From contig JAIEMN010000073.1 of the NCBI GenBank assembly GCA_019752115.1, positions 1 through 50,014 on the forward strand: a DNA stretch of 50,014 nucleotides, in the 5' to 3' direction. This document shows, piece after piece, positions 1 through 50,014 of the stretch. The position numbers and the translations under genes were made by a program. The stretch's first letter is position 1, and each line of letters opens with the position of its first letter. Under the pieces are notes generated by a model, which was not told the origin of the DNA, made no database searches, and was given only the letters and a program-made list of their open reading frames with translations. Source of the DNA: Gemmatimonadaceae bacterium (GTDB taxonomy: Bacteria; Gemmatimonadota; Gemmatimonadetes; Gemmatimonadales; Gemmatimonadaceae).

Positions 1-144
1 GAGCACGGCCGCGACGCACGCGTCGACCTGCGCCGGCGCGACCGGTGGCAGCGCGGCATAGCTGCGCGCCACGCGCTCGGCGAGCGCCGCGTCGGCCGCC
101 TCGTCGTGGGAAGACGGGAACGGCAGTTCCCGGGACTCAGACAT
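1..144 (-). CDS. Hypothetical protein downstream of an ECF sigma factor (partial)
   Basis: This is the first 48 codons of a gene that runs off the left edge. It begins with ATG at 144, with a GGAG-like ribosome site (GTGGAG) about 8 bases upstream, 42 bases after the sigma factor stop. The visible part begins MSESRELPFPSS and is alanine-rich and probably helical; no zinc-binding motif or membrane segment is visible yet. Genes placed directly after an ECF sigma factor are often its anti-sigma factor, so that role is the leading guess from position alone. An ATG that overlaps the sigma stop codon is in another frame and closes after 17 codons, so it is not the start. Confidence 0.6.
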   Translation of the reverse strand, partial: MSESRELPFPSSHDEAADAALAERVARSYAALPPVAPAQVDACVAAVL

Positions 145-186
145 GACTCGACTCCACGAGGAGCCACGTCGTCGCGGGTGCGACGC

Positions 187-738
187 TCATCGCTCCTCCA
201 AAAGATCCGGCAACGTGCCCAGCAGCGCCCGCAAGCGTTCGCTGCCGCGTTTCACGCGCATTTTCAACGCCGATTCGCCGGCCCCGGTCATCGCCGACAT
301 CTCCGAGTACTCGAGCCCTTCGGCGTACTTCAGCAGCAACGCCTCGCGCTGTTGGGGATCCAACTGCGCGAGCGCCTTGATCAGCGCCGCATCCTCCACG
401 CCCGCCGACACCCCCGGGGGCGGCGCCGGCGCCGTATCGAGCGCCGTGTCGTCCTGCACAAAGCGCCGGGTCCGACGACCGCGAGAGGTCTGCGCGTTTC
501 GACACTGGTTCGTCAGGATGCGGAACAGCCAGCCGCGGAACTGGTCACGTTCGTCGTACCGGCCGATCGCGAGATAGGCCCGCAGGAACGTGTCCTGCAC
601 CACGTCTTCCGCATCCGCGCGTTCTCCGAGCATGTGGTAGGCGAACCGCCAGCACGCGTCGTAATACCGCGCGACCAGCGTTCCGAAGGCGTCCGGCTCT
701 CCGGCACGGGTCCGGGCGACCAGTTCCGCGTCGGTCAT
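187..738 (-). CDS. ECF-type RNA polymerase sigma factor
   Basis: 183 residues when started at ATG 738 (MTDAELVARTRAG). Region 2 spans roughly residues 20-90, with the typical ADAEDVVQDTFLRAY core-binding helix and FRGWLF. Region 4 spans roughly 125-178, with LDPQQREALLLKYAEGLEYSEM followed by a helix-turn-helix ending in KMRVKRG. An upstream GTG at 813 would add 25 residues of low similarity to the family, so I prefer 738, although neither start has a clear Shine-Dalgarno sequence. It probably directs core polymerase to a small regulon and is controlled by the truncated gene that follows. A TGA-like palindrome at 825-844 separates it from the upstream agu genes. What it senses cannot be read from the sequence. 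Confidence 0.93.
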   Translation of the reverse strand: MTDAELVARTRAGEPDAFGTLVARYYDACWRFAYHMLGERADAEDVVQDTFLRAYLAIGRYDERDQFRGWLFRILTNQCRNAQTSRGRRTRRFVQDDTALDTAPAPPPGVSAGVEDAALIKALAQLDPQQREALLLKYAEGLEYSEMSAMTGAGESALKMRVKRGSERLRALLGTLPDLLEER

Positions 739-824
739 CGATGAAACAACAGCGGAAACAGGCAATCCGTCACCTGAACCGCTGGTAACGGATTCCCGCA
801 CGGGACGCCCCACATGGGCCGGGC

Positions 825-844
825 GGTCCGATCGGTATCGGACC
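825..844. terminator. Perfect palindrome downstream of the agu genes
   Basis: GGTCCGAT and ATCGGACC form an 8-bp perfect stem around the loop CGGT. It lies about 20 bases past the stop of the DUF2628 gene on the minus strand and before the sigma factor gene. There is no T-run. It could end transcription of the agu operon or serve as an operator for the sigma gene; the sequence does not decide. Confidence 0.45.
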
Positions 845-864
845 CGGCGGCGGTTAGCCGACGC

Positions 865-1521
865 TCAGGCGCCAAGGCTGCCGAGGGTCAGCAGCAGGGT
901 CATCGTGACGAACAGCGCCGTGGCCATCCGGTTCACGCCCCCCAGCCGCTGCATGAGCGCCGCGTCTTCGGCGGGCTCGAGATCCTGATGGGCCACGAAC
1001 ACCGTCGCTGCCCGGGCCCGACGGAACAGGAACCAGTTCGCCGTCCCACCAGCGGCGATCGCCGACGACAGGTTCACCGCCCCCATCATGGTGAGCAGCC
1101 ACTGGTTCTCGGGCTTGAGCAGATCGGCCATGGTATTGGGCACGGTCGCGTCCGTCAGCAGCCGCAGGGCGATGCTGGGCACCAGGAAGAAGATCGCAAA
1201 CGGGAAGTACAGCTTGCGATACAGGAACCACGCCGACGGCAGCATGATCTGCACGACCGCGGCACTCCAGTTCCAAGTGGGCACGAACGTGGGGTCCTCG
1301 AGGAACGGCGCGAGCTTGCGCCGGTACGTGGACTCCCACTTGGCCCCGACGTACGCCGCCAGTCGGGCTTCGGTGATGGGCGAACCGGAGGCCTGCTGCT
1401 GCGCCCGGCGCGCCCAGCGCGGGAGTTCCGGCTCAGGAGACGGGGTGGAGGGCTCCGCTTGTTCCCGGGGCTCGGCGTCGCGGTCGCGGGCGGGATCGTG
1501 ATCCGGTGGGAGCGACGTCAT
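865..1521 (-). CDS. DUF2628 family membrane protein
   Basis: 218 residues from ATG 1521, which overlaps the stop of aguA in an ATGA arrangement, so translation is probably coupled. The N-terminal 40 residues are proline- and acid-rich and probably disordered. The section around WNWSAAVVQIMLPSAWFLYR followed by KLYFPFAIFFLV is typical of DUF2628, a family of small inner-membrane proteins. Further hydrophobic segments lie around WLLTMMGAVNLSSAIAA and at the C terminus (MATALFVTMTLLLTLGSLGA). Its place at the end of an agmatine-degradation operon suggests a membrane role linked to polyamines, but this is only inference from context; no transport motif is visible. Confidence 0.8.
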   Translation of the reverse strand: MTSLPPDHDPARDRDAEPREQAEPSTPSPEPELPRWARRAQQQASGSPITEARLAAYVGAKWESTYRRKLAPFLEDPTFVPTWNWSAAVVQIMLPSAWFLYRKLYFPFAIFFLVPSIALRLLTDATVPNTMADLLKPENQWLLTMMGAVNLSSAIAAGGTANWFLFRRARAATVFVAHQDLEPAEDAALMQRLGGVNRMATALFVTMTLLLTLGSLGA

Positions 1522-2678
1522 GCGGACGCCCCCGTGCGCGCGGCCGGCTGCTGCTGGGACAGGCAGTGCAGGGTGCCCAGCCCCCACACGAGATCCACGG
1601 CGTTGATGCCGATGACCGCGTGGTGCGGGAGCAGCTCCGCCAGGATGTTCAAGGCCACGCGATCGTTGCGGTCGTTGAACGTTGGCACGAGGCACACGCC
1701 GTTGCCGAGGTAGAAGTTCGCGTAGCTCGCCGGCAGGCGCATGCCGTCCATGATCACCGCGCGCGGATAGGGCAGCGTCACGACCCGCAGGCGTTCACCG
1801 CGCGCGTCGGTCGCCGCCTGCAAGCGATGCAGGTTGTCGAGCGAGCGCGCGTGATTCTCGTCGGCGGGGTCTGCTTCATGCGCCAGCACGACCACGCCAG
1901 GCGCCACAAAGCGCGCGATGTCGTCCACGTGGCCGTGCGTGTCATCGCCCACGCACCCTTCACCGAGCCAGATGGTCTTGGTGATGCCGAGGTAGTCGTG
2001 AAACGCCCGTTCATAATCGGCGCGCGTGTAGCCCGGATTGCGGACCTGCACGTCGCTCAGCAGCCACTCCTCCGTGACGAGCATCGTGCCGAGGCCATCG
2101 GTCTCGATGCCGCCGCCTTCGAGAATGAGCGGTTCGCCGGTGTCGTGACGCACCGCGCGCACGAGCGGCAGGCCGGTGACCTGTGCCATGCGGGCGGGGA
2201 CGTTCGCGTCGAGCGCGTAGTTGTCGTACTTCGCCCACGCGTTGAAGCCCCACTGCACGAGCGCCACCGAGCCATCGGCGCGCTGCACGGCCGTGGCGCC
2301 CGAGTCGCGCAACCAGACGCGATCGGTGGGTTCGAGATGCAGGCGGTAGCGCGCCTCGTCCACGCCGTGCAGCGTGAGGCACTCGCGCGCCTCGGCCATC
2401 ACCGCGTCGGAGTGACAGAGAATCTCGACGCGCTGATACGGGGCGAGCGCGCGCACGATCTCCGCATACACCCACGGGATCGGCCCGAACTTGCCGGGCC
2501 AATCCGGCTCATGATGCGGCCAGCCGATCCAGACGGCGTCCTGCGCTTCCCACTCCGCGGGCCAACGGACCGCCGGTGCCTGCCCTGTCGCGTGCATATC
2601 CTTCCAAAGCGAGTGAACCCATCCAGCGGCCGCCGCGAGCAGTTGCGCCTGGCCGCCGGTTGGGTCGGGGGAACTCAT
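1518..2678 (-). CDS. aguA: Agmatine deiminase
   Basis: 386 residues. Hydrolyses agmatine to N-carbamoylputrescine and ammonia, the first step of the agmatine route to putrescine. It belongs to the porphyromonas-type peptidyl-arginine deiminase / guanidino-group hydrolase family, whose active site uses Asp, Glu, His and Cys. Visible signatures are WLRDSGAT (substrate Asp), LILEGGGIETDG, GDDTHGHVDDIARF (catalytic His and Asp) and GTLHCLSQQQPA with the nucleophilic Cys near the C terminus. Length matches the family. The start is ATG 2678, which shares a base with the stop of aguB; a GTG directly before it (2681) is also possible. The following DUF2628 gene overlaps its stop by four bases. Confidence 0.95.
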   Translation of the reverse strand: MSSPDPTGGQAQLLAAAAGWVHSLWKDMHATGQAPAVRWPAEWEAQDAVWIGWPHHEPDWPGKFGPIPWVYAEIVRALAPYQRVEILCHSDAVMAEARECLTLHGVDEARYRLHLEPTDRVWLRDSGATAVQRADGSVALVQWGFNAWAKYDNYALDANVPARMAQVTGLPLVRAVRHDTGEPLILEGGGIETDGLGTMLVTEEWLLSDVQVRNPGYTRADYERAFHDYLGITKTIWLGEGCVGDDTHGHVDDIARFVAPGVVVLAHEADPADENHARSLDNLHRLQAATDARGERLRVVTLPYPRAVIMDGMRLPASYANFYLGNGVCLVPTFNDRNDRVALNILAELLPHHAVIGINAVDLVWGLGTLHCLSQQQPAARTGASA

Positions 2679-3598
2679 CACGACCCCAACCAGCGATTCA
2701 GGATCGGCCCGTACGCGTCGATGCGCCGGTCACGAAGGAACGGCCAGTTGCGCCGCGTCTCCTCGATCAGCGCGAGATCGCAATCGGCCGTGAGAATCGC
2801 CGGCTCGGTGCCCGCCTGCGCGAGGTAGCGGCCGAACGGATCGCAGATGAACGACTGTCCGAAAAACTCCAGACCATCGGTGCCCGGTTCCGGTTCAAAG
2901 CCCACGCGATTGGGCGACGCCACGAACACGCCGTTGGCGATCGCATGCGCGCGCTGCGCCGTGCGCCACGCATCCACCTGCGCCTCGCCGAACGTCGCCT
3001 TCTCGGCCGGATGCCAGCCGATCGCCGTGGGGTCGAACAGGATCTGCGCGCCGAGCAGCGCGGTGATGCGCGCACCCTCGGGGTACCACTGATCCCAGCA
3101 GATCAGCACGCCGATCGTGGCGTACTTGGTCTTCCAGACGCGGAAGCCGTTGTATCCCGGATGCCGGTCCTGCCGCTGATCGCCCGTGACGTCGCCCGGG
3201 GCGAAGTAGTACTTCTCCTCGAAGAGCGGATCGTGCGGGATGTGCATCTTGCGATAGGTCCCCAGCACCGACCCATCGGCGTCGATCACCGTCGCCGAGT
3301 TGCGGTACAGCCCCGGCGCCTCGCGCTCGTAGTAGGGCACGACGATCACGACGTCGAGTTCCTTCGCGAGCGCCTGAAAGGTCTGCACGATGGGCCCGTT
3401 GGCCGGCTGCGCGATATCAAAGCGCTCCGGCTTCACGGTCTTGCAGAAGTACGGCGCGTTGAAGAGTTCCTGCAGACAGATGACCTTGGCGCCCTGGCTG
3501 GCGGCACTGCGCACGCGCGCCACGGCCCGGGTGACGTTGGCCTCGAGGTCGTCGGACGCGGTGTCCTGGACGATACCGATTTTGACGATGGGGGACAT
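2678..3598 (-). CDS. aguB: N-carbamoylputrescine amidase
   Basis: 306 residues from ATG 3598 (MSPIVKIGIVQ). A nitrilase-superfamily amidase that converts N-carbamoylputrescine to putrescine, CO2 and ammonia, completing the pathway begun by AguA. The Glu-Lys-Cys triad is visible: CLQELFN (Glu), YRKMHIPHDP (Lys) and LICWDQWYPEGAR (Cys), the last being the signature of this subgroup. Longer in-frame starts would translate the upstream stem-loop and are unlikely. There is no Shine-Dalgarno sequence; TATCTT ends six bases before the ATG, so the mRNA is probably leaderless. Gene order aguB-aguA-DUF2628 with overlapping stops and starts indicates one operon. Confidence 0.95.
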   Translation of the reverse strand: MSPIVKIGIVQDTASDDLEANVTRAVARVRSAASQGAKVICLQELFNAPYFCKTVKPERFDIAQPANGPIVQTFQALAKELDVVIVVPYYEREAPGLYRNSATVIDADGSVLGTYRKMHIPHDPLFEEKYYFAPGDVTGDQRQDRHPGYNGFRVWKTKYATIGVLICWDQWYPEGARITALLGAQILFDPTAIGWHPAEKATFGEAQVDAWRTAQRAHAIANGVFVASPNRVGFEPEPGTDGLEFFGQSFICDPFGRYLAQAGTEPAILTADCDLALIEETRRNWPFLRDRRIDAYGPILNRWLGS

Positions 3599-3604
3599 GG
3601 GGGA

Positions 3605-3610
3605 AAGATA
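3605..3610 (-). promoter_or_regulatory. -10 box of aguB, leaderless arrangement
   Basis: Read on the minus strand, TATCTT is followed by TCCCCC and then the ATG of aguB. A start six bases after a TAnnnT box would put the transcription start on the first base of the codon. No convincing -35 hexamer is visible because the upstream sequence is the arm of a long stem-loop. Confidence 0.5.
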
Positions 3611-3613
3611 AGC

Positions 3614-3695
3614 AACCCATAACCCAACACCTAAAACCCGAAACCCAGAACTGATCCGTTCTGGGTTTCGGGTTTTAGGTCGTGGGTTTCGGGTT
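3614..3695. repeat. Long stem-loop A (22-bp perfect core) between tetR and aguB
   Basis: Positions 3630-3651 and 3658-3679 are perfect reverse complements (22 bp) around a 6-base loop TGATCC. With mismatches the pairing extends to about 3614-3651 against 3658-3695 (12 of 16 outer positions). The arms are built from short words such as ACCCGAAACCC. The stop codon and last codons of the TetR gene lie inside the right arm. It may act as terminator of tetR; it has no T-run. Its loop and arm words resemble stem-loop B at 4918-4983. Confidence 0.9.
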
Positions 3696-4445
3696 CCTGC
3701 GACGGCGCGGTGCCGTCTCGGGCGCTGCCTCCAGCAACGGCCCCAGGTATCCCACCAGTACGCGTCGCAGTTCATCCAGCATCCCCTTCTTGTCGCTCAC
3801 GAGCGCGCGGGCGCGGAGGAGGCCCTGGCCGATCGTGGCGGCCACGAGCGCGGCGCGGCGGCGGTCGCGATTGGCGAGCTGCGGATTGCGCGCGGCGAAG
3901 AGCACGTCGAGGCGATCGACGAAGCTTTCGAAGAGCTGCGAGCGCAGGCGCGACGGAGCCGATCGGGTGTCGTCGGTGGGGCCTTCATGGCTCGCGAAGA
4001 CGCGGCGGAATGCCGGGTTGCGGTCGTGAAATTCGGCGAGCGGACGCACGATGCGATCGATGAGCTGCTCCAGCGGCAGCTCGTGCGCATCGAGCGGAAA
4101 GGCGCGCTCGTGAATGGCGCGCATCTCATCGGCGTAGCGCAGCGCGAGGCCGGCGATCACGGCGTCGCGGTTGGGGAAGAACTGGTAGAGCGATCCCTTC
4201 GCCGTCCGCGCCTGCTGGGCGATCGCTTCGGCCGTGGCGCCCTCCAGGCCGTGCTCGGCGATGACCGCCGCGGCCGCATCGAGCAGCAGCTCGACACGCT
4301 TCTGGCCGCGGCTCTGCCGGGGGCGGCGACGGAAGGCGTCGGGCGAGTCGGCGGCCGGTTCGGCGGCGGGCGCGCCGGTTGGCTCGGCCGGGGTTGGGGC
4401 GGCGTCGGGCGGGATCGGCGCGGCGGCCGGTCGGCGGGGAGGCAT
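3675..4445 (-). CDS. TetR/AcrR family transcriptional regulator
   Basis: 256 residues. The first 40 residues form a proline- and alanine-rich tail. Residues about 45-100 carry the TetR DNA-binding domain: RVELLLDAAAAVIAEHGLEG, then the recognition helix region ATAEAIAQQARTAKGSLYQFFPNRDAVI. The C-terminal half is the variable helical ligand-binding domain, so the ligand cannot be predicted. The C-terminal tail RRRRNPKPTT is encoded by the arm of stem-loop A, which suggests that the repeat extended the reading frame. Start at ATG 4445 agrees with a promoter whose -10 box ends six bases upstream. The gene diverges from a small lipoprotein gene and probably controls itself and perhaps that neighbour. 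Confidence 0.92.
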   Translation of the reverse strand: MPPRRPAAAPIPPDAAPTPAEPTGAPAAEPAADSPDAFRRRPRQSRGQKRVELLLDAAAAVIAEHGLEGATAEAIAQQARTAKGSLYQFFPNRDAVIAGLALRYADEMRAIHERAFPLDAHELPLEQLIDRIVRPLAEFHDRNPAFRRVFASHEGPTDDTRSAPSRLRSQLFESFVDRLDVLFAARNPQLANRDRRRAALVAATIGQGLLRARALVSDKKGMLDELRRVLVGYLGPLLEAAPETAPRRRRNPKPTT

Positions 4446-4451
4446 GGGGGG

Positions 4452-4480
4452 AGGATAGGGTGACGACCGCCACTTGACAA
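4452..4480 (-). promoter_or_regulatory. tetR promoter with overlapping dyad
   Basis: On the minus strand, TTGTCA (4475-4480), a 17-base spacer and TATCCT (4452-4457) form a good sigma-70-type promoter. Only CCCCCC separates the -10 box from the ATG, so the transcript should be leaderless. A dyad, CTTGAC at 4473-4478 with GTCAAG at 4493-4498, overlaps the -35 element and is a candidate operator for autoregulation. Confidence 0.65.
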
Positions 4481-4507
4481 TGTGACGCTACCGTCAAGAT
4501 TGAACGG

Positions 4508-4540
4508 TGTTAGGTCATGACGCTCTGTTAGGTTATGACG
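4508..4540 (+). promoter_or_regulatory. Direct 15-base repeat in the tetR/lipoprotein intergenic region
   Basis: TGTTAGGTCATGACG at 4508-4522 is repeated as TGTTAGGTTATGACG at 4526-4540, with one mismatch and an 18-base period. The site lies between the divergent tetR and lipoprotein starts, about 60 bases before the latter. Two phased copies suggest tandem binding by a regulator; which protein binds is unknown. Confidence 0.45.
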
Positions 4541-4595
4541 ATGGCGTCGCATTTGTGCGACTCCGAACCCGACCCTCATCCGAGTCTCTCCGCCG

Positions 4596-4907
4596 ATGCC
4601 TCGTTCCCTGCGCTTCCTCGCGGCCGCCACCACGGCGGTCGTCCTCGCCGCCTGCGCCTCCGCCGCCAAGCCGGCCGTGGGCGCCCAGAACGCCGTCCCG
4701 ACGGCCGCCCAGACGTCCATCACGAACGCCATCGACGCGCTCAACGCGCCGTTCGTCGCCTCGGCCAAGTCGAAGAAGTTCTACCCGGCGGCCTGCAGCA
4801 CCGTGAAGCTCATCAAGCCGGCCGATCGCGTCGGCTTCGCGTCGGTGAAGGACGCCGAAGCGGCGGGGTTCGCGAAGGATGCGTACAGCACGGACTGCCG
4901 CTACTAA
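4596..4907 (+). CDS. Small lipoprotein with Ada-type metal-binding-like C terminus
   Basis: 103 residues. A signal sequence with lipobox LAAC (Cys about residue 21) predicts export and lipid anchoring. The C-terminal 43 residues (KFYPAACSTVKLIKP then RVGFASVKDAEAAGFA) resemble the Ada metal-binding-like fold, in which 'Cys ... I K ... R V x F x S ... A x A A G' is typical. The usual closing CxxC is reduced to one Cys (TDCRY), so metal binding is uncertain. The stop codon at 4905-4907 is followed almost at once by stem-loop B. The gene diverges from tetR. No ribosome-binding site is evident. Function unknown. Confidence 0.75.
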   Translation: MPRSLRFLAAATTAVVLAACASAAKPAVGAQNAVPTAAQTSITNAIDALNAPFVASAKSKKFYPAACSTVKLIKPADRVGFASVKDAEAAGFAKDAYSTDCRY

Positions 4908-4917
4908 AACCCGAAGA

Positions 4918-4983
4918 CCCCAAACCCGAAGACCCCGAACTCCCAACTGATCAGTTTGGGGTTCGGGGTCTTCGGGTTTGGGG
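4918..4983. repeat. Long stem-loop B (31-bp arms) between convergent genes
   Basis: Positions 4918-4948 and 4953-4983 are reverse complements with two mismatches in 31, around a loop GATC. The left side also contains a 15-base direct duplication (AAACCCGAAGACCCC, twice). It starts about 10 bases after the lipoprotein stop and ends 8 bases before the glycerate kinase stop on the other strand, a natural place for a bidirectional terminator. It lacks T-runs. Arm words (CCCGAA) and loop context (AACTGATC) are shared with stem-loop A. Confidence 0.92.
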
Positions 4984-4991
4984 TGAACGGG

Positions 4992-6488
4992 TTACCCCCG
5001 GATCAGCACGCCCACCACGTCCATCACATTCGTCCCCGTGGGCCCGGGCTTGAGCAGCGCTTCGGCGGCCTCGAGGGCGTACCACGAGCGGCCGTTGAGC
5101 AGGTCGTCGTCGGGGGAGCGGCCGTGGCGTCGCGCGAGGGCGGGGACAGCGGCGTCCACGATCGCGCCGGCGGCATCCGTGGGGCCGTCGCGGCCGTCGG
5201 TACCGGCGGCGAGCACGGTGATCTGCCAGCCGAACGGATCGCCCTTCGCGGCGGCGGCTTCGAGTTGCAGCGCGGCCGACAGCGCCACCACCTGCATGCG
5301 ACCGCCGCGCATCGGATCCGACATCGCCACGGGGGGTGGCGGCTCCTCGAGCACGTCCACCAACAGCTGCGCTTCGTAGGCGCGCTCCATCGACGCGTGC
5401 TCGAGGGCGAGCAGATGCACGACCGGCTCGCCGCCACTGACCAGCAGCGCGCGATGCCCCTTGGGGAGTGAGGGCGCCAGCGCGAGCGCCCGCTGCGTCA
5501 GCGCGAGCCCCACGGCGTCCGCTTCGCCTTCGATCGGCTGCTCGTCCACCAGCACCGTCTCGATGCCGAGCTGGGTGGCGGCGCGCGCCATGGCCGCGGT
5601 CGCGGCCCGATTCCCCGAGACCACCTCGTACTGCACGCGCGCGAACGCGTCGTGCGTCGGCGCCGGTACCGCGGGCGGCGCGGTGGTCCCGTACACGCCC
5701 AGCGCCTCGGCTTCCTCGCGCGACAGCTGATCGCGCAGCCCGTGCGCATCGATGAGCGCCAGGAACGTCGCGTCATCGAAGGGATCGGAAGAGCAGGGGC
5801 CGGAGCCGATCACGGCCGGATCGTCGCCGATGACATCGCTGATCGCGAACGCGCCGATGTGCGCCACGCCGCGATGCGCGAGTTGGACCGCGAGGCGACC
5901 GGCGCCAAAGCGCAGCAGGCGCCGGCGGATGGCGTTCATTTCGTGGATGGCGAGCCCACTGCCCAGCAAGGTGCTCGCGAGGTTTGCCACGACGGTCTGT
6001 GCGCGATCGGCGTCGCCCACCCGCTGCGCGAGCGGCGCAATCGGCGCCGCGCACAGCGCCGTCGTTCCGCCGGAGATGAGCACGACTGCCAGATCGCCGG
6101 GCTCGATGTCGAGCAGGGCGTCATCGATCGCATCGGCCGCATCCAGTGAGGCCGGGCCGGGTACCGGATGATCGCCGCGCAGCACGCGCAGGCTGGTCGG
6201 CTTGGTCACGCCGAACCAATCGGCCGGCCCCGGATCATGTGCCGCCACAACCACGCCGCCCACGATCGTGACGCCCGTCTCGCCCAGCGCCGCGAGAGCG
6301 CCGGCGGTCATGGCGGGCGAGGCCTTGCCCGTCGCGATGACATGCACGCGCGTCCCGGCGGCGACGTGGTGCGCGCGGCACCAGCGCGCGACCGCGTCCC
6401 GCGTGCAGGGAAACGGCGCCGCGCCCTGCACCGCCGCGTCGTACAACGCGGCGAGCAGGGCGCGGGTGTCCTTCAGCGTACTCGACAT
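4992..6488 (-). CDS. Glycerate 2-kinase (DUF4147/MOFRL family)
   Basis: 498 residues, longer than the roughly 420-450 usual. Members phosphorylate glycerate to 2-phosphoglycerate, feeding glycolysis and serine or glyoxylate metabolism. The N-terminal DUF4147 domain shows IATGKASPAM and VVLISGGTTALCAAP, followed by the NAIRRRL motif typical of the family; the C-terminal MOFRL domain shows VSGGEP, GGRMQVVALSAAL and the signature TDGRDGPTDAAGAIVD. It follows the peroxiredoxin gene by 27 bases on the same strand, so the two may be co-transcribed, although a small hairpin fills the gap. No signal peptide is present, so it should be cytoplasmic. The 'GGRNQE' element of relatives is GGRMQV here. Confidence 0.9.
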   Translation of the reverse strand: MSSTLKDTRALLAALYDAAVQGAAPFPCTRDAVARWCRAHHVAAGTRVHVIATGKASPAMTAGALAALGETGVTIVGGVVVAAHDPGPADWFGVTKPTSLRVLRGDHPVPGPASLDAADAIDDALLDIEPGDLAVVLISGGTTALCAAPIAPLAQRVGDADRAQTVVANLASTLLGSGLAIHEMNAIRRRLLRFGAGRLAVQLAHRGVAHIGAFAISDVIGDDPAVIGSGPCSSDPFDDATFLALIDAHGLRDQLSREEAEALGVYGTTAPPAVPAPTHDAFARVQYEVVSGNRAATAAMARAATQLGIETVLVDEQPIEGEADAVGLALTQRALALAPSLPKGHRALLVSGGEPVVHLLALEHASMERAYEAQLLVDVLEEPPPPVAMSDPMRGGRMQVVALSAALQLEAAAAKGDPFGWQITVLAAGTDGRDGPTDAAGAIVDAAVPALARRHGRSPDDDLLNGRSWYALEAAEALLKPGPTGTNVMDVVGVLIRG

Positions 6489-6495
6489 CTCGAAC

Positions 6496-6515
6496 GTCCG
6501 CGAACGATCGCGGAC
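6496..6515 (-). terminator. Hairpin filling the peroxiredoxin-glycerate kinase gap
   Basis: GTCCGCGA and TCGCGGAC pair perfectly (8 bp) around a 4-base loop. It begins directly after the peroxiredoxin stop codon and ends 7 bases before the glycerate kinase start. It may reduce read-through or cover the downstream ribosome site; no T-run follows. Confidence 0.45.
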
Positions 6516-7100
6516 TTACTTCGTGCCGGCGGCCTTCGTGATCGCCGTGCCGAGTTCCGCGTACGCATCCTGCGACATCTGCAGGAACGGCGTCGCGACA
6601 TACGCGATCTTGCCGGCCGGATCGATCACGTACAGGAAGCGCTTGTGGTATCCCGTGCCGGCGCTCGCGCCGTAGGCCACGCCCACCTTGCGATCGACAT
6701 CGGCGGCGAAGTGGAACGGGAACTTGGCGTCCACCGCCCACGACGTCAGCGCGCTGTCGGGATCGACGCTCACGCCCACGAGCGTCACCTTCTTCCCGCC
6801 CTTGAACACATCCGCGTACTTGTCGCGGTAGTTCTCCATCTGCATGGTGCAGCCGCTGGTGCGGGCCTTCGGGAAGAAGGCGAGGATGATCGTTTCGCCC
6901 TTATGCTCGGAGAGCTTGAACGGCTTCTTCTCGAGACCGGCCGAGGTGACCCAGGGCACGGTGAAGTCGGGCGCGGCGTCGCCGACCTTGAGCGGGGACG
7001 GCGCCGGGGCCGGCGTGCCCTGCGCGGCCGCGAACGACGGAGCAAGAACCAACGTGGCCGCGGCCACCGCGGCACGAACCAGCGACTTCGACATCAGCAT
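6516..7100 (-). CDS. Exported 1-Cys peroxiredoxin (AhpC/TSA family)
   Basis: 194 residues. A signal peptide (about residues 1-27, ending AAAQG) predicts export to the periplasm. The thioredoxin-like domain follows, with the peroxidatic motif PKARTSGC: Pro77, Thr81 and Cys84 match the P-x3-T-x2-C signature of peroxide-reducing enzymes of the BCP/AhpC type. No second cysteine is present, so it should be a 1-Cys enzyme that needs an external thiol reductant. GTGYHKRFLYVIDPAGKIAYV is the usual C-terminal strand and turn region. ATG 7100 has AGGAG six bases upstream, supporting this start. The glycerate kinase gene follows by 27 bases. Confidence 0.93.
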   Translation of the reverse strand: MLMSKSLVRAAVAAATLVLAPSFAAAQGTPAPAPSPLKVGDAAPDFTVPWVTSAGLEKKPFKLSEHKGETIILAFFPKARTSGCTMQMENYRDKYADVFKGGKKVTLVGVSVDPDSALTSWAVDAKFPFHFAADVDRKVGVAYGASAGTGYHKRFLYVIDPAGKIAYVATPFLQMSQDAYAELGTAITKAAGTK

Positions 7101-7273
7101 GCAGGACTCCTGAAGGAGTTCGAATGGGAGGGAACCGCGAGAACGCTACTGGACGGAGGCTGTCGCCGCTACCGGACGGGGGGTGACCTCGCCGGAGGAC
7201 AACGGGGCGACGCCACCGGGCGGTTTCCGTGATCCTCCTCTCGAAAACCGACTCGCACGAGCGTTTGAGACGC

Positions 7274-7288
7274 TGGCACGACCCCTGC
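7274..7288 (+). promoter_or_regulatory. Candidate sigma-54 promoter upstream of the glycine-zipper lipoprotein
   Basis: TGGCACGACCCCTGC matches the sigma-54 consensus TGGCACG-N4-TTGC at all but one position, with GG and GC exactly 12 bases apart. It lies about 70 bases before the ATG at 7358. The 7101-7357 gap holds nothing else recognisable. No sigma-54 activator gene is visible in the window. Confidence 0.4.
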
Positions 7289-7357
7289 CCTTGATGGGGC
7301 CTGACGGCGGCGCATTCAGCCCGCCCGGACGGCATCTCCGTCACTGAGGAGCAGACC

Positions 7358-7969
7358 ATGAACACCCGTCGTTTGTTCCCGCACGCCCCGCCGATTTCGG
7401 CCCGCTGGGCGGCGGTCGTGCTCGTCCCGCTCGCGTTCGGCGTGCTGACCGCGTGCGGGCGGTCGTCGGTCGATGAGCAGCTCAAGGCCGATCTGCTCGC
7501 GGCGTCGCAGGCCCCCGCCAACCGCGCCCAGTTCGCAAGTCCGGCGGAACTCGGGTATCCGCCGGGGTATGCGCCCATGCCGAATGGCTATGCCCCCGCG
7601 CCGTCGGCGGGGTATCCGCAGCCCTATCCGTATCCGCAGGGGTACCCGCCGCCGTATCCGCAGGCCGGGTATCCGCAGCCCTATCCGGCGCCGCGTCCGC
7701 AGGTGGTGTACGTGCCGCAGCGCACGAGCACCGTCCGCACGTCGAGTGGCGGTGGGTCGGGCAGTGGGAGCGGCAGCGGTGGCTACGGCACCGGCAGCGG
7801 GGGCGCGGGGCGCACCAATACGCAGAAGGGCGCGGTGATCGGCGCGGCGACCGGTGCCGCCATCGGGGTGATCTCGTCGCGCGACAAGGCGAAGGGGGCT
7901 GCCGTCGGGGCCCTCGGTGGGGCGGTGCTCGGTGGCCTCATCGGCCACCAGGTACGCACGCCGCAATAA
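7358..7969 (+). CDS. Proline/tyrosine-rich lipoprotein with glycine-zipper domain
   Basis: 203 residues. N-terminal signal with lipobox LTAC (Cys about 33) predicts a lipoprotein. Residues about 65-115 form a low-complexity spacer of GYP/PYP units, followed by a Gly-Ser stretch. The C terminus (KGAVIGAATGAAIGVISSRD then GAAVGALGGAVLGGLIGHQV) is a glycine zipper as in SlyB/YMGG-type outer-membrane proteins, which can pack against or insert in membranes. A GAGGAG ribosome site lies six bases before the ATG. It stands alone between divergent and convergent neighbours and probably has its own promoter. Likely an envelope structural protein; precise role unknown. Confidence 0.88.
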   Translation: MNTRRLFPHAPPISARWAAVVLVPLAFGVLTACGRSSVDEQLKADLLAASQAPANRAQFASPAELGYPPGYAPMPNGYAPAPSAGYPQPYPYPQGYPPPYPQAGYPQPYPAPRPQVVYVPQRTSTVRTSSGGGSGSGSGSGGYGTGSGGAGRTNTQKGAVIGAATGAAIGVISSRDKAKGAAVGALGGAVLGGLIGHQVRTPQ

Positions 7970-8012
7970 CGCGGACGTAGCACGGTGGGGAAGCGGCTGT
8001 TACGCCGCTGTT

Positions 8013-8049
8013 AGACACAGACATGAACCTTCCAAGCAGGTTGGTGTCT
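8013..8049. repeat. Two-step inverted repeat after the glycine-zipper gene
   Basis: AGACAC at 8013-8018 pairs with GTGTCT at 8044-8049, and nested inside AACCT (8026-8030) pairs with AGGTT (8038-8042). The position after the lipoprotein stop is suitable for termination, but stems are short. Confidence 0.35.
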
Positions 8050-8119
8050 GAAGGATCGTCGGGTGAAGAGTTGGTGCAGGTGACGGACACGCTTCGTGGA
8101 GGGGGCGTGGGCAACATTG

Positions 8120-8160
8120 CGACCCGGCGTCTCGTGATTCGGCATGAGACGACCGGGTCG
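8120..8160. terminator. Hairpin between convergent lipoprotein and lipid kinase genes
   Basis: CGACCCGGCGTCTC (8120-8133) pairs with GAGACG-A-CCGGGTCG (8146-8160): a 14-bp stem with one bulged base and a 12-base loop. It lies 30 bases past the end of the minus-strand kinase gene and can serve both convergent transcripts. There is no T-run. Confidence 0.55.
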
Positions 8161-8189
8161 TGGTGTATCCACCCCGGCCGATCGTGTGG

Positions 8190-9089
8190 CTAGATCACGA
8201 CGCGCAACGCTGCCGGCCGCACGCGCACGCTCACGACCGGGCCCACCGCCTGGCAGAGTTCTCCATCGGCCTCGAAGATGGGTGGCGCATCGAACTCCAG
8301 CGTGAAGGCCGTTCCGCGCTGCACGCTCACGTGCCGCGAGCGCACGTGGGTCCCGCGGGTCGCGCCGGCAAAGAGGGGCAGCCGGGCGAGCGCCGCCACA
8401 TCGCCGATGTCGATGATATCCAGGGCCCCGTCGTTCACCGATGCATCGGGCGCAATGTGGAAGGCGCCACCGAACCACCGGCCATTCGCCACGACGGTCA
8501 TGAGGCGCCGCTGCGTGATCGTCCGCTCGGCGGTGGTGCCGATGGCGAGTGCCGCGCGAAAGCCGCGATAGCCAAAGAGCGCGCCAAGCGCGGTGAGTAC
8601 GTACGCCGCGGTGCCGCTGAGCCGGGACGGCTGCTGCATCCGACGCAGCACCTCCACGTCAAAGCCAAAGCCGGCCGCATTCACGAACGGCACATCGTCG
8701 ATATATCCGACATCGATCACCTTCGTGGCCCCCCGCCCGACGCGGGCGGCCATCGCGCTCACGTCGTGGGCGGGTGTCCCGAGCGTTTTGACGAAGTCGT
8801 TGCCGGTGCCCGCCGAGAACACCGCGAGCGCCGCTTCCGCGTGGGCCGACTCCGAACGCGCGTCGAGGAGACCATGCGCCGCGTGATGCACGGACCCGTC
8901 GCCCCCGACCACCGCGAGCACGCGGGCGCCGAGCTGCGCGGCCTCGCGCGCAAGGCGCCGTTCGTCACCGGCGCGGGCCGTTTCCACGCGACGCACCGTT
9001 CCGTAGGCGCCGAGGGCACGCTCGACCTCGTTCGCACGATGCGCGGCGCGGCCTTGGCCCGCGGCCGGATTCACGAGCAGGGTGATCAC
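8190..9089 (-). CDS. Diacylglycerol kinase-family lipid kinase (YegS-like)
   Basis: 299 residues when started at GTG 9089 (MITLLVNPAAGQG). The family phosphorylates lipid hydroxyls such as diacylglycerol with ATP. Visible motifs are LVNPAAGQGRA at the N terminus, VVGGDGSVHHAAHGLL (nucleotide-binding GGDG) and FSAGTGNDFVKTLG; these define the kinase catalytic domain. DGALDIIDI and FEADGELCQAVGP are typical of the C-terminal beta-sandwich. An upstream GTG at 9194 would add 35 residues rich in Arg, His and Pro that do not resemble the family, so I favour 9089, although neither start has a ribosome-binding site. It diverges from the DUF4382 lipoprotein gene. Confidence 0.88.
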   Translation of the reverse strand: MITLLVNPAAGQGRAAHRANEVERALGAYGTVRRVETARAGDERRLAREAAQLGARVLAVVGGDGSVHHAAHGLLDARSESAHAEAALAVFSAGTGNDFVKTLGTPAHDVSAMAARVGRGATKVIDVGYIDDVPFVNAAGFGFDVEVLRRMQQPSRLSGTAAYVLTALGALFGYRGFRAALAIGTTAERTITQRRLMTVVANGRWFGGAFHIAPDASVNDGALDIIDIGDVAALARLPLFAGATRGTHVRSRHVSVQRGTAFTLEFDAPPIFEADGELCQAVGPVVSVRVRPAALRVVI

Positions 9090-9296
9090 GCGTTCAGAGA
9101 GAGGGGCGGGCGGGGCGAACGGTCGCACCCTGTGACACTGGGCACCGGAGCGGTGAGGGAAATCGCGCCGACCGGTGCGCTGGGTCACGGACACCGGACG
9201 GCGGCTTCATCAACTTACTCAGCGACGCGGCGGCAGGCGCCAGCGTGCTCCGATGCCGGTGCCGCCCGCCCGCGATGACTTGATCGGGAGACACTC

Positions 9297-10184
9297 ATGA
9301 CGATGACGACCAAGACTGCGCCGTCCACGCGCGCAGCGCTCGCCACCGCCACGCTGGCGATCCTCGCGGCCTGCGGTGACGGCACCGCGCCCAATGCCTC
9401 CGGTCAGGTGGGCGTGGGCTTCCAGTTGGCCACCAACTCGCTCTCGGCGGCCGCGCTGAGCGCGTCCGCCGGCGTGTCGACCACGACCGGTGTGACGGTG
9501 AACGCGACCGACGCCGGACTGACGATCGAGCGCGGCACCGACAAGATCGTCGTGACCAAGGCCCAGCTGGTGGTGCGCGACGTCAAGCTCAAGACCGCCG
9601 TGGCCACCTGCGTGGATGACGACGACAGCAGCAGCGATGTGGCCGCCAGCAAGAGCAGCAGCGGCAGCAGCAGCGACAAGAGCAGCAAGAGTTCGTCCGA
9701 TGACGACGATGATTGCCCGACGATTCGCGTCGGGCCATTCCTCGTGGACATGCCGGTCTCCGGCGCCGACGCGGGGCGAGTGAGCGTCGCGGTCCCCGAA
9801 GGGACGTACTCCAAGGTCCGTCTCACGATTCACAAGGTCACCAGCAGCGACTCGGCGGATCTGGCCTTCCAGAAGGCCAACCCCGACTTCCGCGACATCA
9901 GCGTGCGCCTGGTCGGCACGTACAACGGCACGCCGTTCACCTTTGTGAATGACGTCGAGGCCAAGCTCAACGTGCCGCTCACGGCGCCGCTCAGCATCAA
10001 GGCCGGCGGCGACAACGTGACGGTCACACTCGATCTCGCGCCGTGGTTCGTGAATCCGGCGGGGGGGCTGTACAACCCGGCCGACGCGAACGTGTCGGGC
10101 AGCGTGCGCGCCAAGGTGCAGAACGCCATTCGCTCGGCCTTCCGTGCCTTCCGCGACAAGAACCGCGACGGCAAGGAAGACTGA
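9297..10184 (+). CDS. DUF4382 lipoprotein with Ser/Asp low-complexity insert
   Basis: 295 residues. Signal sequence with lipobox LAAC (Cys about 26). The DUF4382 core is visible as VTKAQLVVRDVKLKTAV, VGPFLVDMPV, VPEGTYSKVRLTIHKV and TVTLDLAPWFVNP, a beta-sandwich fold common in exported proteins. Between two cysteines (ATC...CPT) sits an insert of about 35 residues made almost only of Ser, Asp and Lys, encoded by reiterated AGC and GAC codons. The C terminus DKNRDGKED resembles a calcium-binding EF-hand loop. A GGGAG site 7 bases before the ATG supports the start. A ribbon-helix-helix gene follows two bases after the stop. Ligand unknown. Confidence 0.88.
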   Translation: MTMTTKTAPSTRAALATATLAILAACGDGTAPNASGQVGVGFQLATNSLSAAALSASAGVSTTTGVTVNATDAGLTIERGTDKIVVTKAQLVVRDVKLKTAVATCVDDDDSSSDVAASKSSSGSSSDKSSKSSSDDDDDCPTIRVGPFLVDMPVSGADAGRVSVAVPEGTYSKVRLTIHKVTSSDSADLAFQKANPDFRDISVRLVGTYNGTPFTFVNDVEAKLNVPLTAPLSIKAGGDNVTVTLDLAPWFVNPAGGLYNPADANVSGSVRAKVQNAIRSAFRAFRDKNRDGKED

Positions 10185-10186
10185 CC

Positions 10187-10429
10187 GTGTCTCGCGAGCA
10201 GGCGTTTCACGAAACGATTCGCGTCTACCTCTCCGCCGAGGATGCCGCGCTGCTCGAACGGCTGGCCATCGAGACCGGCCTGACCAAGACCGATGTGCTG
10301 CGCCGCGGGCTGCGCGCCCTCGCGCAGAAGCGCTTTGAAACGCAGCCGCTCCGCCGCTTCCTCACCGAAGCGGCGCAGGGCGACTGGCCCGCCGGCATCG
10401 CCGAAGTGCGCGACGACGTGGCGGGGTGA
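10187..10429 (+). CDS. Ribbon-helix-helix (CopG-like) DNA-binding protein
   Basis: 80 residues from GTG 10187. The segment TIRVYLSAEDAALLERLA followed by GLTKTDVLRRGLRALAQ has the strand-helix-helix pattern of the MetJ/Arc/CopG fold: a short beta strand for DNA contact, then two helices. A C-terminal tail of about 25 residues has no assigned role. The start lies two bases after the DUF4382 stop, with GGA about 9 bases upstream, so the genes are probably co-transcribed. No toxin gene adjoins it, so an antitoxin role is not supported; an orphan regulator of the lipoprotein operon is possible. Confidence 0.72.
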   Translation: MSREQAFHETIRVYLSAEDAALLERLAIETGLTKTDVLRRGLRALAQKRFETQPLRRFLTEAAQGDWPAGIAEVRDDVAG

Positions 10430-10507
10430 CCGCACGCAGGGCCCACGGGTGAGCGGACCAACCGGGGGAGCAGGGCGTCCGAAGTGCGGAGGGGCATGAC
10501 GGACGCA

Positions 10508-10549
10508 ATACGGGGGCGTAGCGGCAGGGATGCCGTTACGCCCCCGTAT
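10508..10549. terminator. Strong hairpin between convergent ribbon-helix-helix and acnA genes
   Basis: ATACGGGGGCGTAGCGGCA and TGCCGTTACGCCCCCGTAT pair over 19 positions with one mismatch, around a loop GGGA. It lies 27 bases beyond the acnA stop on the minus strand and 78 bases beyond the plus-strand stop, as expected for a bidirectional terminator without a T-tract. Confidence 0.75.
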
Positions 10550-10576
10550 CGTGTGGGGCTGTGCTGCGCGGCTCGA

Positions 10577-13261
10577 TTACTTCGCGACCAGACTCCGCAG
10601 CACGTACGGCAGGATGCCGCCGTTCTTGTAGTACTGCATCTCTTCCGGCGTGTCGATGCGGCACCGCGCGCTGAACTGCTTCACCGAGCCATCCGACGCC
10701 GTGGCCTTCACCGTGAGCGTGGCGCGTGGCGTCAGGCTCTCGCTCAACCCCTCGATGTCGTAGGTCTCGAAGCCCGTGAGACCGAGGCTCTGCCGCGTTT
10801 CGCCGTTCACGAACTCGAGCGGCAGCACGCCCATGCCCACCAGGTTCGAGCGGTGAATGCGCTCGAAGCTTTCGGCGATCACCGCGCGCACGCCGAGCCG
10901 CATCGTGCCCTTGGCCGCCCAGTCACGGCTCGAGCCCGTGCCGTACTCCTTGCCGGCGATGACGATCTGCGGCACGCCGGCGGCCTGACGGGCCATCGAC
11001 ACATCGTAGATCGCTTCCGGCTCGGCGCCGGGCGCGGTGGCCGTCCACCAGCCTTCCTTGCCGCCGGTGAGTTCGTTCTTGAGGCGGATGTTCGCGAACG
11101 TGCCGCGCATCATCACCTCGTGGTTGCCGCGCCGCGCGCCGTACGAGTTGAAGTCCTTCTTCTCGACGCCGAGGCTGTTGAGATACTTCCCGGCCGGGCT
11201 CGCCGCCGCGATGGAGCCGGCGGGGGAAATGTGGTCGGTGGTGATCGAGTCACCGAACATACCCAGCACCTTGGCGCCGGCGATCGGGCGAATGCCCGGC
11301 GGCGTCATGGTCATGCCGTCGAAGTACGGCGGGTTCTTCACGTAGGTGCTGTGGCCATCCCACGCGTACTGATTGCCGGTGGGCGCCGCGATCTCCTGCC
11401 AGTACTTGTCGCCCTTGAAGACGTCGGCGTACTGCGTGGTGAACTGCTCACGCTTCACGCTTTCGAGAATGGTGTCCTCGACTTCCTTCGGACTTGGCCA
11501 GATGTCCTTGAGGAACACGGGGCCATCCGTGCCCATGCCGAGCGGCTCGGTGGCGAGGTCGATGTCCATGCGACCAGCCAGCGCGTACGCCACCACGAGC
11601 GGCGGGCTCGCGAGGTAGTTGAAGCGCGTCTGCGGGTTCACGCGCCCCTCGAAGTTGCGATTGCCCGAGAGGACCGCCGCCACGTTGAGCTTGCCCGTGT
11701 CGATCGCTTCGCTGATCTCGGTGGGGAGCGGACCCGAGTTGCCGATGCACGTCGTGCAGCCGTAGCCGACCACGTTGAAGCCGAGTGCATCGAGGGAGCT
11801 CATGAGCCCGGCCTTGTGGAAGTACTCGGTGGCAACCTTGGAGCCCGGTGCCAGCGAGGTCTTCACCCAGGGCTTGGTGGTGAGCCCCTTGGCGACCGCC
11901 TTCTTCGCCAGGAGGCCAGCCGCGAGCATCACGCTCGGGTTGCTGGTGTTCGTGCAGCTCGTGATGGCGGCGATGACCACCGCGCCATCATGCAGCTCGA
12001 AGTGCTGCCCCTTGTAGGTCACGTTCTGCGCCGTGCCCACGCCCGTCGCCGCATGCTGCGCGGCCACGGCTTCGGCGTACTTGGCCTTGCTCTCCGAGAG
12101 CGCCACGCGATCCTGCGGGCGCTTGGGGCCGGCGAGGCTCGGCACCACCGTGCTCAGGTCGAGTTCGAGCGTGTCGGTGAAGACCGGGTCCGGCGTGTCG
12201 TCGGTGCGGAAGAGCCCCTGCGCCTTGCAGTAGGCTTCCACCAGCGCGACCTGCTCGTCGCTGCGGCCGGAGAGGCGCAGGTACTTGAGCGTTTCGGCAT
12301 CGACCGGGAAGAAGCCCATCGTGGCACCGTACTCGGGCGCCATGTTGGCGATCGTGGCGCGGTCGGCGAGCGCGAGGCTCGAGAGCCCCGGGCCGTAGAA
12401 CTCGACGAACTTGCCGACGACCTTCTTCTTGCGGAGCATCTCGGTGCAGGTGAGCACCAAGTCCGTGGCGGTGGCGCCCGCGGGGAGCTTGCCGTGCAGC
12501 TTGAAGCCGATGACTTCGGGGATGAGCATGCTCACCGGCTGGCCGAGCATGGCGGCTTCGGCTTCGATACCACCGACACCCCAGCCCAGCACGCCGAGGC
12601 CGTTGATCATCGTGGTGTGCGAGTCCGTACCCACGAGCGAATCGCAGTAGGCGAGCGTCTCGCTGCCGTCCTGCGCCGTGAACACCACCTGCGCCAGGTA
12701 CTCGAGATTCACCTGATGGCAGATGCCGGTGCCCGGCGGGACTGCGCGGAAGTTGCGGAGCGCCGTCTGGCCCCACTTGAGGAACTGGTAGCGCTCGCCG
12801 TTGCGCTCGAACTCCAGTTCGGTGTTGAGCAGCAGGGCGGCTTCGCTGCCGTATTCATCCACCTGCACCGAGTGGTCGATTACGAGGTCGACCGGCTGGA
12901 GCGGATTGATCTTCGTCGGGTCGCCGCCGAGCGCCACCATGGCGTCGCGCATCGCGGCCAGGTCCACCACGCAGGGGACGCCGGTGAAGTCCTGCAGGAG
13001 GACGCGGGCGGTGCGGAAGGCAATTTCCTGGTCGACCGGCGCCTTCACGTTCCAGCGCGCGAGGGCCTCGACGTCGGCCTTCTTCACGAAGGCATTGTCC
13101 TCACCGCGGAGCAGGTTCTCGAGGAGAACGCGGAGGGAGAAGGGGAGCGACTTCGCCGTGGAGCCCGCGAGGCCATCGAGGGCGTCGAGACGGAAGTACG
13201 CATACTGACGGTCGCCCACCTTCAGGGTGGAGCGGCTGCCGAACGAATTGGGATGCGACAT
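10577..13261 (-). CDS. acnA: Aconitate hydratase A
   Basis: 894 residues, the normal length for AcnA/IRP1-type aconitases. Interconverts citrate and isocitrate in the TCA cycle and uses a [4Fe-4S] cluster. Cluster ligands are visible in [13 protein letters not shown] and [14 protein letters not shown] (one Cys plus the CxxC pair). Other family blocks are [26 protein letters not shown] near residue 200, [10 protein letters not shown] in the swivel domain and [20 protein letters not shown] near the C terminus. It starts at ATG 13261 (MSHPNSFGS) without a Shine-Dalgarno sequence. It stands alone, with a terminator downstream and about 220 bases before the next gene upstream. A TATTAC box near 13380 could be its -10 element. 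Confidence 0.97.
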
Positions 13262-13460
13262 GCGGGGGGAGTGTCCTGCGCGCGCCCACCCCTCGGGCGG
13301 CCACGCGCGTTCGGTGCGGAGCCACTCATCGCGCCGTGGCGCCCCCCGCGGGAGCGCCCGGTACCGACGAGGCTACCGGGTAATATCGGCGGGTGCACCG
13401 AAATTCGCTGCTGGGCGGTATCCGGCTGTAAGGATCTGGCCGAAAGGGCTGTCCCCCCGT

Positions 13461-13476
13461 GGGGGCCGAGGCCCCC
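13461..13476 (-). terminator. GC-rich hairpin after the histidine kinase gene
   Basis: GGGGGCC, loop GA, GGCCCCC: a compact 7-bp stem starting 8 bases past the kinase stop on the minus strand. The rest of the 13262-13483 gap holds the probable acnA promoter region but no gene. Confidence 0.5.
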
Positions 13477-13483
13477 GACGCCC

Positions 13484-14887
13484 TCAGCGCGCCAGCGGCA
13501 ACCGCACCGTGAACTCGGTCCGACCGGGCTCCGAGGTCACGGCGATCTCCCCGTCGTGCTGCTTGATGAGGCGGCGCACGATATCGAGGCCGAGCCCTGA
13601 CCCCTGGCCGACCCCCTTGGTGGTGAAGAACGGGTCGAACATGCGCCGCTGGACCTCGGGCGGGATGCCGGCGCCGTTGTCCACCACCCGCACCACCAGG
13701 GCGGTGGGCTCGCCACTGGCGGACACCGTCACCCGGCCTCCCATCGGCACCGCGTCGAGCGCGTTGTCGATGAGGTTCATCCACACCTGATTGAGCTCGG
13801 CGCCCACGGCGTGCGCGCGGGGCAGGTCGTCGGGCATGTGGACCTCGACCTGCGCCTGGCGGGCCCGCGTCTTGGCGGCCAGCATGACCAGCGTGTCGTA
13901 GACGCCCTGCCGGATATCCACCGGCTCGGGGCGCGGGGCGTGGTCCATGAAGGTGAAGCCCTTCACCGCGCCCACGAGCCCGTGGATGCGGGTGGCGGCC
14001 GTCTCGATGTCGCCGGAGAGCATGCGCACGTTGCAGCCGGCGGCCATCCACTTGAGCACGACGTTGAGCACGTCGCCCGGCGCAACGGCCGCAAGCGCGT
14101 CGAGTGCCTCGATCGTCACGGCCGTTTCGGAGAGCGGCCCCGCACAGCGCTCATCGGCATCATGGTCGGCGAGCCAGTCGGCGAGTTCGTCCTCGCGGTC
14201 CGAGCGGCCGAGTGCCGAACGCATCATGGTGGGCGCCGCGCGCAGGCACATCGCGCGTATCTCATTAATGCGCGCCAGCTGCGCCGGCGTGAGGCCGGCC
14301 GCGCCCAGTTTGCGCGCCGCCTCTTCACTCACCGCGATGCTCTCGGTGAGCAACTTGGCACCGCGCACCACCGCTGACGCGGGATTGTTGAGCTCATGCG
14401 CGAGCCCCGCCGCCAGCTTGCCGAGGGAGATGAGCTTGTCATCGCGCAGGTCGGCCTGCGTGAACTGCCGGGCGCGGTCCACCATGGAGTGCACGCAGAA
14501 CGCGGTCAGCTCGGGGCATTCGCGCGTGAGCTCGGGGAACAGGGCGCGATCGATGGTGAGCATGTCGGCCTCGGCCTCCACCACCACATCGTTGGGCGGC
14601 GTGGCCCCGCGCGAGTAGGGCATCGTGCCCCCGATCTCGCCCGCCTGCCACTCGAACACCTTGTGCATGCCGGCGCCGCGGTCCACGCGAATGACGAGGT
14701 GGCCGCGAAAGAGCACGAACATCCGGATGGCTTGTTCGCCCTTCCGGGTGATGACATCGCCCAACGCGTGCGCTTCGCGCACCCCGTGGGCCGCCAGCCA
14801 GGCGCGCTCGCTGGGGGGCAAGGCGCCGGTGGCACGATGCGCGGCGAGCTGTTCGTCGAGATCGGAGGCGATGGATTCGGGCGTCAT
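13484..14887 (-). CDS. Soluble histidine kinase with N-terminal cyclic-nucleotide-binding-like domain
   Basis: 467 residues, no membrane segment. Residues about 25-140 form a Crp/cNMP-binding-like beta-barrel (GDVITRKGEQAIRMFVLFRGHL, FEWQAGEIGGTMPYSRG). The dimerisation and phosphoacceptor region begins at LISLGKLAAGLAHELNNP, with His164. The ATPase domain shows the N box (NQVWMNLIDNALDAV), DNGAGIP, and FDPFFTTKGVGQGSGLGLDIV. Such kinases are usually encoded next to a response regulator fused to a thioredoxin-reductase-like protein, and that gene lies directly upstream here with only 4 bases between them, so the two are very probably partners. Whether a cyclic nucleotide is really bound cannot be judged. 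Confidence 0.93.
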   Translation of the reverse strand: MTPESIASDLDEQLAAHRATGALPPSERAWLAAHGVREAHALGDVITRKGEQAIRMFVLFRGHLVIRVDRGAGMHKVFEWQAGEIGGTMPYSRGATPPNDVVVEAEADMLTIDRALFPELTRECPELTAFCVHSMVDRARQFTQADLRDDKLISLGKLAAGLAHELNNPASAVVRGAKLLTESIAVSEEAARKLGAAGLTPAQLARINEIRAMCLRAAPTMMRSALGRSDREDELADWLADHDADERCAGPLSETAVTIEALDALAAVAPGDVLNVVLKWMAAGCNVRMLSGDIETAATRIHGLVGAVKGFTFMDHAPRPEPVDIRQGVYDTLVMLAAKTRARQAQVEVHMPDDLPRAHAVGAELNQVWMNLIDNALDAVPMGGRVTVSASGEPTALVVRVVDNGAGIPPEVQRRMFDPFFTTKGVGQGSGLGLDIVRRLIKQHDGEIAVTSEPGRTEFTVRLPLAR

Positions 14888-14891
14888 GGGC

Positions 14892-16553
14892 TCAGACCGT
14901 CCGCAGATAGCGGTGCACTGAATACACGGCCGCAGAGCCTTCGCCCACGGCGGCGGCTACGCGGCGATTGGCGCCTGAACGGACGTCGCCGGCCGCAAAC
15001 ACCCCGGGCATGCTGGTTTCGAACGCATACGGCTCGCGTGGCAGCGGCCACGCCTTTGGCTTGCCGAACTCCCGCGGCAGATCGGCGCCGGTGGCAATGA
15101 AGCCCGAGTCGTCGCAGACGAGCGTACCGGTGAACGCCTCGGTGTGCGGCTTCACGCCGATGAAGATGAACATCCCTTCCACAGCGAGCGGAGTCACGGC
15201 GCCGGTCTTCACGTGGGTGAGCTCGATCCCCTCGAGGGCGCCGGTCCCGGTCACGGCCGACACTTCGACTTCCGCGATCACGTCGATGTTCGGCGTCGCG
15301 CGAATGCGATCGACGAGATACTGCGACATCATGGGGGCGAGATCCGGAGCGCGTAGCACCACGGTGACTTTCCGCGCATAGCGGGAGAAGAACAGCGCGC
15401 CCTGTCCGGCGGAGTTGGCACCACCGATCACGCAGATGTCGCGTCCCTTGTACCGCGCCGCTTCGGTCATGGCCGCGCCATAGTAGACACCCACGCCATG
15501 GAACGCCTCGAGCCCCGGCGTAGGCAGCCGCCGCGCACTCATCCCGGTGGTGATGACCACGGTGTACGTCGTGAGCTCAGTGCCGTCGGCGAGGGTCACG
15601 ACGCGATACGGGTCCTCTCGGCGGAGCCCCACCACTTCCTGCCCCGTGAGGAGCTCGGCGCCGAAGCGTCGTGCCTGCGCACTCGCGCGCTGGGCGAGAT
15701 CGGCACCGGTCACGCCAGCGGGGAAGCCGAGGTAGTTCTCGATCATGGAGCTCGTTCCCGCCTGGCCGCCCGGCGCCTGCCCCTCGATGACCACGGTGCG
15801 CAGCCCTTCCGAGGCGGCATAGACCGCGTTGGCGAGCCCGGCGGGGCCGCCTCCAACCACGACCACGTCATAGAGTGGCCGGGCGGCTTCGGTCTGCATC
15901 CCGGCCTTGGCCGCGAGCTCCACCGACGAGGGCGCGACGAGATGCGAGCCATCGGGGAAGAGGATCAACGGCAGGCGCGTGAGGTCACCGGCCAACTGCG
16001 TCGCGAGGGCGCGTGCGACCGCGTCCTGATCGAGATCGACCCACTCGTACGCGACGCGATTGCGAGATAGAAACTCCTTGGCTTCGAACGACTGCGGCGA
16101 CCACTGCGAGCCCAGAATGCGAATGCCTTCGAACGCCGGGGTGACCTGCGCCCGCCATTCGGCGAGCAGATCGTTGAGCACGGGGAAGAGGCGCTCCTCC
16201 GGCGGATCCCACGGCTTCATGAGGTAGTGATCGAGCCCGACGCTGTTGATGCCGGCGATCGCCACGTCGGTATCGGCGTAGGCGGTCAGCAGCACGCGCT
16301 TGGACTGCGGATGGATGGCGCGCACCTCGGCCAGAAACTCGATGCCCGTCATTTCCGGCATGCGCTGGTCGACCAGGAAGAGCGCGATGGGCGTGTTGCG
16401 GGTGGCGAAGGCGCGGGCCGCTTCCAGCCCTTCGGCGGGGGTTCCCGCCTTCACAATGCGATAGTCCGCGCGGTACTGCTGGCGCAGGTCGCGCTCGATC
16501 GCCGACAGCACCGCCAGATCGTCGTCAACCGCAAGAAAGACCGGCTTGGCCAC
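14892..16553 (-). CDS. Response regulator receiver fused to glutaredoxin-like and thioredoxin-reductase-like flavoprotein, both CxxC motifs lost
   Basis: 553 residues from GTG 16553 (GAGG 8 bases upstream). Residues 1-125 are a receiver domain with phospho-acceptor Asp62 (FLVDQRMP) and Lys113. Residues about 140-215 have a glutaredoxin-like fold, but the active-site WCPxC is WSPQS (151-155). Residues 227-553 are a thioredoxin-reductase-like flavoprotein with the FAD motif VVVGGGPAGL, the NADPH motif VIGGANSAGQ and the closing GVFAAGDVRSG; its redox CATC is replaced by GAAM at 359-362. Only two cysteines remain, neither paired, so classical disulfide reduction is impossible. It may act as a phosphorylation-controlled NAD(P)H/FAD sensor or oxidase. 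The cognate kinase follows after 4 bases. Confidence 0.93.
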   Translation of the reverse strand: MAKPVFLAVDDDLAVLSAIERDLRQQYRADYRIVKAGTPAEGLEAARAFATRNTPIALFLVDQRMPEMTGIEFLAEVRAIHPQSKRVLLTAYADTDVAIAGINSVGLDHYLMKPWDPPEERLFPVLNDLLAEWRAQVTPAFEGIRILGSQWSPQSFEAKEFLSRNRVAYEWVDLDQDAVARALATQLAGDLTRLPLILFPDGSHLVAPSSVELAAKAGMQTEAARPLYDVVVVGGGPAGLANAVYAASEGLRTVVIEGQAPGGQAGTSSMIENYLGFPAGVTGADLAQRASAQARRFGAELLTGQEVVGLRREDPYRVVTLADGTELTTYTVVITTGMSARRLPTPGLEAFHGVGVYYGAAMTEAARYKGRDICVIGGANSAGQGALFFSRYARKVTVVLRAPDLAPMMSQYLVDRIRATPNIDVIAEVEVSAVTGTGALEGIELTHVKTGAVTPLAVEGMFIFIGVKPHTEAFTGTLVCDDSGFIATGADLPREFGKPKAWPLPREPYAFETSMPGVFAAGDVRSGANRRVAAAVGEGSAAVYSVHRYLRTV

Positions 16554-16607
16554 GAAAAAAACCTCAACGTAGAGGGCAGGGGGACCAACATACGCCCCCG
16601 CCCCACA

Positions 16608-17702
16608 CTACGCACTCGCGTCGAGTCGCTCCGCGACCACATCGCGCGCACACACCGGCCCCACCACGATCGCCTCAGTGGGGCAGCAGCGGGCGAGCGC
16701 CTGTTCGCGGGGGGAAAGCTCCTGTCTGGGTACCAGCGGTTCGGCCTTCCCATCGCGATCGAGGCGCACGAGGTCCGGATGGCGCGCCACGCACAGCGCG
16801 CAGCCGGTGCAGCGCTGGCGATCGATCTGGATGGCCATCTCCTCGCGCGGGAAGATGCCATCCGGGGCCGCGAGGACTTCGGGCAGGTGGCGCAGCGCGT
16901 CGCGGGTGGCGGTGTATCCCACTTCGAGCAGTTCATCGACATGCGCGAAGGAGAACCAGCCGATGTGCGCCACCTTGGGGCGGACCAGCAGGAGCGGTGG
17001 AGTGGACCAGCGCTCGAGCGCGGCCTGCTGCTGATGGTGCATCATCATGGTCGCCGCCCGCATGAAAATCGAGGCAAAGCCCTGCTCAGCCACTCCGCGG
17101 GCCACCGGGACATCGGCGATGCCGACATCGATGGCCACGAGCGCGTCCACCGACAGGCCGGCAATGGCGATGGGGAGATTGTCGGTGGTGCCGCCGTCGA
17201 TGCACACGCGATCGCCCACCACGCCGGGCGGAAAGAAGCCGGGGAGCGCGCAGCTCGCGTAGATGGCATCACGTACCGAGACCGCCGTCAGCCCCGGCGT
17301 GCCGAAGACTAGCGGCGTGCCGCGCTCGAGATCGACGGCGGTCACCAGCAGCGGCGTGGGCAGATCCTCGAAGGTGCCCGGCTGCACCAGTTCATCGGCC
17401 AGCGCGCGCAGCGGGGCCTCGAGGTAGATGGAGCGCGACAGCATGCGCTCCATCAGCATCCCCATGTGATTGATGCGGAAGAGGTCGCGGCGCCGAAAGC
17501 GGCGGGCGCGTTCGGTCATCTCGTCGAGCCCGCGCCCGGAGGCCGCGGCGGCGGCGATCATGGCACCGATGCTCGTACCCGCGTACAGCGCCGGTCGGAT
17601 CCCCGCCTCATGCAGGGCGCGCAAGGCGCCCACGTGGGCCATCCCCTTCAGGGCGCCCCCGCCCAACACGACCCCGATCCGGGGCCCATGCGTGCCGTTC
17701 AT
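16608..17702 (-). CDS. Patatin-like phospholipase fused to a C-terminal ferredoxin-like domain
   Basis: 364 residues from ATG 17702. The patatin domain carries the oxyanion loop LGGGALKGMAHVG (13-25), the nucleophile motif GTSIG with Ser44 and the catalytic Asp in IDGGTTDN (Asp169), so it should hydrolyse acyl lipids. Residues about 294-350 look like a single-cluster ferredoxin: RCTGCALC (Cys298, 301, 304) followed 35 residues later by CCP (Cys339/340). Such a fusion of lipase and iron-sulfur domain is unusual. It diverges from the response regulator gene at 17736 with only 33 bases between and precedes the flavoprotein-regulator gene by 54 bases on the same strand. No signal peptide is present. 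Confidence 0.9.
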   Translation of the reverse strand: MNGTHGPRIGVVLGGGALKGMAHVGALRALHEAGIRPALYAGTSIGAMIAAAAASGRGLDEMTERARRFRRRDLFRINHMGMLMERMLSRSIYLEAPLRALADELVQPGTFEDLPTPLLVTAVDLERGTPLVFGTPGLTAVSVRDAIYASCALPGFFPPGVVGDRVCIDGGTTDNLPIAIAGLSVDALVAIDVGIADVPVARGVAEQGFASIFMRAATMMMHHQQQAALERWSTPPLLLVRPKVAHIGWFSFAHVDELLEVGYTATRDALRHLPEVLAAPDGIFPREEMAIQIDRQRCTGCALCVARHPDLVRLDRDGKAEPLVPRQELSPREQALARCCPTEAIVVGPVCARDVVAERLDASA

Positions 17703-17722
17703 GCGGCTGTCATCTCGGTCAG

Positions 17723-17728
17723 TAGATT
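17723..17728 (+). promoter_or_regulatory. -10 box of the OmpR-type regulator, leaderless arrangement
   Basis: TAGATT is followed by 7 bases and the ATG at 17736; there is no Shine-Dalgarno sequence. The whole divergent intergenic region is only 33 bases, so promoter elements of this gene overlap the start of the patatin gene. Confidence 0.45.
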
Positions 17729-17735
17729 CCCCGTC

Positions 17736-18428
17736 ATGCGCGTACTGCTGGTCGAAGATGATGACACGTTGCGCGAAAGCGCCACGGCGTTCCTCCGGGC
17801 CGCCGGATTTGCCGTGGATCCGGCGGCCACCGGCAAGATGGCACGCGAACTCGCGGCCGTCAGTCCGTACGACGCCGTGGTGCTCGACATCGGCCTGCCC
17901 GACGCGGATGGATATACCCTCTGCACCGCGTTTCGGGCCCGGGTCCCGGCGCCGCGCATCCTGATGGCCACCGCGCGTGATGCGGTGGAGGACCGCATCA
18001 CTGGATTGGATATCGGCGCCGATGACTACTTGGTAAAGCCGTACGCGCTGGGGGAGCTGGTCGCGCGTGTGCGGGCGCTGCTGCGACGCCCGGATCATGC
18101 GGCGCCGGTGCTGCTGCAGGTCGAGGACCTCCTGCTCGACCCGGCCACGCGGGAGGCGCGGCGGGGCGACCGGCTCATCCCGCTGACGACCAAGGAGTTC
18201 GCCGTGCTCGTGGTGCTCATGCGCGCCCCGGGACGCGTACTGACCCGCGAGTTTATCGGCGAACACGCCTGGGACGACAACTTCGACCCCGGGAGCAACG
18301 TCATCGACGTGTACATGGCGCGGCTGCGGAAGAAGGTCGACGCCGCCGGCGAAGAGCCGCTTATCGCCACGGTGCGAGGAGCGGGCTATCGTCTCGGTCC
18401 GCCGCCGTCGCGCCGGATCCTGCGGTGA
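17736..18428 (+). CDS. OmpR-family response regulator
   Basis: 230 residues from ATG 17736 (MRVLLVEDDDTLRES). Receiver domain 1-115 with acidic pocket EDD (7-9), phospho-acceptor Asp51 (VVLDIGLPDADG) and Lys101 (DDYLVKPYALGEL). The winged-helix domain spans about 125-225: LIPLTTKEFAVLVVLMRAPG, FDPGSNVIDVYMARLRKKV, and TVRGAGYRL. The kinase gene begins 7 bases after its stop, so they form a two-component operon. Sited just before a czcCBA-type operon, it may be a CzcR/CusR-type metal-responsive regulator, but that is inference from proximity. Confidence 0.95.
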   Translation: MRVLLVEDDDTLRESATAFLRAAGFAVDPAATGKMARELAAVSPYDAVVLDIGLPDADGYTLCTAFRARVPAPRILMATARDAVEDRITGLDIGADDYLVKPYALGELVARVRALLRRPDHAAPVLLQVEDLLLDPATREARRGDRLIPLTTKEFAVLVVLMRAPGRVLTREFIGEHAWDDNFDPGSNVIDVYMARLRKKVDAAGEEPLIATVRGAGYRLGPPPSRRILR

Positions 18429-18435
18429 GCGGGCG

Positions 18436-19857
18436 ATGAGCCCAACCGCTCGTGCTGAGGTCAGCCGGCCGCGCATCCGCCTGCGCTTCACCGCGCTCTA
18501 TGCGGCGACGCTGCTGGTGGTGCTGCTGTCGGCCGCGCTGATCGCCCGCTTTGCCATTCGCCGCACGCTCGAGCAGGAGTTCGAGAACTCCGTGCGCAGT
18601 TCGGCCGGGCTGGTCAGTCAATTCTTCCGGACGGAAGTGGCCGAGTATCGCACCACCGAGGCGACGCTCGCCCACATTATGAGTGAGCTGGTCTTCGAAG
18701 ATCGGGCCATCCGCATCATTCAACCCGACGGCCGCATCTTCCGCGGTGGTCGCGCAGCACGGCCGCGCCCGCATCTCGACCTGGGGGAGATCCGGTCGGT
18801 CCGCTTCCCCCTCGACGAAGCGCTGGCGCCGGGGTGGAAGGTGGAGATCGATGCCAATCTGTCCAGCACCCACGCGCTGCAGCATCGCATCGATCAGTGG
18901 CTGGGGATTGGTATCCCGCTCTTCGTGCTGACCGCCGCCATCGCCGGCTGGTGGTTGACCGGACGGACGCTGCGACCGGTGGGCGCCATGGCCGACGCCG
19001 CGGCGCGCATCGCGCCGGCCAGCGGCGCGCGGCTCCCCATCGACAATGCCGACGACGAACTGGGGCGGCTCGGCGCGCGCTTCAATGCGCTGCTCGACCG
19101 GCTCGACGGCGCGCTCACGCAGCAGCGACAGTTTCTCGCGGACGCGGCGCACGAACTGCGCACGCCGATCGCGCGGATTCGCGCGCGGGTAGAGGTGTCA
19201 CAGCTCCAGTTGCAGCAAGCGCGCGCTGGTGGGGCGGACATCGATCCGCAGCGCCTCGCCACGCTCGCCGCGCTCGACGACGAGCTGCGCTCGGTGTCGC
19301 AGCAGGTGGAGCAGCTGCTCCAGCTGGCGCGCGCGGATGCGGCGGGTGATGAGGGCACCGTGGAACTCGCCCCCTGCTACCTCGACGATCTGGTGGCCGA
19401 TGAAACGCCGCGCTGGCAGCCGCAGGCCGCGCATCTGGGCATCACGCTCGCGTTCGATGACCTCGAGGAAACGCCGATCGTGGGCGATGACACGCTGCTG
19501 CGTCGCCTGCTGGGCGTACTGCTCGACAACGCCCTGCGCTACACGGCTGCCGGCGGGCACGTTCAACTGCGCGTGCACCCCGAGGGGCGCTTTGCCCGAC
19601 TCGATGTGGACGACGATGGGATGGGCGTGCCCCCCGCCGAGCGTCCGCGCATCTTTGATCGGTTCTTCCGCGGCGCCGAGGCGCGCGCCAAGCGCGCCGA
19701 TGGCAGTGGGTTGGGGCTCGCGATCGCGAGCTGGATCGTGCGGCGGCATGGGGGCCGCGTGGCCGTGGGCGAGAGCCCGCTCGGGGGCGCACGGTTTACC
19801 GTGCACCTCCCGCTGCGCTCAGCAGACCGGCAGGTCGCGTCGGGGCACGAAGTATGA
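18436..19857 (+). CDS. Membrane sensor histidine kinase
   Basis: 473 residues. TM1 at about 18-40 and TM2 at about 155-176 enclose a periplasmic sensor of about 115 residues without a recognised domain. A HAMP linker follows (LRPVGAMADAAARIA), then the phosphoacceptor AAHELRTPIARIRA with His239, and an ATPase domain with LLDNALRYTA, DDDGMGVPPAERPRIFDRF and GSGLGLAIASWI. This is a standard EnvZ/CzcS-like architecture and the partner of the regulator just upstream. Its last 39 bases overlap the 3' end of the FliS-like gene on the other strand. Codon use is like its neighbours. Confidence 0.95.
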   Translation: MSPTARAEVSRPRIRLRFTALYAATLLVVLLSAALIARFAIRRTLEQEFENSVRSSAGLVSQFFRTEVAEYRTTEATLAHIMSELVFEDRAIRIIQPDGRIFRGGRAARPRPHLDLGEIRSVRFPLDEALAPGWKVEIDANLSSTHALQHRIDQWLGIGIPLFVLTAAIAGWWLTGRTLRPVGAMADAAARIAPASGARLPIDNADDELGRLGARFNALLDRLDGALTQQRQFLADAAHELRTPIARIRARVEVSQLQLQQARAGGADIDPQRLATLAALDDELRSVSQQVEQLLQLARADAAGDEGTVELAPCYLDDLVADETPRWQPQAAHLGITLAFDDLEETPIVGDDTLLRRLLGVLLDNALRYTAAGGHVQLRVHPEGRFARLDVDDDGMGVPPAERPRIFDRFFRGAEARAKRADGSGLGLAIASWIVRRHGGRVAVGESPLGGARFTVHLPLRSADRQVASGHEV

Positions 19858-20199
19858 CCGCGCACTCGGCTGCGGCTGCATCGCGCGGCGCCACGCGTCG
19901 CGGAGCGTGCGCAGGCACTGCGCCGCGGCCACGAAATCGTGCACATCCACCGATTCTTCGCACCATGCATAGAGCGCATCGAAGCTGCGCGAGGCGGCGG
20001 AGTCGAGATCGAGCGCACAGCGCAGCACGCTGATCGCTTCGCGCGCGCCCCGCTGGTCGAAGGCCTCGCAGGCGTTGATGGCGCGATCGTACGCCCGCAC
20101 CAGCCGGGCGAGAGGGTCGCTCGACGGGCGATCGGCGTCGATCACCACTGGAGTAAAGACAGGCGTCGGTACGGGCACGGCGGGTGGAGCTGAGGTCAC
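19819..20199 (-). CDS. FliS-like helical protein (orphan)
   Basis: 126 residues if started at GTG 20199; longer in-frame starts (GTG 20361, ATG 20406) exist, and none has a good ribosome site, so the start is uncertain. The segment LVRAYDRAINACEAFDQRGA, then EAISVLRCALDLD, LYAWCEESVDVHDFVAAA and LRTLRDAW follows the spacing of the flagellin chaperone FliS (YDGAI..., ..IL..L...LD, LYDY..., LR.AW). No flagellar gene is nearby. It converges on the histidine kinase gene and overlaps it by 39 bases, and it diverges from the efflux operon. It may be a chaperone for an exported protein, or a true FliS away from its cluster. Confidence 0.65.
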   Translation of the reverse strand: MTSAPPAVPVPTPVFTPVVIDADRPSSDPLARLVRAYDRAINACEAFDQRGAREAISVLRCALDLDSAASRSFDALYAWCEESVDVHDFVAAAQCLRTLRDAWRRAMQPQPSARSYFVPRRDLPVC

Positions 20200-20382
20200 C
20201 TGAATGGCGCTGAGCTTCCGCGCCTCGTCTAGGGAGATCGGCTCGGGATTCTCGCAACTTGAATATTTGCCTCGACTTCGACGTGACAAAGCGCACGGAG
20301 CGTGCGGAAGTGACGGGCGCGCCGCGCGCGAAACGTCCCGTCCCCGGCCCCGGGGGTTCACGTTTGATTCATGATCCGGTGA

Positions 20383-20388
20383 TAGGCT
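20383..20388 (+). promoter_or_regulatory. -10 box of the czcCBA-type operon, leaderless arrangement
   Basis: TAGGCT ends six bases before the ATG at 20395 and no Shine-Dalgarno sequence is present. No clear -35 hexamer is seen at the right distance. The 20200-20394 region otherwise contains only AT-richer sequence near 20255-20285 that could hold the promoter of the FliS-like gene. Confidence 0.45.
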
Positions 20389-20394
20389 GCGAGC

Positions 20395-21750
20395 ATGAAC
20401 CCCCATTCAGTGCACTTCACCCGGCGGGTCGGTACTCCGCGCTGGCTGCCGGGCGTCCTGCTGGCCGTCCTCCTGACGGCCTCCGGTGCGAAGGCGCAGT
20501 CCCGTGCGCCGTCCGGTACGCCACGCGCCACCCCAACGATGGACCCGGCGGCGCTCGATCTGGCCAGCGCCCTCGCGACCGCTCGGCGGTCCGGCCCGCT
20601 GGCGGCCCTCGTGTCGGCGCGGCGTGATGTGGCGGTGGGCCGCGTCCGTGAGACGGCGCAATGGCCCAACCCGACGCTCGAATGGCGGCGCGAGAACCTC
20701 GCGAGCCCGCTCGCGCCAGACATCTTCGCCACCGCCTATATCCCCCTCGATATCACCGGGCGGCGGCTGGCGCTGCGCCAGTCCGTTGGCGCGGGCACGC
20801 TCCGCGCAACGGCCGATGCCGAAGCGGAGCGTCGGAACGCCGAGATCGAGGTGGCCCGCGCCTGGTTGCGCGCTGCCGTCGCCGACGGGCTCCGCGCGCT
20901 GGTGCAACGGCAGTATGACGCGCTGCGCGAGATCGCCGATGTCGATGCGCAGCGGTTGCGCGAAGGGCTCGTGGCAGAAGCAGTCGGGCTGCGCACGTCG
21001 CTCGAAGCCGACCGGGCGCGCGTCGCGGTGGTCTCGGCGAACGCCGAAGCATCGCGCGCTCGCGCCGAACTCGCGCGCCTGATGGGAGTCCGCGACGATT
21101 CCATCAGTACGCTGGCGCCGCTGATCGCGCCGACGTTGCCGGCACCACCTGATTCGCTGCTGGTGCGACGCGCGGCGCTGCGGCTCCGCCCGGAAGTGCA
21201 GGCGCGCGATGCGGCCGTGCAGGAAACCCAGCGGCGGCTCGCCGCCGAGCGGCGCGGTCTCTTCGGGGATCTGCAGCTGCAGGGTGGAACCAAGCAGACC
21301 GGCGGCTTTCAGACCGGGCAGATCGGATTCGGCATGCCGATGCCGTTCTTCAATCGCAACGGCGGCGCCCGCCAGCGCGCCGGTGGCGAAGCGATGGAAG
21401 CGCGCATTCTACGCGCCGATGTCGAGCGCGCCGTGAGCGGTGCGGTGAGTGCCGCCTGGCGCACCTACATGGACGTGCGCGCGGTGGCCCGCGATGCGGC
21501 GACGTTCGATGCCCGCGGTCGCGAGGTCTCGCGCATTGCGCGCGTGGCCTATCGCGAAGGCCATGTGACACTCACGGAACTGCTCGACGCCGAACGCGCG
21601 GCCTTCGACGCGATGCAGGCGCATCTGCGCTGGGCGGCCGACGCCTGGCTCGCGCGCCTTGAACTTGAACGCGCCATCGGCGCACGGCTCGACGCCGATG
21701 CCCCGTTGGACCTTCCTTTGCTCTCCACCGCGACCGCGCCGGGCTTCTGA
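20395..21750 (+). CDS. TolC-family outer-membrane efflux protein, CzcC-like
   Basis: 451 residues with an N-terminal signal peptide (cleavage near AKAQS). It has two long helical repeats typical of outer membrane efflux proteins; WPNPTLEWRRENLASP is the usual N-terminal strand region, and RVAYREGHVTLTELLDAERA is the conserved equivalent in the second repeat. As first gene of an operon with a periplasmic adaptor and an RND pump, it should form the outer-membrane channel of a tripartite heavy-metal exporter. The adaptor gene starts two bases after its stop. The promoter appears to place the start of transcription on the ATG. Confidence 0.93.
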   Translation: MNPHSVHFTRRVGTPRWLPGVLLAVLLTASGAKAQSRAPSGTPRATPTMDPAALDLASALATARRSGPLAALVSARRDVAVGRVRETAQWPNPTLEWRRENLASPLAPDIFATAYIPLDITGRRLALRQSVGAGTLRATADAEAERRNAEIEVARAWLRAAVADGLRALVQRQYDALREIADVDAQRLREGLVAEAVGLRTSLEADRARVAVVSANAEASRARAELARLMGVRDDSISTLAPLIAPTLPAPPDSLLVRRAALRLRPEVQARDAAVQETQRRLAAERRGLFGDLQLQGGTKQTGGFQTGQIGFGMPMPFFNRNGGARQRAGGEAMEARILRADVERAVSGAVSAAWRTYMDVRAVARDAATFDARGREVSRIARVAYREGHVTLTELLDAERAAFDAMQAHLRWAADAWLARLELERAIGARLDADAPLDLPLLSTATAPGF

Positions 21751-21752
21751 TC

Positions 21753-22979
21753 ATGCGATTCACGTCTTCCTTCGCCCCCCTGGCGCGCGCCGCGGTGCTC
21801 CTCACGCTGGGCACCGCCTGCGGCAAGAGTGCTGATCAACCCGCGGTCGCAGCGGGTGCCGCTACCGGAGCTGCCCCTGCGCTGACCGACACCACCACCT
21901 TCTCCGCTGAAGCCGTGCGTATCGCCGGATTGACGGTCGACACGGCGCGTACACTCCCGTGGCAGACCACCGTCACCGTGCCGGGCCGCCTGATGCTCGA
22001 CCCGCAGTCGCTCGAAACGATCGGCTCCATTGTGGAGGGGCGCATCACGCATACGCTGGTGCGCGTGGGTGATGTGGTGAAGCCCGGCCAGGTCCTCGTG
22101 CTCATTCACAGCCACGAGATCATGGACGCCCGAAGCGGCCTCGCGCGTGCCAAGGCCGCCGTCGCGGCTGCGGAAGCGGAGCGCGATCTCGCCATCTCGG
22201 CAGCTGATCGTGCCCATCGCCTGTTTGACGCGAAGGCCATGTCGCGCGCGGAGGTGGAGCGCGCCGATGTCGCCCGACGCGTCGCGCTGTCGGGCTACGA
22301 TCAGGCCACCGCCGAACGGCAGCGGTATGAATCGCTCATCGAGCATCTCGTGGGCAGCGGGCCGATGCCGGCCGAAGCCGATGAGCATGACGTGCTCATT
22401 CGCACCCCGATCGCCGGCATCGTCACCGCTCGTGAGGCGCAGCCGGGTACCGTGGTGCTGCCGGGTACGCCGCTGGTCACGGTGGGCAGCACCGACCGCT
22501 TGCAGTTGCAGATGCACCTGGCGGAATCCGCGGCGGTGGGCGTGGCGGCGGGAAGCACGGTGCGATTCACGTTGACCGAGGACCCCACGGAGGTGGGCGA
22601 GGCGGTGGTGACCCGTGTGGCGCCCACGGTGGATACGCTCACCCGCACGATCGAGGTGATCGCCCAGCCGAAGGGCAAGAGCAAAGGGCGCGCCGAGTCG
22701 TTCGTGCAGGCCGAGATTCTGGGGCAGCATGGTACGCCGTCGCTGGTGGTGCCGGCGGCCGCGGTGCAGGCGCTCGACGGGGACACGGTGGTCTTTGCCG
22801 CCGAGCCGCGCGGTGCCGGCTTGTTCGTGAAGGCGATGCCGGTGCGGGTCGGCCGGCGCAGCACGCAGCGGGTGGAACTGGCGGCGGGCGTCGCTGAAGG
22901 CACGGCGGTCGTCGTGAAGGGCGCCGCCATCGCGAAGGCGGAGTTACTCAAGCGGCGCGCCGCCGGCGGCGGAGAGTAA
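21753..22979 (+). CDS. RND efflux periplasmic adaptor (membrane fusion protein), CzcB-like
   Basis: 408 residues. The N-terminal signal ends LGTACGKS, a possible but atypical lipobox (Gly at -3), so it may be a lipoprotein. The biotinyl/lipoyl hairpin is recognisable from SIVEGRITHTLVRVGDVVKPG and from IRTPIAGIVTAREAQPGTVV, with a helical hairpin of about 70 residues between, and a beta-barrel around VRFTLTEDPTEVGEAVV. It links the inner-membrane pump to the TolC-like channel. There is no His-rich metal-binding tail. It lies two bases after tolC and three bases before the pump gene, indicating strict coupling. Confidence 0.94.
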   Translation: MRFTSSFAPLARAAVLLTLGTACGKSADQPAVAAGAATGAAPALTDTTTFSAEAVRIAGLTVDTARTLPWQTTVTVPGRLMLDPQSLETIGSIVEGRITHTLVRVGDVVKPGQVLVLIHSHEIMDARSGLARAKAAVAAAEAERDLAISAADRAHRLFDAKAMSRAEVERADVARRVALSGYDQATAERQRYESLIEHLVGSGPMPAEADEHDVLIRTPIAGIVTAREAQPGTVVLPGTPLVTVGSTDRLQLQMHLAESAAVGVAAGSTVRFTLTEDPTEVGEAVVTRVAPTVDTLTRTIEVIAQPKGKSKGRAESFVQAEILGQHGTPSLVVPAAAVQALDGDTVVFAAEPRGAGLFVKAMPVRVGRRSTQRVELAAGVAEGTAVVVKGAAIAKAELLKRRAAGGGE

Positions 22980-22982
22980 GCG

Positions 22983-25900
22983 ATGCGCACGCTCATCCAC
23001 TTTGCGCTCAAGCGCAAAGGCGTCATCGTTGGGCTGACGCTCGGCCTGATGGCGGCCGGCCTCTATGCGCTGCAGCACGTGCCGTTCGACGCCTTTCCGG
23101 ATCTCACCGGCACCCGGGTTGAAGTCATCACCGTCGCTCCCGGGATGGCCCCCGAGGAAGTCGAGCGGCTGGTCACGTATCCCATCGAAAGCACACTGAT
23201 GGGCGTCCCCGGCGCCGAAGGGGTGCGCTCGGTGTCCAAGTTCGGACTGTCGCTCGTCACGGTGCCGTTCCCCGACAAGATGGACGTGTACTTCGCCCGG
23301 CAACTGGTCCAGCAACGCCTGAACGACGCCAAGGGCGCGCTTCCAGCCGGCGTGGAACCGGCGCTCGGGCCGGTCTCGACGCCGATGGGTGAGTTGTATC
23401 AGTATGTGCTGACGAGCGACTCGCTGTCGCTCACCGAGCTCAAGACCCTGCATGACTATGTCGTGCGGCCCCGCCTGCGCACCGTGCCCGGCGTCTCCGA
23501 GGTGAACTCGTGGGGCGGCCTCACCGAGCGCGTGGATGTCGAGGTCGATCCGGTCCGGCTTGCCGCGCGCCGGCTGAGCCTCACCGATGTCCAGCGTGCG
23601 CTGGCCAACAATACGCTCGCCTTCGGGGGCAGCTATCTGGAGCAGGGGGGCGAACGCTACACGCTGCGCGGCCTGGGGCGCGTGGAGAATGTGGCCGAGG
23701 TGGAGCGCGTGGTGGTCGGCTCGTATCTCGGCGCGCCGGTTCGGGTGGGCGATGTGGCACGCGTGAAGCTGGGAGCCCTGCCGCGCAACGGGGCGGTGAC
23801 GAAGGATGGTGCCGGCGAAGTGGTCAGCGGCATGGTGCTCAAGCTGAAGGGCGCCGACTCCCGCCAGGTCATTGCCGATGTCCGCGCGCGCATGGAGGAG
23901 ATCAAGAAGAGCCTCCCGAAGCATGTGACGGTGACCCCGTTCTACGATCAGACCGAGCTGGTGGCGCGAACCTCGCGGACGATCGTGAAGAACCTGATCG
24001 AGGGCGGCCTGCTCGTGATCGCGGTGCTCTTCCTCTTCCTGCGCAACGTGCGGGCGGCGCTGATCGTGGCGTCGGTGATCCCGATCTCAATGCTCATTGC
24101 CTTCATCGGCATGGCGCTCTTTGGCTACTCCGCCAACCTCATGAGTCTGGGCGCGCTGGACTTCGGCCTCATTGTGGACGCGTCGGTCGTCATGATTGAA
24201 AGCTTCATCCGCCGCATCGAGGCGCATCGGGACATGCACCGACTGGGGCTCTTTGAGCGAGCCGCGGTGGAGGTGGGGCGCCCGATCCTTTTCGGCATTG
24301 CGATCATCGTGGCGGTGTACATCCCGATTTTCACACTCGACGGGATGGAAGGGCGCATGTTCAAGCCGATGGCCTTCACGGTCGTCTGCGCCGTGCTCGG
24401 GTCGCTGCTGCTCGCGCTGACGTATGTGCCGGCGGTGTCGGCATGGGCCCTGCGCGATGGGGAAGCGGAGCCAGCGCCGTGGCTGGAGCGGCTCACGGCT
24501 CGCTATCGGCGGCTGCTCGATCGCGTGCTGGCGCGGCCGCTGCCCATTGTCGTCACGGCGGCCGTGGTCGTGGTGGTCTCCGTGTTCTCGCTGACGCGCA
24601 TCGGTACCGAGTTCATGCCCAAGCTCGATGAAGGATCGATTCTGATCACGACGCGGCGCATGCCGAGCATCGATCTGGCCGACGCCACGCGCCTCTCCAC
24701 GGCGGCCGAGCGCATTCTGCGCACGTTCCCGGAAGTCGTCACGGTGGTCACCAAGGAAGGGCGCCCGGATCTCGCGACCGAGGCGATGGGGCTCTTCGAA
24801 GGCGACATGTACGTGATCCTCAAGGACCGCAGCGAGTGGAAGACCGCGCACGACCGCGAGGGGCTCGTGGCCGCCTTCGATTCGGCGCTGGCCGTGGTGC
24901 CGGGGCTCGAGGTGTCGTTCACGCAGCCACTCGCGATGCGATTGGATGAAGCCGAGAGCGGCATCAAGACCGATCTCGGGGTGAAGGTGGTCGGCCCGAG
25001 CATCGAGCAGAACCAGGCGATCGCCGAGCGCATTCGGCGGATCATTGCGGGCGTGAGTGGCTCGGCTGACGTGGGCGTGGAGATCGCGGACGGCACCGGT
25101 CAGGTGCGGATGCAGATCCGACGCGAGGCGCTGGCACAGTACGGCGTGTCGGTGGCCGATGTACGCGATGCGATCGATCTCGCGATGGGATCGCAGACGG
25201 CCGCCGAGCTGATCGATGGCTTCCGCCGCGTAAGCATCGTGGTGACGCTCCCCGAGCCGTTTCGCGTGGACGCGGCGGCGATCGGCCGCCTGACGCTGCG
25301 CGCACCGGGTGGCGAGCTTGTGCCGCTGTCGGCGGTCGCGGAGATCCAGAGCACGACGGGCCCGGAGCTGATCGGGCATGAGGATGCGCAGCGCCGTTCG
25401 CTGGTGCTCAGCAACGTGCGTGGGCGGGACCTCGGCAGCTTCGTGCAGGAAGTGCGAACGCGGGTCGCAGCGGACGTCACACTACCGCCGGGCGTCTTTC
25501 TCGAGTGGGGTGGGCAGTATGAGAACCAGCAGCGGGCGATGTCCCGGCTCGCGATCGTCGTGCCCGCAGCGCTGCTGCTGATCTTCGGGTTGCTCTACCT
25601 GTCGTTCCGCTCCATTCCCCAGGCGGTGCTGGTCCTGTCGAACGTGCCGTTCGCCCTGGTGGGGGGCATCGCCGCGCTCTGGCTGCGCGGGCTCAATCTC
25701 AACCTGTCGGCGAGCATCGGCTTCATTGCGCTCTTCGGCATTGCCGTGCTCAACGGCGTCGTGATGGTGGAGCATCTCAATCATCTGCGGCACAGCGACC
25801 ATCTCGATGATGCCACGGTGCTGGGGCGTGTGCGCCGTGGCGCCGCCGACCGGCTGCGCCCGGTCCTCATGACGGCGCTGGTGGCGAGCCTCGGGTTTGT

Positions 25901-26090
25901 GCCGATGGCGCTGTCCACCAGCCCCGGCAGCGAGGTGCAACGCCCGCTGGCGAGTGTGGTGATCGGCGGGCTGATCACCTCTACCGTGCTGACGCTGTTC
26001 CTGCTGCCCGTGCTCTACGCCTGGCTTGAGGCGCGCCGGCCGCACAAGGCGCACGCGCCGGCGGCGACTCCGGTGCCCGTGCCGGCGTGA
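22983..26090 (+). CDS. Heavy-metal efflux RND transporter, CzcA/CusA family
   Basis: 1035 residues, the usual length. It is the proton-driven inner-membrane pump of a tripartite metal exporter. N-terminal TM followed by HVPFDAFPDLTGTRVEVITVAPGMAPEEVE, whose 'FPD' and 'EVE' pattern is diagnostic for the heavy-metal subgroup. In TM4 the key motif reads DFGLIVDASVVMIES, where many CzcA proteins have DGAVVxxEN; the acidic residues for proton relay are kept, but the Gly-to-Ala change and the lost Asn leave metal specificity open. Two periplasmic porter domains and the second TM bundle (FIALFGIAVLNGVVMVEH) are complete. A strong hairpin follows at 26124. Confidence 0.95.
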   Translation: MRTLIHFALKRKGVIVGLTLGLMAAGLYALQHVPFDAFPDLTGTRVEVITVAPGMAPEEVERLVTYPIESTLMGVPGAEGVRSVSKFGLSLVTVPFPDKMDVYFARQLVQQRLNDAKGALPAGVEPALGPVSTPMGELYQYVLTSDSLSLTELKTLHDYVVRPRLRTVPGVSEVNSWGGLTERVDVEVDPVRLAARRLSLTDVQRALANNTLAFGGSYLEQGGERYTLRGLGRVENVAEVERVVVGSYLGAPVRVGDVARVKLGALPRNGAVTKDGAGEVVSGMVLKLKGADSRQVIADVRARMEEIKKSLPKHVTVTPFYDQTELVARTSRTIVKNLIEGGLLVIAVLFLFLRNVRAALIVASVIPISMLIAFIGMALFGYSANLMSLGALDFGLIVDASVVMIESFIRRIEAHRDMHRLGLFERAAVEVGRPILFGIAIIVAVYIPIFTLDGMEGRMFKPMAFTVVCAVLGSLLLALTYVPAVSAWALRDGEAEPAPWLERLTARYRRLLDRVLARPLPIVVTAAVVVVVSVFSLTRIGTEFMPKLDEGSILITTRRMPSIDLADATRLSTAAERILRTFPEVVTVVTKEGRPDLATEAMGLFEGDMYVILKDRSEWKTAHDREGLVAAFDSALAVVPGLEVSFTQPLAMRLDEAESGIKTDLGVKVVGPSIEQNQAIAERIRRIIAGVSGSADVGVEIADGTGQVRMQIRREALAQYGVSVADVRDAIDLAMGSQTAAELIDGFRRVSIVVTLPEPFRVDAAAIGRLTLRAPGGELVPLSAVAEIQSTTGPELIGHEDAQRRSLVLSNVRGRDLGSFVQEVRTRVAADVTLPPGVFLEWGGQYENQQRAMSRLAIVVPAALLLIFGLLYLSFRSIPQAVLVLSNVPFALVGGIAALWLRGLNLNLSASIGFIALFGIAVLNGVVMVEHLNHLRHSDHLDDATVLGRVRRGAADRLRPVLMTALVASLGFVPMALSTSPGSEVQRPLASVVIGGLITSTVLTLFLLPVLYAWLEARRPHKAHAPAATPVPVPA

Positions 26091-26123
26091 GCCCGTGGCG
26101 GGTCCACCACCGCTGAATCAACG

Positions 26124-26180
26124 GCACGAAGGGCTGGATGGTCACGACGCAGCACGTCGTGTCCGTCCAGCCCTTCGTGC
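26124..26180. terminator. Strong bidirectional hairpin after the efflux operon
   Basis: Positions 26124-26149 and 26155-26180 are complementary at 24 of 26 positions around a five-base loop. It lies between the convergent ends of the RND pump gene and the small membrane protein gene. No T-tract is present on either strand. Confidence 0.75.
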
Positions 26181-26211
26181 TCTCAATGCGACGGTGTGAC
26201 GAGCGTGCGCG

Positions 26212-26586
26212 TTACTGCAGGAACCGATACAAGCCAATAAGCCCCACGACCGCGCCGCCCACGATGAGCACGGTCCCGGCGTCGTTGTCGTTCACGAGCG
26301 CGCCCACCAGGACGGCGGCAAGGCCGGTGACCATCATGGCGGTGTTGGTGCGGGAACTGGCGCGTGGGACCTTGGGCGCCGGCAGGGTGGCGGCGTCGGT
26401 CTGGCGCGTGAGGCCAGCGGGGCGAGGCAGGGCGGCGGCGGGCGCGACGGTGGTCGGGGCCGCCGGGGCGGCCACGGTGTCGGCGGCCACAGGGCTGTTC
26501 GGCGCGGCAAACTGCGCCTGACCGGCAACCGGGAGTGCGAGGGAGCCCAGGAGCAGGCCCAGAACAAGGACGGGAGAACGCAACAT
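26212..26586 (-). CDS. Small exported membrane protein, hypothetical
   Basis: 124 residues from ATG 26586, which has GGAGAG 5-8 bases upstream. A signal peptide (MLRSPVLVLGLLLGSLALPVAGQAQ) is followed by about 50 residues rich in Ala, Pro and Thr, then two closely spaced hydrophobic segments (MMVTGLAAVLVGALV and AGTVLIVGGAVVGLIGLYRFL) that probably form a hairpin in the membrane. I recognise no family. The 26587-26789 stretch between it and the divergent small gene contains no further feature that I can identify. Confidence 0.65.
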   Translation of the reverse strand: MLRSPVLVLGLLLGSLALPVAGQAQFAAPNSPVAADTVAAPAAPTTVAPAAALPRPAGLTRQTDAATLPAPKVPRASSRTNTAMMVTGLAAVLVGALVNDNDAGTVLIVGGAVVGLIGLYRFLQ

Positions 26587-26789
26587 GGGACTCTCCAGCA
26601 ACGGCGCCGGATGGCGCGTGGACGGGTCGCCGCCGGCGGCGGCGGGGTGAACGCTTTCCCATGGGGCAACGTTCATGCCTTGGGGACATCGAGCCGCCGC
26701 AGGCCGCGCTGACCGCGCGCCGCTGGCGCCCCGGCGTCCGATCGCGCAACTTCCGCTCGTTCCCTTGGCCCCTTCCGACCCCGAGACTG

Positions 26790-27020
26790 ATGACCCTCCA
26801 TCCGCCGAAGAAGCTGCGCAAGAAGTACAGCAACCCTTCCCATCCGCTGGTTGTCCTCAAGTTCGAGAATGGCCATCAGATCAAGGTCTACCAGAACGAG
26901 GGCAAGGAGTTTGACTGCTACTCGGGTGAGACCATCAAGCTGCTGGCCGTGAACGACCCCACGTCGAGCGAGTGGGAACTCCTCGAGAACCGCAAGGCCG
27001 ACGCGTTCGACGACGCGTAA
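26790..27020 (+). CDS. Small conserved-looking protein, hypothetical
   Basis: 76 residues from ATG 26790. The N terminus PKKLRKKYSNPSHPLVVLKF is basic, followed by ENGHQIKVYQNEGKEFDCYS, a pattern of beta strands that suggests a small barrel or SH3-like fold, and an acidic end (AFDDA). It is less GC-driven in composition than the antisense frames, has good codon use and is followed by two terminator hairpins, which supports a real gene. No ribosome site is clear. Function unknown. Confidence 0.6.
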   Translation: MTLHPPKKLRKKYSNPSHPLVVLKFENGHQIKVYQNEGKEFDCYSGETIKLLAVNDPTSSEWELLENRKADAFDDA

Positions 27021-27032
27021 CGCCTGCAGACC

Positions 27033-27059
27033 GCACCGCGCGACGGCGTCGCGCGGTGC
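27033..27059 (+). terminator. First of two tandem hairpins after the small protein gene
   Basis: GCACCGCGCGAC and GTCGCGCGGTGC form a 12-bp perfect stem around a three-base loop, 13 bases past the stop codon at 27020. Confidence 0.65.
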
Positions 27060-27061
27060 CG

Positions 27062-27097
27062 ACGGCCGCGAAGAACCTCCGTGTTCTTCGCGGCCGT
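27062..27097 (+). terminator. Second tandem hairpin, before psuG
   Basis: ACGGCCGCGAAGAAC and GTTCTTCGCGGCCGT form a 15-bp perfect stem around a 6-base loop, followed by TGTGCGTTTC. It insulates the psuG promoter, which begins 26 bases later, from upstream transcription. Confidence 0.7.
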
Positions 27098-27122
27098 TGT
27101 GCGTTTCGGGGGCGCCATCGTA

Positions 27123-27151
27123 TTGCCCCCGTGTGCACCGCGCACTACAAT
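27123..27151 (+). promoter_or_regulatory. psuG promoter, leaderless
   Basis: TTGCCC (27123-27128), a 17-base spacer and TACAAT (27146-27151) make a near-consensus sigma-70 promoter. The GTG start codon begins 7 bases after the last base of the -10 box, where transcription should start, so no leader remains for a ribosome-binding site. Confidence 0.75.
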
Positions 27152-27157
27152 CGGATT

Positions 27158-28093
27158 GTGACTCAGCGTCTCCTGCGTCCACGCAGCACTGAAGAGGTTT
27201 CTGCCGCGTTGCACCGCGGCGGCGCTGTCGTCGCCCTTGAAAGTTCCGTACTCGCCCAAGGGCTGTTGCCGCCGTTCAATCGCGAGGCGGCCGAGCGCAT
27301 GATGCGCGCCGCGGCGCAGGCCGGCGCGACACCCGTCATCACCGCCATCGTGCGCGGTGTCGCGAGTTTCGGCCTCGACACCGATGCCCTCGAGCGGTTC
27401 CTCCGGCGTGACGGCGTCCGCAAAGTGTCTGCGCGTGATCTCGGGATCGCCATCGCGCAGGGCGCCGATGGGGCCACCACCGTGGCCGGTACGCTCGCCT
27501 TGTGTGCACTCGGTGGGCTCGAGGTATTCGCCACCGGCGGGATCGGCGGCGTGCACCGCGATGCGCCCTTCGACGAAAGCGCGGATCTGGTGGAACTGGC
27601 TCGTACGCCGGCCATCGTGGTGTGCGCTGGGGCCAAGTCCATCCTCGATTTGCCCGCGACTCTCGAACGCCTGGAAACGCTGGGGGTGCCAGTCGTGGGC
27701 TACGGTACCGATGAACTGCCCGGGTTCTTCAGCACCACCACCGGGCTGCGCCTCACGGCACGACTCGACACCCCGGCGGAGATCGCTGCCGCCTGGCGCG
27801 CCCATCGGGCGCTCGGGCGCACCAGCGCGATGCTCGTCGTGCAGCCGCCGCCGGCGGCGCACGCCGTCCCGGTGGAGATCGTGGAACGCGCCACCCAGGC
27901 CGCGGTTGCGGCCGCTGCCGCCGCGGGCGTCCGCGGTGCCGCCGTCACCCCCTTCCTGCTGGCGGACATCCAGCAGCGCACCAACGGACAGTCGGTGACT
28001 GCCAATCTGGCCCTGCTCGAAGCGAACGCCCGTCTGGCGGGCGAGATCGCCGTTGCGCTGGTCCGGACGCCACCGGCTGATCTTCCGTCGTAG
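27158..28093 (+). CDS. psuG: Pseudouridine-5'-phosphate glycosidase
   Basis: 311 residues from GTG 27158 (MTQRLLRPRSTEEV). Cleaves pseudouridine 5'-phosphate reversibly to uracil and ribose 5-phosphate, so modified nucleosides from RNA decay can be recycled. Family blocks are VVALESSVLAQGLLPPFNRE, RGVASFGLD, GATTVAGTLALCALGGLEVFATGGIGGVHRDA, CAGAKSILDLPATLERLETLGVPVVGYGTDELPGF and the closing FLLADIQQRTNGQSVTANLALLEANARLA, which together contain the active-site Glu, Lys and metal ligands. The usual partner kinase gene (psuK) is not adjacent. The start choice rests on the promoter, whose -10 box lies six bases upstream. Confidence 0.93.
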   Translation: MTQRLLRPRSTEEVSAALHRGGAVVALESSVLAQGLLPPFNREAAERMMRAAAQAGATPVITAIVRGVASFGLDTDALERFLRRDGVRKVSARDLGIAIAQGADGATTVAGTLALCALGGLEVFATGGIGGVHRDAPFDESADLVELARTPAIVVCAGAKSILDLPATLERLETLGVPVVGYGTDELPGFFSTTTGLRLTARLDTPAEIAAAWRAHRALGRTSAMLVVQPPPAAHAVPVEIVERATQAAVAAAAAAGVRGAAVTPFLLADIQQRTNGQSVTANLALLEANARLAGEIAVALVRTPPADLPS

Positions 28094-28112
28094 GGCCGTA
28101 GTCGCAGAGCCG

Positions 28113-28142
28113 TTGAACCAACGCCGTTGTGCACGGTACTAT
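28113..28142 (+). promoter_or_regulatory. Promoter of the TPR protein gene
   Basis: TTGAAC (28113-28118), an 18-base spacer and TACTAT (28137-28142). Unlike the leaderless cases, about 30 bases of leader follow, with a GGAGG ribosome site at 28162-28166, 11 bases before the ATG. Confidence 0.6.
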
Positions 28143-28177
28143 CCGGTAACCCGCTGCATCCGGAGGTCTGCGTCGCC

Positions 28178-29347
28178 ATGTCGAATCCGTTCCTGAGCTC
28201 TGAGGAGTACGACGAGCGCGCTCATGCCCTCTACAACGAGGGGCAGTACGATGAGGCGCTCGATCTGCTGCGTGAAGGGCTCGCCCTCTATCCGGGCGCG
28301 GTCGAGTTGCACGTCGGCGCGGGCTATGCCCGGCTGGCGCGCGAGGAGTACGTCTGGGCCCGGCGGAGCTTCGAGGAGGCGCTCGTGCTCGATCCGGAGC
28401 ACGAAGACGCGCTGGCCGGCGTCGGCGAAGTCCTGCTCAAGTTCGGGCAGGTCGATGCCGGATTCCGCGCCTTTGAGCGTACGATCGAGCTCGGCTATGA
28501 CGACGACGTCGAGCTCATGCTGCAGATCGGCCGCGCGCTCTTCCGCGAAGGCTTCGTGGAGACCGCGCTGACCTACTTCGAAAAGGCGCGTGATCATGCG
28601 GCCGATTCCGCCGAAGCGGTCGCCTGCATTGGCTACGCGCAGCACCGGCTCGGGCTCGATCGCGACGCGATGACGTCGCTGCGGCAGGCGCTCGCACTCG
28701 ACGACAGCTTTGCCGAAGCGCGCGTCTATCTCGCCAATCTGCTCTACGACGCGGGCGAGCTCGACGAGGCGCTCAAGGAGTTCGAGCGCACCACGCCGGA
28801 GGATCACTGGGACGAACTCGGAATCTGGCGGCTGATGGAGCTCAAGAAGCAGGTGTACAAGCTGGCGGAAGACGACGGGGAGTTCCGCGCGTGGGAAGCG
28901 CGCCTCACCGAACTGGCCGGTGAGCCCGACGCCATCGACGATCTGCTCGCCGACATCGAACAGACGGCCATCGAGAACGAGCAGGCGGCGCAGGCGCAGG
29001 CCGCCGGTCAGCCCGACACCCTTGGCACCCTGCTGTCCGGCATCGCCGGGCAGCAGGCCGAGGCGGTGTCGGCGGAATCGCCCACCGAGGTGCTGCTCCC
29101 CACGCCCGAACCGCACGCCGGTACGCATCGGGTGGTGCTGCGGGACGGGACGTCCATTGAAGGCAGCTGGGAAGACATTGTGCGTGCGCTCCGGGACCAG
29201 CGGGATGCGGGCCGCCCGCTCGATGAATACATGGCGCTCGAAGCCCGTCGCACGTACGGCGCGACGGGCGTGCGCGTCGCGTCGCACGCGCCCGAGGCGT
29301 TTCTGCGCGGCAGTGCGGACGCCGGTGTGCTGCGCATCGTGCGCTGA
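28178..29347 (+). CDS. TPR-repeat protein
   Basis: 389 residues from ATG 28178 (MSNPFLSSEEYDERAH). At least five TPR units are visible from residue 10 to about 220, for example ALYNEGQYDEALDLLREGLALYPGA, EYVWARRSFEEALVLDPEHEDAL and ALTYFEKARDHAADSAEAV. A helical acidic region (about 235-300) leads to a C-terminal domain (RVVLRDGTSIEGSWEDIVRALRD, then DEYMALEARRTYGATGV) that I do not recognise. There is no signal peptide, so it probably acts as a cytoplasmic scaffold. A second TPR gene and an M16 peptidase gene follow on the same strand. Confidence 0.85.
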   Translation: MSNPFLSSEEYDERAHALYNEGQYDEALDLLREGLALYPGAVELHVGAGYARLAREEYVWARRSFEEALVLDPEHEDALAGVGEVLLKFGQVDAGFRAFERTIELGYDDDVELMLQIGRALFREGFVETALTYFEKARDHAADSAEAVACIGYAQHRLGLDRDAMTSLRQALALDDSFAEARVYLANLLYDAGELDEALKEFERTTPEDHWDELGIWRLMELKKQVYKLAEDDGEFRAWEARLTELAGEPDAIDDLLADIEQTAIENEQAAQAQAAGQPDTLGTLLSGIAGQQAEAVSAESPTEVLLPTPEPHAGTHRVVLRDGTSIEGSWEDIVRALRDQRDAGRPLDEYMALEARRTYGATGVRVASHAPEAFLRGSADAGVLRIVR

Positions 29348-29439
29348 CGCTACCGTGGTCCGTCTGAGGCGATCGTGTCGGCGTCCAACACCAGCCTCGG
29401 CCGTGCATCCTTGGACCCCTTCACGGGTATGTCCAGGAC

Positions 29440-30543
29440 ATGACCGCCACGCCTCACCCTGACCTGAATGCCCTTCGCGCCGCGCTCGATGCGGCGCGTG
29501 CCGTCTTTGGGGCCTACGATCGCACGCCGGTGCCCGAGTGCTGGCGTGCCGCACAGACGCTCCTGCAGCTGGTCCTGCAGCGCCCGGAGCTCACGGGCCA
29601 GGCGCTGGTGGGCGAAGCGCGTCGCCTGCAGCAGCTGTCGCTCCCCGATGCCCATGCGCTCGTGGCGCTCACGGCGCTCGCCGATCGTCACACCGGCCCG
29701 GCCAGCACCGAGGCCGAGCGCATTCAGGTGCGCGAGGCGTGGATGGCGCTGCAGCATGCGCTGCCCGCGGCCGTCTTCGAACCGGTGGTCCCGGGCGTGG
29801 CCTCGTACGCGCCGCCAACGGCCTCGGCGCATGCCTCGGCGTCGTATGCGCCGCCATCCGCACCGGCCGGCACGCCGGGCGCCGTCCCGCCACCGAGAGG
29901 TGTGCCGTCGATCGCGCCGCCCTCCGTATCGCCGAACGCACCGCCGACATCGGCCGACCCGGTCGTCGAGCTCGTCCCGCCGCCGCGGGCGCGGCGCAAC
30001 CTGCTGCCCCTTCTCGCGGGTGCCGTGCTCGTCGTGGCCGCTGCGGCGGGCGCGATCTGGTGGTTCACGGTGGGGCGCATGGACCGTCTGTATCAGGACG
30101 GCGTCGCCGCCTACACCCGCGGCGCGCGCGAGGTAGCCCGCGATGCGTTCGTGGAGCTGGCGCAGAAGCAGCCGACCGACGCTCGTCCGCTCATCTACCT
30201 GGGGCGCATGTCGCGCGAAGAGGGCGATCTGGCGCGCGCGCGCCGCTTCCTCACCGCCGCCGTGCGCGTGGCGCCCACGAGCGCCGTGGCGCAGCGCGAA
30301 CTCGCGTCCACCATGCTGGCCGATGGGCAGCCGGAGATCGCCCGGCGGTTCTACGTGCACGCCCTCGAACTCGACCCGTCCGATCGCGTGGCACAGGGTT
30401 TTCTCGGGTGCGCGCTCTATCGCCTGCAGCGCTATGATGAAGCACAGCGGTGGGCGACGCGCGCCGGGGCGGGTGACTGGCAGCGCTGCATCGGGCCCGT
30501 GCCGACCGCGCCCGCCGCGTTCCCTCCTGCTCCCCTCCGATGA
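29440..30543 (+). CDS. Membrane-anchored TPR protein
   Basis: 367 residues. An N-terminal helical section of about 115 residues is followed by a Pro/Ala/Ser-rich linker (about 120-185), one membrane segment (LLPLLAGAVLVVAAAAGAIWWF, about 190-210) and a C-terminal TPR array (about 215-345), with units such as YQDGVAAYTRGAREVARDAF, ARRFLTAAVRVAP and ARRFYVHALELDPSD. The TPR part is probably outside the cytoplasm. Its stop overlaps the start of the M16 peptidase in an ATGA arrangement, so the two products are likely to work together, perhaps as a peptidase scaffold. An ATG nine bases upstream closes at once and is not used. Confidence 0.85.
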   Translation: MTATPHPDLNALRAALDAARAVFGAYDRTPVPECWRAAQTLLQLVLQRPELTGQALVGEARRLQQLSLPDAHALVALTALADRHTGPASTEAERIQVREAWMALQHALPAAVFEPVVPGVASYAPPTASAHASASYAPPSAPAGTPGAVPPPRGVPSIAPPSVSPNAPPTSADPVVELVPPPRARRNLLPLLAGAVLVVAAAAGAIWWFTVGRMDRLYQDGVAAYTRGAREVARDAFVELAQKQPTDARPLIYLGRMSREEGDLARARRFLTAAVRVAPTSAVAQRELASTMLADGQPEIARRFYVHALELDPSDRVAQGFLGCALYRLQRYDEAQRWATRAGAGDWQRCIGPVPTAPAAFPPAPLR

Positions 30544-33206
30544 CCGGATTGTCTACGCGACCGAGCGATGCGCTCGCGCTGCATCATGATACCGTGCGTG
30601 AGGTGCTCCCCAATGGCCTCACGTTGCTCGTGCGTCGCGATACCTCGGCGCCCGTCGTGGCGATCGTCACCCATGTGAAGGCCGGGTACTTCGACGAGAC
30701 CGACGACATCATCGGCATCGCGCACGTGCTCGAGCACATGTTCTTCAAGGGGACGCCCACGCGCGGTGTCGGCCAGATCGCGCGCGAGACGAAGGCCAAC
30801 GGTGGCTACCTCAACGCGCATACCATCTACGACCACACCAGCTATTACACGGTGTTGCCGAGCGCGTCGTTCGTGGCCGGATTGGAGATCCAGTTCGATG
30901 CCTACGCCCGCTCGGTCATCGATGGCGAGGAGCTCGCGCGCGAGCTCGAGGTCATCATTCAGGAGGCCAAGCGCAAGAAGGACACGGCCTACGCGGTCGC
31001 CATCGAAACGTTGTACGCCGTGCTGCACGATCGGCACCGCATCCGTCGCTGGCGCATCGGTGAGGAAGACGGACTTCGCACGTTCACGCGCGAGCATCTG
31101 CTGCGCTTCTATCGCCACTGGTACCGCCCCGACAATACGGTGCTCGCCATCGTGGGCGATGTGCAGGTGGACGACGTGCGCCGCGAAGTGATGGCGCGCT
31201 ACGGCGCGCTCGAGGCCGGGCGCCCGGCGCGTGATCGCGGCCCGCAGGAGATCGCCGCTCCGGGCGTGCGCTTTCGTGACTGGAGCGGCGATATCGCGCA
31301 ACAGCATCTGGCCTTTGGGTGGCGGGTGCCGCCCCTCGGGCACCCGGACACCCCGGCGCTCGATCTGGCCGGGGTCGCGCTTGGCAGCGGACGTGCGTCT
31401 CGCCTCTATCGCGCGGTGCGCGAGCAGCAGCTTGCCTCGGCGGTCACGGCGTGGAATTACACCGCGGGCGATGTGGGTGTCTTCGTGGCGCATGTCGAAG
31501 CCGCCGCCGCCACGGCGCGCACCGCGGCCACGGCCACCTGGCGCGAATTGCAGGCGGCGCGCGTGGATGGCCTGCGGGTCAGTGAAGTGACCCGCGCGCA
31601 GCGCATTCTCGAGGCGCGCTGGCTGCGCCGCCTCGAAAGTATGGATGGGCAGGCGCAATACCTCGCCAGCTGGGAAGCCGAAGGCGGGCTCGATGCCGGC
31701 GCGCAGTACTACGATGCCGTGGTGACACTCACCGCCGATCGCGTGCAGGCGGCGATGCAGGCGCATCTCGATCCGGCCAACGTCACCGTGGTGTCCTACC
31801 GCCCGACGGGCGCCGAGCCGCTCGCCGACAGCGTGGACGCGCTGCAGGCCATGCTGGCCGGGGTGCCCGCGGGGAGCGCGGTGATGGCGTCGCCGCAGCT
31901 CCTGACGCCCATCAACACGGCCGCCGTGCCGGAGCGCGCCTCGGCGGCGCTCCACCTGCGGGCTGCCGGCACGGTGGATCACGGCGTTCATGTCTATCGC
32001 ACCGCGCACGGTGTGCCGGTGCTGGTGATGCCGCGCCCCGGTTCGCCGCTCGTGAACATCGGCGTCATTCAGCGCGGCGGCGCGGCGGTGGACGAAGCCC
32101 ATCACGAAGGGCTCGCGCGCCTCACCGCGCAGGCAATGCTCAAGGGGACGCGTACGCGCACTGGTGCGCAGCTGGCCGAAGCGAGCGAGGAACTCGGCGG
32201 CTCCATTGGCGTGAGTGTCGGACTCGAATCGCTGGGCTGGTCGCTGTCCGTGCCGGTTCGGCATCTCACCGCCGCCTCGGCCCTGCTGGCCGACGTGGTG
32301 CAGGAGCCCGTCTTGCAGGACGACGCGGTGAGCACCGAACGCACGCTGGCGCTGGCGGAGCTCAAGCGCGCCCGCGACGACATGCATCGCTGGCCGATGC
32401 GCCTCGCGAGCATCGCGGCGTATGGTGACCACCCGTACGCGCGCTCCACGATCGGCAACGAGACCTCCTTGCCGATGCTCGACGCGGCGGCGGTGCGGCA
32501 CTTCCACGAGCGGCACATCCGGCGCAGTGCGTCGGTCATTGCGGTGGTGGGCGATGTGCCCCCCGACGAAGTGGCGGTGCTGATCGATCAGCTGTTCGGC
32601 GGGCTGGCGTGGCATGAGGGGTATGCGCTCCCCGACGCCAGCTGGCCGCAGGAGTCTCGCCAGCTGCACGAGTCGCGTGCGAAGCAGCAGACCGCGCTGG
32701 CGATGCTCTTCCCGGGGCCCGCGCGCGGGGATCGTGCCCGTTACGCGACGCGGGTCTTGTCGGCGATCGCGAGCGGATTGGGCGGCCGGTTCTTCGAGCA
32801 GCTGCGCGACAAGCAGTCGCTGGCGTACACCGTGAGCGCGTTTCCCGTGGAACGTCGAGCTGGTGGCGCCTTCGGGGCGTATATCGCCACCTCGCCGGCG
32901 CGCGAGGACGAAGCGCGCGCGGGACTGCTGGGGGAGTTCGCCCGCTTCCGCGACGCCGCGCCCACGGCCGACGAGGTCGAGCGCGCCCAGCGTTATCTGA
33001 TCGGATCACATGCCATCGCCCAGCAGTCGGGAGGCACCGTGCTCGGCGAGCTGGTGGATGCGTGGCTGTTTGGCGAGGGGCTGCACGAGATCGCCGAGGT
33101 GCCGTCACAGCTCGCGGCCGTGACGCCGGCTGATGTGCACGCCGTGGCGCAGCGGTACTTCGATCCGGCGCGGGTGGCCGAAGGCGTGGTGCGCGGCACC
33201 GGCTGA
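30540..33206 (+). CDS. M16-family zinc metallopeptidase (two-lobed)
   Basis: 888 residues comprising two M16 lobes in one chain. The first lobe has the inverted zinc motif HVLEH (His62, Glu65, His66) with the distal Glu in LEVIIQEAKRKKD. The second lobe, from about residue 480, lacks HxxEH (it reads AHHEGLARL) but keeps the substrate-binding RFFEQLRDKQSLAYTVS region, as expected for an inactive partner lobe of the pitrilysin/YmxG type. No signal peptide is evident. Its ATG overlaps the preceding TPR stop, so translation is coupled. The gene ends head-on with the large membrane protein gene, with a small hairpin between. Confidence 0.95.
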   Translation: MTGLSTRPSDALALHHDTVREVLPNGLTLLVRRDTSAPVVAIVTHVKAGYFDETDDIIGIAHVLEHMFFKGTPTRGVGQIARETKANGGYLNAHTIYDHTSYYTVLPSASFVAGLEIQFDAYARSVIDGEELARELEVIIQEAKRKKDTAYAVAIETLYAVLHDRHRIRRWRIGEEDGLRTFTREHLLRFYRHWYRPDNTVLAIVGDVQVDDVRREVMARYGALEAGRPARDRGPQEIAAPGVRFRDWSGDIAQQHLAFGWRVPPLGHPDTPALDLAGVALGSGRASRLYRAVREQQLASAVTAWNYTAGDVGVFVAHVEAAAATARTAATATWRELQAARVDGLRVSEVTRAQRILEARWLRRLESMDGQAQYLASWEAEGGLDAGAQYYDAVVTLTADRVQAAMQAHLDPANVTVVSYRPTGAEPLADSVDALQAMLAGVPAGSAVMASPQLLTPINTAAVPERASAALHLRAAGTVDHGVHVYRTAHGVPVLVMPRPGSPLVNIGVIQRGGAAVDEAHHEGLARLTAQAMLKGTRTRTGAQLAEASEELGGSIGVSVGLESLGWSLSVPVRHLTAASALLADVVQEPVLQDDAVSTERTLALAELKRARDDMHRWPMRLASIAAYGDHPYARSTIGNETSLPMLDAAAVRHFHERHIRRSASVIAVVGDVPPDEVAVLIDQLFGGLAWHEGYALPDASWPQESRQLHESRAKQQTALAMLFPGPARGDRARYATRVLSAIASGLGGRFFEQLRDKQSLAYTVSAFPVERRAGGAFGAYIATSPAREDEARAGLLGEFARFRDAAPTADEVERAQRYLIGSHAIAQQSGGTVLGELVDAWLFGEGLHEIAEVPSQLAAVTPADVHAVAQRYFDPARVAEGVVRGTG

Positions 33207-33211
33207 ACGCC

Positions 33212-33235
33212 GCGCGCCGTCAGTTACCGGCGCGC
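33212..33235. terminator. Hairpin between convergent genes, containing a stop codon
   Basis: GCGCGCCG and CGGCGCGC pair over 8 bases around an 8-base loop. The stop codon of the minus-strand membrane protein gene lies in the loop and the M16 stop is 5 bases away. Suited to stop both transcripts. Confidence 0.5.
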
Positions 33236-34752
33236 ACTTCCTTCATGCGCCGCGCCGCGGCCCCGATCGCGGCCAGCGCGGCGCGCGGTCGTCCATTGGA
33301 GGCGCGGAGACCGAGCCAGCCGTCGTAATCGGCGGGCTCCCCCACGATCGCCGCGCCAATCCACGGGCGGCGTGACCCCCACGCCAGCGCGTGGCGAATG
33401 GCCGCCACCTGCGCGGCGTCGCCATGGGCGCGCGGAAGACCGCCCACGTTCACGAGCCAGTGTGGCATCGTGGGGAGTCCGCGTTGCGCGGCGGCATCGT
33501 GCCATCGCTCGAACGCGCGGAGACGCGCATCCACGGCCGGCAGTCCCGAGAACGACGGAAAACTCATCGCACCCACCAGCTCCACGCCGTTCGAGGGCTG
33601 CCGCGCCCACGCATAGGTCGCACTGTCGGTGGCATCGAGCCGGGCCGCGGCCCATCCGAGGACCGTGCGCGGGCGCACCCGCTGCACGGTGGAGCTGCTA
33701 CGCCGGAGGAGGCGCTGCCACCAGGCGGCCGACGGTGCCGTGCTGCCGATCCAGGTGGGGACCGGGTCGGGGAGTGCGGGGAAGAGCACATCCGGTTCGA
33801 GGCGCTGCAGCACCCGCTCGATCGAGAGCTGGCGGTCGGCATCGTCGGCGGCCGGGGGCGTGCGATCGAGGCGCAGCGCGACGGCAATCTGCACCGAATC
33901 ATCGCGCAGCGGCCCGAGTACGCGCGCGAGGGAGTCGAGCGCGGCGCTCCGCGTGCCGTCGTCATCGAGCACGAGCAGCACGACATCGGGCGTGAACGCC
34001 TCCACGATGGCGGCGTCGTTGCGGACGGCACGCGCCGGGGGCATGCCGTCGAGCGTGGGATACAGGCGCACGCCGAGGACAAAATCCCCGGAGGGGCGGG
34101 CCTGCATGGGTTCGGTGTACGCGCGCTCGTAGCTGCGCACCGCGCCGATGCCGCGCGGCCATTCGATGATGAGCAGCGTGGTGAGCGCGGTCGCCGCGAG
34201 CACGAGCACGGCGCGCACGGCGCCGGACAGTCGCCAGCGCGCGGGATAGGCGGGCGCGATCATCGGCACGAGGGCGGTGAGCGGGGACACGAGCGCGGCG
34301 CGCCCCACGCCCATGCCCACGATCGCATCGCGCGCCGCGAGCAACGCCTGCAGATACGTCGGGGCGCCGCCGCGCTGCGTCACGAGATAGTCGCCCACCG
34401 CGGTGGCGGCGAGCAGCAGGTCGTAAAGCAGAATGGGGAGTCCAACGACCAGCGAGATCAGTCGGCCCAGCACCGCATAAAGCACCTGCAGCGCAAAGGC
34501 GATGGTGACGGCCGGCACCAGCCAGGTGATCCCCGAGATCGTCCGCGCCCCCGATTCGGTGCCGGACGCGACGTTGATGACGAGCACGGGCACCACCAGC
34601 AGCCCGCACACCACCGTGAGCTGGGTGAAGAGCCGCGGCGCTTCGCGCCGGGCGGCAATCCAGCCGGCCATCGACACGTCCCAGGCGAGCACCGCCACGG
34701 CGATGCCAATCACCACCAGCGGCAGCGGATCGGTGAGGAGGCCCGGGAGCAT
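33220..34752 (-). CDS. Polytopic membrane protein with large C-terminal soluble domain, hypothetical
   Basis: 510 residues from ATG 34752. The first 220 residues contain about five hydrophobic segments, such as LPLVVIGIAVAVLAW, LTVVCGLLVVPVLVINVAS and AVLVLAATALTTLLII. The remaining 290 residues form a soluble domain with a repeated strand-helix pattern (FVLGVRLYPTLDG, DVVLLVLDDDGTRSAALDSL, VQIAVALRLD, VELVGAMSFPSFSG, WIGAAIVGEPADYDGWLGL) that resembles a TIM-barrel glycosidase-like fold, though no catalytic motif is identified. TACCGT lies six bases before this ATG; ATG 34776 and 34803 are possible longer starts. It diverges from the phosphatidyltransferase gene. Confidence 0.72.
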   Translation of the reverse strand: MLPGLLTDPLPLVVIGIAVAVLAWDVSMAGWIAARREAPRLFTQLTVVCGLLVVPVLVINVASGTESGARTISGITWLVPAVTIAFALQVLYAVLGRLISLVVGLPILLYDLLLAATAVGDYLVTQRGGAPTYLQALLAARDAIVGMGVGRAALVSPLTALVPMIAPAYPARWRLSGAVRAVLVLAATALTTLLIIEWPRGIGAVRSYERAYTEPMQARPSGDFVLGVRLYPTLDGMPPARAVRNDAAIVEAFTPDVVLLVLDDDGTRSAALDSLARVLGPLRDDSVQIAVALRLDRTPPAADDADRQLSIERVLQRLEPDVLFPALPDPVPTWIGSTAPSAAWWQRLLRRSSSTVQRVRPRTVLGWAAARLDATDSATYAWARQPSNGVELVGAMSFPSFSGLPAVDARLRAFERWHDAAAQRGLPTMPHWLVNVGGLPRAHGDAAQVAAIRHALAWGSRRPWIGAAIVGEPADYDGWLGLRASNGRPRAALAAIGAAARRMKEVRAGN

Positions 34753-34805
34753 GCGGGTACGGTAACGGACCTGCATTCGCTTCGGGAGCCGCATAGCTTC
34801 CACGC
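34753..34805. promoter_or_regulatory. Compact divergent promoter region with two leaderless-type -10 boxes
   Basis: Within 53 bases lie TACCGT (minus strand, 34759-34764), six bases before the membrane-protein ATG, and TAGCTT (plus strand, 34794-34799), six bases before the phosphatidyltransferase ATG. Neither start has a proper Shine-Dalgarno sequence. The -35 elements are not clear. Confidence 0.4.
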
Positions 34806-35366
34806 ATGGCCCGCGTTCCCGATAGCGCCACCGTCTTCACGGTCCCGAATCTCGTGTCCACGTCCCGCGTGGCGCTCGCGATCGGCTTCGTGGCGTCGGA
34901 TGCGGTCCCGGTGCGGCTGGCGCTCATCGCCGCCGCCTCGATCACGGACTTTCTCGACGGCTGGCTCGCGCGCAAGACGCGCACGATGACGCGTCTCGGG
35001 GCGCTCGTAGATCCGGTCGCCGATCGCTTCTTCGTGCTGGGCGTCGTGATCAGCTATCTCATCGGCGGCGAGCTGCGCTGGTGGCAGGCGGCGCTGATTC
35101 TCTTTCGCGACGTGATGTCGGTGATCGGCTGGTTCGTGGCTCGCAGCGTGAGCTGGCTGCGCCCCATCACCTTCAAAGCCCGCCTCATTGGCAAGCTGGT
35201 CACCGGCGCGCAGCTGCTCACCTTTCTCGCGGTGCTGCTGGCGCCCGGGTGGGTGATGCCGCTCGTCCTGCTCGTGGGCGTGCTGGGCGTCGGCGCGACC
35301 GTGGACTACACGCTGATGCTCTGGCGCGAACGGGTGCAGGATCCGGGGCAAGCGCCGACCGGCTGA
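34806..35366 (+). CDS. CDP-alcohol phosphatidyltransferase
   Basis: 186 residues with about five membrane helices. The family signature D-x2-D-G-x2-A-R-x8-G-x3-D-x3-D is complete: DFLDGWLARKTRTMTRLGAL followed by VDPVAD (about residues 48-73). Members transfer a phosphatidyl group from CDP-diacylglycerol to an alcohol; the size and N-terminal FTVPNLVSTSRV resemble glycerol-3-phosphate 3-phosphatidyltransferase (PgsA), first step to phosphatidylglycerol, but other acceptors such as inositol phosphate cannot be excluded. The enzyme should be in the inner membrane. A clean hairpin at 35378 ends the gene. Confidence 0.9.
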   Translation: MARVPDSATVFTVPNLVSTSRVALAIGFVASDAVPVRLALIAAASITDFLDGWLARKTRTMTRLGALVDPVADRFFVLGVVISYLIGGELRWWQAALILFRDVMSVIGWFVARSVSWLRPITFKARLIGKLVTGAQLLTFLAVLLAPGWVMPLVLLVGVLGVGATVDYTLMLWRERVQDPGQAPTG

Positions 35367-35377
35367 GCCGCAAACGA

Positions 35378-35403
35378 CGAACGCCTCCACAGGGAGGCGT
35401 TCG
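35378..35403. terminator. Hairpin between convergent phosphatidyltransferase and small protein genes
   Basis: CGAACGCCTCC and GGAGGCGTTCG form an 11-bp perfect stem around a four-base loop, 11 bases after the plus-strand stop and 27 bases past the end of the minus-strand gene. Confidence 0.75.
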
Positions 35404-35429
35404 GGTCTGCGTATATCGAACCGCGAGGG

Positions 35430-35693
35430 TCAGACGGCAGCGGGTTCCTGCTTTTTCGCGGGCTGCGCAAAGCGCTCGCCGAGCGTCCGCAGTTCGGCCA
35501 TCTCGGGAGCTTTGATCTCCGGATAGCGATCTGCCAGGTAGACCATCGTGGCGTCGAACCACTCCTTCTGGTCTTCGGGATGACACCCGATCACACCGCA
35601 CTGCATGATCTGCTGGAACAGCTCGTCACGGGCCTCTTGATACGGCGAGGGCACCATGGCGTCACGACGCGGACGAAGCTTGGGCTTGGCCAT
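35430..35693 (-). CDS. Small protein, hypothetical
   Basis: 87 residues from ATG 35693 with AGAGGAA directly upstream. The basic N terminus (AKPKLRPRRDAMVPS) is followed by a helical, acidic middle (YQEARDELFQQIMQCGVIGC, then HPEDQKEWFDATMVYLADRY) and a short tail. The pair CGVIGC gives two cysteines five residues apart; a metal or redox role is possible but unproved. No family recognised. The 35694-35816 stretch upstream contains a TAGATT box, a weak CCGG hairpin and nothing else that I can support. Confidence 0.7.
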   Translation of the reverse strand: MAKPKLRPRRDAMVPSPYQEARDELFQQIMQCGVIGCHPEDQKEWFDATMVYLADRYPEIKAPEMAELRTLGERFAQPAKKQEPAAV

Positions 35694-35816
35694 TTCCTCT
35701 GGGTAGTGCGTCGAACCGCATGACCCGGCGACTCCGGGCCAGCATGAAAAATCTAACCGATGAGAAACCGGCTTCCTAGTGCTGGATCGTGCCAGATCGC
35801 CCAGAATCGCGCCAGT

Positions 35817-36659
35817 TCACTCGGGATACGTCAGCCAGGCCAGAATCGCTGCCGTGACTGCGGCGGGCGCGGACTCGCCGACCCACGCGCCCACGGGCTG
35901 ACCGGTCTCACCAGCGGTCACCGTGGCGCTCGGGAGAATCCCGGCCCACGCCTCGGGAGCCGCGCCCGGCCTGGCGCCATCCCCGTGCCCCAGCCAGCAG
36001 TGGACCGGGCCCGTGATCTGGCCTAGGCGCTCCCGCTCTCCCGGGCTGAGCGTCACCGCCGCGGCCAATTGCAGCAGGTCGGCCATGCCGTTGCGCCCCA
36101 CGAACGGAGCGAGTGTGCGGGCCAGCAGGCGGTCGGCCTCGGGGTGGTTTTCGGGGAGTCCGTCGGCGAGCAGCACCTCCAGCAGAGGGCGCGCGCCGAA
36201 GAGGCTGTTCGCCGTCAGGGCAGCCCGACCGCTGGCCCGCTGCATGGCCCGGATGGCCGGTCCAGGCAGATCATCGGGGGGCAGCGGGTCGAGGAGCCCC
36301 GTGCGAAGCACCCGATGCGGGTGTTCCGCCGCCAGCAGCAGCGCCACGAGCGCGCCCAGACCGTGGCCGATTACCTGCACGGCGCTCAGGCGGAGCGCGG
36401 TCAGCGCGCGCTCCAGATACTCCGCCTGGGCACCCGGGCCCGTCGCGGTCCCAATCGGGCGGTCGGATTCGCCGAAGCCCAGCAGATCCACGGCCACGAC
36501 GGTGACGCCGCGATTGGCGAGGGCGGGCGCGACGGCGCGCCATTGAAAGCTGCTCGCGCCAAAGTCGTGGAGCAGCACCACCGCCGGCCCGCCGCGCCCG
36601 GTGCGGGCGACGTGCAGCCGCCCGGGGCCCACGGGAATCATCAGGTGCTCGGTGTACAC
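35817..36659 (-). CDS. Alpha/beta-hydrolase-fold protein lacking catalytic Ser and His
   Basis: 280 residues from GTG 36659 (ATG 36641 is the alternative). The fold is clear: VVLLHDFGASSFQWRAVAPAL with the HD oxyanion region, VVAVDLLGFGESDRP, and the nucleophile elbow strand VQVIGHGLGALVALLLA. At the elbow the family has GxSxG; here it is GHGLG, with Gly (codon GGT) replacing Ser. Near the C terminus the usual catalytic His (GHxPH) is Gln or absent (ETGQPVGAW). Ordinary hydrolase activity is therefore unlikely; a binding or scaffold role is more probable. TATCCT six bases before the GTG predicts a leaderless mRNA. It diverges from the DsbA-like gene. Confidence 0.85.
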   Translation of the reverse strand: MYTEHLMIPVGPGRLHVARTGRGGPAVVLLHDFGASSFQWRAVAPALANRGVTVVAVDLLGFGESDRPIGTATGPGAQAEYLERALTALRLSAVQVIGHGLGALVALLLAAEHPHRVLRTGLLDPLPPDDLPGPAIRAMQRASGRAALTANSLFGARPLLEVLLADGLPENHPEADRLLARTLAPFVGRNGMADLLQLAAAVTLSPGERERLGQITGPVHCWLGHGDGARPGAAPEAWAGILPSATVTAGETGQPVGAWVGESAPAAVTAAILAWLTYPE

Positions 36660-36665
36660 GCGAGC

Positions 36666-36671
36666 AGGATA
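36666..36671 (-). promoter_or_regulatory. -10 box of the hydrolase-like gene, leaderless arrangement
   Basis: On the minus strand TATCCT, then GCTCGC, then the GTG start. The same hexamer at the same distance is seen at the tetR start. No consensus -35 is visible. Confidence 0.5.
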
Positions 36672-36793
36672 GCGCCGGGAACGCACCGCCGGATACCTTT
36701 CGCGCCGCATGGACTCGCCGTCGCGGACGCGGCCGGTGGTCCGACCCGAACACGAACCCGACCGGCCCGCCCGGTCGCCTTCGAGGAGTGCGT

Positions 36794-37531
36794 GTGGCAA
36801 AGGTGACCCCCAAGAAGAAGTCGAACACCGGCTTCATCGTGATCATTCTGGCCGTCGTTCTGGCGGGCGGCACGGCGATCTTCTCGGCCGTGCAGGGCAA
36901 CAAGACCAAGGCGCTCGAGCTCAAGACCGACGCACCGCTGCCGGCGGCCCGCGGCTATCTGCGTGGCGATCCGAACGCGCCCATCACGATCGTGGAGTTC
37001 GGCGACTTCGAGTGCCCAGGGTGCGGCCAGTTCGCCACGGTGCAGGAGCCGGATCTCCGCAAACGCGTGATCGAGGCGGGGCTCGCGAACTTCAAGTTCA
37101 TGGACTTCCCGCTCGTGCAGGCGCATCAGAACACGCTCACGGCCCACCTCGCCGCCGGCTGCGCCGACGAGCAGGGGAAGTTCTGGGAAATGCACGACAA
37201 GCTCTACGAAGGCCAGTTCGACTGGAACGGCCAGGCCACGAGCAATCCCCGCAAGATCATCGACGAGTACGCCAAGGGCCTCGGCCTCGACATGGCCAAG
37301 TACAACGACTGCTTCGAGAAGCAGCGGCCGATGGCGCAGATCATGGCCAACCAGGCCGAAGGCACGAAGCTCGGCATCAACGGCACGCCCACCATCGTGA
37401 TCGGCAATCGGGCCTACTCGCCGACGCCGAATGTCGACGAGATGATCAAGATCCTCGACTCGCTCAAGACGGCCGGGGCGGTCAATGCGCCGGCGGCGGC
37501 GGCGCCGGCTGGCGACAGCGCGAAGAAGTAA
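36794..37531 (+). CDS. DsbA-family thioredoxin-fold protein, membrane-anchored
   Basis: 245 residues from GTG 36794, with GAGGAG five bases upstream. Lys-rich N terminus, then one membrane segment (about 13-33) that anchors the domain outside the cytoplasm. The thioredoxin-fold domain has the redox motif FECPGC (Cys74, Cys77) and a cis-Pro loop INGTPTIVIGNRAYS; a helical insertion of DsbA type lies between (HLAAGCADEQGKFWEMHDKL). It probably forms or rearranges disulfides in exported proteins, like BdbD/Thioredoxin_4 members. A carboxylesterase gene begins 3 bases after the stop, and that exported enzyme could be a client. Confidence 0.93.
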   Translation: MAKVTPKKKSNTGFIVIILAVVLAGGTAIFSAVQGNKTKALELKTDAPLPAARGYLRGDPNAPITIVEFGDFECPGCGQFATVQEPDLRKRVIEAGLANFKFMDFPLVQAHQNTLTAHLAAGCADEQGKFWEMHDKLYEGQFDWNGQATSNPRKIIDEYAKGLGLDMAKYNDCFEKQRPMAQIMANQAEGTKLGINGTPTIVIGNRAYSPTPNVDEMIKILDSLKTAGAVNAPAAAAPAGDSAKK

Positions 37532-37534
37532 GCG

Positions 37535-39115
37535 ATGCGACGCTCCATCCTGCTGATGGCGACGGCGGCGACCCTTGGGTCGCCGTTTGTCGTTTCCGGC
37601 CAGACGACGAGGCAGTCCGCTCCGCAGGTGACGACGCGGCAGGGCGTGCTTCGCGGCGTCACGCTGCCGAGCGGCGTCCGCGCGTTTCGCGGGATTCCCT
37701 TCGCGAAGCCCCCTGTGCGCGAGCGTCGGTGGCAGCCGCCCGCCCCGCCCGCGCCGTGGACCGGCGTGCGCGAGGCGGATCGCTTCTCGCCGATGTGCAT
37801 GCAGGCACGGCTCTTCAGCGACATGGTGTTCCGGAGCGACGGCACCAGTGAAGATTGCCTCTACCTCAACGTGTGGGCTCCCGCCAAGTCTGCGCGCGGT
37901 GCGTTGCCGGTGCTGGTGTACTTCTACGGCGGCGGCCTGTCGGCAGGCGATGGATCCGAATTGCGGTACGACGGCGAGAGCATGGCGACGCAGGACATCG
38001 TCGCGGTCACCGTGAACTACCGGTTGGGCATCTTCGGCTCGTTCGTGCATCCGGGGCTGATCGCCGAGTCGTCGGCGAAGGCGGCGGGGAACTACGGCTT
38101 TCTCGATCAGCAAGCGGCGCTGCGCTGGGTGCAGGCGAACATTGCCGCCTTCGGTGGGGATCCGGCGCGGGTGACGATTGCCGGTGAATCCGCCGGCTCC
38201 TTCTCGGTGAGCGCGCAGATGACCGCACCGGGCTCGACCGGGCTCTTTGCGCGCGCGATTGGCGAAAGCGGCTCGCTGATCGGCCGCGGCGCGATGATGA
38301 CGCTTGAGGTTGCGGCCACGAACGGCGAGCGCTTCGCGGCCGGTGTGGGCGCTCCCGATCTCGCGGCGCTCCGCGCGCTCGGTGCGACGCAACTGCTCGA
38401 CTGGTCTGCGCGCGCGGATCTGCCCCGCTTCGGGCCCGTCGTGGACGGTCGATTCTTCCCCGAATCGCCCTCGGCACGACTTGAACGCGGGGCCCAGGCC
38501 AAAGTACCGCTGCTGGCCGGTTGGAATGAGTTGGAAGCATCCGGGCGCGGCCTGCTGCGCGGCGATACGACCGCCGCGGGGCTCAGCGCTGCACTGACGC
38601 AGGTCTTTGGGGCCAACGCCGCCGAAGCCGCGGCTCACTATCCCGCGATTGAAGGCGTGATCGCTGCCGCCAATGCCGTGGCGGGCGATCAGTTCATCGG
38701 CTTTTCAACGTGGCGCTGGATCGATCTGCACGCGCGCACCAGCGGACAGCCAGTCTATCGCTACTTCTTCACGCGCGCGCGCCCAGCGCTCTCAAAGCCG
38801 CCTACGGGGCGCCCAAATCTCCCCGAGCCGGGAGCGGTGCACTCCGCGGAAATTGAGTATGCGATGGGCAATCTCCGCACGAATGTCGTATACGCGTGGA
38901 CACCCGACGACTTCACCGTGTCGCGCGTCATGCAGCGCTACTTCGTGAACTTCATCAAGACGGGGAACCCGAACGGCGCGGACCTGCCGGAGTGGCCCAG
39001 TGGTGTGCCGGCGGACGGACGGGCGATGCGGATGCGCATCGACGTCACGTCCAAGGCCGAGCCGGAGCCGCGCGCGCGGTACCTGTTTCTGGAGCGCGTC
39101 TGGGCCGGTAAGTGA
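37535..39115 (+). CDS. Exported type-B carboxylesterase
   Basis: 526 residues with a signal peptide (ending VVSGQ). Typical carboxylesterase/lipase family type B: GIPFAKPPVRERRWQPP, SEDCLYLNVWAP, the nucleophile motif VTIAGESAGSFSVS, FYGGGLSAGD as oxyanion loop, and the catalytic His in GAVHSAEIEY. The fold is complete and the C-terminal FIKTGNPNG element is present. It should hydrolyse carboxylic esters outside the cytoplasm; the natural substrate is unknown. It is coupled to the DsbA-like gene, three bases apart. It ends head-on with a small gene, with a perfect palindrome on the junction. Confidence 0.94.
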   Translation: MRRSILLMATAATLGSPFVVSGQTTRQSAPQVTTRQGVLRGVTLPSGVRAFRGIPFAKPPVRERRWQPPAPPAPWTGVREADRFSPMCMQARLFSDMVFRSDGTSEDCLYLNVWAPAKSARGALPVLVYFYGGGLSAGDGSELRYDGESMATQDIVAVTVNYRLGIFGSFVHPGLIAESSAKAAGNYGFLDQQAALRWVQANIAAFGGDPARVTIAGESAGSFSVSAQMTAPGSTGLFARAIGESGSLIGRGAMMTLEVAATNGERFAAGVGAPDLAALRALGATQLLDWSARADLPRFGPVVDGRFFPESPSARLERGAQAKVPLLAGWNELEASGRGLLRGDTTAAGLSAALTQVFGANAAEAAAHYPAIEGVIAAANAVAGDQFIGFSTWRWIDLHARTSGQPVYRYFFTRARPALSKPPTGRPNLPEPGAVHSAEIEYAMGNLRTNVVYAWTPDDFTVSRVMQRYFVNFIKTGNPNGADLPEWPSGVPADGRAMRMRIDVTSKAEPEPRARYLFLERVWAGK

Positions 39116-39121
39116 GGAGCG

Positions 39122-39145
39122 GCCGGCGCGCCTAGGCGCGCCGGC
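39122..39145. terminator. 24-base perfect palindrome across the convergent gene ends
   Basis: GCCGGCGCGCC and GGCGCGCCGGC flank TA without a loop. It starts 7 bases after the carboxylesterase stop and includes the stop codon and last codons of the minus-strand small gene. As RNA it can fold back on either transcript. Confidence 0.6.
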
Positions 39146-39479
39146 GGGCAGCGGCCTCTTCAATGCGGAGCGCGGGCATTGGCATCTCGGCCGCCTCCGC
39201 CACCGGCTGCAGCGCTTCGCCAAGCGCGACCAGTGCGCGCGTCGCCACCACCGACGCCAGCGGCTCCGGGACGCTCAGTTCGCGAATGTAAATGTCGAGC
39301 GCCCGCTCGTAGCCCACGTCGGTGGCAAGCGTGTCCACGAAGTGCAGGGCGTTCTCGACATGCGCCCGGATGAGCGACTCCTCGGCGCGCGCCTGCGCGA
39401 GACGCAGCCGCTGCTCGGCGTCGGCCGAGAGCTTGCGCGGAAAGAGCGTTTCGGGGAAGAGCTTGTTGAGAATCGACAT
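39132..39479 (-). CDS. Small helical protein, hypothetical
   Basis: 115 residues from ATG 39479 (MSILNKLFPETLF). Predominantly helical, with ADAEQRLRLAQARAEESLIR likely to form a coiled coil and a hydrophobic helix VVATRALVALGEALQPV. The C-terminal tail (EEAAARRRA) is partly encoded by the palindrome at 39122. TATACT six bases before the ATG, and the absence of a Shine-Dalgarno sequence, indicate a leaderless transcript and support this start over the longer frame. I recognise no family. Confidence 0.65.
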   Translation of the reverse strand: MSILNKLFPETLFPRKLSADAEQRLRLAQARAEESLIRAHVENALHFVDTLATDVGYERALDIYIRELSVPEPLASVVATRALVALGEALQPVAEAAEMPMPALRIEEAAARRRA

Positions 39480-39485
39480 GACAGA

Positions 39486-39491
39486 AGTATA
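39486..39491 (-). promoter_or_regulatory. -10 box of the small helical protein, leaderless arrangement
   Basis: On the minus strand TATACT, then TCTGTC, then ATG. This is close to the sigma-70 -10 consensus. The upstream side holds hairpins that end the acs transcript, and no good -35 is seen. Confidence 0.55.
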
Positions 39492-39506
39492 GACGAAAAA
39501 GCACAA

Positions 39507-39544
39507 CCGCCGGTTTCGTGCCGAGAACGGTACGAAGCCGGCGG
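39507..39544 (-). terminator. acs-distal hairpin
   Basis: Positions 39507-39523 and 39528-39544 pair at 15 of 17 positions around AGAA. It is the second of two stem-loops after the acs gene on the minus strand, and is followed on that strand by TTGTGCTTTTTCG, which gives a run of five T, the best T-tract seen at any hairpin in this window. Confidence 0.7.
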
Positions 39545-39555
39545 TCGCGGGACTG

Positions 39556-39585
39556 CGACGTGCGTCACATGGGTGGCGCACGTCG
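39556..39585 (-). terminator. acs-proximal hairpin
   Basis: CGACGTGCG and CGCACGTCG pair perfectly (9 bp) around a 12-base loop, 15 bases after the acs stop. Confidence 0.55.
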
Positions 39586-39600
39586 TGTCATGGGCGCGTG

Positions 39601-41562
39601 CTACTCCTGGTTTTCGTACTGATCCTTGAGGCTCGCCACGACACTGGGGTCCGCCAGTGTCGTCGTGTCCCCGAGGGCGCGCCCTTCGGCGATGTCCCGC
39701 AACAGCCGGCGCATGATTTTACCCGAGCGCGTCTTGGGAAGATCCGCGCTGAAGAGGATGTCATCCGGCCGGGCGAGGGCGCCGATCTTGAGCGCCACGT
39801 GCTCGCGCAGTTCGTCCCGGAGGCTGCCGCTGGCATGGAACCCGGAGCGCAGCGTGACGAACGCGGCGATCGCTTGCCCCTTGAGGTCGTGCTGCTTGCC
39901 CACCACCGCGGCCTCGGCCACGGCGGGGTGATCCACGAGCGCGCTTTCGACTTCCATCGTGCCGATGCGATGGCCGGCCACGTTGAGCACGTCGTCCACG
40001 CGCCCGAGGATCCACAGGTAGCCGTCGTCGTCGCGCTTGGCGCCGTCACCCGGGAAGTAGAGGTCGGGGCGGCCGGGCCACTTGGAGAAGTAGGTATCCA
40101 CGTAGCGCTGATCGTCGCCCCAGATCGTGCGCAGCATGCTCGGCCAGGGGTGCGTGATGGCCAGCAGGCCACCGCCCACGCCGACTTCGCTGGCATCGGC
40201 GTCGAGCAGCGTGGCCTTGATGCCGGGGAACGGCGTGGTCGCGGATCCCGGCTTGGTGGCGGTGACTCCCGGCAGTGGCGTGATCATGATCGCGCCGGTC
40301 TCCGTCTGCCACCAGGTGTCCACGATCGGACAGCGTTCCTTGCCGATGTGCTCGTGGTACCACATCCACGCTTCGGGGTTGATCGGTTCACCGACCGAGC
40401 CGAGCAGACGCAGCTGCGAGAGGTCATGCTTCTCGACGTACTGCTTGCCCCACTTCATGAACGCGCGAATGGCCGTGGGCGCCGTGTAGAACACCGTGAC
40501 GCCGTAGCGCTCGCAGATGCTCCAGAAGCGGTCCTTGTCGGGCCAATCGGGCGCGCCCTCGTACACCACGCACGTCGCGCCCACCGCGAGCGGGCCGTAC
40601 ACGAGATACGAGTGCCCGGTGATCCAGCCGATATCGGCGGTGCACCAGTAGACGTCTTCATCCTTGAGATCGAAGACGTACTTGGTCGTGGTGGCGGCGC
40701 CGGTGAGATAGCCGCCGGTGGTGTGCACGATCCCCTTCGGCTTGCCGGTGGTGCCGGACGTGTAGAGGATGAACAGCATGTCCTCGGCATCCATCGGCTC
40801 CGGCTCGCAGAACTTGGGCACTTCGCGCTTCATGCGGTGCCACCAGTGGTCGCGCCCTTCCTGCATTTCGGCGAACGTTTCGTCGCCGACGCCGCTGCGG
40901 CGCCGCATCACGACGAGCACGTGCTCGATGGTGGGGCACTCCTTGAGCGCTTCGTCCGCATTGCGCTTGAGCGGCACCGTCGAGCCGCGGCGGTAGCCGC
41001 CGTCGGCGGTGATGAGCACCTTGCAGCCGCAGTCGTTGATGCGATCGCGCAGCGACTCCGGCGAGAAGCCGCCGAAGACCACCGTGTGAATGGCGCCGAT
41101 GCGCGCGCAGGCGAGCATGGCGATGACGGCTTCGGGAATCATCGGCAGGTAGATCGCCACGCGATCGCCCTTCTTCACGCCGAGCTTCTTGAGCATGTTG
41201 GCCGCGAGATTCACTTCGCGGTACAGATCCCAGTAGGTGAAGATGCGGCGGTCGCCGGGTTCGCCTTCCCAGATGATCGCGGCCTTGTTGCGGCGCGCGG
41301 TGGTGATGTGCCGATCGACGCAGTTCACCGACGCGTTGAGCTGCCCGCCCGTGAACCACTTCGCGTGCGGCGGCGACCACTCGAGCACACGATCCCACTT
41401 CTTGATCCAGTCGAGCGACGCGGCTTCCCGGGCCCAGAAGCCCTCGGGATCGGCCGCCGCATCTTCCTGAAGTCGCGTGGTGTGCACGTGCGCCTTGGCC
41501 TGAAATGCGGCCGGAGGCGGGAACGAACGGTTCTCCTGCAGCAGGACGTCGATATCGCTCAT
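39601..41562 (-). CDS. acs: Acetyl-CoA synthetase
   Basis: 653 residues from ATG 41562 ([14 protein letters not shown]), the usual length. It activates acetate to acetyl-CoA through acetyl-AMP. Family blocks are complete: [16 protein letters not shown] near the N terminus, the ATP loop [74 protein letters not shown], and the C-terminal [14 protein letters not shown], whose Lys is the catalytic residue and the usual target of regulatory acetylation. It has no Shine-Dalgarno sequence. It diverges from hemD with 116 bases between, and that region holds two tandem dyads. Confidence 0.97.
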
Positions 41563-41620
41563 GGCGGGGAGTCGCCGGCGCGCCGGCGTGGCGAAGAGGA
41601 AGGCGAGACAGGGCTCAGCC

Positions 41621-41657
41621 GTGTGGGCCAACCCACACCGGGTCGCCTGTGACCCGG
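41621..41657. promoter_or_regulatory. Two adjacent dyads between acs and hemD
   Basis: GTGTGGG-ccaa-CCCACAC (41621-41638) adjoins CCGGGTC-gcctgt-GACCCGG (41638-41657). The second covers the expected -35 position of hemD; both would lie in or before the acs leader. They may be operators or RNA hairpins. Confidence 0.45.
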
Positions 41658-41663
41658 GGCTGC

Positions 41664-41672
41664 TGCTAATGT
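41664..41672 (+). promoter_or_regulatory. Extended -10 promoter of hemD, leaderless
   Basis: TGCTAATGT matches an extended -10 (TGn plus TAATGT at 41667-41672). Six bases, ACGACC, separate it from the ATG at 41679, and no Shine-Dalgarno sequence is present. Confidence 0.55.
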
Positions 41673-41678
41673 ACGACC

Positions 41679-42497
41679 ATGTCGAACGTTCGTGGACCCA
41701 GCAGCGCGGGGCGGCCGCAGCCGTTGGCGGGACTCGTTATTGCCGTCACGCGCGCCGGTGACCGCGGCACGCCGTTGGCCGATGCCCTGCGTCGTCACGG
41801 CGCCACGGTGCACGAGATTCCTCTCACCCGCATCGAAGCGCTCGACCCGGCGCCGCTGCGCGTGGCCGTGCGCGAACTCCGCCAGTTCGACTGGGTGCTG
41901 CTGACGAGCGTCAATGCGGTGGAGCATCTCGCGCGTGTCGTGCAGGAGGCGCGGATGAACGAGATCATGGAAACGCGCCGCCTCGCCGTGGTCGGCGGGG
42001 CCACCGCCGCGGCGGTGGAGAAGCTCGGCTGGCGTGTGCCATCGGTGCAGCCGGAGAAATCGCAGGCCGAGGGGATGTTGGACGAGATGGCCGCGCGCAG
42101 CGACGTGGAAGGCGCACGCATGCTCTATCCGTGCGCGGCCGGTGCCCGCGATGTCCTCCCCCAGGGGCTGCGCGCCCTCGGGGCCGACGTCGAGGTCATC
42201 CCCACGTACCGCAGCGCCCCCGATCCCGACGGCCAGGCCCAGATCCGCGCCCTCGCACGGTCGGGGGTCCTCGACCTCGTGACCGTCGCCGCCCCGAGCG
42301 CGGTGGACTCGCTCCTTGACGCGCTTCCCCCCGAGCACGCGGCTCGCGTCCCGGTGGCGTGCATCGGCCCGGTGACGGCCAAGGCGGCACGGACGGCGGG
42401 GTTTCCGGTGAAGGTCGAGTCGACGGCGGCGGTGATGGAAGGGTGGGTCAGAGAGATCGTCAGGGCGTATAGTCCGGGAACAAGCGGAACCCCTTAG
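41679..42497 (+). CDS. hemD: Uroporphyrinogen-III synthase
   Basis: 272 residues. Cyclises hydroxymethylbilane to uroporphyrinogen III with inversion of ring D. The family is poorly conserved, but the two-domain pattern is clear: [54 protein letters not shown], then [51 protein letters not shown] and [17 protein letters not shown]. The hemC and hemB genes that follow confirm the assignment. The stop codon lies inside the left arm of stem-loop C, which separates it from hemC. Confidence 0.93.
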
Positions 42498-42590
42498 AGC
42501 TCAGGGGGCAGAACGTCAGGGGGCAGAGCTCAGGACCGCCGCAGTCCTGAGCTCTGCCCCCTGACGTCCTGCCCCCTGAGCTCTCGGGGG
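42490..42590. repeat. Long stem-loop C (47-base arms) between hemD and hemC
   Basis: Positions 42490-42536 and 42544-42590 are complementary at 44 of 47 positions, around a 7-base loop. Each arm contains two copies of the word TCAGGGGGCAGA and copies of GAGCTCAGG. The hemD stop codon (42495-42497) is inside the left arm. It could terminate or attenuate transcription inside the haem gene cluster. The words are unlike those of stem-loops A and B, but the design is the same. Confidence 0.93.
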
Positions 42591-42609
42591 TTACTCACGT
42601 CTCATGTCC

Positions 42610-42644
42610 GACCTCGGACCTCCGACCTCCGACCTCCGACCTCC
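42610..42644 (+). repeat. Five-fold GACCTCC tandem repeat
   Basis: Five consecutive 7-base units, the first GACCTCG and four exact GACCTCC, followed by a degenerate AGTCTCC. It lies between stem-loop C and the hemC -10 box. No complementary arm is found, so it is not a hairpin. It may vary in copy number. Confidence 0.85.
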
Positions 42645-42685
42645 AGTCTCCGCCTCCCCCCGATCCGAACCCGCCCCGATTCCAC

Positions 42686-42691
42686 TAGATT
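42686..42691 (+). promoter_or_regulatory. -10 box of hemC, leaderless arrangement
   Basis: TAGATT, then CGCCCCC, then ATG at 42699, without a Shine-Dalgarno sequence. The same hexamer and 7-base distance occur at the regulator start 17736. A promoter here would let hemC-hemB be expressed separately from hemD. Confidence 0.5.
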
Positions 42692-42698
42692 CGCCCCC

Positions 42699-43661
42699 AT
42701 GTCTGCCCCCCTGAAAATCGGCACGCGCAGCTCGGAGCTCGCGCTGTTCCAGGCCCGTCAGGTCGCCTCGCTGCTGGCCGCCCTTGGCGTGGAGTCGGAG
42801 CTCGTCACGTATACCACGATCGGCGATCGCATTCTCGACAAGCCGCTGTCGGCGATCGGTGAGAAGGGGTTGTTCACCGCCGAACTTGAGGCCGATCTGC
42901 TGGCCGGTCGCACCGACTGTGCGGTGCACTCGCTCAAGGATCTGCCCACCGCTGACCCCGCGGGGCTCACCATCGTGGCGCTGCTCGAGCGCGAGGATCC
43001 GCGTGATGCCTTCGTGACGGGGCCGAGCACCACGGCCAAGAGCCTCGCCGAACTGCCGGAAGGCGCCAAGGTCGGCACGTCGTCGTTGCGCCGTCGGGCG
43101 CAGCTGCGCGCGATGCGCCCGGATCTCGACGTGCGGGAGCTGCGCGGCAATGTGGGGACGCGCCTGCGCAAGATCGACGAGGGGCAGGTGGATGCGGCGC
43201 TGCTCGCCGCTGCCGGTCTCCGTCGCCTCGGGCTCGGTCATCGCATCGTGTCGCTCCTCGACGCACCCGATTGGCTGGGGGCGCCGGGGCAGGGGGCCAT
43301 TGCCGTGCAGGCGCGCGCGAACGACGAGGCGATGCTCGCCATTCTGCGGCAGCTCGATCACGCGCCGACGCGCGTGGCGATCACCGCCGAGCGCGCGTTG
43401 CTCGCGACCCTTGAGGGCGGCTGCCAGGTGCCGATCGGCGCGGCGACGCTCGACGAGCCGGAGTACGGACTCATGCTGCACGGCATCATTGCCAGCATCG
43501 ACGGCGAAACCGTCGTGCGCGGCGGATTGCCGATCAATGTGAACGATCCCGCTGAAAGCGGTCGGACGCTCGCGCAGCAGCTGCATGCCGCGGGCGGCGC
43601 CGGCATTCTCGCCGACCTGCGCGCCCCGACCACCGACACGCCCGCACCTGGAGCACACTGA
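42699..43661 (+). CDS. hemC: Porphobilinogen deaminase (hydroxymethylbilane synthase)
   Basis: 320 residues. Joins four porphobilinogen molecules into hydroxymethylbilane, using a dipyrromethane cofactor bound to the Cys seen in [11 protein letters not shown] (about residue 245). Other blocks are [73 protein letters not shown] and [14 protein letters not shown] with the Arg/Lys residues that hold the growing chain. A promoter directly before the ATG predicts a leaderless start. Its TGA overlaps the hemB ATG. Confidence 0.97.
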
Positions 43662-44698
43662 TGGGCACCCGACTCGACGACATCCTCGCCGACGACCAGA
43701 GCGACTTCGGCGGCTGGATCTCCGCCAACCCGATCCGGCCGCGTCGCCTGCGTCGCACCGACGGCATTCGCCGCATGGTGCGCGAAACGCGTCTCGATCC
43801 GGCGCAGTTCATCTGGCCGCTGTTCGTGCGCTCGGGGCAGGGCATCCGCCAGCCGATCGGCTCGATGCCGGGCGTCTACCAGACGAGCGTCGATGAACTG
43901 CTCAAGGATGCCGAGAAGGCCGTGGCGCATGGCCTCGGTGGCATCCTGCTGTTCGGCATCCCCGACACCAAGGATGCCGAAGGCTCCTCGGCGTGGGATC
44001 CGCACGGCCCGGTGGCGGAGGCGGTGCGCGCGGTGAAGGCCGCGTTTCCGCAGCTGGTGGTGATCACCGACGTCTGCATGTGCGAGTACACCGACCACGG
44101 CCACTGCGGGCTGCTCACCCCCGACGGCGACGTGGACAACGACGCGACGCTTGGGCTGCTGGCCAAGGAAGCGTTGGCGCACGCCGTCGCCGGTGCCGAC
44201 ATCATCGCGCCGAGCGACATGATGGACCATCGCGTCGGGCACATCCGCGAAGCGCTCGACGAGGCCGGGTTCTCGCACATCCCGATCATGAGCTACGCGG
44301 CCAAGTACGCCTCGGCGTTCTACGGGCCGTTCCGCGAAGCCGCCGAGAGCACGCCGGCCTTTGGCGATCGCCGCAGCTATCAGATGGATCCGGCGAACGC
44401 CCGGGAAGCGTTACGGGAAGTGAGGCTGGACGTCCAGGAAGGCGCGGACATCCTGATGGTGAAGCCCGCCGGGGCGTACCTCGACATCATTGCCGCCGTG
44501 AAGCAGGACACCGGATTGCCCCTCGCGGCGTATCAGGTGAGCGGTGAGTACTCGATGATCAAGGCCGCCGCCGAGAAGGGGTGGATCGACGGCGACCGAG
44601 CGATGATGGAATCGCTCATCGCCATCGCTCGCGCCGGCGCGGATCTCATCATCACCTACTTCGCAATCGACGCCGCGGCTGCCCTGCGCAGCCGCTGA
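43661..44698 (+). CDS. hemB: Delta-aminolevulinic acid dehydratase (porphobilinogen synthase)
   Basis: 345 residues. Condenses two 5-aminolevulinates to porphobilinogen, the substrate of HemC. The zinc-binding cysteines are present ([13 protein letters not shown]; Cys139, 141, 149), so it is a Zn-type enzyme. The two active-site lysines lie in [17 protein letters not shown] and [31 protein letters not shown] is the usual C-terminal block. The ATG shares a base with the hemC stop, so translation is coupled. Pyrophosphatase follows 19 bases later. Confidence 0.97.
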
Positions 44699-44717
44699 GA
44701 CCCATACCCCTCGAGGC

Positions 44718-45254
44718 ATGCTGCACAACCCGTGGCACGATATCCCCGCCGGCAAGAATCCGCCGGAGCAGGTCACCGCGATCATCGAGATCCCGGCCGG
44801 TTCGCGCAACAAGTACGAACTCGACAAGGAAACCGGGCACTTCAAGCTCGATCGCGTGCTCTACTCGGCGGTGCACTACCCGGGCGACTACGGGTTCATC
44901 CCCCGCACGCTGCATGAGGACAACGACCCGCTCGACGTCCTCGTGAAGATCAACGAGCCGACCTTCCCGGGCTGCCAGATCACGGCCCGTCCGATCGGCG
45001 TGCTCATGATGCTCGACAAGGGCGAGCCCGACGACAAGATCCTCGCCGTCCCGGCCGACGACCCGTACTACCACGATGTCTTCGATATCGCCGACCTCTC
45101 GGGGCACTACCTCAAGGAAGTCGAGCACTTCTTCCTGATCTACAAGGACCTCGAAGGCAAGCGCATGGAAATCACCGGCTGGAAGTCGTCGGTCGAAGCC
45201 TACGACATCATTCGCCGGTCGATGGAACGCTATCGGGAGACGTTCGAGACCTGA
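44718..45254 (+). CDS. ppa: Inorganic pyrophosphatase
   Basis: 178 residues, family I soluble pyrophosphatase. Hydrolyses PPi to two phosphates and pulls biosynthetic reactions forward. The signature HEDNDPLDVLV with its metal-binding aspartates is present, along with EIPAGSRNKYELDKETG (active-site Lys, Glu), YPGDYGFIPRT and VPADDPYY. It is 19 bases downstream of hemB, with GAGG close before the ATG, and probably belongs to the same transcript. It converges on the ketoacyl synthase gene. Confidence 0.96.
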   Translation: MLHNPWHDIPAGKNPPEQVTAIIEIPAGSRNKYELDKETGHFKLDRVLYSAVHYPGDYGFIPRTLHEDNDPLDVLVKINEPTFPGCQITARPIGVLMMLDKGEPDDKILAVPADDPYYHDVFDIADLSGHYLKEVEHFFLIYKDLEGKRMEITGWKSSVEAYDIIRRSMERYRETFET

Positions 45255-45283
45255 AGCGTTGGCTCGGCGGCTGGCTGGAGCCC

Positions 45284-46543
45284 CTACTCGCGAGCCTGCC
45301 GTAGCACCAGCGCCGCGTTGATGCCGCCAAAGCCGAAGGAGTTCGACAGCACCACCGACGGCTGCAGGGCGCGCCCCGTGCCCGGTACGTAGTCCAGATC
45401 GCAGAGCGGATCCGGCGTCTCGAGCCCGAGCGTCGGCGGGATCCAGCCGCGCGCGATCGTCAGCGCGCTGATCGCGGCTTCGAAGGCGCCGCTCGCGCCC
45501 AGCGCGTGGCCGTAGTAGCCCTTGGTGCTCGAGATGGGCACCTGGTAGGCCTGATCGCCGAACACCTGCTTGATGGCGTGCGTTTCGGTGGGATCGTTGA
45601 GCGGCGTACTGCTCCCGTGCGCGTTGATGTACGCCACATCGCCGACGGTGACCCCCGCATCGCGCAGCGCGTTCTTCATGCATCGCGCGGCCTGTGCCCC
45701 GTCGGGGAGCGGCGCGGTCATGTGGTGCGCGTCGTTGGTCGTGCCGTAGCCGGCGAGTTCGGCGTAGATGCGCGCCCCGCGGGCGGTGGCATGCTCCCAG
45801 GATTCGAGCAGCAGGACCGCCGCGCCTTCGCCCATCACGAACCCGTCGCGGTCCTTGTCGAAGGGGCGGGAGGCGTGCGTCGGATCGTCGTTGCGCGTGC
45901 TCATCGCGCGAATGAGCGCAAAGGCGCCAAAGCAGAGCGTGGCGAGTGGCGCTTCCGAGCCGCCGGCGAGCATCACATCGGCGTAGCCATCGCGGATCTG
46001 CCGGAACGCTTCACCAATGGCCATCGAGCCGCTCGCGCAGCTCATCGCATTCGTGGAGTTGGGCCCCGAGACGCCGAACTCGATCGCCATGTTGCAGCTC
46101 GCCGATCCGCCGAAGACCGCGAGCGCGAGCGTGGCGTCCACCGCACGCAGGCCGCCATGCAGAAAGCGGGCGGCCTGCTCTTCAGCGTAGCCCACCCCGC
46201 CCAACGCCGTGCCCATCATCGCCCCCACGCGTTCGCGATCGGTCGTCGCGAGATCCAGCTGACCATCGGCCAGCGCGAGGTAGGCGCTCGAAACGGCGAA
46301 CTGACTGAACCGATCGAGGCGTTTGACGCGCTTCGCGTCGATGTAGGTGGTCGGGTCGAAGTCCTCGATCTGCGCTGCACACTGCGAGCGAAAGATCGAC
46401 GCGTCGAAGCGCGTGGCCGGCCCCACTGCCGACCGCTCGGCGCGGAGCCCCTGCCACAGCCCCTCCACCCCCACGCCGATGGGCGTGATGCAGCCGATGC
46501 CCGTGATGGCGACACGGCGCTTGCCGTTCGGGGCGTGGCTCAT
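45284..46543 (-). CDS. Beta-ketoacyl-ACP synthase, FabF-like
   Basis: 419 residues from ATG 46543. Condenses acyl chains with malonyl-ACP. The thiolase-fold triad is intact: Cys169 in [13 protein letters not shown], His309 in [14 protein letters not shown] and His346 in [12 protein letters not shown], and the C terminus ends [15 protein letters not shown]. It is the last gene of a five-gene coupled cluster; its ATG overlaps the stop of the SRPBCC gene (ATGA). Without acyl carrier protein, acyltransferase or ketoreductase genes nearby it is more likely a specialised pathway enzyme than the housekeeping FabF, but this is inference. Confidence 0.93.
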
Positions 46544-47058
46544 GCGGCCCCCCGGGCCGGCTGTTCCGCGACGCGCGCGAGTCCTGCCAGCGTACGCGAG
46601 GCAATGCCATGCACGAACACCGGGGCGATGACCTGTGTCGCCGCGAACTCGCGGATCAGTGGCCACGAGGGGCCGTCCCACACGTGCACGATGCGTGTGA
46701 GCGTGCCGCCCTCGACCGGGGTGAAGCTCCACTCCACGTCCATCCGGGTGGTCACGCCGCCGATGTGGCGGAAGCGCACCCACGGCACCTCGGTATTCAC
46801 CGCCATCTCCGAGAGCCACCACGTCGGCCAGTTGAAGAGGCCGAACGGGCGATTCGCCGCCATCTCCACGACGCCCCCGCCATCGGGCGCGCGGTCGCGG
46901 AACTGCACGTAGCGATAGTGCGGCAGGTACGCCGGCCAGTGTTCCACCGCGGCGGCGATTTCGAAGATGCGCGCCACCGGTGCGCGCACGATCTGTTCGT
47001 CGACGGTCGTCACCAGACGGCCCGGTGGTGGCGGCCCAAGCGAGAATGGCTCAATCAT
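46540..47058 (-). CDS. SRPBCC/START-fold protein (polyketide cyclase or dehydrase-like)
   Basis: 172 residues from ATG 47058. Helix-grip fold pattern: [36 protein letters not shown], then strands [33 protein letters not shown] and a long C-terminal helix. Members bind hydrophobic ligands and some act as aromatases/cyclases in polyketide synthesis. Its stop and start overlap the ketoacyl synthase and methyltransferase genes in ATGA junctions, so translation of the three should be coupled and the products probably work in one pathway. Confidence 0.85.
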
Positions 47059-47792
47059 CCAGCGGTCCCCGAAGAAGACGAAAGCGGTGCCTGCGCCGGT
47101 GGGGTCCAGCGTGCCACCACGCGAAAGCCCAGACCGCCGCGCGTATGCGGCGTGCAGCCGGTAGCAGACTGCACCAGCGCGCGCAGTTCCTGCACCGTGT
47201 ACCCGCGGCGGATCGACACGATACCATCGTGTCGGCTCACGGGATGAAACCCCAGCAGGTACGACCCGGCCCAGAGCCCGGCAATCGCGAGCCAGCTGCG
47301 GCGGAGGTCGCCAATGATCACCGCGTGGCGGGCCACGCGAGTGCACTCGCGCAGCAACTGCTCGGCGGCGTCGCCATCGAAGTGATGCAGCACCTGCGAG
47401 CAGGTCACGACATCGATACTCGCTGTCGCGAAGGGGAGCGCCTGCGCGTCGGCGGCGACGGCATGGCTACAGCGCGCGGCGGCCGCGCGCGCGATCGGCA
47501 CGGCAAGCTCGACGCCAATCGTGCGGACCGTCACGCCACGCGCGTTCCCGACCCGCTGTGCCGCGCGGGGGATGTCACCCAGGCCGGTGCCGACATCAAG
47601 CAACGTGCACGTCGTGCCGCGGGCCAGCGGCGCGAGGACCGTGCGCACCTCGTGCACGACGGCCCGCCGCCCGCCAAAGAAGGCATTGGCCAGCGCCACA
47701 TCCCGCAGCGAGCGCAGCGCGAGCGCCGGATCGGCATCCGGATCGTCGAGAATCTCCGCGTCACGCCGACGCGCGGGCGTGAGCAGGCTCAT
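47055..47792 (-). CDS. Class I SAM-dependent methyltransferase
   Basis: 245 residues. Rossmann-type methyltransferase with motif I CTLLDVGTGLGDIPR, acidic end of the second strand near TIGVELAVPIA, and VAADAQALPFATASIDVVTCSQVLHHF, matching motifs II and III. The C-terminal part has a hydrophobic region (LAIAGLWAGSYLLGF) that may contact a lipid-like substrate or the membrane. The target (O, C or N) cannot be told. The product gene order places it between flavin reductase and SRPBCC protein; the stop overlaps the SRPBCC ATG. Confidence 0.92.
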   Translation of the reverse strand: MSLLTPARRRDAEILDDPDADPALALRSLRDVALANAFFGGRRAVVHEVRTVLAPLARGTTCTLLDVGTGLGDIPRAAQRVGNARGVTVRTIGVELAVPIARAAAARCSHAVAADAQALPFATASIDVVTCSQVLHHFDGDAAEQLLRECTRVARHAVIIGDLRRSWLAIAGLWAGSYLLGFHPVSRHDGIVSIRRGYTVQELRALVQSATGCTPHTRGGLGFRVVARWTPPAQAPLSSSSGTAG

Positions 47793-47834
47793 GGCCGCTG
47801 CCGCGCCACCGCATCGGCGCCGTGCGCGCGGCGC

Positions 47835-48308
47835 TCAGCGCTCGAGTTGCGCGTAGCCGCCTCGGTAGTAGAGCAGCGGACGGCCGTCCCGGACGCCGGC
47901 GTGCTCCACCTGACCCACCATGATCGTGTGGTCGCCTGCCGGATGACGCGCGACGAGCCGGCACTCGAGCCACGCCAGCACGTCCTCGAGCACCGGATTC
48001 CCCAGCTCACCGGTGGTGTAGCCCACTCCGGCAAAGCGGTCATCGAGCGGACCGGCAAAGCGCCGCGAGAGCGCCTCCTGCTGGCTGCTCAGGATGTTCA
48101 CGGTGAACGACGCGCACTGGTTGAGCAGTGGCGCCATCGTCGCGTCGTTCGCGATGCAGGCGAGAATGAGCGGTGGCTCGAGGCTGAGCGACGAAAAGGC
48201 GCTCACGGTCATCCCGTGCGGCGTGCCATCGGGCGCGGCCGCGGTGATGACGGTGATGCCGCTGGCAAAGCGGCCAAGGACCGCGCGAAAGAGGTCGTGA
48301 TCGATCAT
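47835..48308 (-). CDS. Flavin reductase-family protein
   Basis: 157 residues from ATG 48308. Split-barrel FMN-binding domain: FRAVLGRFASGITVITAAAP, HGMTVSAFSSLSLEPPLIL, FTVNILSSQQEALSRRFA, and HTIMVGQVEHA near the C terminus, the pattern of HpaC/ActVB-type reductases that give reduced flavin to a partner monooxygenase. It starts 4 bases after the stop of the FAD-dependent oxidoreductase gene, which is the natural partner. The methyltransferase gene follows after 42 bases. Confidence 0.92.
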   Translation of the reverse strand: MIDHDLFRAVLGRFASGITVITAAAPDGTPHGMTVSAFSSLSLEPPLILACIANDATMAPLLNQCASFTVNILSSQQEALSRRFAGPLDDRFAGVGYTTGELGNPVLEDVLAWLECRLVARHPAGDHTIMVGQVEHAGVRDGRPLLYYRGGYAQLER

Positions 48309-48312
48309 CAGG

Positions 48313-49563
48313 TTAGGCAGGCATGGCAGAATCCGGGCGCCGCAGCGGCCAGAGCAGGCGCAGCAGCGTACGCGGGCGCAGCACCGCACTGGGTGGCACG
48401 AAGTCGCCCGTCACCCCGATCAGCAGATCGGCGAGATCACGGTCGCGCGAGAGCACGCGCGCCGCATGATTGAGCAACGCCGGAATGGCCACGGCAGTGC
48501 CGATCAGTCGCTCCACGCGCCATTTACCGGCAAAGGCGGCGTGCCGGGCGCGGGTATAGGCGGCGCCGGCGGCGTCGAGCGCCTCGCGCGACGGGGCCTC
48601 CACCATTGCCTGCGCGGCCTCGGCCACCAGCTCCCCTCCACGCAACGCGGCATAGATCCCCTCGCCGGTGAACGGGTCGAAGAAATCGGCCGCGTCGCCC
48701 ACCAACAGGGCGCCGGGGGCCCACGCGCGTCGCGCCCGCGAGGCAAAGGGGCCGGTGGCGCGCACCGGCGTGACGCGTGTGGCGTGCGCGAAGCGTGCGG
48801 CCAGCGACGGCTGCGCGGCGAGCCACGCGTCGAGGGCCCCGGCGGCATCGCCGGCGAAGTGCCGGGCGCGGTGCGCCGGTACCACGAGCGCCACGTTGGT
48901 CAGGCCACCGCTCACCTGCGCGAGCCCGACGTAGCCGGTGCGGGTCACGTGCATCTCGCCAAGCGTGCCCATGTCGCGCACGCCGTCGTAGTGCGCCACC
49001 AGCGCCACGCGCCGCGGCCAACGCGCGACGTGGGCCAGATTCAGGCGACGCGCCACGACCGAGCGCAAGCCATCGGCGCCGATGACCACCGCGGCCGAGA
49101 GCGTGGTGCCATCCCGCAGCGTCACGCCCTCCACCCGGCCGTCTGGCGCTTGGTTGATCTGCGCCACCGACGCGCCTTCCCGCACCGCCACGCCCGCCGC
49201 GCGGGCGCGCTCGAGGAGCAGCGCATCGAGCACCTCGCGTCGCACTCCCAACCCGCGATCGCGGAAGCCGCGAAAGCCGTGACGGGCCACGAACTCGCCG
49301 TGGATCTGGGCGCCGTTCGGCGCGTGCACGACCATGCCGGTCAGCTGCGCGGCGTCGCCCTGTTCGAGGGCGTCCAGCGCGCCCATGGCGGCCAGAATGC
49401 GCGAGCCCTCCGGGCTCACGTACTCGGCGCAGGGCTTCGCGCGGGGAAAGTGCGCCTTGTCGAGGACACAGACCTCGAGCCCCCGCTGCGCACAGTGCCA
49501 TGCCGCGCTGCTCCCCGCCGGCCCGCCGCCCACCACCAGCACCTGCGTGTGTTGTCGGGGCAT
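48313..49563 (-). CDS. FAD-dependent oxidoreductase (geranylgeranyl reductase/monooxygenase-like)
   Basis: 416 residues from ATG 49563, with GGAG 8 bases upstream (a GTG at 49572 would be the alternative). PHBH-type flavoprotein: dinucleotide fold VLVVGGGPAGSSAAWHCAQR, KPCAEYVSPEGSRIL, IGADGLRSVVARRLN and LLVGDAADFFDPFTGEGIY. The KPCxEYVSPEG block is typical of oxidoreductases that act on lipid-like or polyketide substrates and of geranylgeranyl reductases. With the flavin reductase next to it, it may be a monooxygenase or a reductase of isoprenoid or polyketide chains. It heads the cluster that ends with the ketoacyl synthase. Confidence 0.92.
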   Translation of the reverse strand: MPRQHTQVLVVGGGPAGSSAAWHCAQRGLEVCVLDKAHFPRAKPCAEYVSPEGSRILAAMGALDALEQGDAAQLTGMVVHAPNGAQIHGEFVARHGFRGFRDRGLGVRREVLDALLLERARAAGVAVREGASVAQINQAPDGRVEGVTLRDGTTLSAAVVIGADGLRSVVARRLNLAHVARWPRRVALVAHYDGVRDMGTLGEMHVTRTGYVGLAQVSGGLTNVALVVPAHRARHFAGDAAGALDAWLAAQPSLAARFAHATRVTPVRATGPFASRARRAWAPGALLVGDAADFFDPFTGEGIYAALRGGELVAEAAQAMVEAPSREALDAAGAAYTRARHAAFAGKWRVERLIGTAVAIPALLNHAARVLSRDRDLADLLIGVTGDFVPPSAVLRPRTLLRLLWPLRRPDSAMPA

Positions 49564-49651
49564 GCACGGCACTCCAGCCAGAGGGCACTCACGGTCTGTC
49601 TCAAAAACACACCGCGGCGTGCGAAAGGTCCAGCACGTGGTGCGCGCGGGA

Positions 49652-50014
49652 TTACTGCAGGGCCAGGGCGACCGCTGCGCCGACGAGGGTGCAGATGAGG
49701 TTCACCCGATCATTCGTAAGCCACGCGAGCCCGCCGTCGGCGTGCGTGCTGGTGCCGCAGCGATGCACAGGCTGTTCCGTGGCGCGGGCGCAGGTCGGAC
49801 ACCAGCGGCGTGCCTGCAGCCAGGCGCCCACCACCGTGTCCGCCAGGGCGCCGCAGGCGCCGGCGTAGGCCACGACGGGCACCGCCGCCCACGGAATGAG
49901 CCGCACGGCCGCCGCCAGCGTCGCGAGCGCCGCCGCAGCGGCCAGCATGCCGGCAGTGCCCGCCAGCGAGACGGCGCCCGAGGTGCCCGGGACCGCCGTC
50001 TCGCGGGTGCGGAG
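49652..50014 (-). CDS. DUF92 family membrane protein (partial)
   Basis: C-terminal 120 residues; the 5' end is beyond the window. PGTSGAVSLAGTAG, then ALADTVVGAWLQARRWCPTC, CG and GLAWLTNDRVNLICTLVGAAVALAL match the end of the DUF92 family, a polytopic membrane protein. The plant member VTE6 is a phytyl-phosphate kinase, so an isoprenoid-phosphate role is possible here; the neighbouring geranylgeranyl-reductase-like gene fits that idea. It ends 88 bases before the FAD oxidoreductase start and is on the same strand. The 49564-49651 gap shows no clear promoter. Confidence 0.85.
   Translation of the reverse strand, partial: LRTRETAVPGTSGAVSLAGTAGMLAAAAALATLAAAVRLIPWAAVPVVAYAGACGALADTVVGAWLQARRWCPTCARATEQPVHRCGTSTHADGGLAWLTNDRVNLICTLVGAAVALALQ

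Follow-up and report, generated by a model that had tools for sequence, protein, structure and literature searches.

The flavoprotein described here has its nearest known counterparts in two groups of fused proteins. The cyclic nucleotide-binding domain-containing thioredoxin-disulfide reductases (CNBD-TrxR) carry the cyclic nucleotide-binding domain (CNBD) on the reductase itself, and the REC-TrxR proteins, named "FAD-dependent oxidoreductase" in RefSeq, consist of a receiver followed by a TrxR-like flavoprotein, with a kinase encoded next door. The REC-TrxR fusion is on record in a census (PMC5847659). Another protein of the locus combines a patatin domain, as in the phospholipases PlpD, RssA and CapV, with a domain resembling single-cluster ferredoxins (1VJW, P. 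furiosus ferredoxin). The genes for flavoprotein, kinase and patatin-ferredoxin lie side by side in the window, by which we mean the whole 50,014-nucleotide stretch of a Gemmatimonadaceae bacterium (contig JAIEMN010000073.1) that was analysed, and the first-pass annotation had joined them into one possible redox-signalling module. The named best matches of the window place its genome near Gemmatimonas. We herein report that the stretch holds two unrelated gene units, and that nothing was found in support of a redox module of three genes. The reading that we favour, at a probability of roughly 85%, is that of two independent units, namely a kinase-flavoprotein pair (16553-13484) and a patatin-ferredoxin with an aconitase neighbour. 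The features concerned are as follows.

17702-16608, minus strand: patatin-ferredoxin gene, 364 aa (ORF call and Pfam domains)
16607-16554, minus strand: spacer from patatin stop to flavoprotein start, 54 bases, with a GC hairpin, GAGG and T7 before GTG
16553-14892, minus strand: receiver-flavoprotein gene, 553 aa, GTG start (ORF call and Pfam domains); receiver, cysteine-less glutaredoxin-like domain and TrxR-like FAD/NADPH flavoprotein, with Asp62 as predicted phospho-acceptor
14887-13484, minus strand: soluble histidine kinase gene, 467 aa (ORF call and Pfam domains); N-terminal degenerate cNMP-binding-like domain, H-box His164, long insert, HATPase_c
13390-13262, minus strand: acnA upstream region, GCCGATATTNCC...GTAGCCTCGTCGGTACCGG...CGCGATGAGTGGCTC, kept across the genus
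13261-10577, minus strand: aconitase gene acnA, 894 aa, conserved downstream neighbour of patatin-ferredoxin

The physical description given by the first-pass annotation was accurate: three co-directional genes follow one another, 54 bases separate the patatin and flavoprotein genes, and the latter has its own ribosome site, a GAGG ahead of the GTG. All three are encoded by the minus strand, and their key residues are intact. The kinase gene begins 4 bases past the flavoprotein stop. The spacer folds into a strong hairpin (-29.2 kcal/mol, z -2.3), and its T-run begins some bases beyond the stem, before the GTG, which does not make a clear terminator. Hairpin and T7 (16554-16607) could stop or attenuate read-through; nevertheless, read-through from patatin to flavoprotein is possible, given the common strand, the short gap and the lack of a clear terminator. 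A promoter scan of the stretch returned no match, and such a scan carries little weight in this phylum. Genes for an OmpR-type regulator, a HAMP kinase and CzcCBA-like efflux (17736-26090) diverge from patatin-ferredoxin at a distance of about 33 bases, in an order that is kept within the genus. The plus-strand open frame of 1038 aa lying antisense over acnA (10484-13600) is probably a high-GC artefact.

The flavoprotein matches Response_reg (2e-14) and Pyr_redox_2 (3e-36) in Pfam. Asp62, which had been proposed as phospho-acceptor, is the right residue, and is invariant together with D10, D11, T90 and K113 in 14 aligned sequences, so that an intact receiver (acidic pair, phospho-Asp and Lys) is fused to a TrxR-like FAD/NADPH module. 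This module contains the FAD motif GGGPAG at 234 and the nucleotide motif GGANSAGQ at 377, the core Gly residues of both being invariant in the 14 receiver-flavoprotein sequences. Two features had been overlooked in the first reading: a glutaredoxin-like domain without cysteines at about 144-216 (mycoredoxin model, E 3.8e-9), and the stretch VYYGAAM at 356, which stands where TrxR has its CxxC. Only Cys374 and Cys480 occur in the protein, and no cysteine is conserved among the aligned relatives. As judged from its sequence, the flavoprotein is not a disulfide reductase, because the CxxC is replaced by VYYGAAM and no conserved cysteine is left; in keeping with the missing CxxC, assignment as a thioredoxin reductase was rejected, TIGR01292 scoring 237 bits against a cut-off of 343. 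The cysteine-less glutaredoxin-like plus TrxR-like module is common to this protein and CNBD-TrxR (41-44% identity), whereas a receiver takes the place of the CNBD here and a CNBD-like domain is found on the kinase. Compared with the REC-TrxR proteins, which have the same domain order, no important difference was found.

The kinase is identified by His164 within LAHELNNP and by an HATPase_c match (PF02518, 5.5e-27). Its N-terminal domain matches cNMP_binding (PF00027) at 9e-5, with 22.9 bits against the Pfam cut-off of 27.5, and the usual Arg motif of the phosphate-binding cassette was not seen in the kinase alignment by eye. In a three-sequence search, a kinase profile picks up CNBD-TrxR proteins at 2e-17 to 3e-21, and at the level of sequence the cNMP-binding-like domain is related to the CNBD fused in cis to the reductase in CNBD-TrxR. 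The sensor domain of the partner kinases varies: it is cNMP-binding-like in most, whereas by eye L094 and L096 seem to have a PAS-like domain in its place and Nostoc (L186) a receiver.

That kinase and flavoprotein recur together in bacteria had been stated in the first-pass annotation and is borne out, in Gemmatimonadota and four other phyla. Thirteen loci in Gemmatimonadota, the window included, combine an intact receiver with sufficiently long flanking sequence, and an adjacent kinase was found in all 13, placed before or after the receiver-flavoprotein depending on the locus. In four more distant relatives (L098 to L101), a search of 8 kb around the gene showed no kinase of this type, and the receivers (near 8000-9650) are degenerate: parts of the acidic pocket, the phospho-acceptor or the Lys are missing. 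The pair also occurs on plasmid records of Deinococcus, Gloeothece, Caballeronia (with two kinases), Streptomyces and Tsukamurella, the genes often overlapping, and on a Nostoc plasmid record with the two genes about 2.6 kb apart. Kinase and flavoprotein are thus a true and widespread two-gene unit, belonging to a known but uncharacterised type of two-component system whose output is an enzyme, and the match between intact receiver and adjacent kinase makes it testable as a two-component pair. The flanks of the pair have no recurring third gene within Gemmatimonadota. A possible third partner is seen in Streptomyces and Tsukamurella, where the kinase gene overlaps at its end with a gene for a UBP-type zinc finger (L189, 9110-9463; L190, 9137-9487). 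As a third partner this zinc finger was rejected, a PF02148 match being absent from the present genome.

From these features we infer a route of signalling for the pair. The kinase would sense through its degenerate cNMP-binding-like domain and autophosphorylate on His164, from which the phosphate would pass to Asp62 of the receiver, and the phosphorylated receiver would in turn control the attached FAD/NADPH reductase. Because the TrxR disulfide is lost, the reductase would most likely pass electrons from NADPH via FAD to another acceptor, or else report the NADPH/FAD state. A less likely alternative is that the two-component system controls a reductase of ferredoxins, flavodoxins or quinones in general, which could serve several partners, perhaps patatin-ferredoxin among them, without any dedicated module; the TrxR-like fold, the FAD and NADPH motifs and the absence of active-site cysteines are consistent with it, although no ferredoxin gene recurs beside the flavoprotein. 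It is rather unlikely that the flavin module works without turnover, as an NADPH or redox input acting back on the kinase via the receiver. Such a role would fit the loss of the CxxC and the kinship between the CNBD-like domain of the kinase and the CNBD fused to the same reductase in CNBD-TrxR, but both nucleotide motifs are kept in the 14 sequences, as expected of a working enzyme.

The second unit is built around a separate conserved protein, a PlpD-like patatin joined to a one-cluster ferredoxin. It matches Patatin (6e-36) and Fer4_15 (2e-10) in Pfam, and possesses the GGGALKG oxyanion loop, Ser44 in GTSIG, Asp169 in DGG and the patatin fold of a patatin-like phospholipase, followed by Cys298, Cys301, Cys304 and Cys340-Pro (CxxCxxC...CP) in a ferredoxin fold, where a 4Fe-4S cluster is predicted. 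The four cluster cysteines are invariant in 35 aligned sequences from two phyla, Gemmatimonadota and Planctomycetota. In an AlphaFold2 model (mean pLDDT 89.5), residues 7-276 match PlpD (5FQU/5FYA) best (Z 33, 29% identity over 248 residues), and residues 288-350 match the single-cluster ferredoxins (Z 9-10, rmsd 1.2-1.5), which share the CxxCxxC...CP pattern. Patatin fold and Ser-Asp dyad are common to this protein, PlpD, RssA and CapV; unlike these phospholipases, it has a C-terminal ferredoxin domain and no transport barrel, and unlike the single-cluster ferredoxins, its ferredoxin domain is fused to a patatin. The protein is a putative lipase with a putatively occupied cluster. A CBASS phospholipase effector was considered and rejected, since NCBIfam CBASS_lipase gave 54.8 bits against a cut-off of 200 and PADLOC returned generic patatin matches only. 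A search for patatin-ferredoxin on plasmids gave no match, and in the open-access literature we found no paper that deals with fusions of patatin and ferredoxin or that connects patatin and aconitase. A second cluster is suggested for the Planctomycetota proteins (L146-L157) by their cysteines, about seven in number and arranged as CxxCxxCxxxC...C....C...CP. Upstream of patatin-ferredoxin, several genera of both families have a divergent gene, adjacent or close by, for a kynureninase-like class V aminotransferase (L069, L077, L083, L084).

Of the 52 genomes of the family, 46 have acnA downstream of patatin-ferredoxin on one contig, 42 of them at a distance of up to 5 kb and four at 5-22 kb; in the remaining six, acnA is on another contig and the patatin genes lie at or near contig ends. 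Among the named Gemmatimonadota loci it was found in 33 of 37, and one locus (L140), with 8 kb downstream of patatin and no acnA, is a true exception. In a second family, patatin-ferredoxin was not found beside acnA, and the linkage may for this reason be an inherited order rather than a functional one. Aconitase itself is a labile 4Fe-4S enzyme. We consider it doubtful that patatin-ferredoxin acts with aconitase as a lipase gated by its Fe-S cluster or by redox, the state of the cluster coupling membrane lipid turnover to the TCA cycle, and that this explains why the two genes are linked in about 20 genera of one family. The Fe-S patatin with aconitase as a standing neighbour is only a mildly unusual part of the locus, and the only one.

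The interval between patatin and acnA behaves as a variable slot. Five genomes of the same genus have patatin and then acnA after 173-254 bases, without kinase or flavoprotein between them. In 26 genomes the interval is 71-442 bases; otherwise it is filled, by a GGDEF-EAL gene (G074), an M20 peptidase (L079, L119, L120, L125, L129), an S9 peptidase (L139), a glyoxalase (L079), an ORF without Pfam match (G039) or, in the window, the kinase-flavoprotein pair. Ahead of acnA, conservation between the window and the genus holds from about 13390 on, and this region marks the far edge of the kinase-flavoprotein pair. The outer sides of the patatin-acnA pair change between genera, and only the genus and its closest relatives share the flanks seen here (czcRS-czcCBA upstream, other genes beyond acnA). 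The two genomes with the closest acnA (95% and 93%) lack both the kinase-flavoprotein pair and patatin, and DNA homology to them breaks at 13418 and resumes at 17723. A repeat search around the pair for marks of insertion found short, chance-like repeats only, and the G+C of the pair equals that of its surroundings. In the two-unit reading, the pair would have entered the slot between patatin-ferredoxin and acnA, or would have been kept there in this lineage only.

The proposal that patatin-ferredoxin is an added part of the kinase/flavoprotein module was set against co-occurrence in 200 genomes of one phylum, Gemmatimonadota. Full-length patatin-ferredoxin is present in about 85 of the 200 and full-length receiver-flavoprotein in 14; both genes occur in six, adjacent in the window's genome only and split between contigs in each of the remaining five. 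Eight of the 14 flavoprotein genomes are without full-length patatin-ferredoxin, most patatin-ferredoxin genomes are without the flavoprotein, and no other panel member of the same genus has a full-length receiver-flavoprotein. A second genome collection supplied 80 further patatin loci, of which about 50 include the ferredoxin domain; no gene for the flavoprotein or the kinase turned up in the available flank of up to 8 kb a side. The three-gene order is not conserved, patatin-ferredoxin shows no neighbour association with the other two genes in either set outside the window's genome, and the module was rejected on this ground, which the first-pass annotation had itself named as refuting. That the kinase-switched flavoprotein reduces the patatin's ferredoxin domain, making lipid hydrolysis depend on redox state, is highly improbable, since the genes are unassociated elsewhere, apart in the five other genomes that have both and mostly found one without the other, even though they adjoin in the window, the Fe-S cysteines are intact and some TrxR-like enzymes that lack the CxxC reduce ferredoxin, as do TrxR-type FNRs such as YumC.

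A false three-gene module is thereby removed, and each gene is shown in its proper place. The patatin-ferredoxin fusion is conserved in two phyla, Gemmatimonadota and Planctomycetota, and has a linked aconitase gene in one family; it would be of importance if its cluster gates the lipase.
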